Assembly (NCBI GenBank): GCA_022496805.1
Contig: CM040093.1
Coordinates: 15,282,338-15,346,337, forward strand
Origin: Pohlia nutans
Lineage: Eukaryota > Streptophyta > Bryopsida > Bryales > Mniaceae
Length of the DNA: 64,000 nt
Direction: 5' to 3'
The notes under the pieces were generated by a model. The model saw nothing but the letters and a program-made list of their open reading frames with translations. It searched no databases and was not told the DNA's origin. Of this stretch, positions 1 through 64,000 are shown in pieces; the stretch's first letter is position 1; every line of letters begins with the position of its first letter. The translations under genes and the position numbers were made by a program.

Positions 1-1291
1 GATCATGGATTTGAAATCACGTTGAAGCAATTCAACTCTTGATCCCCGTTCTTTTAATCCTTGCAGTATCTCGACAACAAATGAAAGGTGTTTGTCCCAA
101 GGGGGAAGACAATCTACTTCTGGATGACTCCAACTTTGAGCATCATAAATCTCTGAAGTTGTGGTGCCCACTATAGGAGTAACCGTAGATGGACATGGTT
201 TGGTGGAAGTTGGGATAGATTGAGAAGCCTGTAGCGATGAGCTAAAATACTCTGAATGAACATCCAATCCATCTATGATCTTTATTCGTCCTCAATCACT
301 TGTGCTTTCATATATGTTGAATGCGGTTCTTCTCGTGCTCTACAATCTACACGACCAGTGCAAACAATATTTTGAGAATCTACGTCATCAAGGTTAATAT
401 GTGGCTGGATTGGGTGTGATGTCAAACAATCTTCGTCATCAGAAAGTTCTGGTAGCTACTCTTTATAAACGACTGCTCGGTAATCACTACCGGGAGAGAT
501 AAAAACTAGTAGGAAGGACAGAAACCAGTGGATCTGGAAACGCTAAGAGAAAAAGTACTACCGGGACTGGGTCGGTAATCTCTCAAAACAGTGTAATAAA
601 AACTGGAATCATCAAACAAGAGTATCCGGAAGGAACTACTCGGTAAGCAAAGTATCAAAAGGAAAAGGATTGAGACAAAGCAATCGTATATCTCGAAAAA
701 TGAGTCATGCCAATGAGTTTGGCTCCATTTCTTATATACATAAGTACAACCAGATCTGACAGTTAGGTCAAATCGGTAAAAAGTATTTTCTTAGATCTAC
801 TTCCTGTGGTAACTTGGAATTTTACCGGAGTAGTAAAAAATCCAGATCGGTAAGCTACCGGTAATTATAAATTTACCGTTAACAAGTTCAATGATACACT
901 CTTGGAGTCGACTAGTGTTAAGACCAATTGAACACTCCACCTTCGTACTTCTAACAGGTTGGTGTGGCACCGGCTCCTCTAGAGGTCGAATACCAGGGGG
1001 AGTGTTTGATTCTTTTGATTGAATGGTACGTGCAATGTGATCGGGTGCAAACCCTTTCATTGTACCATTGATATGAAAAACCGAACTACTCGATACCTCA
1101 CAAAATGTGTACACACTGTTTTGGGGGATGCAAAGACAGTTGCCTGTAGAAACATCAATGACCATGACAGTCTCTGGTAACAATTCAAAAAAACATGATA
1201 TTTGATCTAAAGACAAAGACACTGGGATGTTAGAAATTGGAAGACCAAGATGGCGATTAGTAGCAGGGCAAGACAACTTAAAGAACTCCAT
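1..1291 (-). pseudogene. MULE transposase 5' part (E, copy 1, cut by window edge)
   Basis: Same gene as 39290-43815. Exon 1 is 1291-877, encoding MEFFKLSCPATNRHLG and so on. The intron is 876-449. Exon 2 starts at 448 with an acidic LSDDEDCLTSHPIQP segment and runs off the window. The frameshift at about 291 (GAGGACGAATAAAG) is shared with copy 2. Transcribed away from the ParB-methyltransferase gene, with which it shares a 2.2-kb divergent upstream region. Confidence 0.75.
449..876 (-). other. CCGGTA-rich intron of the MULE transposase gene
   Basis: Stretch between exon 1 and exon 2 with a GTAAAT donor and a CTACCAG acceptor on the minus strand. It is studded with TACCGG/CCGGTA words (for example near 500, 565, 825, 860), unlike neighbouring DNA. 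Copy 2 is at 42973-43400. Confidence 0.6.
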
Positions 1292-1840
1292 AACATATTT
1301 AGACAAACAGAACAGAACTTCAGAAGTTAATCGCGTTATAGAGACTACAAAACTAAGAAACCACTACAGGGAGTCATAAGAACTTATTGAAACAGACAAT
1401 GATGGAAACTAAAAACTTTGAGAATGTAATGAATTTGCTTTAATATCTTGTGAAAATGTATCATCTATCATGATTCAAAAGATATTACTGTTTAAAGTTT
1501 GTTATATTTTAAAGCTTGTAGCAAATGAGTGTCATTACTATTAAATGTAGGCAAACAATGAATATACTGAACATCAATCGAAATAGAAAAGCATAAAATC
1601 AATGGTTCCAAAGCGGTTGTCATACATTAAAAGCCTATATCTACAAAAGCAAACTGTCAACTGCTAATAAATACATAACAAAACGTAGCTTACGGTACTA
1701 GATGTAAGCAACCGATCAACGAATATTTTAAATGCGACAGTACTTTCAAGGTTTACAAATTGTCTAATGTATGGTTAATGGAATACATTTAAAAAACCAA
1801 ATTCTAATATATTGAATGTGACGTACATTAAATAAAACCA

Positions 1841-3060
1841 AATCGTTGGCGATTGCTAATAAATTGGAACCGGAACATTGTTTAAGAAGCCTTATGCAAG
1901 GCTCAACCCAAATACTTAAGTATTAAATGTGATAGTACTTTCAATAAAGAAAATTGTTGGCGGCAACAGAACATGGGTTCAGATACTCAAATATTAAATG
2001 TGACAGTACTATCTTTCAATAAAATCAAATCGTTGGCGATTGCTTATAAATTGGCAACGAAACATGGGTTAGGAAGCTTTATGCCAGCAACCCAAATACT
2101 CAAATATTAAATGTGACAATACTTTTAATAAAATGAAATTGTTGGCGATTGCTAATAAATTGGCAACAAAACATGGGTTAGGAAGCTTTATGTCAGCAAC
2201 CCAAATAATCAAATATCAAATGTATCACATTTTTCAATAAAAGAAAATTGTTGGCGACTACTAATAAATTGGCAACAGAACATAAGTTAGAGAGCCTTAT
2301 GCCATGCTCAACCCAAATACTTAAGTATTAAACGTGACATTACTTTCAATAAAGTAAATTGATGGCGGTTGCTAATAAATTGGCAACAGAACATGGGTTA
2401 GGAAGCTTTATGCTAGCAATCCAAATACTTAAATGTGACAATACTTTCAACACCTCAAAATTGTAGGCAATTGCTAATAAGTTGACATGCAACAAAACAA
2501 AAGTTAACAGCCTATATGCAAGCAACCTCATCACTCATATATAAAATGTGACAATACTTTTAATAAAAACAAATCGATGGCAACATAACATAGGTTACAA
2601 ACATCTCCAAGAGGGCTCTTCAAATGAGCCCTCAACGGCACGCCCCAAGAGCCACTTGCTAAAGGTAAGTTGCTCAAAGGTTTTGCCAAAAGGGCACCTT
2701 GGTTCTCCAAATTTCCACCTTTTGGTAAGGCTCTCAATGCGCCATGTTTCTTTTTTAATACGGAATTTTTATGATTTTTGACTGGTCACTATGAGTCACA
2801 TTACCACCATCTATGTTTTTGGCATGCTATAGATAGAGCGCAAGCCACACCAACCAAGAGCCGTCTCAAAAGGACTTACAAAAGAAACAGAAAGACAGAC
2901 AGACAGATGGTGTGGCCCTTTGAAGAGCCACGATTAAAGATGCTCTAAGAGACTATATTCAAGCAATTTAGATACTCATAATTATATTAAATGTGACAGT
3001 ACTAAAATGTATTCAATAAAAGTAAATCGTGGGCAATTGCTAATAAATTGGCAATTGTAT
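1841..3060 (+). repeat. Iteron array in the divergent promoter of E (copy 1)
   Basis: About nine units of ~107 bp, of the form AAATCGTTGGCGATTGCTAA...GGCAACA...CATGGGTTAGGAAGC...AAATGTGACAATACTTT. Units start near 1840, 1949 (shortened), 2027, 2136, 2245, 2355, 2457, 2570 and 3026, with a more degenerate one before 1840. The core AATCG-TTGG-CGATT is an inverted repeat; perfect cores are at 1841-1854 and 2028-2041. The array lies between the start of the transposase gene (1291, minus) and the ParB-methyltransferase gene (3502, plus), so it could be a regulatory or binding array. That role is inference. Confidence 0.85.
2602..2943. mobile_element. MITE inside the iteron array (copy 1)
   Basis: About 340 bp interrupting the eighth iteron. 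The ends form an imperfect inverted repeat: CATCTCCAAGAGGGCTCTTC on the left against the complement of GAAGAGCCACGATTAAAGAT on the right. This resembles common plant MITE ends (GCATCTCC...). No convincing target duplication was found, so the superfamily is not assigned. Copy 2 is at 45126-45467. Confidence 0.6.
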
Positions 3061-3601
3061 TTAAATTGTCAATTTTCCCAAGGAGTGCACTCTATATTAT
3101 GTTTGAGAATCACGTGCATTCATGACCCCCTCAAAAAAACCTAAATATATAATTAATGTAAGTATACTTCACTATTTTCAACTCTAAACATGTTTATAGT
3201 ATGTAAACGTAATACGACAAAGTTCAAATTAATACCCCTTTGTGCACTCACGTACACTTGTACATAATTAATGTAATGCACCCTCCGAGTCAGTTGCATC
3301 ACCTATTTATGATTAGCTTAGTGGCAACAGGTGGGTGGGTGTTATTGATAATAAATAGTACTCTTCCCAAAGTGGGATAATTAATAGTATGTTTAAAAGC
3401 AATGCTCTTCAAATTTCAAAAGTAGTCCCAAATTAGAGATACATCACTACAAAGCTCTTTAACCTAGTTCTTTGTTAGTATTTACAAGCTTAGCACCACA
3501 AATGAGGGAGCTAAGGACTAAGAAGTCCACTGCAAAACCTGATTTTGTGTATGAGAGACTAGTTAGTAAAAGTCGACAGAGGCCCCTAAAGGTTATGTCT
3601 T

Positions 3602-4040
3602 CGCTTTTGCAAGAGGAAATCGCTGGCGATTCTGCGATTTGTGAGTCAAAAAAGCGCCTTCACTTTTAGAAGAGAAAATCGTTGGCGATTATGTGATTTG
3701 TGAGTCAGAGAGGGCGCCTTCACTTTTGGAAGAGGAAATCGTTGATGATTGTGCGATTTGTGAGTTACAGAAGGCGCCTTTGCTTTTGAGAGAGGAAATC
3801 GTTGATGATTGTATGATTTGTGAGTTGGAGAGGGCTCCTTTGGAAGAGGAAATCATTCACGATTGTGCGATTTGTGAGCCAGAGAGGACGCCTTTGCTTT
3901 TGGAAGAAGAAATCGTTCACGATTGTATGATCTGTGAGTCGGAGTGGGCACCTTCACTTTTGGAAAACAAAATCGCTGGCGATTGTGTGATCTATGAGTC
4001 AAAGAGGGCGCCTTCAAACCCTAAAATGGTTGGCGATAGT
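3602..4040 (+). repeat. 60-bp coding tandem repeat in exon 1 (copy 1)
   Basis: Seven units plus a partial eighth, each about 60 bp (20 residues). The pattern is SLLEEEIVDDCAICELQKAP with variable CxIC and EEE parts. Unit 1 has lost one base in an A-run (near 3650), which breaks the frame. Units 1, 2 and 7 contain AATCGYTGGCGATT (3618-3631, 3677-3690, 3971-3984), the same palindromic core as the upstream non-coding iterons. The function of the peptide repeat is unknown; CxxC pairs could bind metal. Confidence 0.85.
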
Positions 4041-5782
4041 ATAGACTGTGACAATGAAAAAGGGCTTGAACATGGGTTTGGTGATGCAGCATCTGAGTCG
4101 ACTGGCTTAGTAACACCCTCATTAGATCCAACTAATTCAACAATCGAAGCAGATCCAGAATGCTCCAAAGTTGGATCAATCTGGATCAAAGAGCTTTGAT
4201 CAAAGGAGTGGGGGAGGTAATCACTGAGCTCAGAGAGGAAGATGCTACGATTTGTGTTGGTGGAAGCGCCACTCCATCAAATGCTGTTCCTTCAAATGTT
4301 GCTCCTTTGACCAAAGGAAAGATGAAGGTATGTTCTAAACTTCTTTTTATGTTGTTGAAATGATATGTTAGTTGAATAGTGGTGGCTTGATGGCTCGATT
4401 TGTGAATCACTACTCTTTTGAGCTTTGTCTTTCATCTTGCTTCTAGCCTCCCTTGCTCAACTTTTATTAGCTAGTAGGAGAGGACAACATTTTTAGTCGA
4501 TAAAGGTTTACTGGAATGATAACATGGATTCTACTAATCATGTTATAAATAAGTGCATGATTATCAAACCCACTTAATTGAACTCTCAAGAACATGTTTC
4601 AAAGCTGTTCATAACATATTGTATCAATAATTAGATGAAGGCAACCAACCAGATAATTTATCTACAATCAGTTCTTTGATTTGCAATTGAAGGGATCAAA
4701 TGTGATTACTGTACATATTATATATATAATGTTGTGATGTCAAAAATGGAATAATTTTTTTTCCCCGTTTTGTACACGATTCTTGCAGGACATGATTCTT
4801 GCAATAGCTGTAAGACCTATCAATTTGGAATATTCTTATTTGCATGTAAATATCTTCATAGAAACTTTTGACTCTTACCATGTGCATTCTAAGTACGTAA
4901 AGTTGTTTGGTGCAGAGATCCGAAAAGAATGAAGTTTTGATGCAGCCCAAGCAAATGACTCGAAAGCATTCCCCTAAAGTCTTGGCAAAATACACGGCTT
5001 TAGATGGAATCAAATTGGGCTCTGAACCTGCCGCAGACAAAAATACTCAACTTCAAAGGCTTGCAATAGGACAACCACTTGACATTCCTCTTTGTCGTCT
5101 AATTACCATGGAAGTAGTGAGATCTATTATGCAGGATGACATTGAGGATCTTCAAAACAACTTCATAGAAAAACACTATATCTCGTCAGTGGGAGGTCTT
5201 TTTTATACCAGCTTGCAGGAATTTGGCACTGAAGAGGTTGTAGATGTAACTTCAGAGCAATTTTCATCATGGGATCCCATTTGGCAACGGAAAAGCAAAG
5301 AGTTTGATGAATTTTTACTTACTACCAAAAATGAATTTTTGGTTGGTAAGATGCTCTGGGTATGGGAAGGAAACCATAGATGTCGTGCATGGATGCAAAC
5401 AATTCATGATCTGTACATGGATCGAGAGGATCGACACATATCAGTAAAGACACAAGTTCTGGATGGCAAACTCGAAAATCAAGTTCTGATATTACAAGGC
5501 TGTCAAGACGTAAACGAGTAAGACCATCAATTATGTAGTTGTATCAAATTGTGATAAAATATGATTCTAATTGAAATGGTTATGTAACTAATGACTTGTT
5601 GTTTTGGAGACAAAGTCTTGCTTGAAACTGTGAAACCCAGATTTATTCATGAACTGATGAGTGTAAAAAAATGGGCGTATCAACCACTTGAGTGGTGGAA
5701 GCCATTTCTTACTCCGCAGCAATACATGACTATTCTTGCAACTCGGGAGAAGACGCATCAAGATTGGATTCATGTTAACAAA

Positions 5783-5792
5783 GAAATCATTT
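5783..5792. repeat. TSD of nested MULE, left (partner 11796-11805)
   Basis: Perfect 10-bp direct repeat GAAATCATTT bordering the element on both sides. Same TSD length as for E. Confidence 0.88.
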
Positions 5793-6359
5793 GGACGAGG
5801 ATACTATGCGAGCGGTGAGCAGAGAGCGGAGAGCAGAGAGCAGAAAAAAAGCGAGCCAAGAGCACGAATTTGGGAATGGAATTTATAAATAGATTTTAAA
5901 AACTAATTTTAGAAGAAATTTTCAAAATATTCGAATATTTTGTGGAATATTCTTTTATTAATAGAATATTCAAATATTAGTATATTTTTAGAAAATAATA
6001 TTGACCTATGACCGTGGGCTGAAACGTGGAAAAATGGCATTTGATTTACACTTTTCTTTCAACCGCATGATTTTTTTATTTCAGTGTTTATTGCATAGTC
6101 CATCAATTTTCGGTTTAGGGTGTCCTCAAAGCTGTGAGTGAACACATACACTTGTTTGGATGTTGATGCAGTAATTACAAAACTTCAACATGTGACAGAG
6201 AATTTTGATATAATAATAGATAGAAGAAACTTTATATTGCTGAAATCGTCAGATAAGCCTGGAACATAAATGGTAGGTCATTAGACTCCGTTAAATGTAC
6301 TATGTCTCAGCCTCGGCCATTGTTTGAGCCTTCTAGTATTGATGACACATCTGCTTGTG

Positions 6360-7609
6360 TTAGTCCCATCGATCTTCAACGATGTATTTCTCAGTATGCT
6401 TCACCATGGACTGGGTCCAGTGAAATTGACAAGTCCTTTCACGGTCGTCCATACGTTCCTCCTTGTTGCCGGACCCATAGACAATCCAAACGGCGTTCCA
6501 GTTGGTCTGGGCACTGTTTGCCATGAAGCCCTTGAAGTATGGCATGTCAACTCCATGTCGCTTCATCACGACGTTGAGATTCTTCCAGAAGACCATTTGC
6601 GCTTCAATGTCCTCCGACTGCAAGTCGCAGCAAGCAATAGTCATGACACGGCAATAAATGGAGTCATAGACATGGCAAGCCATCGTTGTCCATTGTATGA
6701 CTTGTTTCACGTGATCAAACATTGACCAGACATTCTCAAGATCACCATTGGGTTGCATCCGCTTCACTAGGTTCATCCCACTCCCAGGGCCCACTTCAGA
6801 CATCTTGAAGACGTACACCTTGTCTAGCTTGGAACCTTGGCCAGGAAACATGTTCATTTGAACAAAAGCCCATTTGCTAAGGCCTCGCAGCCTTGTGATG
6901 TTGTCCATGACACCGTACCTTCTCAAGTACCTGAAGGTGCCAACCTTATTTCGAATATTTGGTGAAGCCATGTCCTTGCATCAATCTAGCACTGGAACTA
7001 GTTCCTCAAAGCTCAATGTCTTGGGCGGATCGTCCTTGGACCTCAACAAGAAGCCTCCGATGAGAGTCTTGCTTGCCTCCAATACCACTACACTCTTTGT
7101 CGCTTGCAGAGTCTTCTCAATCTAATCTCCAATCAGAATGTTGATTTCGACTTTGGTGTCCCTATAGTCACGAACCTTAACAGGATACTTGTGAGATCCA
7201 AGGTAGATGCAAACACGAGTTCTGTTACGCTTGCCGGACACATAATAGATCTTTGCTCCACAAATGGCAAGACAGGAGGGCGGTTCCTTACACACACCTT
7301 GCACACCACGGTCGAACCTCTAGAAGGACCCTGGCCCACAACAAACGCCTGCAATGTGCATCCATCAAACTCAGTCTCGATCACTTCATAAATGCGATGT
7401 TCACGTCTGAGGTAGTCGCACTCTTTATTCTCACATCGCAGGTGCTCTACACAGTTGGAGAATTGAAATGAGAGACCCATGCCATTAGTAATGTTGGATG
7501 TGATGGTCTTGGTCCATACATGGCCATTGTAGCGCTTATCCATTCCTTGCATAGCCTTTGCATGCAAACGAGAGGCAGATGCTTCAGCAGGAGAGTCGGT
7601 GTGCTTCAT
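6360..7609 (-). pseudogene. Truncated MULE transposase of the nested element (copy 1)
   Basis: Minus-strand remnant homologous to E's transposase over its N-terminal and core parts. It shows a Cys-rich segment (CKVC...PPSCLAIC), TRVCIYLGSHKYPV (against E's TRVGIHVGVHNHPV), FPGQGSKLDKVYVFKMSEVG, MFDHVKQVIQWTTMACHVYD, GFMANSAQTNWNAV and RERTCQFHWTQSMVKHT. Lesions: a frameshift near 7280, an in-frame TAG near 7120, a TGA near 6980 and a stop at 6360. The C-terminal half, including any SWIM finger, is absent. GC content is higher than in E's transposase, suggesting a different source lineage. Confidence 0.8.
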
Positions 7610-7735
7610 CGTGTGGTTTTGTGTCTTAGATTCTTACATGTTCATGGCTTTGTCAAGAATGTGATCACATGATGAGTGGTATTTTTTTTGGAAGATTGGT
7701 TCTAAAATATGTTCTACCCCTTAATATTTTCATAA

Positions 7736-10170
7736 GGCCGGGTCCGACCTATGAAAATGCGAGTGTACTAATGCGTTGTGGCGCCACTGATGCGTGCGTG
7801 CGATCAAGTGATGCGCTTATAACGCGAGTAATGCACGTGTACTAATGCGGCAGTAGCGCCAGTGATGCATGCCATAGCTCTTGAGCGTGCGAGTGATGTA
7901 CTAAGGTGAGTGGAGACCATAATCAGGGATCGGGTCCGAAACTCCATTCAAACACTGAGTTGTGCGAGTAATGCACCAAGCTGAGGGATGACAAGAATCA
8001 TGGGTCGGGTTCGACACTCTATTTTTCCACTGAGTTGTGCTTGTGATGCACCAAGCTAAGGGGTGACCTTAATCAAGGGTCGGTTTCTTACTGGTCACTA
8101 AGCCACAAAGTTTTGCTTGTGACGCACCAGTAGTAGGAGACCATAATCAATGTTTGATTCCAACCTCTCATTGAGGATGCTGAGATGTGCTTGTGACGCA
8201 TGAGTTGTGGGAAGACCATAATCAGGGTTTGGGTCCGACCTCTCATCGAGGATGTTGAGTTGTGCGAGTGACGCACCAACTCTAGGGAGACCATAATCAG
8301 AGGTTCGGGTCCGACCTCTCTCCTAGGGGGATATAATATACCATTGGAAAGGTGCTTTCAAGACCTTTCCAACAGTATATTACACGCCCAAAACTGCCAA
8401 ATATTGAGTTCGCAAACAAAAAAACCAGTCCTACGAGCCGGTCAGAATTTAGTGGTCGGGTCCGAACCTTCCCTAGGGGATTATAATATACCATTGGAAA
8501 GGTGCTTTCAAGACCTTTCCAACGGTATATTACACGCCCAAAACTACCAAATATTGAGTTCGCAAACAAAAAAACCAGTCCTACGAGCCGGTTAGAATTT
8601 AGTGGACCCAGCCTTTTCAGATTGTGGCTTGAGGTATAGACAACAATATTGGGACAGGTAGAAACCATGGGTCGGGTCTGACACTCCATTTAGGCATTGA
8701 GTTGTGCTTGTGATGCATGAGCTGAGGGATGCCCATTATCAGAGGTTCGAGTCCGACACTACATTTAGCCACTGAGTAGTGCTTGTGATCACCAAGCTGA
8801 GGGATGCCAATATCAGGGGTTTGGGTCCGACACTCTATTTAGCCATTGAGTTTTTCTCGTAATTCATCATGCTGAGAGATGCCCATTATCATGGGTTCGG
8901 GGTCGACACTACATTTTGCCACTGAGTGATTTGAGTGATGCACAATGCTGAGGGATGCACATTATCGGGCGTTCGGGTCCGACCTCACATTTAGCGACTG
9001 TGTTTTGCAAGTGTTGCATGAGCTATGCTAAGACCAAAATCAAGGGTTCGGGTCCAACCTCTCATTTAGCCACTGAATTTGGTAGTGTTGCATGAGCTGA
9101 GGGATGCCATAATCAACGGTTCGGGTCCGACCTCTCATTTAGCCACTGAGTTTGGGAGTGATGCATGAGCTTTGGGATGGATATAATCAGGGTTCGGGTC
9201 CGACTTCTTGTTTAGCCACTGAGTATTGGTAATGTTCCATGAGCTGTGGGATGATAAAAATCAGGGTTCAGGTCCGACATCTCATTTAGCCACTAAATTG
9301 TGCAAGTGTTGCATGAGCTGAGGGATGCCCATAAACATGTGCTCGGGTCCGACACTCCTTTTAGCCATTGAATAATAAGAGTGATGCATGAATTCAAGGA
9401 TGCTCATTATCATGGGTTTGGGGCCGACACTACATTTAGGCACTAAGTAATTTGAGTGATGCCGGAGGTGTGGGATGCCCATAAACATAAGCTCGGGTCC
9501 GACACTCCTTTTAGGCAATGAGTAATTCAAGTACTGCATGAGCTCTGGGATGCCCAAAACTAGAGACTCGGGACCGACTCTCCATTTAGCCACTGAGTAA
9601 TTTGAGTGATGCATGAGCTGAAGGATGCCCATTATCAGAGGTTCAGGTCCGATACTCCGTTTAGCCACTGAGTAATAAGAGTGATGCATGAGCTGTGGGA
9701 TGCCTATTATCAGAGGTTTGGGTCCAACAGTCCGTTTAGCCACTGAGTGATTTGAGTGATGCATGAGCTAAGGGATGCCCATTATTAGAGGTTCGGGTCC
9801 GATACTTCGCTTAGCTACTTAGTAATAAGAGTGATGCATGAGCTATGGGATGCCTATTATCAGAGGTTTGGGTCCAATAGTCCGTTTAGCCATTGAGTAA
9901 GTTGAGTGATGCATGAGCTGAGGAATGCCCATTATCAGAGGTTCAGGTCCAATACTCCGTTTAGCCACTGAGTAATTTGAGTGATACATGAGCTGAAGGA
10001 TGCCCATTATCACAAGTTTGGGTCCGATACTCCGTTTAGCCACTGAATAATTTGAGTGATACATGAGCTGAAGGATGCCCATTATCACAGGTTCGGGTCC
10101 GATACTCCGTTTAGCCACTGAATGATTTGAGTGATGCATGAGCTAAGGGATGCCCATTATCAAAGGTTGG
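7736..10170. repeat. Satellite-like array A, ~75-bp units (copy 1)
   Basis: About 30 diverged units. The consensus runs TTTAGCCACTGAGTAATTTG, AGTGATGCATGAGCTGAGGG, ATGCCCATTATCAGAGGTTC, GGGTCCGACACTCCG. Units are most regular from 9000 to 10170. Because 75 is a multiple of three, long minus-strand open frames of 25-residue repeats appear (for example 9282-9764); I regard these as by-products. The recurring GGTTCGGGTCC resembles a Pol III B-box but lacks its usual A. Copy 2 is at 50260-52694. Confidence 0.9.
8322..8605. repeat. Duplicated 134-bp module inside array A (copy 1)
   Basis: Two copies (8322-8455 and 8472-8605) of a module unlike the surrounding 75-bp units. Each contains an inverted repeat ATACCATTGGAAAGG / CCTTTCCAACGGTAT with a short spacer and ends in CAGAATTTAGTGG-like sequence. 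Copy 2 is at 50846-51129. Confidence 0.8.
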
Positions 10171-10174
10171 GGTC

Positions 10175-11440
10175 ATTTGTGGTGTGAGTAACGGAGTCAG
10201 GCTGTGGTGTGTGAGTAACACAAGTCAGGCTGTTGTGTGTGAGTAACACAAGTCAGGCTGTATGGTATGAGTTACTTAGAGTCAGGTTGTGGTCTCTCAG
10301 TAATGCGTGTCAGGCTTTGGTGTGAGTAACAGAGTCGGCGTTGGTGTTTTATGGCGTTCAACGCGCTGTATGAGTAACACAATTAGACTATGGTGTGTGA
10401 GTATTGCGAGCCAGGCTGTATGGTATGAGTAACGGAATCAGCTGTGGGTGTGAGTAACGCGTTCAACGCGTGGTGTGAATAACAAAGTTAGGCTGTGATG
10501 TGAGTAATGCGAGCCAAGCTTTGTTACGAGTGACGCAAGTCAGGCTGTGATGCGAGTGTAGGGTGGTCTTGGTGTTCATGTCGTCATGCGATGTGTTCAT
10601 GTTGGCCAAGTGCTGGTCTTGGTACGAGTCAGGTTTGACAGGTGTGTTGCGAGAAATGCGTAGGGGTGATGGTGTGAGTAGCGGATTTAGGCTGCGTTGC
10701 GATAAATGCGAGTCAGGCTGTGGTTAGAGCGTAGGTTGGTCTTCGTGTTTGTGTGGTGAGAGTCATGTGTTCATGTTGGCGAAGTGGCAAGTGCAACGCG
10801 TGCTGCAAGTAACGCGAGTCAATCGTGTTGCCAAAAATGCAACGAGGTGATGTGTGAGTAGCGAAGTCAGGCTGTGGTGTGAGTAATGGAGTCAGCTGTG
10901 GTTTGAGTGTAATGTGAATCAAGCTGTAGTGTGGGTAATCGAGTCAACTGTGTTGTGGAAGTATTGCGAATCAGGCTTTTGTTTGAGTAACTTAGAGTCA
11001 GCTGTGGTATGAGTAAAGCATTCAACGCGTGATGTGAGTAACGCGGGTCAAGCTTTGGTGTGAGTAACGGAGTCAGGCTATGGTGTGAGTAACACAAATC
11101 AGTCTGTGTTGCGAGTAACAGAGTCAGGCTGTGGTGTGAGTAACATGAGTCAGGATGTGTTCCGAGTAACGCGAGAGAAGCTGTGGTGCGAGTCTAGACT
11201 GGTATTGGTATTCATGTGGTCATGTCATGTACACGTTCATGTTGGCCAAGTGCGAGTCATACGGTGTAAGACCACAGGTTGCGAGTCATAAGGTGCCATT
11301 CATAGGTGTGGAGGTCATGCATCTGTGGGAGTCATGTTGTGGTGCGTTCGTGTGTTCATGTCGTCATGGTGCTCGTTTTAATAGACTAACGCATGGTGTG
11401 AGTAACGCGAATCAGGATGTGGTCTGAGTCTGGTCTATGG
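10175..11440. repeat. Satellite-like array B, ~25-30-bp units (copy 1)
   Basis: Degenerate short repeats of the type GGTGTGAGTAACGCGAGTCA followed by GGCTGTG, with interspersed TTCATGTTGGCCAAGTG blocks (about 10600, 10770, 11240). No gene is seen. Followed to 11590 by three GGATGAATGTCCCACATAT-type repeats. Copy 2 is at 52699-53964. Confidence 0.85.
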
Positions 11441-11795
11441 AGTGACACAAGTGCATGAGTGATGCGTAGATGAATGTCCCACATATAGGTGAATGTGGAT
11501 GAATGTCGTATGAAAAACCATGGATGAATGTCCCACATATGGATGAATGTGGATGAATGTTGTATGAAAGACCGTGGATGAATGTCCCAAATTCCATATC
11601 TCACAACTAAATTCTCCTAAATTCCACGGTTATACACGCCAATTCTCCCAAAATATATTATTAAAAAAATGAAAAAATCCACGGTTATAGGAACCCTTAC
11701 CCTAAAAATGACTGCGAAAATGTTTAAAGTCTGCTCTTTAATTTCTGCTCTCTGCTCTCCGCTCTCCGCTCTCCGCTCGCATACGACCTTTCTCC

Positions 11796-11805
11796 GAAAT
11801 CATTT
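11796..11805. repeat. TSD of nested MULE, right
   Basis: GAAATCATTT, right partner of 5783-5792. The coding sequence resumes at 11806 with CAGATTTGGTTTATAAG before a GTGAGT donor. Confidence 0.88.
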
Positions 11806-11876
11806 CAGATTTGGTTTATAAGGTGAGTTGGTTCAACTGTTGGTGTAGTTTTAGAGTGTATCAACATAAACATTAA

Positions 11877-12245
11877 GGGTGCATTCACAATAAAACGAGC
11901 CAACCCTGCCCAGTTATAACGACTCTTGATGAGTGCTTAGAAAATAATATCTTCAATTTATGTAGATATTAGAAAAATTTAAGGACATTTTGCGACATAT
12001 TTTGAACATTTTAGCACATTTTAGTCGTTATTAACGACTCGTTACGACCATATTTTAGTCGTTTTGGAGTACCAATAACTTCCCAAACATTGTCAAACTT
12101 TAGTATATTGTATAATGACATATATTATATGTAGTTACTAATTTATATTGCATTATCAATTCATATGATAAGATTATTGCTTAACAATCCGTTAAATTAA
12201 TCACTGGTTACAGTTTCCTTGGATCGTGTTACTGTGAATGTACCC
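11877..12245 (+). mobile_element. 369-bp MITE with 4-bp TSD, in intron 3 (copy 1)
   Basis: TIRs GGGTGCATTCACAATAAAAC and the complement of GTGTTACTGTGAATGTACCC, flanked by TTAA (11873-11876 and 12246-12249). It contains repeated ACGAC/CGTTA words. It lies in intron 3 of the ParB-methyltransferase gene, shared with copy 2 (54401-54769). An inverted relative of the same length sits at 29037-29405. Confidence 0.88.
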
Positions 12246-15200
12246 TTAATCTTAGGTTTTTGCCTTCACATGTAAATCTTTTCAAATCCTAAGACTAAAT
12301 AATGTTGAATGTTTGTTGTTGCCTTCATGTGAGTTGCCAGAACTACATGTTGAATGTTGCATATTGAAGCCTTTCATATATTGAATGCTGAATGTTGAAT
12401 GTTAAAGTCTTCACTTGTTAACCCTTTCACAATCTTAGCCCTTTGGTATTACATTTATTCTTATATAGTACGTGCTATCATTGTGTGTGAACCTTTTTAA
12501 ATGTTGAACTTATACTACTACATAATGTGCTGAAAATGTGTTGCTTTATAATAGAGTGAGATCAAGAAGAAGGTCCAGCAAAAGCAGCAGGATTACGTAA
12601 AAAAGAACAAGGTTAACACATGCACTCTGCAAGGAATTCAACTGATGGACCAAAATGCTGCAATTGCATTAACTGAAGTGAGAACTAGTATGACAACTCG
12701 AATAGGAAGGGTGCTATGCATGGTGCACCCAGATATTCCTGAGGAGTGGCATGAGATGCTGAAAAAGCTTTTCACATTCAAAAGTGATGTAACATTTGAG
12801 AAGCTTGATCGGCTTGTTTGATGTCCCGTTTCATGGGAAGAAAAAATAGAATGGCTCAAGTATAGGGATGCCTCTGAAGAAACGCAGCAACTAGCTGGTT
12901 GGCCAATGAAGACCGGCAACAACACTGGTCTAGATCCTTTTCTTTGCAGGCAAACATTTTTGTATCAGGTTTGTGTATATTATTTGAATGTTCTATATTG
13001 CTCATTTCTCAAATATTTACTACTTTCAAATACATTTGCATTGACTCATATGAGTTTGTGGTTGTTGCAGCTAAAGCAAGAAGCAGTGAAATTGCTTGAT
13101 TCTTTATCAAATGGGCTTGATAAGAGCTTAGCATATGGGCCATTTAAATGGTCAGACAAAGCACGAGAAGGACATGATTGGATAACAATTGATTCTTATA
13201 TTGACAAATGGATTCGTATGTTTTACAAGTCACTATTTAGTCCCAAGATCATACTACAACATTATGACAAGAAGACTACAATTTGGCGCCAAAGTTTGTG
13301 GATTAAGCAACCATCCATGAGAAATCGCATTCTCAGACGTTGCGTCCTCAGGTACTTTTACATGTTTCATACATTAAATTTGTGTTTAGAAATTATCCTT
13401 CAATATTTTTGAAATTTACAATCATGATTTTAACGCCACAAATTTTTAATTTCAGGTACATCTCGTTTGTTCTTATTGAGCAAAACTTTTTATTAGTGAA
13501 TCCAGATTGTGGAGTGAAAATCAACTTGCAGCATATCATGTTCTTCACCTTGCCAATTGTGGCTGGTATCTTGATCTACCACCCAATGTCATTCTAGAGG
13601 ATGAAAAGTTGCTACACAGTCATATCAAAGAGCAGATTTCAAGGAGTGATGTACCACAAGTTGCATCAGCGAGAAGCCTCACAACAATTGCAAGCCTCAA
13701 AGAGGCGGCAACTATTGCAGAGAAGGTTGCTAAAAAGGATGAAGGGAAGAAGACAGGGAAGAATGGAAGATGGCCAAAACCACCCAAAAGCCTCAAAATA
13801 AGAAAGGAGAGAAATCAAAAAGACATCTGATCAACCAAATGAAAAAACTAGAAGGTAATAATTGAAATTTTTGTAGTTCTCAAATTTGTAAATGTGATTT
13901 TAACATGTATACATTTCAATTGCATTTTCTCTATTTATTCAAAAGGCTTGATAATTCTAATTCTATGAAATATTGCCTTGTAACAACCTGAAGAGAACTA
14001 GGAGTGAGGACAAAGAAGAAAGTGAAGATGAAGAAAGTGATGAGGACTCGGACTAGCAGAAGCCCACATTCCGCCGTTTTACCAAGCGAGGAAATATAGG
14101 AATTGTGGAAGACCAAAACTCTGCAACTCACCGCCATCCTTACAAGCTGCTCTTATGTTAGTTCCATTTGGCAATTCAAGACCAGTTGGAGGGAAAAACT
14201 ACTGAGGATTCTAATTTAGAATTTTTAAAACTCGCAAAGGTATACGCCGAAAGGAATACCGCAAGTGGAAAATATGATTTGGCAATTGTTTATGTCCCTG
14301 ATGGTTGGCCTATTACAGAGTGTCCAGATTGGCAAACTTGGAATTTTTTTCCACGGAAAAGTTATTTTGAGTATATCACAGTTGCATGTGGAGCATTGGT
14401 TAAGCCATCTGGTGCTATCCTCATCTTGATGAATGATGATCGGATCTTAGAGCGATTGATGAGAAGCTATGTTCAACATCCCTTATACATTTTCAACAAA
14501 GAAATGCGTAAATGGCACGTTGTGAACTTGGAGGTCATGCAAAGAGCCGATGGCACGAAGGTAATGTTCTTCTTTGGCTAATTTGAATTGATTGTGTTTG
14601 GTTGTTAAATGTAATGACTTTATATTGTACCAATGTAAAGTTCTTATTTAGTGATTTTGATTTGTTGCAGACAATGATATCACATGTCTTATGCTTTGCA
14701 AACGGTTCAAATGGCTTTAGCCTCAAAAACAATGCTATATATATTGAGGACTCCATTGATGCTTACGAGGATGACGTTATCAAAAATTATATGAAATCAA
14801 ATGATTTTTGCAAACGTCTAGATGGGTCCAATGTTCGAGGTTCACGCGAGAAGTCTCCTGCACTCATGCAACAATTGATTGAGATGTGTTGTCCAAAAGG
14901 TGGCTCTGTCCTTGATTTAACAGTTGGGACCTGTGAGTTGCACAACACTTTTCCATTGGAAACTTTGAATTCATCGTTGCATTTATTGAAAGGGTTGGAT
15001 ATATTCTTATACTTCTGTGATTTGTTGTGGTATAAGAATTGTCAAAATCTTTCAACATTCTACGCAGGTGCATCAATGGAAGCGGCAATTGGAAGTGGTC
15101 GCTATGCCTGTGGATTTGAGGGTGATGCCACTCTCCATTCCATTGTCAGCAAGCGGTTGATGAAGTTGAATAGAAAAAATGATGCAAACATCCCGGTTCC

Positions 15201-15548
15201 AACTCCAAATGCAATTGACCATGTCGACGACTGTGAGCCTATTATTTTTACTCAATCTAGAAGTATTAACTTTGAGTAAGGCTCCATTCTGAAACTAGGC
15301 TCTCTATTATGTAATCATGTTAGTATATGTTGTATAGAATCTGATTTCTTCATATTAGCATGCAGGTGAAGTGGAGATGCTGGTCTCCAATCCATTTTAT
15401 AGGACTACCGTCATATGCAAAGTCGCTTGCAAGGAAAGAAGAAGAAGATAGTTTATTGTCACCTGACGATGATATTATTAAACCTGTCAGATCTACTAGA
15501 AGACGAAGATGTGTTTTTGTTGATGATGAGGCTGAGATTGATCCTTGA

Positions 15549-16539
15549 GATCATATTGATTCTTGGTTTAGATTGGTCTTCATGCTAGAGCTTTGACCTT
15601 CTTACAACAATATAGTTTCAACAAAACTAAATATTGTCACGACCTTTTGTCATAGAATTTGATCACATTCTCATCTTGAAAGCACTTTCATTACTTCCAT
15701 TGACAATTTTTTTTACAAGGTATGCTACATTAAGGGTATTTGTGATGCCAATAGTTGCTTTACAGGCCCCACTAGATGGAGGTATCAAGTGGACATATTG
15801 CAATGGGTTATGTCTTCCTCTTTTTACTATTTGAACATTCTCATGACGTCATAACCACAGTTACTAAGGAAAAACAAAGAAATGATCTTCAAAATATTCG
15901 AGGAGAAAGAAAATGGAGAACGTTCCATTTACATGTAATAGACTCTATTATAAATTGAGATAATGTGATTACACTCTTAAGTGTATGGAGGTTGTGACTC
16001 TTCATCCTTTTTTCCCTATAAAGTCCTCTTTTTGATTGGAATTAAATACACTAATTACAAAAAAAAAACGTTTCATCATGTCATGTTTCACATCTTGAAA
16101 TAGGTAAATTGTAAAAGGTCATGACATAATTTTCATTGTTGTTTTGCGTTGTATCAATGATCTTGAATGTATGATTCTATAGTATGAATGATTTTAATGT
16201 AGCTTTGGAGTTCAAAGCCATAGGCGTCTTGTGAGGTTTCGTTGAGGCTTTTGAACTTAGGAATTTCCAAAACGCTGTCTTTACACCATAGCAATACACA
16301 TTAGCATTCTATAATAGTTAGGGCTCACCTTCACCTTTGAATATTGTGAGAAAGCAACAATAAATTACATTGACTACATGTGGCAAAAGTTGTTCTTTAA
16401 TCACAATTGATGATGTGTATGCCACGTAAGATATGACATGGATGCCACGTAAGATATGACGTGGATGCCACGTAGGATGTGATTGGATGCCACGTAAGGT
16501 GTGATATGCCAGTGTGCTCATTATTGCAATATAATTTTC
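15549..16539. other. 3' non-coding region of E
   Basis: AT-rich DNA between the end of the ParB-methyltransferase gene and the right TIR. No supported gene. It contains a short minisatellite at 16412-16512, four units of GGATGCCACGTAAGATATGA type. Confidence 0.7.
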
Positions 16540-16653
16540 TTGACATCACAGAATTTTTATAGAATATACCAATAAATATTCCAAGATTTGCACTTGCACT
16601 CTGCACTCCGCACTCTTGCACTCTAATGTCTGTAGTTCAGGCTAGACAACCTC
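16540..16653 (-). repeat. Right TIR of E
   Basis: Inverted partner of 38414-38530, about 75-80% identical over 110 bp. It contains the complementary GCACTCY heptamer array at about 16590-16624. The start of a spurious open frame at 16626 lies within it. Confidence 0.85.
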
Positions 16654-16663
16654 TAGAGAGAAG
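16654..16663. repeat. 10-bp target-site duplication of E (right side)
   Basis: TAGAGAGAAG at the right border of E copy 1; partner of 38404-38413. The right terminus has two extra bases (TC) between the best-aligned TIR end and the TSD, so the exact end could be 16651 or 16653. Confidence 0.8.
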
Positions 16664-17749
16664 ACTAGAAGAGAGGGTTGTTCATGGAGAAGTGGATTGT
16701 GAGATTGTAGGGTCTTCGAAAAATAGAGCCGCTCCTAAGGAAAAGGCTGCTCCAAAGAAAAAGGCAGCAAAGGCGATGGTGAAAGTTCAAGGAGAAGGAG
16801 AGGAGGCAGATCGAAAGTGGGAGGATTTGGATGTACTTCAACTCATTGCATTTAAGGGGGAAATGGAGCCTGAATTTGTGAGGAATGGCAAAAAACAATG
16901 TAAGATTTGTCTACCATAATTGTCAATTTTAGAAAAATCGGATTGAGGATTGGGGCCAATTGGGGGCCTAAAGGCCTTTGCCTTCGCCTTCGCCTTCACC
17001 ATGCGCCCGTGCCTAGCCCCGAGGCCCCCCTTTCCCCCCATTATAGATGGAAATCAAATGTCGCTATGTGGGATTGAGCCCTAGTCTCCCCCATTACAAT
17101 GGAGAGCCTTTGCCATTAATGGACATACCTTCCACCTACTTCCCGTTGGTGATCTATTCCACCTTTCGCTTTCTTTAATAGCAATCACAGTCTTTGTTTG
17201 AGGATCTGTGCATGTGCTGTGATTGTTTTTTCAAGGCCATTTTTTACTCATCTCTCATGTCTTTTTGTTCTTTTGGTTGTAGGAATTGATACATGGATGA
17301 GACTTCATGCTAGGATGGTTGTGATGCTACCAAAATTTAACCGGATGGCTGTGGCATGCCGTAAGAAATTCAAGACCATCTTTGATACATACAAAGAAGA
17401 CAAACTGACCAATGGAATTTCTGGTAATAATCAATAGGAGGGTAAATTCTATGATGCACTAGATGAGTGCTATCACAAAGCCGGACAAGTGATGAAACAT
17501 ATCTCGGCTACTACCACAGATAACATGGAGTTTCAGGCCAATTCATCCCAAGATGTTGAGAGTGCACCGACATCAACAATTATGACAACACCAACGTCAA
17601 AAGGTAAGCGGAACTTTCACGATAGAACGATTGATATCTTTGAAAAAATGGCAGAAACTAGCACAGACTTGATGAAATTTTTTGAGAGAATTAATGAGCT
17701 GCTAGAAAGAGTAGATTACCAATTTGATCGTTTGATCAATAAGCTATAA
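16664..17749 (+). pseudogene. Harbinger Myb/SANT-like DNA-binding protein (main part)
   Basis: Plus-strand second gene of the Harbinger element. It has a Lys/Ala-rich stretch (about 16725-16790), then a trihelix/Myb-like first helix region (DRKWEDLDVLQLIAFKGEM, 16808-16866) with the family-typical EFVRNGKKQ. A probable intron of about 370 nt ends at TTGTAG near 17281. The second part has CRKKFKTIFDTYKEDK and FYDALDECYHKAG, and a coiled C-terminus ending at 17749. An in-frame TAG at 17435-17437 breaks it, and the intron join is not clean in frame. In this superfamily the protein partners the transposase in TIR binding and nuclear import. Confidence 0.75.
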
Positions 17750-17917
17750 AGTTCTGTATGCTACTCTTCATTTGAGCTATAGTCATAGTCATAGTCATCA
17801 TCATCGTCATTGTACATACAACTTTCAAACTGAAAGTTTGACTTTCTTTCCAAATGACATTTGTAAAAGCTCTTTGCTAGTAATAATTGAACCCGGGTTG
17901 AATTGCCAACATGCTCT

Positions 17918-19118
17918 TCATCTTCTCATGTTGCTCTTTTTTGTTTCTTCACATGCACCATTCTCTTTCTCTATTTCTTTTTCTTCTCCCGGTTTTATAA
18001 ATGGTGTCTCTTCCGCTTCTGGATTCGCCTTCTGCAGTTCCTTCATTTCCCTCGATAATGATTCTTGAGAGTTAAACATATCTACTTGTTGCATTTTCCC
18101 TAGTGACATATTGGCTTTGGTTTGCAACTCTTTTTCAACTTCTTTAACCCAGTCTAGGGAGAATTCATCATTCTCTATAATACATACATTGTGAAGACAT
18201 AAACATGCAGTAACTATGCCAAGCAAATTTCGGAGTGGCATGTCAATCCTTTTCAATAGTACACGCCATCTTCCTTTTAGAATTCCAAAATAATGCTCCT
18301 TCTACAAGCATACGAGTGCTTGATTGAATAAAATTCCAGTGAGCCTTTCTTCTAGACAATCCTGTTCTTTCTCCCTTGAACGGTGAGTAAAACCAAGGCC
18401 TCATAGGATATGCAGCATCATCAATGAATTTGTAAGGTAAAAATGTACCTTTCATATTCTTCTTCCCAATTTCAAATTTATGAAATAATGCCCAATCGTG
18501 AATCCGTCCAACCCATCCAAAATCATAGTCCCAAAATTTGCAATCCACATCTACAACTCCTTGTAGTAAACATGAATAATATCCCTTTCGACAATAATAT
18601 GCTACGGGGTCATGAGATGGTGCTACAATAGGGATGTGGCTATCGTCTATTGCTCCTAGAATAAACGGAATGCCATGAAGTGCTCCAAAACCCTTTGCTA
18701 TTTGTTTCATCCAATCAAGAGTTGGTTTCGTAAAAACCAATGGTCTCAAATGAATCCTAATTGCTTCACAACACTCCTTCACAATGATAGAAGTTGTACT
18801 CAATCCTACCCCAAATAAATCACCAACCATTTGTAATGAATTACTACTTGCTAACCGAGAAAGAGTAATTGCAATCCTACGCTCTACACTAATACTTTCT
18901 CTGAAATGTGTATCCTTCTTCTTCAAAACAGGTCCTAATAGAGTACATAAATATTGAAATGTAGATGTACTCACCCTCATCCGTTTCTGAAAATCACCAT
19001 CTGAAAATGACCCCATAAATGTGTGTTCCAAACAACCTCCATATCTTTGAAAATGCCAACATTTCCTTTGATAATTCACCCTCCGTCTTTGTGCAATAAA
19101 AACTACCATCATCATCAT
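17918..19118 (-). pseudogene. PIF/Harbinger transposase (DDE_Tnp_4-like nuclease)
   Basis: Minus-strand transposase. It shows FQKRMRVSTSTFQYLC, the ILGAIDDSHIPI segment (first catalytic Asp region), YYSCLLQGVVDVDCKFWD, GWVGRIHDWALF (second Asp), and the VEGA...RW region for the catalytic Glu. An extra base near 18285 shifts the frame just after VEGA. The other frame continues with LKRIDMPLRNLLGIVTACLCLHNVC to 17918. A further apparent frame problem near 19118 separates an N-terminal MDSRRERILVL piece (about 19215). Convergent with the Myb-like gene, about 170 bp apart. Confidence 0.85.
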
Positions 19119-19556
19119 TTGGACATTTTGTTGAAAAATGCTAAAATGCCCACAATGACATACTTTATGACCATGAAAATCGAAAGTAATACAAGAATGC
19201 GTTCCCTTCTAGAATCCATGACTAGAGAAGATGAGAGGAAAATTTTAGAAATTGGATGAATTGATGAGGAGAGAAATAGATAGAAGCCGGACAAATGGTA
19301 TGGGTTTGGACTTTGGGCTTGGCCTTTGGAAGCTTCATACTATGACCGTCCAATTTGAGAGGCCGTGGGAGTTCATGGCCAAAGCTTTGGACTTTGGGCT
19401 TGGCCTTTGGAGGCTTCACACTATGCCTAGCTGAAGGCTCCAATTCCAATATTTTATTGGCTATTTTCAGCCCATTTCTTTGGACTCTCAACAAAGTTTG
19501 GACTCTCAATCCCACGGCCTCTCGACTTAGACGGCCATAGTATGAAGCGGCCCTTA

Positions 19557-21422
19557 GATTATTCTCCAATTCACCATAGACTAGTTTTGCCATTTTTTTG
19601 AATTGAAAATGAGTTGAAGGTGAGTATGAGGTGAGTTTCCACTTTGAGACACTTTTTTCGGTTAACTCTAGTGTTTTTATTATTTTAAAACAAACGGACA
19701 ATTTTGTCTATTGTGAAACAAAACATCTATCGCTTTTTGACAGACCTAAGTTAACGTTGAATGCTCTAAAACCACTTGCTCCCCCAACTCTGCACGCAAA
19801 CTTTTCATAGTGCCAATAGTGTTAAATCAACTATTCAAGTATGCCGAGCATTGTCACTAGAAGTAGTTTGTGGTTTTGGGTATCATCATGACTGGAAATT
19901 AGTACCATGTGGTGTGGGCATGGGGATCATGTACCGTAGGATGGTAGTACCTTGGGAAAAAATTAAATACTATAACTCATGCCCTAACTTTTAGGAAATT
20001 CTAGCACATATAATTTGTCCAAATAAACAATAATTAAATCTGGAAATGTCCAAGTCATGAAAATTTATAGAAAGCTCTTGCTTCATAAACGGCCTTCAAA
20101 CCTTATAGCTTGGAGTTACCATAACCAAATTATACAAATAAGATAAATTAGGGATTGAAATATGATTGTTGTCATCAATGCTTTTGTATAAAATTTGAAA
20201 TTTAAAATCTAAAATTCATTTGTAATTTTATTACAAACACGATATTGTCAATTTGTACATGAAATTCGTTGTGATTGGTTGAAATGCAATACTATAAGTG
20301 TAGTGACTTTTGGAGATTTTTTGGTTGCTTAATTTATGAGTTGGCTTTTTCAAGAGCACTTTTACAATGAAATCTTCTTTTAGGTATTTTTGCAACTCAT
20401 ATCCAACGTATTTTCGGGAGATTCTTGCTTATTTCTCGGTCTGCAATGTGAGTTTGCTCACATCAACACTGAGGTACTATCGTACTCTTCAAGCATTACA
20501 TTACTCTTCAAGCTCACAATTCTCATTCTCCATTATAATTCAACATGTTTCTCTGGAACACATGTTGCATTGGGTTACCATCTAGAACTTATTTTCTTTT
20601 AGTGGCTCTATCCAGGTTGCTGTAAAAGCTAATGCGACGGTGGTGAAGGACATAATCGAAGCTCAATATGAACAGTTTCACCACTATTTGTCAATGCAGA
20701 TTTAAATTATAGTTTGTACTGTTATATTCAACAAAGGAGTGAATTTGAAGGCACTTGATATGCAGACCTCAATTCTATTGTACAGTTTCATTTGAAGGCT
20801 CTTCTGTGGAGAATTTCTGCACACAAAAGAATTTTTTAAATTTTTTTTGTGAATGCGATAATCTGTTTCAGGGTTTGGAAGACCTAATTGAGACCTAATC
20901 TGGCTATGGCGTTTGTTGCAGGGAACTGTTGTAGCTGTTAAAAAGACCTGACGTCTCAATTATGTCTTCCAAACCTGGTGTAAAATATTGCCCTTAGAAT
21001 AATCATATTTAGTTGATATTCTTCATGTTTTTCTGTTCAAAAAGGTGGGTGTGGCATTTGCAACATCTATTTTGCAGAATTTATTCTCATTCAACAATCT
21101 CTTGTGGAGCTACAATGGCTTACGATGCTTAGGTATTTCTACCTACTGCACCTTGTTCGGTCCACTTCGCAACATTGACTTTTGCGCTACCTTGCAAGGT
21201 CAACTTTGCAACAAGTGATCAAACTTGACTTTTCTGGTGAGTCCCTTTCAACTGTGCCTAAGTTTCACTCCTGTGTGTGTCATGTGGTAGTGTTGCACTT
21301 TGTATAGTGACTGGAATCTCTTAGTGCATTCATAATTAGCGACATCGCAAAGTAGGAACTATGCTCTTGCCTCTCTGAAATTGTGAGATGTTTGAGGTAC
21401 TTCGATTCTAAATTTCTAATTT
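19557..21422. other. AT-rich stretch with possible MULE-type coding scrap
   Basis: No supported gene. At about 20613-20705 a short plus-strand frame (VAVKANATVVKDIIEAQYEQ...) after a splice-like TCCAG faintly resembles the pre-catalytic region of MuDR-type transposases. At 20872-20977 there is a hairpin with ~29-bp arms (GGTTTGGAAGACCTAATTGA against GGTTTGGAAGACATAATTGA, inverted). Confidence 0.4.
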
Positions 21423-21597
21423 GGTAGGTAAATAGATAGATAGATAGAAACTCGGACCCTATACAAGGCTGGCGTGAATAAAGTGTCCGTTCGTAATGTT
21501 AATGACCCGGTCCCCACCGGACAAGGGGACATTGGGGCAATACTACTCTCCCCTTTTGAGGATGGACACTATAGTAACAGTAACAGGTAGGTAAATA
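21423..21597. mobile_element. Small insertion with 12-bp direct repeats
   Basis: 151 bp (21435-21585) flanked by GGTAGGTAAATA at 21423-21434 and 21586-21597. It starts with a GATA run and ends at GTAACAGTAACA. Target-primed insertion of a short retroposon is one reading, but no clear A/B boxes or poly(A) tail are present. Confidence 0.45.
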
Positions 21598-21956
21598 CTT
21601 TAAGTTCTACGCTTCAGTATGAATGATCATTGCAGAGTCAGCTAAACCGCATTGACACCCAAGCTCCCAGTCACTGAACGGGGAGTTTTTCAAGGAAACC
21701 AACTAAAATCCAATACAAAAGCAACCGGTTTTAGGCAAGAACCCATCCGGTTATTACCCATGTTTCACTTAGGTAGCACCTGAGTATCACAAATTTTATC
21801 CGGATGTTAGCCTAAAACTATGAGTTTCAACCGGTAATTTGGCAATTCCATTCGGCTGATTTTACACTAACTGCCGGATCTCCCCGTACATTGCTAGTCC
21901 CAGTGCTCCCAACCGTACATATGATGACTTAGATCTACTGTACATCGATCAGTAAG

Positions 21957-23665
21957 TTAGTAGAGATGCAGCGGCAAGCGCGGTGTGGCCAGCACAACCA
22001 GCCGATCACGCTTGGCCAGTGTGATGCCGTGCCCTTCCGTCATGTCCAAGTCCTGGGGCGCCATGCCATCCGGAAACGCGAAGTCGAACGCATGCAAGAG
22101 GCTGGCCACTTGCAAGTGCACCGCGGTGGCTGCGAACAACATGCCCGGACACGACCGCCGCCCCGCTCCGAAGGGAAGCAGCTCGAAGTGCTGCCCTTGG
22201 AACTGCGTGGATTCATGCGGTGCTCCGCCCAGAAACCTCTCGGGAACAAACTCCATCGGCTTCTCCCAGACCTCGGCGTCGCGCCCGATGGCCCACAGGT
22301 TCACGAACACCCGCGTCTTGGCCGGGATGTCGTACCCGCACACTGTGGTGGCGTTGATGCTGTAATGCGGAATCAGGAACGGTACTGCCGGGTGCAGGCG
22401 GAAGGACTCCTTCACGATGGCTTGGATGTACTTCAGCTCCGGAATGTCGGATTCCTGCGCTGTGCGCTCCAGGCCAACCACGCGGTCCAGCTCCGACCTC
22501 GCTGCGTTCACCACCGCGGGATTGCGCAGGACCTCCGCCATAGCCCACTCCGTCGTCAGCGCGATGGTGTCCGTCCCCGCCGCCAACGCATCCCAGATGA
22601 AGGATATGATGTGCTCTTCCGTGTAGTGGTACTCTGGATTCTCGAGCTGCTCCAACAGCACGTCGAGCAGAGTTTGCTGTCCTTCCGAGATGGGATTCTT
22701 CTTCCGGACCTCCTTGTGCTGGCTCACTATGTTCTGGTAGAACGCGTTGATGCGGGCTCTGGCCTTGCGGAATCGCGCGTCCAAGCCTTGCGGGTCGAAC
22801 CACTTGGGCACGTTTAAGACGTCCTGTGGGTGCACCGCGTTCAAACACGAGAGGATCTCCATCTGCAGGTCCACGAACTCCTTCATTTCTGCAACCATTT
22901 GCGCGGAGGCTGGCTCCCCGCTGTGATGCTCTGCCCCCTTGAGCCGCCGGCAGAGCACCATGCGTGTGATGAGGTTCGAGGACAAGATGTGCGTGTAAGT
23001 GCTCACTCGGAACGGACCCGTCTCTTTGGAGACTGCCCGCAGTACGTAGGCGATTTCCTCCGTTCGCATGTGCTTGGACGCTTGCAGCCGCTTCGCAGAC
23101 GTGAGCTCGGTCACCAGAAGTTTTCTCAGGTGTTTAACCTCGGGCGTGAGGTCGTGCATAGCCAAATCTGAAAATGACGTCCAAGTCTAGCTGCATCAGA
23201 AATTTTATTTTAAACTAGATATTCAACATCGAGATCTCACGTCGGTGGTGAATATATTGAAAATCTGTTAGTATAATTACAGTTGACTGTCGTGAGAGAT
23301 TGGAATGGAAGTTCTGAATTTGGTTGCGGGTCACCTCCAGGAAGGATGAGTTCGGCGGCGCGTATCGGAGGTCTGGAGCAGAAGTTGGCGTCCTGGTTCT
23401 TGAGAATCTCCTTGGCTGCATCGGGAGTGGATGCGACGATGACCAGGTTCTGTCCAAACCACACTGACATCACAGGCCCGTACTTTCGGCTGAAATCCAT
23501 CAAGCTTTTGTGAGGGTGAGTGCCGAGCAGGTGAAGACATCCGATGATCGGCAGCGCTGTCGGTCCGGGCGGGAGCTTCAAACTGCGTTGCTTGAACCAC
23601 ACCCAGCTCACGTACACCACCACCACCGCTACTGCCACCACCTGCATAATCATAACACATTTCAT
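21957..23665 (-). CDS. Cytochrome P450, CYP71-clan-like, two exons
   Basis: Exon 1 is 23665-23335 and exon 2 is 23167-21957. The intron has a GTGACC donor and a TTTTCAG acceptor, phase 1, and the join reads ILPG-DLAMHDLTPEVK. The product has 513 residues, normal for a plant microsomal P450. An N-terminal hydrophobic anchor (VVAVAVVVVYVSWVWF) is followed by the Pro-rich hinge LPPGPTALPIIG. The I-helix has AAGTDTI, the K-helix ESFR (ExxR), then FVPERFLG, and the heme loop is FGAGRRSCPG with the Cys ligand. It would be an ER-bound monooxygenase using NADPH-P450 reductase; the substrate cannot be read from the sequence. Exon 2 is clearly richer in GC than all surrounding DNA. No lesion seen; the only intact protein gene here. 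Confidence 0.95.
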
Positions 23666-24418
23666 TTCGTACTAGCAATTAAACTAGCCATGAATTCATG
23701 AGTGTTACTTCATTCTAATATCAAGTCTGTACATTTGGTTATGTGCAACTTAACGAGCAAATTTTCCTCCTTTTGGTATGATGGTATTCGTTTAAGACCT
23801 CCGTGTGTTCTAGTCAATCCTCGATCTCAATGCTCATAACTTACGTCTTCGGAATAATCACACGGACTTTGCAGAAGGAAATTGTTTCAAGCATTGTATT
23901 TAACGTACGTACCAAGAGAGCCTCAGTGGTGGACGCCATCATGTGCAGGACGGAGCTCAGCTCCTAGACGCGACAAATCTAGATCACCGTAGCGATGGAG
24001 AGGCAAATTAACCAGCAACTTTTTGCGCACTAGACCATATCTGAGTAGGAGCGCAAGGCCTCCGGAGGTTCGTTTGGGGAAAATGCAACAATCAGGCTCT
24101 GAGGCAATGGTCTGATATGGGTACCCCGAAATTGAAGTCCTTTTAACTTTGAAATCAGTCCCTATTGCAGCTTTGAATGAGTTCCTCTTTAAAACAATGT
24201 AAAAAATCAATCGACTGAATGTGGTTTTGATTTTCTACACTCATGAAGTACGCAAAAGAAATATATACTTAAAAATTGAAGAGTTTTAAAGATTTTAAAA
24301 GAGACTTTTGTACAAAAATCAGAATTTGTCCCAACTACTTGTCTGACATGGGTTTCACCAATATCATGGTTTTTTTGTGGGAGTCAGGGAGTATCTGTTT
24401 GGAGCAATGAATACGGGC
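23666..24418. other. Upstream region of the P450 gene
   Basis: No gene supported. Presumably holds the P450 promoter and 5' leader (minus strand); no motif is strong enough to mark. Confidence 0.5.
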
Positions 24419-24421
24419 TTA

Positions 24422-24622
24422 GGGCCGACTTCCATGCAAGGGGGGCAGTGGGTGGTCGGTTCTCCAAAGGAGGAAGCTCCACCAATATGGGTGGAAACAG
24501 GAGGATTCTAGAGTATAAATTTCCTTTGTACCGAAATGGGTGGAGCATCGGTGGTTCTTGAGACCTCAATTCTTGTCTTCTAGTGCCTTCCACCCACCAC
24601 CCACTCACATGGAAGTCCGCCC
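24422..24622. mobile_element. Tourist-like (Harbinger) MITE
   Basis: 201 bp with TIRs GGGCCGACTTCCATG and CATGGAAGTCCGCCC, extended by GGGTGGT-like inverted sequence, and a TTA target duplication (24419-24421 and 24623-24625). The GGGCCG terminus resembles the Harbinger element at 37861/19553, so it may be mobilised by that family. Confidence 0.85.
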
Positions 24623-24625
24623 TTA

Positions 24626-27600
24626 GAATGTGCGGAATTCGTGAATTATAGTCATTAGTGGCCTTGGCAGACGTGGGAATTTAAACATAAATCACATTGA
24701 ATGAATTATCTGATGTATGTGGCATCAAGTGGGCTAAGAGCATCTCTACTAGCGGACACGCCCAATGAGCATTTGCGAGATGCTCTCTGCACAAGAAAAC
24801 CTGAAGTATCTTGATGTAGTGTGCTTGATGTAGTCTGTTCACTTCTGTTGTCCATTTATGCGGAGCTAGCTGCGCTCTTATATTCTTTATATTTGTGGAG
24901 TTCTCATTTCTCTGGGTGAGAATAGTACTAGACTAGTAGCTAGCCTGTTCTCACCCAAGAAATGATCAACCGAGAATATGAGATATCCGAATCTAAAATG
25001 CATGGAATTCAGAGCCAGGTGCATCAATGCGCGTGGCCATCAGAGCTCATCGGAAGGCAGAAGTCATCCAAACACTACAGTGACTGGCAAAACTACAGTG
25101 ACTGGCAAAACATTGGGTAATCACAACTTTGATTTTCATTAACCCCTAAAGGTTGGGCCTATGACCATGGAATCATGTTTTATCTGTCACACTTAATTTT
25201 GCTACTAAAAATAATACCAGAATTCAAATTTATATTTTTAGTAGATTAAGTCACATATCTACTACAAATCATGAATTTTTCATAAATTTTGCTGAAAATT
25301 TGAAATTACTATGGTTTTATGAAGTGATTGTAAAGAAAATCTATATCAATTACAAAATGTACTAGAAAATTCCAATTTTTTTACCTAAGGTGTAAATTAC
25401 AATGAAGAAAAGTTCAATTAATGAAAATCATCCGTGTATCTAAATTTAGAAATTTTGCTACACCTTGGCGATATCTACTGAACTTGTAACTACGATAAAA
25501 CACTCAATTTTCAAATTTTTCCAAAAAGTCAAAGTGGAGTAGAAACTAGACTAGGCAAGCTTCATTTTGCTAGTTAAGCTCAAATGCAATGGAACTCATT
25601 TTCATGGCCTAAATTTAGTTTAAGTAGACCAAGAAAATAAATTCAAAATACACTACACAGTGAACCGTTTTTACGACTCTTTTTGTAGTTGGGACCCCAT
25701 GTACAATCTAAAAATAGCTTGAATATACATTTTGCTTGATTTATATCAACTTTGTTGATTGTACGTAACTACTTTTTCAATTTTGGCCACTTCTACGTCA
25801 ATAAAAAATTTATAACTACTTATTGAAGATCATTTTCTCAAATTTTTTTGGTAAGCTTTATAAAACAATAGGTGTTTTATTTTATTGTTATTTAATTTTT
25901 TACGAAATTCAAACTTATAATGTATTTTTGAACCTTGCATTGTTGAATGGTCATAATAGTTAGAGGTGGTACACTTTTTCGTGCTTTCACCCAAATCATC
26001 CACGTAGCAATTAGAATTGAACAATCAACTTCATTCATAAGCCATTTTTTGGTCTCAACGGCGTTTAGGGGTTAATTGCAAATTGACATAGGGAGAGATA
26101 AAGACATTCTCACATGGGATTTCATATGGAAAGTGGAACAAAATTCCCACTATTGTAACTCTCTTGGGATAATTGTAGTGTATTTTTTATTTGGAAAAGT
26201 TACAATTGTGGGAAATTTGTTCGCGTTTCCCATGTAGGAATCTTGTATTTATCTCCCTGTGTGACAAGTGGCATGCTCTAATTCAAAGGCTGATCACCTT
26301 CTATTTCAAGTTGACATTCTTGAAAAGCTAATTGTACACATGGATGGCTAGTGGTCATCTCTCTCATTTACGCACTTTTGACAACCCATGAAACACAAGG
26401 AGCTTCTACAAGAATCTGACATGGAAACATGTGGGAGGGTGAAAGCACGGTAAACTGAACCATGATTAAAGTCATCCTTAGTGCTGAAATTACAATTTTC
26501 TTGGTCAAATGCCATAAATTACAACTAAAAATTCATATATTTAAGTTTTAATTTGGTAGAGCCCTCCATAGTTCTATTAGGTACTTCAATCCAAAGTTTC
26601 AAATTAAAATATTAAAGAAAGGTTACTAAAAAGTAAAGCTTGAAAATAGATGTTTAAAACAAATTTCGGGAGCAAATCTAATGAACTGAATCATGTTCAA
26701 TACGAATGTAAATTATATATTCTATAAGTTCATTGTGCATTTGAGGGCTGCAAAGAAAACAATTCTTGAAAAAATAAATATTTAATGCAATTTCAACATG
26801 TTTTATATCTACTTTTCAATTCGGTCAGAACTACTTTTTCAATTTTAACCGCTTTAACCTTACTATAACACACATAAATACTAATTGAACATGTTTTTTT
26901 TAATTTTTTTGGTTAAACTTTGTTAAACCTTGTATCTTTTATTTTATCCACATAAAAAAATTCACAAAAAATAAAATATAATGAACTTTTGGACCCTGCA
27001 TTGTTGCTTCTTCATAGGGATCACAAGTGGTTCAAGTTATTGGGATCACAAAATTGGGTTCTTCATAGGGATCACAAAATTGGTGGCATTCTCATGGTAC
27101 GGGTGAGTGAACCAAAGTGATGGATTTTTGAGAAAATGGACTTTGAGAAATTCTAGTTAATTTTTTGTAAATGATGGATGTATGAGATTTTGAAGATTTA
27201 GGGGTATGAGGGATATCCACACAATCATATTTTTGGTTGGGTTTATTTTTGAGTTAGTGCTTCGCTACGACCATATTAGTAAAAAATATGGTGTAGTGTT
27301 TCAACTAAATGTAGTGTAAAATGGACCGTATATAATTAGAACTTCATTATTCAAATTTTTAGGTGCCTGGTCTAATGTGATTAGATGTTGAATAGTTACG
27401 AAGTTATTTTTTTAAATTAAAATCCTTTCATTTCATGATATTTAATAAGCCTTGAAAACCTAAGATTGGAAACAATGTAATAGATCATGAAACTCATATG
27501 AAGGGTTTTTTTCTTAAAACACACGCACATATGGTGATTTAGTGAAATATGAAATTTATATATCAAAAATAGTGTGGGAAGGGTAAAAACCATTAAAATC

Positions 27601-29032
27601 TCATTTTTTGTGGTAAACAAGTTTTTTACATTGTTATTACAAATCAAATTTAATGCATCAAAGATGGACAATATTGAAAAATAAATTTGATAGACATCAT
27701 AATTAGATAAGAAGAAAGTTGTAATTGAAAATATTTTTCTAATTAAATTTTTTTTTACCATTACATTCACTACTTCATAAAGTAGTACTTGATTTTGAAG
27801 ATTTTTAGTCACCTGTACCATGAGAACGCCCTAGTGTATGATGATTTTACAATTACTCGGGGTACTATGTTAGTTGAAAGATAATATTAATAAGTAATAA
27901 TTTTGGAACCTACCATAACATTGATCAATGTATATAATTTGAAAGGATGCTCAAAAGCACCTTCTCGGGGGGGTCAGTGTGTTAAAAAGTTAAGGATATA
28001 GGTGCGAACAACAACTATTTTATAGGGGGGTATTACTTGTTTTTTTAATTTTTTTTTCACATGCTATCATTATGTAATTTTCTACTTTGGATTCATAGAA
28101 AAGGGGCTTGCATTACTTATAATTCCAAATTACCTATTATTCCATACCCTATAGTACTTTAAAGATGTCCAGTGCCATTTTTGATACCCTATATTACCTC
28201 TAAGTCCATTTATAATTTTTTGTTCCCATGTTTTTAAAATACCCTATCATTTGTTTGCACGTATATTGCTACTCCAACATATCACTACACCCCCCGAGAG
28301 CACCTTAAGTCTAAACATGTAAGGTAGAAACACCTAAAATCATCAGAATAAGCATTCTACAAAGGACATAACTTACTTGTTGTAACATTGTAACGTTCAA
28401 CCTCATACAACTCTATCTAATATCGATATCACAACACGACATTTAGTAGTGAACATAGGGATTGCCCCGTTCCAATGAAATGATGAGGAATACATATTCC
28501 TCTTCATTTCATTCCGAGTCATGAGATGTTCCATGAGTAGCTAAAGGACACTTGGTAGCCAAAAGAGCACTAACTACCACTTCAATCACAATTAGCATAA
28601 CATGGCATCGATGTCAACTCCTGACATAATGGCCCCCTCACCATACACTATGATTAATACAAGTGACTATCTCAATGCCGGGCTCAATGCATTGTGATAT
28701 ATCTTGACCATGTTTTCTTTAAATACACATTTAATTCCAAAAATAAACATACACCCAACCAATCACAAATTACCGGTAAAGTCAAACATCAACTGTTAAT
28801 CCATCACAATTATCTAGAGTCAACAACCACCATTTACACATATTTTAAAATCAATGAAGTTGGATGAAGTCTAATGAAAACAAAAGGTAACTCTACTGAA
28901 TGTTATGAACATTATTAAATCTGATTAACGAATTGGTAGTTAACATTTACTAAGACTGTCTACAGTTGTTCCTAAGAGCCAATACACACCTTATGTTTAT
29001 ATCAACTTACTATACCATTGTTCATATGGTAG
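24626..29032. other. AT-rich intergenic DNA without recognisable genes
   Basis: No gene supported. Small hairpin at about 24907-24964 (CATTTCTCTGGGTGAGAA / TTCTCACCCAAGAAATG). Tandem 18-bp ACTACAGTGACTGGCAAA at about 25074-25110. The inverted repeat at 26083-26266 is listed separately. Confidence 0.6.
26083..26266. repeat. Fold-back repeat, ~70-bp arms
   Basis: Left arm TTGACATAGGGAGAGATAAA...CACATGGGA...TTCCCAC; the right arm is its imperfect complement ending ATCTCCCTGTGTGACAA. Likely a small MITE or hairpin; no coding content. Confidence 0.65.
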
Positions 29033-29036
29033 AACA

Positions 29037-29405
29037 GGGTACATTCACAGTAACACGACCCAAGGAAACTGTAACCGATGATTAATTTAACGGATTGTTA
29101 AGCAATTATCATATCATATGAATTGATAATGCAATATAAATTAGTAACTACATATAATAGATGTCATTATACAATATACTAAAGTATGACGATGTTTGGG
29201 AAGTTATTGGTACTCCGAAACGACTCTAATATGGTCGTAACCAGTCGTTAATAACAACTAAAATGTGCTAAAATGTTCAAAATATGTCGCAAAATGTCCT
29301 TAAATTTTTCTAGTATCTACATAAGTTGAAGATATTATTTTCTAAGCACTCATCAAGAGTCGTTATAACTGGGCGGGGTTGGCTCGTTTTATTGTGAATG
29401 CACCC
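29037..29405 (-). mobile_element. 369-bp MITE with 4-bp TSD, independent insertion
   Basis: Reverse-orientation relative of 11877-12245 with the same 369-bp length. Flanked by AACA on both sides (29033-29036 and 29406-29409). Two insertions with different 4-bp duplications support a true 4-bp TSD rather than a fixed TTAA target. Confidence 0.88.
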
Positions 29406-29409
29406 AACA

Positions 29410-30963
29410 TTGTTCCTACAAGTAGAGGCCCACACACTGCATATACTACTTACACTATCTACATCAGTTAATTGTAAAGTGAATACATACATTTAACTTT
29501 TAGATGCCGAACTGAAACATACCCATAAGAGATTATGTTGTCCACTCGTTATGACACCACTAAAACTAATGTATGCAAAAAGAGAAACCTTTTATTGAAT
29601 CTCCAAACACTACAGACTCAATGAGCATACATTTATACAATAGCGTGAGAGCCCATTGCTAAATCATACTGGTGCATATTCTAAGTGCCCTACGAACAAT
29701 CAGCTACCTATATTTAGCTTTAGGAATGCAAAAATGAACTTGAGTTTGCAATGATGAGTTTTGTATTGTTTTTGTTTCCATATATGTTATTTCAACAACT
29801 TGATTTTTGTTAAATGAAATGAAAGATAGTCGAAGTGTTTATTAATAATGAAACACAAGACCATAAAATTCAAATTTTAACCTCTAATTTTATCCTCTAA
29901 TTTTTTCTTAAGACATTGTTGTTGAAAATTACAAATCAAGAGGTTGTAACTTTGAAGTGATTTTGGCACACCTCTTAAATGTTGCAATCATTAAAAGTCC
30001 GAGTAGAAGTTCCAATAAAATAACATAGAAAAAAATGTTCAAGCACTTATGAACGTTATTTAGACATTAATTCAAAAAATGAATGTTAAATGAACACAAA
30101 ATTTTAAATCATAGGTGGTAGGTCACACTTATAATTTAGATTTTCTAAAAGAATACTTTATATAAGATTCATAAGAATCTGAACAAATTTGCCAACTATT
30201 TAAGGTATGAAGAATCAAACTTTGAGAATGAAGTGATGTGAAGAGTCAAAGAAGAAGAGTAACTATAGTCCATAGGGACTAACATGAATGAAGATTTTGT
30301 TGAGCACGTGCTACCTTTAAGTGAAGAATCATGCTTATAAATGAAGGGGCTATGTTTTAGGCTTTGAAGGATCAAATTTTGAGATTAAAGTAGGCAAGTG
30401 AAGGAAAGTAATGAATTGGCAAGTACTCAAGATATAAATAGTCAAACTTTCAAATTGTGAGATAAAGATAATGTAAGAAATATGTAATTATTTTCTTTTT
30501 AAAGAATAAAATGTATTTGAATCCAGTGGTCTAGAATGTTATGAAGGTTCATATGTACTAAAAGCTATATGTTTGTATAGATAGAATTGAAAAAAACAAA
30601 CAAACAAACAAAAAATAGTTTATTGATTTTAAAAAAAACTATAAAACGAATTTGAGAGAAAAAGTCTCCCAATTTGTGAATCATTAGTTCAAAACTTACC
30701 CATTTCTCTTGCTAGAAAGTTAGAACTACTTTCAAATTTTTGATACTTGATTTATGGATTATACAACGACGCTATCTTGTGAGCTATGAGCTGTGAGCTT
30801 TAAAAATTCAATTTTTAGATTTAAAAAAACCTATTTTATTAAAATATGGCATTTTTGGGGTTTTAAAAATTATTTCCTTTACTTTTTGAATACAAAAGGA
30901 GAGATTGGCGGTAAGTGATGAGTACTTATACTTGTAGACTACATGCTTTTATGAAAATTGAAC
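29410..30963. other. AT-rich intergenic DNA
   Basis: No gene or clear element recognised. A short (AAAC)n run lies at about 30594-30612. Confidence 0.6.
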
Positions 30964-31147
30964 GACATTTCGTTAAAACTGAACTACCAGATTAAAAAAG
31001 TGATAGGAAATGTTGCCCTTCTCAATAGAGACTGTTTTTATTTGTGGAATAAGAGTGTTGTAGGAAAATTGGGGACCTATCTCTATTGAGAAGGGCAGCA
31101 CTCCCTATCACTTTTCCAGTTTGGTAGTTCAATTTTAACGAAATGTG
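30964..31147. repeat. Fold-back repeat, ~67-bp arms
   Basis: Arms 30964-31030 and 31080-31147 are inverted complements at roughly 85%: ACATTTCGTTAAAACTGAAC ... TTGCCCTTCTCAATAGAG against CTCTATTGAGAAGGGCAGCA ... AATTTTAACGAAATGT. The spacer is about 50 bp. MITE-like or hairpin RNA source. Confidence 0.75.
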
Positions 31148-31550
31148 TGTTTAAGGTTTAATTTTAGTTTCAGTATTCAAAGATTTTGAGCTCATTTTGA
31201 TTAATGATTATTGACATATTGTTCATAACCTAAAAATAGAATATTCAAAACATAAATTAATCAATCCTACAACCCTCGGGGAGGTGACTATCGGAATTTT
31301 AGAAAACCACGTGAGATAAAAAATAGGGTCAATTTAATTTGTTTAGGGTAAAATTTATAATTTTGTTAGATCTACCATAGCATTGGAAATATGTCCCCTA
31401 CATGATTATATGTAAAATAGGGTGGTGGATAATTCCTTCATTTTAGTAATTAGTAGAAAAAAAATAGGGTCATAGACATAGGATCCTTCAAAAAGTGTGT
31501 AGTAGGATCAGTAGAATAATTATTGGTTTGACTACTTGGATGAAGATTAA

Positions 31551-32638
31551 AACACGTAATTCGCTATTTATGCACTTGGCCAAGTGTGTTCATTTCATGA
31601 GCAAATCTTACTTAAAAATTTGTATAAAATTTTCTCTTAAAACGAACGATTTTGTCGTTCTACAATTACTTTCATTATAAACAAACAATTATTTAATTTA
31701 TTTTTTATTCTTATATTTATCTTTTCTTTTATCTTTTCTTTATCTTGTTTCATCTATCTTATTTCTTTCTTGTCTTCAATTTCTTTTCCTTCTTGTCTTC
31801 CTTCTTGTCTTCTTCTTTTTCTTCTATTTTTTTTCATTCCTCTTGTGGTAGCCGCAAACCCTTTGCCTACACCAAGGAAAAGGAACCAAAAAAAACATTT
31901 AAAAATTTAATTAATTAATTATTTTTGGAGTTTGTCTTCTTTTTTGTTTAGGGCTTATAAACCCTGAAAATAGAAATTAAAAAATAAAAATTAAAAGTTA
32001 GGGTTCAGCCGCTGGCGGCTGAACCCTAAACGACGGAGGATGCACAATTTTTTCTATTTTTAGTCTGTTGCGGGCTAGTGGGTGCGCGGCCGCGCACCCA
32101 CTCCCTCATTTTTTCCTCTCTTTTTCTCCCTCTCTCCCTAAAACTAGATTTTTTTTTTGTTCATCCTCCGCCATTTTGGGTTCAGCTGCTGGCGGCTGAA
32201 CCCTAAATTTTTATTTTTAAAAAATATCTATTTTCAGGGTTCATGAGCTCTAAATAAAAAAGAAGACGAAATCCAAAAAAAAGATTTTTTTTTTTTTTTT
32301 TTTTTTTCTCCTTGGTGCAGGCAAAGGGTTTGTGGCTGCCACAAGGCGAATGAAAATAAATAGAAGAAAAAGAAGAAGACAAGAAGGAAGACAAGAAGGA
32401 AAAGAAAACGAAGACAAGAAAGAAATAAGATAAATGAAACAAGATAAAGAAAAGATAAAAAAAAAGATAAAGATAAGAATAAAAAATAAATTAAATAATT
32501 GTTTGTTTACAATGAAAGTAATTGTAGAACGACAAAAATGGTTGTTCTTTAAACAATTTTTTAAACAATTTTTTTAATGCTTCCGGGGGGCAAGTGCATG
32601 ATTATATGGCCAAGTGCGTAAATAGCGAATTGCGTGTT
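31551..32638. mobile_element. 1.09-kb fold-back element centred on a GC palindrome
   Basis: Two arms of about 500 bp (31551-32076 and 32103-32638) are inverted complements from AACACGTAATTCGCTATTTA inward. They include T/C-rich versus A/G-rich tracts and the GGCAAAGGGTTTG box. The centre is a 26-nt perfect palindrome (32077-32102) around GCGGCCGC. Each arm also contains its own hairpin GGGTTCAGC-NGCTG-GCGGCTGAACCC. No coding sequence. Confidence 0.85.
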
Positions 32639-34554
32639 AGAAGTGTGTAGTTTATGTCCAAATTTGAATCAAGCGCGTTAGTATGGAAGGAAGTGTCGTG
32701 GGTTTTTTTGGAAGAAAGAATGTGTTGGTGCTCCTCTACGGCCGTTGGGTTTTGCAACGGAGCTGAATATGTGGGACCTCACTGGATGCTTAGAACCTGA
32801 CAGCTTCCACCGTCACCCCCAACCGCTTCCTGCGATCGGTTTTGGTTTTGTCACAACCTCAGTCCTCGATCGTCAAGCTCACGCTTATTCATAGCATTTT
32901 CTAGGGTTTCTTTCATGCATATTGATGTTGCAGAGTGGCCACTTCCTTTGCAATGTTTTCTGCGTGTATTTGGTTTAGGGTTTAGCTTTCATGGTTCGTC
33001 TCTTCTTTGTTGGTTTGTGATTAGGATTTTGCTCAAGTTTTGGTAGAGCGATTTTAAGGTAAGGCTTGCTTAGAGTTTGGGTAAGCATAGACGGTTAGGT
33101 GAAGCGTGGAGTTCGGTTTTGCAATACTATGGTATTCTGTCCAATATTTGGTATTTGTACGGTTTATAAAAAAAATATTGTGTTAAAAATTAGCCTGTCC
33201 AAACAATTACAAATAAATATAGGGTGATAAAAAATACATAAAAGTAGCTTTTTATCTACAAATAGGGAGGGAAAATTATTGAGAGGTGCATAAATATCCC
33301 CTTATTAAATAACCCATTATCGCACGTGGTTACAAAACGTAAGGGGGTGTGATCGCCCCGAGCTACAACCAATATTTTGCAATATAATAGCATTGTAGTC
33401 TATAATCTCTTCTTTTTTTTTCTTTTTTTTTTTTTTTTTTTTCTTGAAAACATGATTTTAATATTCTCGAGGTAGATACCGAGTACCTTGAAGGTGACCC
33501 TCGGATCCAAGGGTCCTTGTTGGGAGAGAGTATTTTTTGGAATGAAATTGTGGATCCCTTTATTATTGGCAAGCCCAAATCGAATACAAGACAAAGCAAA
33601 ATCAAACTAAAAGTTGCAGTGTATTCATACGTAGTGAACTTGGTAGGGTCTATTCCTATTCTATGTATGTTTAAGTATTGGGTCTATTGAACTACCCCTG
33701 CAAGTTCTAAAACAAGCATAATTTCCTTGAAACTGAAGGTAGGAGCTTGCATGAAAGTGTCTACATTGTAGTGATTTGCAGATGAATCAAAAGATGTAGT
33801 ACAAGGGCTTGCCGTTGATCCATTCGCCCTTCTTTCCAAGTGAACCAGCACTCATCTCCACAAAATCAGGACACATACATGACAATGCATAGGTGAGTGT
33901 AATGCGTTACAAGCTAGTTTCCTTTTCCAATGTCGAGTTTGATGACAAAGCCACAACAAGTTGAGATAAGACCCGCGCTTGCCCACTTGTTCCGGTGCTC
34001 AGTAGCTGTAGCATGTGATGGTTGTATTAATCGTGAAAGGCTTGCTTAAAGGTAGGTTATGGTTGCAAAGGTGTACCATAAGTGTTGATTATGTTTATAC
34101 TAATCAGGGAGCGTGCACTTTTGGCTGCAGGATCGACCTTCAACCGAGGTTCATGCTGCCCCAGGTGGAGGATCATCTTTTGGATATCTTTTTGGCGGAA
34201 ATTAAATGCGACATGTGTAAAGGGAACCAACGGTGTGAACCTACAGTAGATTCTGCTTGCATGGTTGTGTCTTGCAGCAGTTCATCATCACCTGCAACTC
34301 ACAAGGTGATCGTAGGCTTGCATTTGCTTGGATAAATGATTGCACAGTGGGGAATGGCCTGATATGGGTACCATTTTTACGTCTCACATCATGTGACTTA
34401 TGTCTAACTCATTTTATGTGTGCTAGAAATTTTGTTTTTAACACCATGTATATAGTTGTAGCCATGGTGTCTATAACACCTTCTAATTTTTATAAATTTT
34501 CAATATTTAATATATATATTATATATTATATATATATATATTATATTATATATA

Positions 34555-34594
<40 letters not shown>

Positions 34595-35946
34595 AATTTC
34601 AAAAAAAAAAAAAATCTCAAAAATCACACTATTTTTGGAGGAGTACCCATATTAGGCCATAACCCCAGTGACAAGCAGTAGGGGGCATTTCTTTTGGGAT
34701 CCATTTTCAGTTTCTGGTGTGCAATAATCAATCACTGGTGGTTTGTGTAAGCCAGAGGTTAGAATCACGCAATGCAACTCGCATAACATTCAGTAGCCTT
34801 CATGTCCACTGCCTTTCCTTCATGCACTTTGCTCATCACCTTGAGCCTCCACCTGTCCACTTAGCTACTGATGAAGTACTATTGGGTGTGGAATATTCCA
34901 CACTATCTACTGTAAAGCCAAGGCAGGGACAGTGCATGCTACTGAATTTTATGCGTGAGCCATTCTCCCTTCTGATCCTAGCTGCTGGCAACTTTTAGGA
35001 GCTTCCGTTTTAATTAAGGTCGGACTGTTAAGGTTTCAACCCCAAGTTCAGCAGTTTATGCCGAATTCATGTTCCCGCGATATGATGCTTGAAGCGTTTG
35101 TAGCAGTTTTGATCTCGGACTTTTAGGAGCAAGGTCATGTGCAATTTTTTTGCTCTATCAGTGGAATTGTTCATTCATCTGTTTACTAAATAGCTCTACT
35201 GTAATGAATCTAGCTCTTAGATGAGGGTAGCAGGACTGGATCTGCTCATGATGTCTATACGGCTATGACCGCATTTTCATAGTGCAATTGTTTTTAGAGC
35301 TTGGCAGTCGCTCAACGATTTCCTTGTATGAAATGCAACTTGTTCTCGAAAGTGTGGGATTTTCCTCCACTGCTTCACTGTAGCTCAATAGCTAGCTTTG
35401 TAAATCTATTATAGTAAGTGCAGAGCGTCACAATACCATGTCTCTACCTGCTTGGTATCCGTCACGATACCATGTCACAAAATCATCCACATTTCACATC
35501 CATCCATTTTGTCCAAATTTTCATCATGTTCTCAAATCATTCTCCACAATTCCCATGATGTTCACCAAAGCTTTGCATCACATTCCCTAGCGTTCCCGTC
35601 ATATTCTTACTGTTCCCAAGTTCTCTCTATGTTCCTGAAGTTCCCATTTTCCTTTTGTGTTCCCAATTGATTCCCATGTTCCCAATGCAATGTTGGTGCA
35701 TTGCAACAAGGTGTTTGCTAGTCAGTAATAATCCGCATATTGCCGTTTATGGTGTCGGTGATTAGTTACCCTTCTGTATATCTAACCCTTTGAATCCTAA
35801 CTGCATGTATCTTAATTTGTTCACGAGTAGTAATCAAAGGCCGTCATGATCTGTTATCTATTTAAATTTCTGTATCCGTGGTGCGAAATTCATCGGTTCC
35901 AGGTAGGCGTCTGGTTTTATATTCATCTCAGGGTAAGAAAATCCCC
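32639..35946. other. Mixed intergenic stretch, no confident gene
   Basis: It contains a leader-like CTAGGGTTTCTTTC segment (about 32901). A poly(T) run at 33411-33442 heads a minus-strand stretch that looks like a polyadenylated retroposed 3' end. An (AT)n microsatellite lies at about 34508-34592. Short open frames at 34015-34335 and 34717-34998 have no recognisable domains; I do not call them genes. Confidence 0.5.
34508..34592. repeat. AT-dinucleotide microsatellite
   Basis: About 85 bp of TA/AT repeats with small interruptions, followed by a poly(A) run. Confidence 0.9.
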
Positions 35947-36020
35947 GTCTGGTTGGTGTAGTCGGTCATCACGCTAGTCTCACACACTAGAGGTCCCCAG
36001 TTCGAACCTGGGATCAGACA
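35947..36020 (+). tRNA. tRNA-Val (CAC)
   Basis: A 74-nt intronless gene. The acceptor stem GTCTGGT pairs with ATCAGAC. The anticodon stem CTAGT/ACTAG encloses loop CTCACAC with anticodon CAC. The T arm is perfect: CCCAG-TTCGAAC-CTGGG. Internal A and B boxes are intact (TGGTGTAGTCGG; GTTCGAACC). Discriminator A; CCA not encoded, as expected in a nuclear gene. The sequence is very close to the usual land-plant tRNA-Val(CAC). Confidence 0.97.
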
Positions 36021-36028
36021 TCAATTTC

Positions 36029-36032
36029 TTTT
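36029..36032 (+). terminator. Pol III terminator of tRNA-Val
   Basis: TTTT nine bases after the tRNA 3' end, preceded by TTTC; the normal Pol III stop signal. Confidence 0.75.
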
Positions 36033-36564
36033 GCCAAATCCCGTGCACTTGAATTTCAACTACAGTACTGGCTTCCACTGTTTCTGATTTTTCCCTCTGC
36101 AAATTCAACGAGTGGTCTCATTACCATCCGCTTGTTGAATAATTTGTGTAGTTGTACGTGTGCATTGGTTCAGTACGCCCATTTCCAGTCTCTTACATTG
36201 ATACTTACAGCTTGCCATATCATAACATTCTTGACCTTACAGTATCCTATCTTTGTAGAAAATTACCCAATGTGTCATAAAGATACCTTTTTTGTAATTT
36301 AATATTAACTTGATTCCAAACTTTTATCTCACCTTGTAGAATTACTTCTCAAAGGGATACTTGTAACAAGGTATTGGTAGATACTAGTAATACTTTTTTA
36401 TTTTTTCCTTACAATTCTCTTTTCTCCAAACTCAAAAAGAATTATTCAAAAAATAGTTTTAAAATAAGAGAATTATCCTTAAAGTCACCTTGAATTTGAA
36501 TAAAATATCATGAATTTTGCTTTAATATACTCTTATTTATTCACTCCAAATACTTAAAAGGTAT

Positions 36565-36667
36565 GGAAGAGCTTGATGGTCTCTAAACTCAAGGAAATTT
36601 TTCTTTTTGCTGCCTTTCTTGATGGCGAAAAAAAATTCCATGAGTTTGAAGACCACCAAGCTCTTCC
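36565..36667. repeat. 103-nt hairpin, miRNA-precursor-like
   Basis: Arms of ~41 nt: GGAAGAGCTTGATGGTCTCT... (36565-36607) against the complement of ...AAGACCACCAAGCTCTTCC (36627-36667), with a few mismatches and a ~20-nt loop. No match to a miRNA family that I recognise; a small fold-back repeat is equally possible. The open frame across it (36573-36812) has no recognisable domain. Confidence 0.55.
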
Positions 36668-37857
36668 ACACCTAATAATGATCTTGAAAGAAGGTGAGCT
36701 GGAAGTTGTTTTCTCCAAGGCCGCTCATGAATATCCTTTTTGGCGAGCTCCGCGATGCCAGAGCACGCCATACGAAGTCGTGGCCCAGTATGAAGATCCA
36801 TTTGGCGAGTAACGGCGTGGATGATCTTAAGGAACCCAGTCGGTACTAAGTTAAGGAACCCAGTGGACTTATGCCTTTATGGACCCTAATTAAATCTAGC
36901 AGTATCCCAATATTTCTTCACGTTAACTTGATTCATGAAGAATACTAAGAATATTCAGGCTGAAGAAAGAGACCTTCATATTTTATATTGAACGAGTGAT
37001 TGGCTTTTATCAGTCGGCGGACTCGCCTTCACCAAAAGGCTACTACCCCCGGTTCAGGAATAGGCTCTATTCACGTGCAAGTTGAGTTACCAATTGCAGT
37101 CACCAAGTCAATGGATGCCCAGGTTTTGATCCATTGATTCTTCAGTAAGTTCTCCACTATCGTACCCTAGCCTTCGTGCCGTAATTGAATTGATTACCGA
37201 CTAAGAAAATATAACATTACCTTTGAAGAAGGTGTTTTCGACACCCGGCCTTTTGGTCGTTGTTTTCAACACTTGGTGTCCAAAAAACCTTCTTTGGTAT
37301 GAATTTAAAAGCATTAACCTTTGAAAATTTGTATAAATTATAATTTTCAATTTTAGAGTTCAAAATTTAGTATGATTGGTTAAAGTTGGGCTATGTATTG
37401 TAAACTTCAAAAAAGCAAAAGAAATGATGGAGGGATCATCATTACTTTCCCCAAATAGCAAATTTTATAACACTAAGACAATGTTGAGATGATCTACTTT
37501 GAAAAAATTTCCCGGGTGGAGTTTAACTCGGATTGCCATAATTCAAATTGGGTTGAAAAGTAGACTTGATGTAGTATTTTAAAATATTTTTTATTTTTTC
37601 AATTTTTTTTTTGTTCCGGGCAGCCCGTTAAATTCGGGCAGCGACCAGAAAATGGTCGTTTGAGCGCTTAGGGGTTAACCGAAAACAAAAGAGGAGTTGA
37701 AGAGGAGTTTCCTCTTTATAATTAAATTTTATGACATTCATTGTTCATGAATAGTCCCCATGGTCGGGGCTCTTGGCTTGGGGGAGTGCGTGGGAACTTT
37801 CTTGTAACATTGAGGAGGTTACAAGTTCTACTCCCTGGGGTGGGGGAGAGCCTTGCT
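36668..37857. other. Intergenic DNA before the Harbinger left half
   Basis: No gene supported. Some moderately GC-rich patches (36750-36800, 37010-37200) show no coding signal that I trust. Confidence 0.5.
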
Positions 37858-38288
37858 TTAGGGCCGCTTCACACTATGGCGGAAGGTCGAGAGGTTGTCG
37901 ATTTCCACCAATCAAATTGCAAAAAACCATGGATTCGGCCTCTCAACCCTTCACACTAGAGGCCAAAGTCCAACGGCCGTCGCTCTCCAAAATGTCTACA
38001 TGGCAGTACTTTTTGACCAAGGCGGCGGCCTTTCGAAGGAAGTTTGGGTCGGACAAGAATGAAAACCCAAACTATGCTCGAGAGGCCGTTGAATTTTTTT
38101 AATAAAAAAATCAAAAATTGACAAGATTTTGGCCGTTAGATTGGAGGGGCTGTTTTGGACAGGGAATAAAGTGGAATGCTCATATTTCTTCTCTCTCGTG
38201 CGTCTTCAGAGGAACTGCTCTTGTTTTTTTGTCTTTTTTTTTTTTTTCTACAGATCTTGGCTCTCTTAATTTTTCACGAGTAGGAAAG

Positions 38289-38413
38289 ATGGACAATTTC
38301 TCTCAAAACCCTTACTATTGTAGCCAGCCAAATCTAACGGGGATAGAAATTTTTTTGGCTCCAAATTCTTATGGAGTATTTCAGCCCTATTCAACTCAAG
38401 TTATAGAGAGAAG
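38289..38413 (+). pseudogene. N-terminus of Harbinger Myb/SANT-like protein
   Basis: ATG at 38289 starts MDNFSQNPYYCSQPNLTG, a style typical for the second gene of plant PIF/Harbinger elements. It continues to TQVIERR, where E copy 2 is inserted. The frame joins exactly to LEERVVHGEVD at 16664 once E and one TSD are removed. Confidence 0.65.
38404..38413. repeat. 10-bp target-site duplication of E (left side)
   Basis: TAGAGAGAAG immediately left of E copy 2, identical to 16654-16663 immediately right of E copy 1. The two lie in the same codons of the interrupted Harbinger gene. Deleting E and one copy restores the reading frame. Confidence 0.8.
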
Positions 38414-38530
38414 GGTCCGACTAAGATGAACTGCAAACATCAGAGTGCAAGGGTGCGGAGTGCGGAGTGCGAGTGCGAATCTTGGAATCTTTTATAGAAT
38501 ATTTTAGGAATATTCTCATTATGTCAGTCG
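38414..38530 (+). repeat. Left TIR of E
   Basis: Imperfect inverted match to 16540-16653. Shared parts include TGAACTRCARACATYAGAGT, an array of GAGTGCR heptamers (about 38442-38478) and AATCTTGGAAT, followed by an AT-rich stretch with TATAGAATAT. Related in design to the nested MULE's TIR, which uses GAGAGCR heptamers. Confidence 0.85.
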
Positions 38531-39289
38531 AGGTTTGATGTTTGTCAGAATTTCAAATTGAGACGAACTAAATATTTAGATTGTGTTCAAATAGGTTTAG
38601 GGTGGTTTGTAACTTTGTACCAATACCAACTTGATAAAAGATTGCCATATTATGAAACGAAAAGTCTGAAAATTGCCAAAATATATTGTTTAATATTATA
38701 AACTTATAGAACTAAATCTTTGGAGTAGTGAAGTGATTGTGTCTTTACATTCATCAAATCTAGTATCTTTGACGAACAGAGAGACTTGGCATTGTCTAGA
38801 ATTCATAATTGCAAAGACAACATCTACTACAGAAATCACACAAGAACATTTTTCAAGGGCATAAGACAGATAAAGATCTAAAAATCTAAAGAGTTCAACT
38901 CAATTGTAAAAGAAGAGAGTAAAAATGTCAAATGGACTCTAGAGTGATAAAATTCAAATATGACAAACCTTGATATTCAATTGATTATAATAAGAGTTGG
39001 TCAGATAAGGAATTTAATTGCATATGATTTAAGAGAGGAAGTACTAGGGAGAGAAGATGTGGCTGAAACCATCTATTGAAGAATTTCACGAATGAGAGAA
39101 GAATGAGGATTTTGAACATAAATATGATTTCAAAAAGCATTTATGAAACATCTAAGAATATAAGAGTAGAAATTTTTGAATCTAGTGATCAAATTGATAG
39201 CTAAAAACAATCTTAAAATCCAACACTGCTCTACAAAAAGGATGCAATTCTAGTATGATAGCTAATTTTCCAAATTGGAACAGAAAATA
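38531..39289. other. 3' non-coding region of E's transposase gene
   Basis: AT-rich DNA between the left TIR and the transposase stop; no gene seen. It would hold the minus-strand 3' UTR. Confidence 0.6.
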
Positions 39290-42200
39290 TTACGGCATAG
39301 GAATCTCGTTTGGCGTCAAAGGATCCTTCTTGAGCATGTCATCAACCTCTGCATTGGAGAGAGTTACATTGTGAATCGCAAAAGAACTATTCATATCCAA
39401 GTGCTTGTTGTAAATCCAATACAAATGTTTACATGGCTTGAATCTTATCTTCAAACGATGTGGCTCCTTGGATGTGAAATCAGGGCAAGTACATGAAGGT
39501 TCTTCAGCAATAGTGACTGCATATACAGCTCCTTCAATCCCAGACTTCACCTGGTAGCACCTTCCACTCAGTTTGGAAGAAAGAAGAACACATGATAGAA
39601 TTTGAGCATTCAACTCATTTCCTGCTTTTTCACGATCACGTAAGGCCTGACATGGAATACTTCGGCGAAAACGGTGGCCATCACGATAGGAATTCTGCTT
39701 ACTATAAGAGGTCTTCTTAGAATTTCTATTCCTCCCTCTCTGAGAAACTTGGTTGGAACCACTAGCATTTTCAGACCCACTTTGTCTGGTGCAGCGATGT
39801 CGACCATTGGGCGTTGGAACTAAGGCATAACCACCAAGGGTAAAAGCAGTAACCTCCTCTTGTGTTAAATTTGTACCTGGTTGGATAGGCCATACATTTG
39901 GAAGAGGAAGTGTCCTCGACACACGAGGTCCATTGGCATGAGATACACAACCTGGGAGAGTAGTAGGACAAAACCAGAGACGATGGGACCTCCCACCTTC
40001 TAGATTAGGAGGGAAATAACGACCATGGATACTAGGGCATGCTCTACCATGAGGATGGTCATGCACATTGCATAGAGGAGCTGAACAATGCTCATTTGTA
40101 TAATTCATATTCCAAGCCAAACACTTGATTTTAGTAACACATGGAGTTCAAGCAATATGCCATTGAGAGAGAGGCACTCCATTTTGTGTCTCCAACACAA
40201 CTTGGCCTGCCCGAATAGGAAATGGACTATTGACATATCCGGTTCTAGGAAACTCAAAATTGCCTCTTGTGGGAAAAGTAGCACCATTTGAAATAGAAAT
40301 ATCCGGCAATTCCATAGAATTAGATAAGTGTTCAGGATCCTGACCTGGGCTACAAAACTCAGCACCACAATTCATGCTTGAAATTAGCACCTCATCACCA
40401 AGTCCTTCAGAGTGAGTTGATGTAGATGGCGACACATTGTCAAATTCAATAACAGGAGAAGAGTTGGCATCCGTGTCATTGAATGGTTCATTCAATGCAA
40501 CAATAGTGCTAAACATAGCACGAACTCCTTCAAGTCTAGTAGAAGGAGGTGGTGGCGGAGGATATTGGACTGAGTATGAGATGAAGGAACTAGGATCCGG
40601 GGTAGCTAATACTGGCAAGTGAATTTGAGATGATGAGGGAGGCCTATTCCGAACAAGACCAAGTACAGTAAATGCGGTTGGTCTGGACGATGAGAATTCC
40701 CATTGTACATATGCACTCTTATTGGTTGTTTTAGGACGAGAATCATTCTCTGCACCAATGCCTTTACCATGGTAATTTTTACCTATAGTGCAGGCATTAA
40801 TTGCAGCTTCCACCTTCTTAATATCCCCAGATCGATTTGCTGCTCTCAACATCAGATCCTCATAAGACGGGCCAGTTCCAATTCCAATTCCTTTCAAAAA
40901 CATCTGATATCGAGATTGCTGCATAAGTGCTCGGACAATGTCATGGATACTTGCAGATACAAGGTTTGTCTTCTTTTTTCTACCATTCCCTGCAGATTGC
41001 CACCAAGAACTATGAACAGTTTCTGCCAGATTGGTGTTTGGACATGCAGCAAACTCCTCAATTGACATATCAGCTCGCATCCACTCTCTCCAATGACATG
41101 CACGTTGTCGCCACCAAGCAAGGTATTGTTCAAGTAATCGAGCTGCCTCGTCAGATTTTGCAGCTCCTGAATTCTGCCACTAGTCAATAATTTCAAAGTA
41201 CTTGATCTCAGCTTCTTCAAGCGTTGATGAATTTTGCCACTCTCGACATCTTCTTCTACTTTCATCTCTGAAGTCCACTGCAACATGATCAACTGTGTGC
41301 CTTTTCAAATTCTCCTTCCAATGAAAAAAACATGTCCGTTCTTTTCGTGGATCTGGTTTGCCACCAAAATATACCTCCCTCACAGCATTCCAATTTGTTT
41401 GGGCCTCATCTGCCATAAATCCTCGGAAGTCGACTTTGTTGATGCCATGGTACATACACTTTTGATTTAGAAGCCTCCAAAATAACACTTGTGGAATTTG
41501 ACCCTCTGCCTTCATATCGCATGTTGCGATTGTCATAACTCCACGATAGTGAGGGTCATACACATGATTGACAAGCTAGTGTTGTCCAACCTTCCACTCT
41601 TTTGACATGATCAAAAACAATCCATGAATTCTGAAGATCACTTCCTTCTGTAAACATCCTTCGAACAATATCAACTCCAGATCCTCGGCCATGTGTCGAC
41701 ATTTTAAAAAGATAACATTGTGTCTTTGGACCCCCCTGGCCAGGGAAATTACTATCGTATATGTAATCGTACATAAAGTTTACCCCCAATGCAAGAATAT
41801 CTAGGTTGTTAGCATCCCTCAAGTTGTCAATGTCATTCTTCACACTTGCATTTGCAATTCCTTCAAAACGTTCAAGAACCTCTTCTAGTTTAGAACCTTG
41901 AAGCTTGGGTTGTCCAGCACCTGACATAAGCTCCTGAAATAAAATCTTTTCCCCAGCACGCATAGTAATCCCAGCCACTGATCCCCTTTAGTTGGCTTCT
42001 CACTCACGGCCTCCTTCAAATACTTCTTTGTTGCACTGTAGACCTTCTTACACATAGGGGCGTTTGCAACAGGGTGGTTGTGTACACCTACGTGAATTCC
42101 AACACGGGTGACAATATCTGATTTTGAAAACACAAGATAGAATCTAGCTGAACATAATGATAAACAAGTTGGTGAGTGGCTGAGTGCTTGCAATACGCAC

Positions 42201-43815
42201 ATTTCAACTTACAAATTTCTCCTACATACGGGATGGAGAATGTTGTTTCTATCCAGTTTGTTTCATTTGGCCTCCTCTCAGTCATATTGTGTGGACACAT
42301 GATGTTATCACAACGACAGTGTCCTGTACATTTTCGGCTCTTGAATTTTAACTCCACATCGGCACTGACAGAGTGCGAAGAGGGTTTTGTCCACGGATAT
42401 ATGTCACTATCATTCATCATGCCCTCAAGTAAACCACCCAACTGAGTGTTTGGCTTAGAAATTGGAGGAAGTTCAAAGATGACTTCACCTCTATAAATTG
42501 CAGGTACTTCTTAACTCTGAATAAGATCATGGATTTGAAATCACGTTGAAGCAATTCAACTCTTGATCCCCGTTCTTTTAATCCTTGCAGTATCTCGACA
42601 ACAAATGAAAGGTGTTTGTCCCAAGGGGGAAGACAATCTACTTCTGGATGACTCCAACTTTGAGCATCATAAATCTCTGAAGTTGTGGTGCCCACTATAG
42701 GAGTAACCGTAGATGGACATGGTTTGGTGGAAGTTGGGATAGATTGAGAAGCCTGTAGCGATGAGCTAAAATACTCTGAATGAACATCCAATCCATCTAT
42801 GATCTTTATTCGTCCTCAATCACTTGTGCTTTCATATATGTTGAATGCGGTTCTTCTCGTGCTCTACAATCTACACGACCAGTGCAAACAATATTTTGAG
42901 AATCTACGTCATCAAGGTTAATATGTGGCTGGATTGGGTGTGATGTCAAACAATCTTCGTCATCAGAAAGTTCTGGTAGCTACTCTTTATAAACGACTGC
43001 TCGGTAATCACTACCGGGAGAGATAAAAACTAGTAGGAAGGACAGAAACCAGTGGATCTGGAAACGCTAAGAGAAAAAATACTACCGGGACTGGGTCGGT
43101 AATCTCTCAAAACAGTGTAATAAAAACTGGAATCATCAAACAAGAGTATCCGGAAGGAACTACTCGGTAAGCAAAGTATCAAAAGGAAAAGGATTGAGAC
43201 AAAGCAATCGTATATCTCGAAAAATGAGTCATGCCAATGAGTTTGGCTCCATTTCTTATATACATAAGTACAACCAGATCTGACAGTTAGGTCAAATCGG
43301 TAAAAAGTATTTTCTTAGATCTACTTCCTGTGGTAACTTGGAATTTTACCGGAGTAGTAAAAAATCCAGATCGGTAAGCTACCGGTAATTATAAATTTAC
43401 CGTTAACAAGTTCAATGATACACTCTTGGAGTCGACTAGTGTTAAGACCAATTGAACACTCCACCTTCGTACTTCTAACAGGTTGGTGTGGCACCGGCTC
43501 CTCTAGAGGTCGAATACCAGGGGGAGTGTTTGATTCTTTTGATTGAATGGTACGTGCAATGTGATCGGGTGCAAACCCTTTCATTGTACCATTGATATGA
43601 AAAACCGAACTACTCGATACCTCACAAAATGTGTACACACTGTTTTGGGGGATGCAAAGACAGTTGCCTGTAGAAACATCAATGACCATGACAGTCTCTG
43701 GTAACAATTCAAAAAAACATGATATTTGATCTAAAGACAAAGACACTGGGATGTTAGAAATTGGAAGACCAAGATGGCGATTAGTAGCAGGGCAAGACAA
43801 CTTAAAGAACTCCAT
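39290..43815 (-). pseudogene. MULE transposase with SWIM zinc finger (E, copy 2)
   Basis: Minus-strand transposase gene of E, about 1,300 codons. Exon 1 is 43815-43401 (ATG at 43815). A 428-nt intron (43400-42973) has GT..AG ends in phase 1. Exon 2 continues to the stop at 39290. In order it holds an acidic/Ser-rich N-terminus, a Cys-rich segment (about 42340-42150), a VGIHVGVHNHPV motif, and a MULE DDE-type core with VFDHVKR, GFMADEAQTNWNAV and ERTCFFHWKENLKRHT (about 41640-41280). A Pro/Ser-rich region follows, then a SWIM finger CxCx(18)CxH (39493-39425). It would cut and rejoin E's TIRs in the nucleus. It is broken: apparent frameshifts near 42815, 42510, 42130, 41985 and 41570 (4-bp gain), TAG at 41180 and TGA at about 40148. 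Family known; exact family name not recognised. Confidence 0.85.
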
Positions 43816-44364
43816 AACATATTTAGACAAACAGAACAGAACTTCAGAAGTTAATCGCGTTATAGAGACTACAAAACTAAGAAACCACTACAGGGAGTCA
43901 TAAGAACTTATTGAAACAGACAATGATGGAAACTAAAAACTTTGAGAATGTAATGAATTTGCTTTAATATCTTGTGAAAATGTATCATCTATCATGATTC
44001 AAAAGATATTACTGTTTAAAGTTTGTTATATTTTAAAGCTTGTAGCAAATGAGTGTCATTACTATTAAATGTAGGCAAACAATGAATATACTGAACATCA
44101 ATCGAAATAGAAAAGCATAAAATCAATGGTTCCAAAGCGGTTGTCATACATTAAAAGCCTATATCTACAAAAGCAAACTGTCAACTGCTAATAAATACAT
44201 AACAAAACGTAGCTTACGGTACTAGATGTAAGCAACCGATCAACGAATATTTTAAATGCGACAGTACTTTCAAGGTTTACAAATTGTCTAATGTATGGTT
44301 AATGGAATACATTTAAAAAACCAAATTCTAATATATTGAATGTGACGTACATTAAATAAAACCA

Positions 44365-45584
44365 AATCGTTGGCGATTGCTAATAAATTGGAACCGGAAC
44401 ATTGTTTAAGAAGCCTTATGCAAGGCTCAACCCAAATACTTAAGTATTAAATGTGATAGTACTTTCAATAAAGAAAATTGTTGGCGGCAACAGAACATGG
44501 GTTCAGATACTCAAATATTAAATGTGACAGTACTATCTTTCAATAAAATCAAATCGTTGGCGATTGCTTATAAATTGGCAACGAAACATGGGTTAGGAAG
44601 CTTTATGCCAGCAACCCAAATACTCAAATATTAAATGTGACAATACTTTTAATAAAATGAAATTGTTGGCGATTGCTAATAAATTGGCAACAAAACATGG
44701 GTTAGGAAGCTTTATGTCAGCAACCCAAATAATCAAATATCAAATGTATCACATTTTTCAATAAAAGAAAATTGTTGGCGACTACTAATAAATTGGCAAC
44801 AGAACATAAGTTAGAGAGCCTTATGCCATGCTCAACCCAAATACTTAAGTATTAAACGTGACATTACTTTCAATAAAGTAAATTGATGGCGGTTGCTAAT
44901 AAATTGGCAACAGAACATGGGTTAGGAAGCTTTATGCTAGCAATCCAAATACTTAAATGTGACAATACTTTCAACACCTCAAAATTGTAGGCAATTGCTA
45001 ATAAGTTGACATGCAACAAAACAAAAGTTAACAGCCTATATGCAAGCAACCTCATCACTCATATATAAAATGTGACAATACTTTTAATAAAAACAAATCG
45101 ATGGCAACATAACATAGGTTACAAACATCTCCAAGAGGGCTCTTCAAATGAGCCCTCAACGGCACGCCCCAAGAGCCACTTGCTAAAGGTAAGTTGCTCA
45201 AAGGTTTTGCCAAAAGGGCACCTTGGTTCTCCAAATTTCCACCTTTTGGTAAGGCTCTCAATGCGCCATGTTTCTTTTTTAATACGGAATTTTTATGATT
45301 TTTGACTGGTCACTATGAGTCACATTACCACCATCTATGTTTTTGGCATGCTATAGATAGAGCGCAAGCCACACCAACCAAGAGCCGTCTCAAAAGGACT
45401 TACAAAAGAAACAGAAAGACAGACAGACAGATGGTGTGGCCCTTTGAAGAGCCACGATTAAAGATGCTCTAAGAGACTATATTCAAGCAATTTAGATACT
45501 CATAATTATATTAAATGTGACAGTACTAAAATGTATTCAATAAAAGTAAATCGTGGGCAATTGCTAATAAATTGGCAATTGTAT
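44365..45584 (+). repeat. Iteron array in the divergent promoter of E (copy 2)
   Basis: Copy of 1841-3060 with no differences that I noticed. Same position between the divergent transposase and ParB-methyltransferase genes. Confidence 0.85.
45126..45467. mobile_element. MITE inside the iteron array (copy 2)
   Basis: Duplicate of 2602-2943, so the insertion came before the 42.5-kb duplication. Confidence 0.6.
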
Positions 45585-46125
45585 TTAAATTGTCAATTTT
45601 CCCAAGGAGTGCACTCTATATTATGTTTGAGAATCACGTGCATTCATGACCCCCTCAAAAAAACCTAAATATATAATTAATGTAAGTATACTTCACTATT
45701 TTCAACTCTAAACATGTTTATAGTATGTAAACGTAATACGACAAAGTTCAAATTAATACCCCTTTGTGCACTCACGTACACTTGTACATAATTAATGTAA
45801 TGCACCCTCCGAGTCAGTTGCATCACCTATTTATGATTAGCTTAGTGGCAACAGGTGGGTGGGTGTTATTGATAATAAATAGTACTCTTCCCAAAGTGGG
45901 ATAATTAATAGTATGTTTAAAAGCAATGCTCTTCAAATTTCAAAAGTAGTCCCAAATTAGAGATACATCACTACAAAGCTCTTTAACCTAGTTCTTTGTT
46001 AGTATTTACAAGCTTAGCACCACAAATGAGGGAGCTAAGGACTAAGAAGTCCACTGCAAAACCTGATTTTGTGTATGAGAGACTAGTTAGTAAAAGTCGA
46101 CAGAGGCCCCTAAAGGTTATGTCTT

Positions 46126-46564
46126 CGCTTTTGCAAGAGGAAATCGCTGGCGATTCTGCGATTTGTGAGTCAAAAAAGCGCCTTCACTTTTAGAAGAGAA
46201 AATCGTTGGCGATTATGTGATTTGTGAGTCAGAGAGGGCGCCTTCACTTTTGGAAGAGGAAATCGTTGATGATTGTGCGATTTGTGAGTTACAGAAGGCG
46301 CCTTTGCTTTTGAGAGAGGAAATCGTTGATGATTGTATGATTTGTGAGTTGGAGAGGGCTCCTTTGGAAGAGGAAATCATTCACGATTGTGCGATTTGTG
46401 AGCCAGAGAGGACGCCTTTGCTTTTGGAAGAAGAAATCGTTCACGATTGTATGATCTGTGAGTCGGAGTGGGCACCTTCACTTTTGGAAAACAAAATCGC
46501 TGGCGATTGTGTGATCTATGAGTCAAAGAGGGCGCCTTCAAACCCTAAAATGGTTGGCGATAGT
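46126..46564 (+). repeat. 60-bp coding tandem repeat in exon 1 (copy 2)
   Basis: Copy of 3602-4040, identical as far as I can see, including the one-base loss in unit 1. Confidence 0.85.
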
Positions 46565-48883
46565 ATAGACTGTGACAATGAAAAAGGGCTTGAACATGGG
46601 TTTGGTGATGCAGCATCTGAGTCGACTGGCTTAGTAACACCCTCATTAGATCCAACTAATTCAACAATCGAAGCAGATCCAGAATGCTCCAAAGTTGGAT
46701 CAATCTGGATCAAAGAGCTTTGATCAAAGGAGTGGGGGAGGTAATCACTGAGCTCAGAGAGGAAGATGCTACGATTTGTGTTGGTGGAAGCGCCACTCCA
46801 TCAAATGCTGTTCCTTCAAATGTTGCTCCTTTGACCAAAGGAAAGATGAAGGTATGTTCTAAACTTCTTTTTATGTTGTTGAAATGATATGTTAGTTGAA
46901 TAGTGGTGGCTTGATGGCTCGATTTGTGAATCACTACTCTTTTGAGCTTTGTCTTTCATCTTGCTTCTAGCCTCCCTTGCTCAACTTTTATTAGCTAGTA
47001 GGAGAGGACAACATTTTTAGTCGATAAAGGTTTACTGGAATGATAACATGGATTCTACTAATCATGTTATAAATAAGTGCATGATTATCAAACCCACTTA
47101 ATTGAACTCTCAAGAACATGTTTCAAAGCTGTTCATAACATATTGTATCAATAATTAGATGAAGGCAACCAACCAGATAATTTATCTACAATCAGTTCTT
47201 TGATTTGCAATTGAAGGGATCAAATGTGATTACTGTACATATTATATATATAATGTTGTGATGTCAAAAATGGAATAATTTTTTTTCCCCGTTTTGTACA
47301 CGATTCTTGCAGGACATGATTCTTGCAATAGCTGTAAGACCTATCAATTTGGAATATTCTTATTTGCATGTAAATATCTTCATAGAAACTTTTGACTCTT
47401 ACCATGTGCATTCTAAGTACGTAAAGTTGTTTGGTGCAGAGATCCGAAAAGAATGAAGTTTTGATGCAGCCCAAGCAAATGACTCGAAAGCATTCCCCTA
47501 AAGTCTTGGCAAAATACACGGCTTTAGATGGAATCAAATTGGGCTCTGAACCTGCCGCAGACAAAAATACTCAACTTCAAAGGCTTGCAATAGGACAACC
47601 ACTTGACATTCCTCTTTGTCGTCTAATTACCATGGAAGTAGTGAGATCTATTATGCAGGATGACATTGAGGATCTTCAAAACAACTTCATAGAAAAACAC
47701 TATATCTCGTCAGTGGGAGGTCTTTTTTATACCAGCTTGCAGGAATTTGGCACTGAAGAGGTTGTAGATGTAACTTCAGAGCAATTTTCATCATGGGATC
47801 CCATTTGGCAACGGAAAAGCAAAGAGTTTGATGAATTTTTACTTACTACCAAAAATGAATTTTTGGTTGGTAAGATGCTCTGGGTATGGGAAGGAAACCA
47901 TAGATGTCGTGCATGGATGCAAACAATTCATGATCTGTACATGGATCGAGAGGATCGACACATATCAGTAAAGACACAAGTTCTGGATGGCAAACTCGAA
48001 AATCAAGTTCTGATATTACAAGGCTGTCAAGACGTAAACGAGTAAGACCATCAATTATGTAGTTGTATCAAATTGTGATAAAATATGATTCTAATTGAAA
48101 TGGTTATGTAACTAATGACTTGTTGTTTTGGAGACAAAGTCTTGCTTGAAACTGTGAAACCCAGATTTATTCATGAACTGATGAGTGTAAAAAAATGGGC
48201 GTATCAACCACTTGAGTGGTGGAAGCCATTTCTTACTCCGCAGCAATACATGACTATTCTTGCAACTCGGGAGAAGACGCATCAAGATTGGATTCATGTT
48301 AACAAAGAAATCATTTGGACGAGGATACTATGCGAGCGGTGAGCAGAGAGCGGAGAGCAGAGAGCAGAAAAAAAGCGAGCCAAGAGCACGAATTTGGGAA
48401 TGGAATTTATAAATAGATTTTAAAAACTAATTTTAGAAGAATTTTTCAAAATATTCGAATATTTTGTGGAATATTCTTTTATTAATAGAATATTCAAATA
48501 TTAGTATATTTTTAGAAAATAATATTGACCTATGACCGTGGGCTGAAACGTGGAAAAATGGCATTTGATTTACACTTTTCTTTCAACCGCATGATTTTTT
48601 TATTTCAGTGTTTATTGCATAGTCCATCAATTTTCGGTTTAGGGTGTCCTCAAAGCTGTGAGTGAACACATACGCTTGTTTGGATGTTGATGCAGTAATT
48701 ACAAAACTTCAACATGTGACAGAGAATTTTGATATAATAATAGATAGAAGAAACTTTATATTGCTGAAATCGTCAGATAAGCCTGGAACATAAATGGTAG
48801 GTCATTAGACTCCGTTAAATGTACTATGTCTCAGCCTCGGCCATTGTTTGAGCCTTCTAGTATTGATGACACATCTGCTTGTG

Positions 48884-50133
48884 TTAGTCCCATCGATCTT
48901 CAACGATGTATTTCTCAGTATGCTTCACCATGGACTGGGTCCAGTGAAATTGACAAGTCCTTTCACGGTCGTCCATACGTTCCTCCTTGTTGCCGGACCC
49001 ATAGACAATCCAAACGGCGTTCCAGTTGGTCTGGGCACTGTTTGCCATGAAGCCCTTGAAGTATGGCATGTCAACTCCATGTCGCTTCATCACGACGTTG
49101 AGATTCTTCCAGAAGACCATTTGCGCTTCAATGTCCTCCGACTGCAAGTCGCAGCAAGCAATAGTCATGACACGGCAATAAATGGAGTCATAGACATGGC
49201 AAGCCATCGTTGTCCATTGTATGACTTGTTTCACGTGATCAAACATTGACCAGACATTCTCAAGATCACCATTGGGTTGCATCCGCTTCACTAGGTTCAT
49301 CCCACTCCCAGGGCCCACTTCAGACATCTTGAAGACGTACACCTTGTCTAGCTTGGAACCTTGGCCAGGAAACATGTTCATTTGAACAAAAGCCCATTTG
49401 CTAAGGCCTCGCAGCCTTGTGATGTTGTCCATGACACCGTACCTTCTCAAGTACCTGAAGGTGCCAACCTTATTTCGAATATTTGGTGAAGCCATGTCCT
49501 TGCATCAATCTAGCACTGGAACTAGTTCCTCAAAGCTCAATGTCTTGGGCGGATCGTCCTTGGACCTCAACAAGAAGCCTCCGATGAGAGTCTTGCTTGC
49601 CTCCAATACCACTACACTCTTTGTCGCTTGCAGAGTCTTCTCAATCTAATCTCCAATCAGAATGTTGATTTCGACTTTGGTGTCCCTATAGTCACGAACC
49701 TTAACAGGATACTTGTGAGATCCAAGGTAGATGCAAACACGAGTTCTGTTACGCTTGCCGGACACATAATAGATCTTTGCTCCACAAATGGCAAGACAGG
49801 AGGGCGGTTCCTTACACACACCTTGCACACCACGGTCGAACCTCTAGAAGGACCCTGGCCCACAACAAACGCCTGCAATGTGCATCCATCAAACTCAGTC
49901 TCGATCACTTCATAAATGCGATGTTCACGTCTGAGGTAGTCGCACTCTTTATTCTCACATCGCAGGTGCTCTACACAGTTGGAGAATTGAAATGAGAGAC
50001 CCATGCCATTAGTAATGTTGGATGTGATGGTCTTGGTCCATACATGGCCATTGTAGCGCTTATCCATTCCTTGCATAGCCTTTGCATGCAAACGAGAGGC
50101 AGATGCTTCAGCAGGAGAGTCGGTGTGCTTCAT
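48884..50133 (-). pseudogene. Truncated MULE transposase of the nested element (copy 2)
   Basis: Copy of 6360-7609 with the same lesions and no visible differences. Confidence 0.8.
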
Positions 50134-50259
50134 CGTGTGGTTTTGTGTCTTAGATTCTTACATGTTCATGGCTTTGTCAAGAATGTGATCACATGATGAG
50201 TGGTATTTTTTTTGGAAGATTGGTTCTAAAATATGTTCTACCCCTTAATATTTTCATAA

Positions 50260-52694
50260 GGCCGGGTCCGACCTATGAAAATGCGAGTGTACTAATGCGT
50301 TGTGGCGCCACTGATGCGTGCGTGCGATCAAGTGATGCGCTTATAACGCGAGTAATGCACGTGTACTAATGCGGCAGTAGCGCCAGTGATGCATGCCATA
50401 GCTCTTGAGCGTGCGAGTGATGTACTAAGGTGAGTGGAGACCATAATCAGGGATCGGGTCCGAAACTCCATTCAAACACTGAGTTGTGCGAGTAATGCAC
50501 CAAGCTGAGGGATGACAAGAATCATGGGTCGGGTTCGACACTCTATTTTTCCACTGAGTTGTGCTTGTGATGCACCAAGCTAAGGGGTGACCTTAATCAA
50601 GGGTCGGTTTCTTACTGGTCACTAAGCCACAAAGTTTTGCTTGTGACGCACCAGTAGTAGGAGACCATAATCAATGTTTGATTCCAACCTCTCATTGAGG
50701 ATGCTGAGATGTGCTTGTGACGCATGAGTTGTGGGAAGACCATAATCAGGGTTTGGGTCCGACCTCTCATCGAGGATGTTGAGTTGTGCGAGTGACGCAC
50801 CAACTCTAGGGAGACCATAATCAGAGGTTCGGGTCCGACCTCTCTCCTAGGGGGATATAATATACCATTGGAAAGGTGCTTTCAAGACCTTTCCAACAGT
50901 ATATTACACGCCCAAAACTGCCAAATATTGAGTTCGCAAACAAAAAAACCAGTCCTACGAGCCGGTCAGAATTTAGTGGTCGGGTCCGAACCTTCCCTAG
51001 GGGATTATAATATACCATTGGAAAGGTGCTTTCAAGACCTTTCCAACGGTATATTACACGCCCAAAACTACCAAATATTGAGTTCGCAAACAAAAAAACC
51101 AGTCCTACGAGCCGGTTAGAATTTAGTGGACCCAGCCTTTTCAGATTGTGGCTTGAGGTATAGACAACAATATTGGGACAGGTAGAAACCATGGGTCGGG
51201 TCTGACACTCCATTTAGGCATTGAGTTGTGCTTGTGATGCATGAGCTGAGGGATGCCCATTATCAGAGGTTCGAGTCCGACACTACATTTAGCCACTGAG
51301 TAGTGCTTGTGATCACCAAGCTGAGGGATGCCAATATCAGGGGTTTGGGTCCGACACTCTATTTAGCCATTGAGTTTTTCTCGTAATTCATCATGCTGAG
51401 AGATGCCCATTATCATGGGTTCGGGGTCGACACTACATTTTGCCACTGAGTGATTTGAGTGATGCACAATGCTGAGGGATGCACATTATCGGGCGTTCGG
51501 GTCCGACCTCACATTTAGCGACTGTGTTTTGCAAGTGTTGCATGAGCTATGCTAAGACCAAAATCAAGGGTTCGGGTCCAACCTCTCATTTAGCCACTGA
51601 ATTTGGTAGTGTTGCATGAGCTGAGGGATGCCATAATCAACGGTTCGGGTCCGACCTCTCATTTAGCCACTGAGTTTGGGAGTGATGCATGAGCTTTGGG
51701 ATGGATATAATCAGGGTTCGGGTCCGACTTCTTGTTTAGCCACTGAGTATTGGTAATGTTCCATGAGCTGTGGGATGATAAAAATCAGGGTTCAGGTCCG
51801 ACATCTCATTTAGCCACTAAATTGTGCAAGTGTTGCATGAGCTGAGGGATGCCCATAAACATGTGCTCGGGTCCGACACTCCTTTTAGCCATTGAATAAT
51901 AAGAGTGATGCATGAATTCAAGGATGCTCATTATCATGGGTTTGGGGCCGACACTACATTTAGGCACTAAGTAATTTGAGTGATGCCGGAGGTGTGGGAT
52001 GCCCATAAACATAAGCTCGGGTCCGACACTCCTTTTAGGCAATGAGTAATTCAAGTACTGCATGAGCTCTGGGATGCCCAAAACTAGAGACTCGGGACCG
52101 ACTCTCCATTTAGCCACTGAGTAATTTGAGTGATGCATGAGCTGAAGGATGCCCATTATCAGAGGTTCAGGTCCGATACTCCGTTTAGCCACTGAGTAAT
52201 AAGAGTGATGCATGAGCTGTGGGATGCCTATTATCAGAGGTTTGGGTCCAACAGTCCGTTTAGCCACTGAGTGATTTGAGTGATGCATGAGCTAAGGGAT
52301 GCCCATTATTAGAGGTTCGGGTCCGATACTTCGCTTAGCTACTTAGTAATAAGAGTGATGCATGAGCTATGGGATGCCTATTATCAGAGGTTTGGGTCCA
52401 ATAGTCCGTTTAGCCATTGAGTAAGTTGAGTGATGCATGAGCTGAGGAATGCCCATTATCAGAGGTTCAGGTCCAATACTCCGTTTAGCCACTGAGTAAT
52501 TTGAGTGATACATGAGCTGAAGGATGCCCATTATCACAAGTTTGGGTCCGATACTCCGTTTAGCCACTGAATAATTTGAGTGATACATGAGCTGAAGGAT
52601 GCCCATTATCACAGGTTCGGGTCCGATACTCCGTTTAGCCACTGAATGATTTGAGTGATGCATGAGCTAAGGGATGCCCATTATCAAAGGTTGG
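50260..52694. repeat. Satellite-like array A (copy 2)
   Basis: Duplicate of 7736-10170, including the duplicated 134-bp module at 50846-51129. Confidence 0.9.
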
Positions 52695-52698
52695 GGTC

Positions 52699-53964
52699 AT
52701 TTGTGGTGTGAGTAACGGAGTCAGGCTGTGGTGTGTGAGTAACACAAGTCAGGCTGTTGTGTGTGAGTAACACAAGTCAGGCTGTATGGTATGAGTTACT
52801 TAGAGTCAGGTTGTGGTCTCTCAGTAATGCGTGTCAGGCTTTGGTGTGAGTAACAGAGTCGGCGTTGGTGTTTTATGGCGTTCAACGCGCTGTATGAGTA
52901 ACACAATTAGACTATGGTGTGTGAGTATTGCGAGCCAGGCTGTATGGTATGAGTAACGGAATCAGCTGTGGGTGTGAGTAACGCGTTCAACGCGTGGTGT
53001 GAATAACAAAGTTAGGCTGTGATGTGAGTAATGCGAGCCAAGCTTTGTTACGAGTGACGCAAGTCAGGCTGTGATGCGAGTGTAGGGTGGTCTTGGTGTT
53101 CATGTCGTCATGCGATGTGTTCATGTTGGCCAAGTGCTGGTCTTGGTACGAGTCAGGTTTGACAGGTGTGTTGCGAGAAATGCGTAGGGGTGATGGTGTG
53201 AGTAGCGGATTTAGGCTGCGTTGCGATAAATGCGAGTCAGGCTGTGGTTAGAGCGTAGGTTGGTCTTCGTGTTTGTGTGGTGAGAGTCATGTGTTCATGT
53301 TGGCGAAGTGGCAAGTGCAACGCGTGCTGCAAGTAACGCGAGTCAATCGTGTTGCCAAAAATGCAACGAGGTGATGTGTGAGTAGCGAAGTCAGGCTGTG
53401 GTGTGAGTAATGGAGTCAGCTGTGGTTTGAGTGTAATGTGAATCAAGCTGTAGTGTGGGTAATCGAGTCAACTGTGTTGTGGAAGTATTGCGAATCAGGC
53501 TTTTGTTTGAGTAACTTAGAGTCAGCTGTGGTATGAGTAAAGCATTCAACGCGTGATGTGAGTAACGCGGGTCAAGCTTTGGTGTGAGTAACGGAGTCAG
53601 GCTATGGTGTGAGTAACACAAATCAGTCTGTGTTGCGAGTAACAGAGTCAGGCTGTGGTGTGAGTAACATGAGTCAGGATGTGTTCCGAGTAACGCGAGA
53701 GAAGCTGTGGTGCGAGTCTAGACTGGTATTGGTATTCATGTGGTCATGTCATGTACACGTTCATGTTGGCCAAGTGCGAGTCATACGGTGTAAGACCACA
53801 GGTTGCGAGTCATAAGGTGCCATTCATAGGTGTGGAGGTCATGCATCTGTGGGAGTCATGTTGTGGTGCGTTCGTGTGTTCATGTCGTCATGGTGCTCGT
53901 TTTAATAGACTAGCGCATGGTGTGAGTAACGCGAATCAGGATGTGGTCTGAGTCTGGTCTATGG
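52699..53964. repeat. Satellite-like array B (copy 2)
   Basis: Duplicate of 10175-11440, differing at 53913 (A to G). Confidence 0.85.
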
Positions 53965-54400
53965 AGTGACACAAGTGCATGAGTGATGCGTAGATGAATG
54001 TCCCACATATAGGTGAATGTGGATGAATGTCGTATGAAAAACCATGGATGAATGTCCCACATATGGATGAATGTGGATGAATGTTGTATGAAAGACCGTG
54101 GATGAATGTCCCAAATTCCATATCTCACAACTAAATTCTCCTAAATTCCACGGTTATACACGCCAATTCTCCCAAAATATATTATTAAAAAAATGAAAAA
54201 ATCCACGGTTATAGGAACCCTTACCCTAAAAATGACTGCGAAAATGTTTAAAGTCTGCTCTTTAATTTCTGCTCTCTGCTCTCCGCTCTCCGCTCTCCGC
54301 TCGCATACGACCTTTCTCCGAAATCATTTCAGATTTGGTTTATAAGGTGAGTTGGTTCAACTGTTGGTGTAGTTTTAGAGTGTATCAACATAAACATTAA

Positions 54401-54769
54401 GGGTGCATTCACAATAAAACGAGCCAACCCTGCCCAGTTATAACGACTCTTGATGAGTGCTTAGAAAATAATATCTTCAATTTATGTAGATATTAGAAAA
54501 ATTTAAGGACATTTTGCGACATATTTTGAACATTTTAGCACATTTTAGTCGTTATTAACGACTCGTTACGACCATATTTTAGTCGTTTTGGAGTACCAAT
54601 AACTTCCCAAACATTGTCAAACTTTAGTATATTGTATAATGACATATATTATATGTAGTTACTAATTTATATTGCATTATCAATTCATATGATAAGATTA
54701 TTGCTTAACAATCCGTTAAATTAATCACTGGTTACAGTTTCCTTGGATCGTGTTACTGTGAATGTACCC
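54401..54769 (+). mobile_element. 369-bp MITE with 4-bp TSD (copy 2)
   Basis: Duplicate of 11877-12245 with the same TTAA flanks. Confidence 0.88.
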
Positions 54770-55253
54770 TTAATCTTAGGTTTTTGCCTTCACATGTAAA
54801 TCTTTTCAAATCCTAAGACTAAATAATGTTGAATGTTTGTTGTTGCCTTCATGTGAGTTGCCAGAACTACATGTTGAATGTTGCATATTGAAGCCTTTCA
54901 TATATTGAATGCTGAATGTTGAATGTTAAAGTCTTCACTTGTTAACCCTTTCACAATCTTAGCCCTTTGGTATTACATTTATTCTTATATAGTACGTGCT
55001 ATCATTGTGTGTGAACCTTTTTAAATATTGAACTTAATATACTACTACATAATGTGCTGAAAATGTGTTGCTTTATAATAGAGTGAGATCAAGAAGAAGG
55101 TCCAGCAAAAGCAGCAGGATTACGTAAAAAAGAACAAGGTTAACAAATGCACTCTGCAAGGAATTCAACTGATGGACCAAAATGCTGCAATTGCATTAAC
55201 TAAAGTGAGAACTAGTATGACAACTCGAATAGGAAGGGTGCTATGCATGGTGC

Positions 55254-55579
55254 TGTAACGCCCCCACCTTGGTGCGAGCCGCTACCTTGGGTTCCACTTC
55301 CTTAGAACCCCTTAGTTACCTGCAAAACCCACATATGAGTTAGCCCCGTTTCCATGAACCCTAGACTAGTGTCTTCCAACGGGGTGGCGACGTGACGGAC
55401 CCGCCGTCACGCCGCCGGGTTAGTCCAGCTCCCTAGACCTAGTAGTTTAAGGTCGTTTCGGACCAAGGACACCCCGTGACACCCCCTCCGGTTTGGTGTT
55501 AATTGATGGTGCCCCGAGGCGTGACGCCTCGCGACGTCACGGCCCATCCAAGGGGCCCCACGGACTTGGGGTCGTTACA
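55254..55579 (-). mobile_element. Ty3/gypsy LTR (3' LTR, minus-strand element)
   Basis: 326-bp LTR bounded by TGTAACG and CGTTACA, the inverted ends typical of LTRs. It is GC-rich and inserted in exon 4 of the ParB-methyltransferase gene copy 2 right after GGTGC (55249-55253). The other LTR and flank are missing, so the TSD cannot be confirmed. Confidence 0.85.
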
Positions 55580-55594
55580 TCCTCCCCCACTTTA
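55580..55594 (-). other. Polypurine tract of the LTR element
   Basis: On the minus strand, TAAAGTGGGGGAGGA lies directly next to the LTR, as expected for the plus-strand priming site of an LTR retrotransposon. Confidence 0.8.
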
Positions 55595-56202
55595 GAATCA
55601 AAACTTCCATGTTGATTCTAAGTCCTCCACTACGCGCCTTGGGCATAGTGGTCAAGTGGCCTAAGTGTCAAATGAGAGGGTCTTCTCCTTAGGACTCACT
55701 TTACTTCTTGTTGTGCACTTTCCCTAAGTGACCACGTTTTGACGACGCGTATGTTTAGTCACTTCCTCCATACTTTTTACATTTCATCTTGTCTTAAGAT
55801 TCTTCTTTGGGTTTGACAAGTATCCACCCTTTGTGTTCACGAGCCACGTGACGGTGACTCCCTTGCGAGAGCCACTAGGACTTTGTTTAACTAGCTGCGA
55901 AGTTCGCTCAAGGGTTGCAAGCCCTTGTTTCTGTTCACCATTTCGGACAAGGTTAATTACTCCTTGCGCTGTCGCTCCAGAATACGTCATGGAGGGTTTC
56001 CCCTCCTAAAGCCAACGTTTGAACCTTGGTTTCGCAAGGACCAAGTCTCAATGGGAGGAGCCCTAAGATCCGCTGAGTGGCGTCCACACTCCAAGCTTCC
56101 ACCTATCCATTCCCCTTCCTCAACCAAGTTTGCCAATTTTGGGTCTTATTGGACTTCATGCGCGCTCAAGGCGATTCTCTCCCGCTTTTGAGGGTGGTGT
56201 CC

Positions 56203-56665
56203 TCACCGCCTGTCGACCCTCTTCGCGACGGTCCTGCGCGTTTTCATCTCGGGATTCTTCTTTTCATACTCCGCAATTAAATGCCTTGCATGATGTAAGA
56301 AGTTTTTATTGATCCACTCATATTCATAAATACTGTGGCCTTTCAATATGCATTGATATTGCCACCCCTTTGTGCCTAACTTTCGTTTATGCGTTATGAC
56401 CACGACTTGTCCCACCGAGTTATCCCACACCTCGTACTTAGGCGGAGGCCTTGGCTCCTTTTGATTCAAGTGTAGGTTTTGGTCATCCCGCTTATACTTC
56501 TTGAGTACCGAGACATGGTACACGGGATGCCACTTAAGCCTTGGTGGGATGTCTAACACGTAGACATCCGGGTGCAACACCTTCTTCACTTCATAGGGCC
56601 CCGTCCACCTCGCACCCCATTTATGGGTGAGATCCTCGGGGGATTCACTTAGTGTTGAAATCTAC
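56203..56665 (-). pseudogene. Chromovirus integrase C-terminus with chromodomain (truncated)
   Basis: Minus-strand 3' end of a Ty3/gypsy polyprotein. It shows LTHKWGARWTGPYEV, then DIPPRLKWHPVYHVSVLKKY, then a chromodomain-like VVVITHKRK...WQYQCILKGHSIYEYEWI, ending at the stop at 56203. This is the usual C-terminal order in plant chromoviruses. The upstream part (gag to integrase core) and the 5' LTR are absent beyond about 56,690. Followed downstream by about 600 bp of 3' untranslated DNA up to the polypurine tract. Confidence 0.85.
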
Positions 56666-56690
56666 AACTAGCTGCGAACACATGGTATTT

Positions 56691-57433
56691 TCAGGGGGGG
56701 TATTATCTTCCCTACATAAAATTTTACGCACCGTTAAATTTTATAATTCCTAATGTATGGGCAATTGATAGAGCCCTTGTTTTTATTGTAATTTTTTTTG
56801 GGATGAATAGAATACATGCTATGTTTATTTGAATTATTAGAATTAGACAGTTTTGGTTCTCCATACAATACTTCTTTGATCAATCAGCAAATGCAACCAT
56901 AAACCAACAATTACAGTACACACATCAAATTCCACACATCACAGTATACACACCAATGCATACAATGGAGTAAACACACATTAGAACACCAAGCTTAGTA
57001 CACAGAAACTAAAAGTAAGCCAAAACATGGAGCAAGATTCCAAGGCAAAATGAAATGCAGTCAGCATACAAAACAAACAAGACAACCATCAACGAAAGGA
57101 ACTTATCTGACATCATACAACAAACACAAAAAGGTTGCATGCATTGTTTACATGTGTGTTAACTAACACAATTAAAAACACAATAACAACCAAAAAGCCT
57201 ATACAGTGTCAAAGTTCAGGGTCGGGGTTTTACCACTAGTACTGGACTAAATTCGAAATCTACATGCACTACTGCCGCTACAACCAAAAAACCGAAACTT
57301 CAACAACACAGAAAAAGAAGTATTTGAGGGTGTCTCAAGGGTGTCTCAAGGGGTATGGTCTCCACCGTTACTGATTTGCTGGAGCCTCAGGTGTGGCATG
57401 CGGATTGCTGCCAGGTGCTCTCTCAAATGCAGT
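56691..57433. other. Intergenic DNA right of the truncated retroelement
   Basis: AT-rich, with A/C-rich short repeats (ACACA) around 56890-57180. No gene seen. The breakpoint of the retroelement is at about 56,665-56,700. Confidence 0.5.
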
Positions 57434-57844
57434 TCACACCGCTGCCAAATCCTCCATCTCCAGTTGCGCTAGGTGCTGGGGGTGTACTGCCGTGGATGCA
57501 AGTGCCAAATAGTTGCGTGTGTAGCGCTCCCTCACGTACTCCACGCGGTCAATCCACTGAGGGTCCTCCTCCTTCTGATACTCCCAAAAAGCGAGACGAA
57601 GGGCATGAAATTGCAGGCACCCCTCAAAGTACACCCGGTACTCCTTGCAGACCTGCGCCCATCTCCACATGTGAGCAAGGTCAGTCCAATGGGGCGCTTC
57701 ATGGTACCCAGCATCCCAAACTGATTCCACATACAAACTGTTGAAAATAGAGGAGAAGAGCGTGTCCATTGTGCTTGTTTGCATGGCGCAGTGACAAGAA
57801 GAAAAACAGTTCGCAAGAAGCAAAGGAGCACGCGCAATCAGCAA
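57434..57844 (-). CDS. Hypothetical protein fragment, unknown
   Basis: Open minus-strand frame of 136 codons with Trp/Tyr/Glu-rich composition (YHEAPHWTDLAHMWRWAQ, FWEYQKEEDPQWIDRVEYV), which looks like real protein rather than chance. It has no domain that I recognise. Lies downstream on the same strand as the broken gene at 58520-60544 and might be a further exon of it; this is speculation. Confidence 0.35.
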   Translation of the reverse strand: MLIARAPLLLANCFSSCHCAMQTSTMDTLFSSIFNSLYVESVWDAGYHEAPHWTDLAHMWRWAQVCKEYRVYFEGCLQFHALRLAFWEYQKEEDPQWIDRVEYVRERYTRNYLALASTAVHPQHLAQLEMEDLAAV

Positions 57845-58519
57845 ATACAGCAGGCTTGGGGTACAGCACTACAGCTGAGTCTAATCAGCGAATGAGGGAG
57901 ATCACACATTCACACAAAGGAGCGCTCTAGCAAAGAGGGATAAATAAAATGGAGAAAGAGGGGTTTAGGCAGCGATTTAGGAGTGGGTTTAGGGTTTAGA
58001 TGAGACCGGCTCACCTGAAACTGTCGATACACCAATCATCATGGAGTACATCAGGATCCTCAGCACATAATGAAATCCCTTTAGTATCATTCAAAGCAAA
58101 TAACTCTACTCATTTAAAAATTTAGATCACTTATAAGCATGAGAAGAGATATGACAAGATGCCATGAAGGAGGCCACACAAATTTGAATCATAACAGCCT
58201 AGGGTGTGTATGGGGTTTAGGGTGTCTTGCGGTTTTAAGTAATAGATTTCATGACAAATGTTAAAATACGTGACATGAACTCGATCAATTCCCCATGGAT
58301 CACCATAATGAAGCCAACAATCCGGTTGCTCATGCTGGTAGTCGTCTCAAAAACACGTCACTGCTTTGAGACGAAATCGTCTAGCACCTGTCTGTCTCCG
58401 TCCGCAAGGCAATACACATTCTGCCTACTATTGAAGGTAAGAGCAACACTAGAGATGACGCAGTCAACGTCAATCCATTGGGTATCGGTGACATCATATT
58501 TGAACTTATTACGCCCTGG
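57845..58519. other. Spacer downstream of the broken conserved gene
   Basis: No gene supported on either strand; short frames only. Confidence 0.45.
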
Positions 58520-60544
58520 TCACTTTGAAAACCAATTGAACATAATTTGAACCGTTGGAGAGCCACTTACCTTCTTACCTGTAGTGGTGGATCTGTTGAA
58601 CAAATCAATCGGGTTCCGTGAAGGGCCCCATTTCGTACCGTAGGACCTCCTGATCTTCTGAACCCGACCGATCCACCAAGAACCAGAGTCTGCACCGGCT
58701 GATACTACCACAGGTTGTCCCTTTCTCTGCATCGTTTGCCTGCTGCGTTTTTGAGCAGCCCGACATGTAGAGGGTGTAGCAGTCATCTCGTCTTGATCAA
58801 AGTATACGCCACAGTCCGTCCCCAACCCAACAAGGCAAGTGCTACTCGAACTAGACGCAGATAAATAGTCTTCGGCATTATTGAAATAAACGGAGTTCCG
58901 GATTCTAGTTAGCCGATCCTTAGATAGAAAGGGATTACCATTTAATTCAGATACTAATGTTGATTTGTATATCAACTTACCGGAATACTCAACCACCGGC
59001 GAGATGCTTAGCCTGCCTTCGCAGGCCTCTGGGTCCGCATTTGGCAGTGCCTCACTGGTACTCAGAATGTCCCGAATTGCATGCCTGCACTCGTCTTCGG
59101 CAACTTGAAGCGGATCCAGGCCGTCGTCGACCACTGTAGCCTCCTGTTCTGCAAAGTTGCCTTCCTCTTCCGAATGCTCCATGAACGGTGTCTTGGTAGC
59201 AAGAGACTCCCGCATGACCTCGCCGTCCCCATCCTCTCCTGGCACGGGTCAAGAAGGCGGATTGTAACTCCAATGTTTACTGTCGGTGGCCTCCACCGCC
59301 CATGGTTCCAGAAACCATTTTTTGTCCCGGGCAACAGTTGACGGCTCCATGTTCAGGCCTCGAAGCATACCCTGAGCGGTTTTGAAGCCCTCTTGCAAAC
59401 AGTTGATGATCCCGGCGTCGGACTCAAGCCCGCTGTAATCGGCAAGATTGGCCGCACTTTCATCCTCTCCCAGCGGGTGAAGCTTCGCCCAAATATTAGT
59501 CTGCTTGTTGTGGGCCCTGTCAAACTTAAGTCCATTTTCGCTGTACTCAATTGCAGCAAGGTGGTTGACTGTGTTCGCACATCCTAATAGTTTGTGAAAG
59601 TCGTACGATCTCTCCATTCCCTGCATCCCGCCAACCTTGCTGAAGAAAATCTCACAGGAGTCCGACCTGGTTAGATGCAACGGGACAGGTAAGTCGTTAT
59701 GAAAGTCCCGGAAGTATTTAATTAGAAGGACCACAAAGTGGCATGATAGCTGTATGTCTATATAGCACTGGTTACTCACGAAACACTCCTGCACAGAGAG
59801 GGTTTTAGTATTACCGCCGACACTGTGATCGCCAAATTTGAACCACAGTTTCCACAGTCGGAAAAAAAATGAGACTTTGGCTGCAAGCACAACTCTATCT
59901 CGCAGCGTTAAAGATACTGACAAAAAAATATCTATGTAATTGGATACTATCTGCAGGTACATTTGGGTCCCTAGAGTCCTCTCCTGATGTGCGTCTCGTT
60001 CAACTTGCAGCTTCCTGAGGCTGTCCCTTACCTTTAACGAGCAAAGTCGTTGGGCACTTGCCCAGTTCTGCCGGTCAGTTCTCTGAACGTCCTCGAGTCT
60101 CAAACCATGATCATCATAAGAGAATTTATTGTACACTTGACCAATGTGTTCCAACAAACACACATCAGCCCCTAATTGGAGACTCTTGACTACGCTATCT
60201 AGAGGATTTATTAACTTCTTCCCGTTATGCACGTAATCTTGATCATGCAACCCTACAACCCGACCCGAATCTAAAACTGACCCAGACAAATTCCACCCCG
60301 CCCACGATATACTGTACCTGACCCCGGTTTTGTCGGTGAAATCCTGGACCATCAACTGCCACCGTCGGGAATCTCCGTCTGATGCGTGTCCAATTATGGG
60401 ACCAACAGCCTCCTCACAGTGTTCCTGCCACAACGCGTCAATGACCGTCCACTGCTCCCGAACCCAACCGGAATTAAAACAATTACAGGTGACATTGACC
60501 ACAAGCACACAGGGTTGTTCGGACGCTGGGACGCGGACGTACAC
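58520..60544 (-). pseudogene. Broken conserved protein with SDGDSRR motif, transposase-like, family unknown
   Basis: One continuous minus-strand frame of about 675 codons with a single in-frame TGA at 59249-59251 (NPPS-stop-PVPGED; CGA to TGA fits). Features: IIGHASDGDSRRWQLM near the start, GLHDQDYVHNGKKLINPL and DDHGLRLEDVQRTDRQNWAS in the middle, LHLTRSDSCEIFFSKVGGMQ after it, and YSGKLIYKSTLVSELN...LSKDRLTRIR near the C-terminus. The 'HDQDYxHxxKKL' and 'sD..E.fFs..GG' patterns remind me of transposon-derived proteins with an RNase-H-like core, but I cannot name the superfamily. The true start is probably in an upstream exon, since similarity-like content begins at the first residues. Confidence 0.6.
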
Positions 60545-61047
60545 GTCCGGACGTCCTCCGGACGCAGACGTTCGGGTTTCAGCGTCCGATGACTACGAAA
60601 AATATCGATGTTTTACTTTTACTATCCGGCCGTCCGCTCGTAGGGTAAAAACCGTCCGCTTTGAGGATGGCCCAATCGGACGCGGCTTTTGGAAGACGGC
60701 GAACGGCGGACAACCTGTTCGGACGCTTGGAAGAGGGCATCGGACGGCTAGGTCGGATGGCGGACGGCCTGATCGGACGCATCTTTTGAAACAAGGTCGT
60801 GTTGCTTTTGGAGGACGGGCGGACGGGGCTTCATTGCATACAACTCTTGGAGACGACAATGGGCGGACGGTGACGACCCGATCGGACGCGCCAAGCGGAC
60901 GGCGAATGGCGGACGGGGCTTGATCGGACACAACTTTTGGAGGACGACAATGGGCGGACGGTGACGATCCAATTGGACGCGCCAAGCGGACGGCGGATGG
61001 CGGACGGGGCTTGATCGGACACAACTCTTAGAGGACGACAATGGGCG
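60515..61047. repeat. GGACG-rich minisatellite
   Basis: Dense CGGACG words from 60515. From 60841 there are at least two full 90-91-bp units (starts at 60841, 60931, 61022) of the form CAACTYTTGGAGGACGACAA-TGGGCGGACGGTGACGA...GCGGACGGGGCTTGATCGGACA. Related scraps lie at 61672-61720, 63174-63262 and 63430-63465. GC-rich against AT-rich flanks; no gene. Confidence 0.85.
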
Positions 61048-63262
61048 GGTGATGGTATGGTTGGGGTACGCAAAAAAGCTGTCTTCGAGACAATTGCACT
61101 ATGTGCTGGTGTGTCAAACAAACATATCTTTTAATTTTAATAAAATAAGACTTTATTAAATATGATTTTAGTTTTCTACATTTATAACGTATCAAGGAAA
61201 AAAATTTGATTACAATCAAAGATTTTAGAGTAATTTTATTTGATTTTTTAGTTGAAAAAGTAAGTTATGTCCCAATCACCTAGAATCCCTGAAATTAAGC
61301 AAATGGAATATCAAAAAGAAAAAATTTAATATTATTTTCGAATATGACCTACATCTAATTGTGTAGAGTACAAAATAATTTATTTTATCATTAAAAAAAT
61401 TAATGAATTGTGCACTATATAGCTTGCAAATCCCAAAATTCAGCATTTTTTTACACATTTATGAATGGATCTAAAAAAATTAATTTTTAATATAAACTCT
61501 TTGAACATATACATTTTGATTCCATTGAGGTGCAAGATTTTATTTTTTTCATTTTAGGGTCTTTTTACTTGATCAAAATGAGCAAATTAGGCAAACTTTG
61601 GAGGTTTTAAACAAAAATAACCTAATTAGTGTGTCCAAAAAGTGATACCCCAAGCTAATTATTGCCCGAGCGGACGATGACGACCTGATCGGACGCGCCA
61701 AGCGGACGGCGGAAGGCGTCAAGTTTTTGGAACTAGAGGATTGAGTGTTGTGTTGCTTCACCTCAACTCTAATTTTTCTCTCCAGTCAAAGTCAACTTTT
61801 ATTTTGAGATTCCCCACGTTTTTCGAGGATTGTCTTAAGTACAAGACTACAAACATAGAATGTTTCCATATTTAATGTGCTTTATATTGAATTCTCCGAC
61901 AACTATACTTGTCGGGATGGAACCCATCGTCATCTTGTCTCTCCCTTCTTCTCTTTCTCTCCTTTTCCCTACTCCTTGTTTTCCTTTGAATTCTTTTTCT
62001 TTGTTTGAAATTTGAAATTTGAAAATTTTGAAGTTGAAATTCAAAAATTAAAATTGTATCATAGTTCAAATTATTGAATTCTTTTTTCTAAGAAAGTGGT
62101 AGTGTATATAAATATAATAAAAATAATATATATGAAATTAGTAAACATATATGAAATCCGTAAAAGCTATAAGTGTTGACAACTTGTGTTGAAAAATCAA
62201 TTGAGATTAGGTGGAAAAGAAAATAGCTAAAAATAAATTTCATATTCATTTAATAAAAATTTGACTAGTAGAAGAAGGTACAAATGGTCTAAAACTTTAC
62301 AATTGATAATATTTTTGATACGAAATTCAAAAATACCAATTCCAATGATGAAACATTCTTATAAGAAAGAAATATCTTAGTTTTGTCATTGAAAATTCTA
62401 AAAATTTGAATCAAAAAAAATATATCGTATATCATTTATACCATCTTTATATGCAGATTTTTGTTGTCATAGCTGTCATGCAATTGCTAAAAAATAAAAT
62501 TATTCAACATTTTATTTTTCAATGTAGATCCTACCTACCTTATAAATGTTTTGAAGTTTACAATAATTTAAAAAGGGATGCACAATTTGACATATAATTT
62601 TATTTGTTTTTAGCAAACTATAATATTTTCAATACTTATTGAGATGATGCGTTCATGTGCAATAAAACATTAAACATAAAGCATAATGATCTATCTTAAT
62701 TAATTTTCATGAAAAATTCACGAAAAGTCCATGAAGATTTATTAAGTAATTGGGACTTGCGTAAATTTTCAATAGTTCCAAATACGGCTACATAGTCCTT
62801 TAGAGGTTAATTTTTTCAAAAGATGTTTATTTTCTGTAAATTTGTAATAGAAAATATATCTTCATATAACCTACGAACAATACAAAGATAAATTTTATGC
62901 CACTTCAAAATATACACTACTTCAAAACTTGTTGAGTTCTTTGAAAAAACATAGATTTCACTTCAACATAAATGAATTCATTTCCTTGTTTCTTAAATAA
63001 TTTGTGTCAATACTATTCTAAACACAGCATATCATGTGGACAAAAATAATTAGTATACAACATGCCTTGGCATAGAGAGATTTTTGCACATAGTTTTGAA
63101 AATGTACGTTCGATTGTGATTTTACCCAAGTTTGGATACGTCTTGAAGTTGTTACGGGGCTTTGAAGTCTCTGCAACTGGCCGACGGCCGTCGGCCAGGC
63201 GCCGTCCGCCATCGCGGCCGTCCGATCTGACGGCCTGCAGGGCTTTGAAAAGGCCGTCCGAA
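61048..63262. other. AT-rich intergenic DNA
   Basis: No gene recognised. Contains GGACG-type scraps (61672-61720) and a CT-rich patch (61935-61990). Confidence 0.6.
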
Positions 63263-63407
63263 CCTTCAGAGGCCCATAACTTTGTCAAAACGTATCCAAA
63301 TTGAGATTATGAGATGTTTTTTGGCATCTACACAAATTGTAGATGCCAAAAAACATCTCATAATCCCAATTTGGATGATTTTTGAGGAAGTTATAGGGCT
63401 CTGAAGG
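63263..63407. repeat. Hairpin with 69-bp arms
   Basis: Arms 63263-63331 and 63339-63407 are inverted complements. The inner 36 bp are nearly perfect (one mismatch; GATGTTTTTTGGCATCTAC / GTAGATGCCAAAAAACATC) around a 7-nt loop ACAAATT. The outer part is about 75% paired (CCTTCAGAGGCCCATAACTT / complement). A related single arm occurs at about 63128-63172. Confidence 0.9.
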
Positions 63408-64000
63408 TTGGTTGGCGGAGAAGTTGCCCACAAGTCGTCCGATCAGGCGGACGGCCGCGCCCAGGCAGCTGACCCCTCCCTCTCCTTCCACTGTCCCTTC
63501 TCCCTTCTCTTCCCAACTTCCTCTCCTCCCAAACTCCCTCCCCTCCCCAACTCCCTCACTTTCTTGGCAAAACAAAGGGTCCTTCAGACTTTCTATTTCA
63601 TGACGTGCAATCTTGCACGTGTAGGCCAAATTGGGAAATTTCTGACACGTGCATTAATAGTCAAAAGAATGTCCGAAAGATTCTCTGGCGGAAAGGACCG
63701 GATCTACTCCGGGGAGGGGTATAGTTATGGGCATACGTTTCAACTATTGAACTTAATAGTTTCCTTTTTAAGTTTTTAATTAAAGTTTCGGGATGGTGGT
63801 GGGAAATTAAGTTATTAGAGAGAAAAAAAGGGATGAAATTTGGAGGGGGGGTGGTTGATGGAAAGATGGAACAATAATATTAAATAGGAGGGAAACTTGG
63901 AATTAAAATAAAAAAATAAAAAATGGGAGATAAAGAAGGTAAGTAAGGCGAGGAGACAAGATTTAGAAATTACATTTCAAATAAAAGAAGATGGGGATGG
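63408..64000. other. Right end of window, no gene supported
   Basis: CT-rich stretch 63470-63560 and purine-rich stretch after 63780. The short open frames show simple composition and no domain. Confidence 0.5.

Follow-up and report, generated by a model that had tools for sequence, protein, structure and literature searches.

To our knowledge, VANC of the Arabidopsis VANDAL elements is the only well-characterized case in which a protein encoded by a plant transposon counteracts silencing in a sequence-specific manner. In VANDAL21, the VANC targets are described as motifs of a single orientation, densely packed within non-coding tandem repeats; the VANC proteins themselves are described as containing tandem peptide repeats (PMC5735166). 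Here we describe element E, most of which lies in the window, i.e. the 64,000-nucleotide stretch of Pohlia nutans DNA that was analysed, and which, like the VANDAL MULEs with VANC, combines an accessory gene beside the transposase with tandem peptide repeats and oriented motif arrays. The VANDAL/VANC comparison drawn in the preliminary description therefore fits beyond what was originally claimed, since it extends to the peptide repeats and the target-like arrays. However, compared from sequence, the E gene differs from VANC in its GNHR and methyltransferase-like domains and in a motif that is palindromic and also present in coding repeats; DUF1985, the VANC domain, had no match in exon scans of the E gene.

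A second gene sharing the element with the transposase is also known from mudrB of maize MuDR and from other MULE second ORFs. In phages, ParB/sulfiredoxin-like domains adjoin methyltransferases, and E resembles these pairs in a DGNHR/EGNHR motif with a methyltransferase domain following later, whereas PF02195 matched 0 of 65 family members, a fold match was not obtained and the methyltransferase part is located several exons downstream. For methyltransferases inside retrotransposons, there are precedents in DIRS elements as well as in dinoflagellates and charophytes (PMC5890265). With the DIRS adenine methyltransferases and the element DNMTs of Symbiodinium and Klebsormidium, E has in common that a mobile element contains a DNA-methyltransferase domain, but in contrast to these retroelements it is a DNA transposon with TIRs, and its PF01555-type domain, with motifs degraded by eye, belongs to a predicted multi-exon gene of its own. 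A bacterial-type amino-methyltransferase domain in a eukaryote is likewise described for the bdelloid N4CMT, which has the motif SPPY, and for a 4mC enzyme of Marchantia, both of them encoded by the host (PMC8885841). The E protein, in contrast, is element-borne, present in high copy and without SPPY. Among the titles and abstract starts listed for this topic, we found no Mutator-like element with a ParB/methyltransferase pair.

Structure and decay of element E

Copy 1 of E has a length of 20,764 bp, and its left end lies outside the window, at a distance of 4,110 bases (Table 1). Both E and the element nested in it have TIRs and a TSD of 10 bp, where about 8-11 bp is the MULE-type length. The transposase gene of copy 1 is located left of the window. 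The transposase pieces of copy 2 contain a SWIM zinc finger that scores slightly below the cut-off (19.3 bits vs 19.6), and Pfam scans revealed no MULE transposase domain. A SWIM finger is reported for many MULE groups (PMC6446971). E is a decayed 20.8-kb DNA transposon, probably of the Mutator superfamily, and the nested element is related to it, as judged from the transposases (copy 2 pieces compared).

E holds two divergent genes, the transposase gene and a predicted multi-exon gene encoding the GNHR/methyltransferase-like protein. That the latter is located within transposon termini, as had been claimed from the window alone, is borne out by the TIRs and the matching TAGAGAGAAG on either side, and the proposed multi-exon structure on the plus strand agrees with open stretches and plausible splice sites (predicted exons) from 3502 to about 15,276. 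The notion that the gene merely contains a MULE was dropped: the nested element does lie in an exon, yet the gene itself lies inside the larger E, whose left end is beyond the window. According to the gene model, copy 1 is broken by three frame changes, three stops and the insertion of about 6 kb in an exon, and it looks dead. A comparison of the read-through protein with 5.8 billion proteins, in which 7,993 candidates were scored, yielded no homologue at E 0.01.

The region 29,652-55,253 is a 99.6% duplicate of the 5' half of E together with its left flank. Since the flanking sequence is shared far to the left of E (to -12,919), copy 2 arose by segmental duplication, and a second transposition event was ruled out. 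A search of 80 kb to the right of the window did not reveal the 3' half of copy 2.

Table 1 Features of element E, its nested element and its second copy. Positions refer to the window; C18 denotes a relative of E used for comparison.
Feature	Position	Strand	Remarks
Element E, copy 1	1..16653 (whole element: C9:15278227 to 16,653)		TIRs and exact 10-bp TSD
Right TIR of E	16541..16653		81% to left TIR over 100 bp; likeness to C18 relative ends exactly at 16,653
TSD of E, TAGAGAGAAG	16654..16663; partner at -4120 to -4111		exact 10 bp, flush with both ends
Non-coding stretch	1840..3039	+	109-bp tandem repeats; 7 matches to AAATCGTTGGCGATTG (<=3 mismatches)
Exon 1	3502..4330	+	60-bp coding tandem repeats; 8 further matches to the 16-mer; two frame changes (near 3655, 4136-4196)
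GNHR-domain exon	4916..5517	+	open frame; GNHR at 5369-5380
Exon split by nested element	5610..11822	+	same exon uninterrupted in C18 relative
Nested element, 6,003 bp	5793..11795		TIRs 84% over 57 nt; 10-bp TSD GAAATCATTT at 5783-5792 and 11796-11805
Transposase pieces of nested element	6360-7633	-	inside 5793..11795
Middle exons	12557..13349 (12557-12968; 13072-13349)	+	in-frame stop 12819-12821; protein 91-97% identical to C18 copy
Middle-to-late coding pieces	13456..14100	+	frame change near 13,490; stop 14054-14056
Methyltransferase-like domain, three exons	14100..15276 (to 14562; 14671-14932; 15067-15276)	+	stop 14159-14161; PF01555, phrog_67
Element E, copy 2	38404..55252		left target-site sequence and left TIR up to start of LTR-like sequence
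Transposase pieces of copy 2 (SWIM zinc finger)	39290..41747	-	SWIM E=8.5e-4; 42-55% identical to transposase of nested element

The GNHR and methyltransferase-like domains

The first domain had been described as GNHR-box ParB/sulfiredoxin-like. The motif itself proved to be conserved, GNHR being nearly invariant (>=90%) across 65 aligned members, but the ParB label could not be confirmed: the PF02195 profile had no match in exon scans of the copy 1 gene or in any of these 65 members, a PF02195 family search of the own genome returned 0, and structure models of the GNHR domain (low pLDDT, 42 and 50) had no Foldseek match at E <0.001. Profile searches of solved structures revealed weak matches alone, to seemingly unrelated proteins. 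Family members did show weak matches to DUF1015, DndB and DUF6551, which we take to be relatives of the ParB/sulfiredoxin-like superfamily. Searching protein databases with the GNHR profile yielded 71 relatives, which have lengths of 96-270 aa and for which no Pfam domain was precomputed. Of these, 59 entered alignment A2, unselected for the motif; P0001 was omitted, as were 11 relatives that were shorter or had weak coverage. Searches with the GNHR exon in viral contigs and in phages gave no result.

When joined, the methyltransferase exons gave a match to PF01555 with E=2.2e-5 and 24.9 bits, just under the cut-off of 26.7, and one to PHROG 67 'DNA methyltransferase' with E=1.6e-8. In a relative on C23, which is 40% identical in the GNHR exon, the PF01555 match exceeds the same cut-off (E=9.1e-7, 29.5 bits), so that the methyltransferase domain noticed in the preliminary description is confirmed by profile. 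The DNA-marking enzyme that had been proposed with it is unsupported, since the usual catalytic motifs are lost by eye in two diverged members. Inspected by eye and with no alignment tool, the catalytic motif (D/N/S)PP(Y/F/W) is not at its expected place, which reads VPDGWP in copy 1 (motif region at about 14,902-15,140) and VDMPENLP in the C23 relative; forms of motif IV named elsewhere are SPPY, DPPY, NPPY and DPPW (PMC8885841). DPFxGSG is likewise degraded by eye in the copy 1 protein (aligned with 8urk, E=0.31). Overall, the catalytic motifs of the domain look degraded. The domain is also not universal in the family, because the gene of relative C23b showed no methyltransferase exons ahead of its terminal repeat. 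The matches of the methyltransferase part to phage-family profiles are weak evidence for a prokaryotic or viral source.

Family copies and palindromic arrays

A genome search with the GNHR exon yielded 1,295 candidate places, and all of the 150 that were scored had E <1e-18; the GNHR gene family is large and of high copy number. A homologous transposase is located upstream on the opposite strand in three of the four other copies fetched, at a distance of about 3.9 to 7.1 kb to the start of its matched part. One of these three copies is closely related to E. In the other copies that contain the pair, identity to E is 29-39% for the GNHR exons and 36-55% for the transposase pieces. For C23b no TSD was found, and for C23a no terminal repeat pair.

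From two listings of 150 places each, near kin and the window copies were dropped, and linkage was then counted between the remaining 138 GNHR places and the remaining 148 places of the transposases nearest to the nested element. Among the places listed, 8 pairs are at most 20 kb apart against 1.4 expected (maximum in 2,000 random sets: 8) and 2 at most 10 kb against 0.7. The transposases in this count belong to the nested subfamily rather than to the E type, and the expectation uses approximate sizes of six contigs. None of the 8 pairs has the divergent order with the transposase upstream on the opposite strand, their arrangement being mixed.

Between 13 open copies (78 pairs), median dS was 1.21, dN 0.070 and the ratio 0.060, with a maximum ratio of 0.47 for pairs with defined dS. 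The GNHR exon thus appears to be under purifying selection between copies. However, of 30 loci fetched, 16 were tried, and the 15 other GNHR exons of alignment A1 were chosen from these because they have an open frame holding the motif, so that GNHR invariance in A1 and the low dN/dS are partly due to this choice.

The palindromic 16-mer AAATCGTTGGCGATTG (AATCG-ttgg-CGATT) occurs in 15 near-copies per E copy, all in one orientation. Of the 31 matches in the window, against 0.64 expected, 30 fall within the two E copies, and every one of these is on the plus strand; the C18 relative has 11 matches, again all on the plus strand. The presence of the 16-mer in both coding and non-coding repeats could be explained by common descent of the repeat units. 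AAATCGTTGGCGATTG is absent from the diverged relatives C23a, C23b and C3a (54 kb searched); therefore, if such arrays are general, each subfamily needs its own motif.

Possible roles of the transposon-encoded protein

We tentatively favor, at slightly less than even confidence, that the GNHR/methyltransferase-like protein of E is a VANC-like self-targeting protein that binds its own palindromes and protects E from silencing. The transposon-encoded protein would bind the palindromic repeats in E's own DNA and, once bound, counter host silencing of E, as VANC does for VANDAL elements, while the methyltransferase fold may have no enzymatic function and instead clamp DNA or SAM. A rather doubtful variant is a parS-like system independent of VANC, in which the protein would bind palindromic iterons in the centre of E and in its own exon 1, mark E as off-limits to silencing and have co-evolved with its targets motif by motif in each subfamily.

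The protein could alternatively help in transposition, a role considered for mudrB of maize; it would then cooperate with the transposase at the ends or repeats of the element and be unconnected with silencing. The strong conservation of open copies and the divergent gene pair, present in E and three of four other copies, would also fit such a helper. Extra MULE proteins of such kind exist (PMC6446971), but the motif arrays are located mid-element and within a coding exon, at a distance from the termini, and we regard a helper as unlikely. We give still less credit to an active DNA methyltransferase whose 6mA or 4mC on the element DNA protects it or guides transposition; here, the matches to PF01555 and phage methyltransferase families and the precedents inside retrotransposons (PMC5890265) are opposed by a motif IV degraded by eye in two diverged members and a degraded DPFxGSG in the copy 1 protein.

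Gene capture is described for plant MULEs (PMC6446971), and E could have taken up a host gene as a Pack-MULE passenger. However, this is highly improbable in view of the recurrence of the gene pair at low identity to E (29-39% in the GNHR exons, 36-55% in the transposase pieces) and of a dN/dS of 0.06 between open copies. We consider least probable of all a host gene family near unrelated transposons with merely coincidental termini. The finding of just 8 pairs within 20 kb among 138 GNHR places and 148 transposases listed, in mixed arrangement, would be in line with it, but these transposases represent the nested subfamily and not that of E, and the exact 10-bp TSD is flush with both E ends, where the likeness to the C18 copy stops.

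If the VANC-like, self-targeting role of the E protein is true, E would represent a second, unrelated protein architecture with a VANC-like layout, and self-targeting counter-defence would have evolved repeatedly. The palindrome AAATCGTTGGCGATTG is a directly testable candidate binding site, and self-targeting might explain the rise of the family past one thousand candidate copies.

Termini, transposase and surroundings of E

Indeed, the gene under study lies within transposon termini, as proposed in the preliminary description, since E, the DNA transposon that carries it, has inverted repeats and the duplication TAGAGAGAAG at both ends. As a control, a 10-mer was common to two random local 40-nt stretches in 367 of 200,000 trials. 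The right ends of E and C18a, a family copy on contig C18 with an inverted repeat 93% identical to that of E, are similar through CAACCTC and diverge at the next base. Because the duplications and this boundary fix the ends, E is 20,764 bp long and the nested element, a second transposon inside an exon of E's gene, 6,003 bp. The C18 relative reads uninterrupted across the nested-element site, and the nested element has no match to the gene that surrounds it. The transposase pieces of E are located on the minus strand and include a SWIM finger (E = 8.5e-4); compared with their counterparts in the nested element, they show 42-55% identity. The Pfam scan of E's pieces gave no MULE domain, and the superfamily assignment therefore relies on the termini, the duplication length and the SWIM finger.

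Coordinates of features in and around E (negative positions lie left of window base 1)
Feature	Position	Remark
Inverted repeats of E	-4,097 to -3,998 and 16,541 to 16,639	sequence comparison
Target-site duplication of E	-4120 and 16654	TAGAGAGAAG, just outside the ends
Target-site duplication of nested element	5783 and 11796	GAAATCATTT
109-bp tandem repeats	1983-2568, single units outside	non-coding, between transposase and gene
60-bp coding repeats	3599-4016	exon 1
Tandem array in nested element	8660-10170	long, offsets ~75 bp (self-comparison)
Segmental duplication	29652-55253 and -12919 to 12726	25.6 kb, 99.6% identity
MITE-like repeat, 370 bp	11877-12246, 29036-29405, 54401-54770; L005:5215-5586 (right of window)	copies 95-97% identical
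Open transposase frame	18243-19208	just right of E; DDE_Tnp_4, E=1.6e-12
409-aa open frame	21957-23186 (minus strand)	GC-rich DNA

More pieces at 97-99% lie left of the segmental duplication, to which the MITE-like copy at 54401 belongs. Copy 2, the duplicated 5' part of E, stops within a gene exon, and an LTR-like sequence (by eye, TGTAACGCCCC...) starts at 55253. We take the DDE_Tnp_4 frame to be a Harbinger-type element, and the 409-aa frame is presumably cytochrome P450-like, judging from a heme-binding motif. The GC skew reaches 0.285 in 10001-12000.

The predicted gene and its domains

The window belongs to contig C9 of a genome taken to be a plant's from its size, its transposons and the predicted introns. 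On the plus strand, a series of open stretches bounded by plausible splice donors and acceptors extends from 3502 to about 15,276, with introns predicted from sequence alone, in line with the proposed transposon-borne, spliced gene. In copy 1, i.e. E itself, the modelled gene is nevertheless broken: its frame changes three times, three stop codons fall within it, and the nested element interrupts an exon. Some of the frame changes or stops, but not the nested element, could be unrecognised introns. The transposase pieces of E also shift frame. The GNHR exons of C18a, where this exon has two stops, and of E are separated by a dS of 0.110 and a dN of 0.033; for the methyltransferase exons the values are 0.096 and 0.042, respectively. 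One MITE-like copy falls within an intron predicted for this gene.

The ParB identity proposed for the GNHR domain is not established: the motif is present and kept in at least 90% of 65 aligned members, 59 of which were not chosen for it, but Pfam ParB matched neither the exon nor the 65 members, nor was it found by a family search of the 698-Mb genome. Weak profile matches among the 65 members involved 18 families, including DUF1015 (3/65, best 0.0042), DndB (1) and DUF6551 (1), which we take to be ParB-like. Structure models of the domain (pLDDT 42 and 50) were too poor for a judgement of the fold, and Foldseek gave nothing at E below 0.001. The metagenome ORF P0001 (JGI), located on a 1,554-base contig, is 99% identical to the GNHR exon, and the host or a near relative was therefore present in a sequenced environment.

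The methyltransferase-like domain was recovered by profile search. A single exon matched PF01555 weakly (E = 0.013), and the three exons joined at predicted splice sites reached E = 2.2e-5 (24.9 bits, below the curated cut-off of 26.7), whereas C23a, a diverged relative on contig C23, exceeded the Pfam cut-off (E = 9.1e-7). The joined exons also matched two families of DNA methyltransferases, phrog_67 (E = 1.6e-8) and phrog_3008 (E = 1.7e-6). A tblastn search against 50,697 phage records returned 363 records up to E = 10; among the 15 listed, with a lowest E-value of 1e-3, 12 are annotated as DNA methylases or methyltransferases, two are unannotated and one is labelled hypothetical. Based on the motif IV stretch placed by eye (VPDGWP in copy 1, VDMPENLP in C23a) and on DLTVGTC of copy 1, which aligns with DPFMGSG of the solved methyltransferase 8urk (E = 0.31), we read the fold as degraded and possibly inactive.

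The family across the genome

With the GNHR exon as query, 1,295 candidate places were found in the 698-Mb genome, and all of the 150 scored had E below 1e-18. Of these 150, 12 are near or partial copies, including the two in the window itself; the other 138 are 32-43% identical and, as read from the list, have no stop inside the match in 120 cases. For 13 open GNHR exons, the pairs with defined dS among 78 gave a median dS of 1.21, dN of 0.070 and a ratio of 0.060 (largest 0.47), the choice of open frames lowering the ratio. Still, such limited protein divergence at a dS above 1 suggests that the elements had a use for this protein.

Four further copies were taken with 18 kb each (C18a, C23a, C23b, C3a), and all except C3a have a homologous transposase upstream on the opposite strand. 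In C23b (C23:14209321-14227320, L049+L050) this is an open frame of 578 aa; two short inverted repeats (23 bp, E = 0.05) lie about 10.1 kb apart, and no target-site duplication was seen beside them. Up to the likely end of this element, the accessory gene of C23b has no visible methyltransferase exons, and the domain may therefore have been lost from, or gained by, some members of the family. In the stretch examined for C23a, no pair of termini was seen. The nested-type transposase as query gave 1,862 candidate transposases, of which 150 were scored; among the listed places, eight GNHR/nested-type pairs lie within 20 kb (1.4 expected), and none of the eight, among the places listed on both sides, has E's arrangement.

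Cytosine and adenine methyltransferases inside retrotransposons (PMC5890265), fungal DNA transposons with TET/JBP genes (PMC12730594) and second genes of MULEs (PMC6446971, with no occurrence of 'methyltransferase' in its main text) have been described, and our literature search found no paper combining 'Mutator-like' and 'ParB'. We regard E as a MULE-type element whose accessory protein has a new domain make-up.

Motif arrays and the proposed role of the accessory protein

The 109-bp and 60-bp repeats have AAATCGTTGGCGATTG in common, which contains the inverted repeat AATCG-ttgg-CGATT. Allowing up to three mismatches, each E copy has 15 matches (seven non-coding, eight in exon 1), all on the plus strand. 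Within the window, 30 of 31 matches fall inside the two E copies (shuffle expectation 0.64), and 2/32 lie outside E in the surrounding 184 kb. C18a has 11 matches, all plus; among the other near-kin loci, searched together with 1.5-kb flanks, there are five matches in L016, six in L024 and seven in L019, the last plus one minus-strand match coinciding with a plus match, and L017, L018 and L022 have none. There are also none in the 54 kb of C23a, C23b and C3a.

According to PMC5735166, VANC21 of VANDAL21 binds a short motif whose copies, all in one orientation, are densely arrayed within non-coding tandem repeats; tandem peptide repeats are also a feature of VANC proteins. E likewise has one-orientation motif arrays in non-coding tandem repeats, but its motif also occurs in coding repeats. 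The comparison with VANC, the anti-silencing proteins of Arabidopsis VANDAL MULEs, gains support from the oriented arrays, and the parallel is close. Mainly because of it, we favour a self-targeting anti-silencing protein over both a marking enzyme, as the methyltransferase-like domain might be read, and a gene merely captured and carried by E. By analogy, the accessory protein of E would be self-targeting and anti-silencing in a VANC-like manner.
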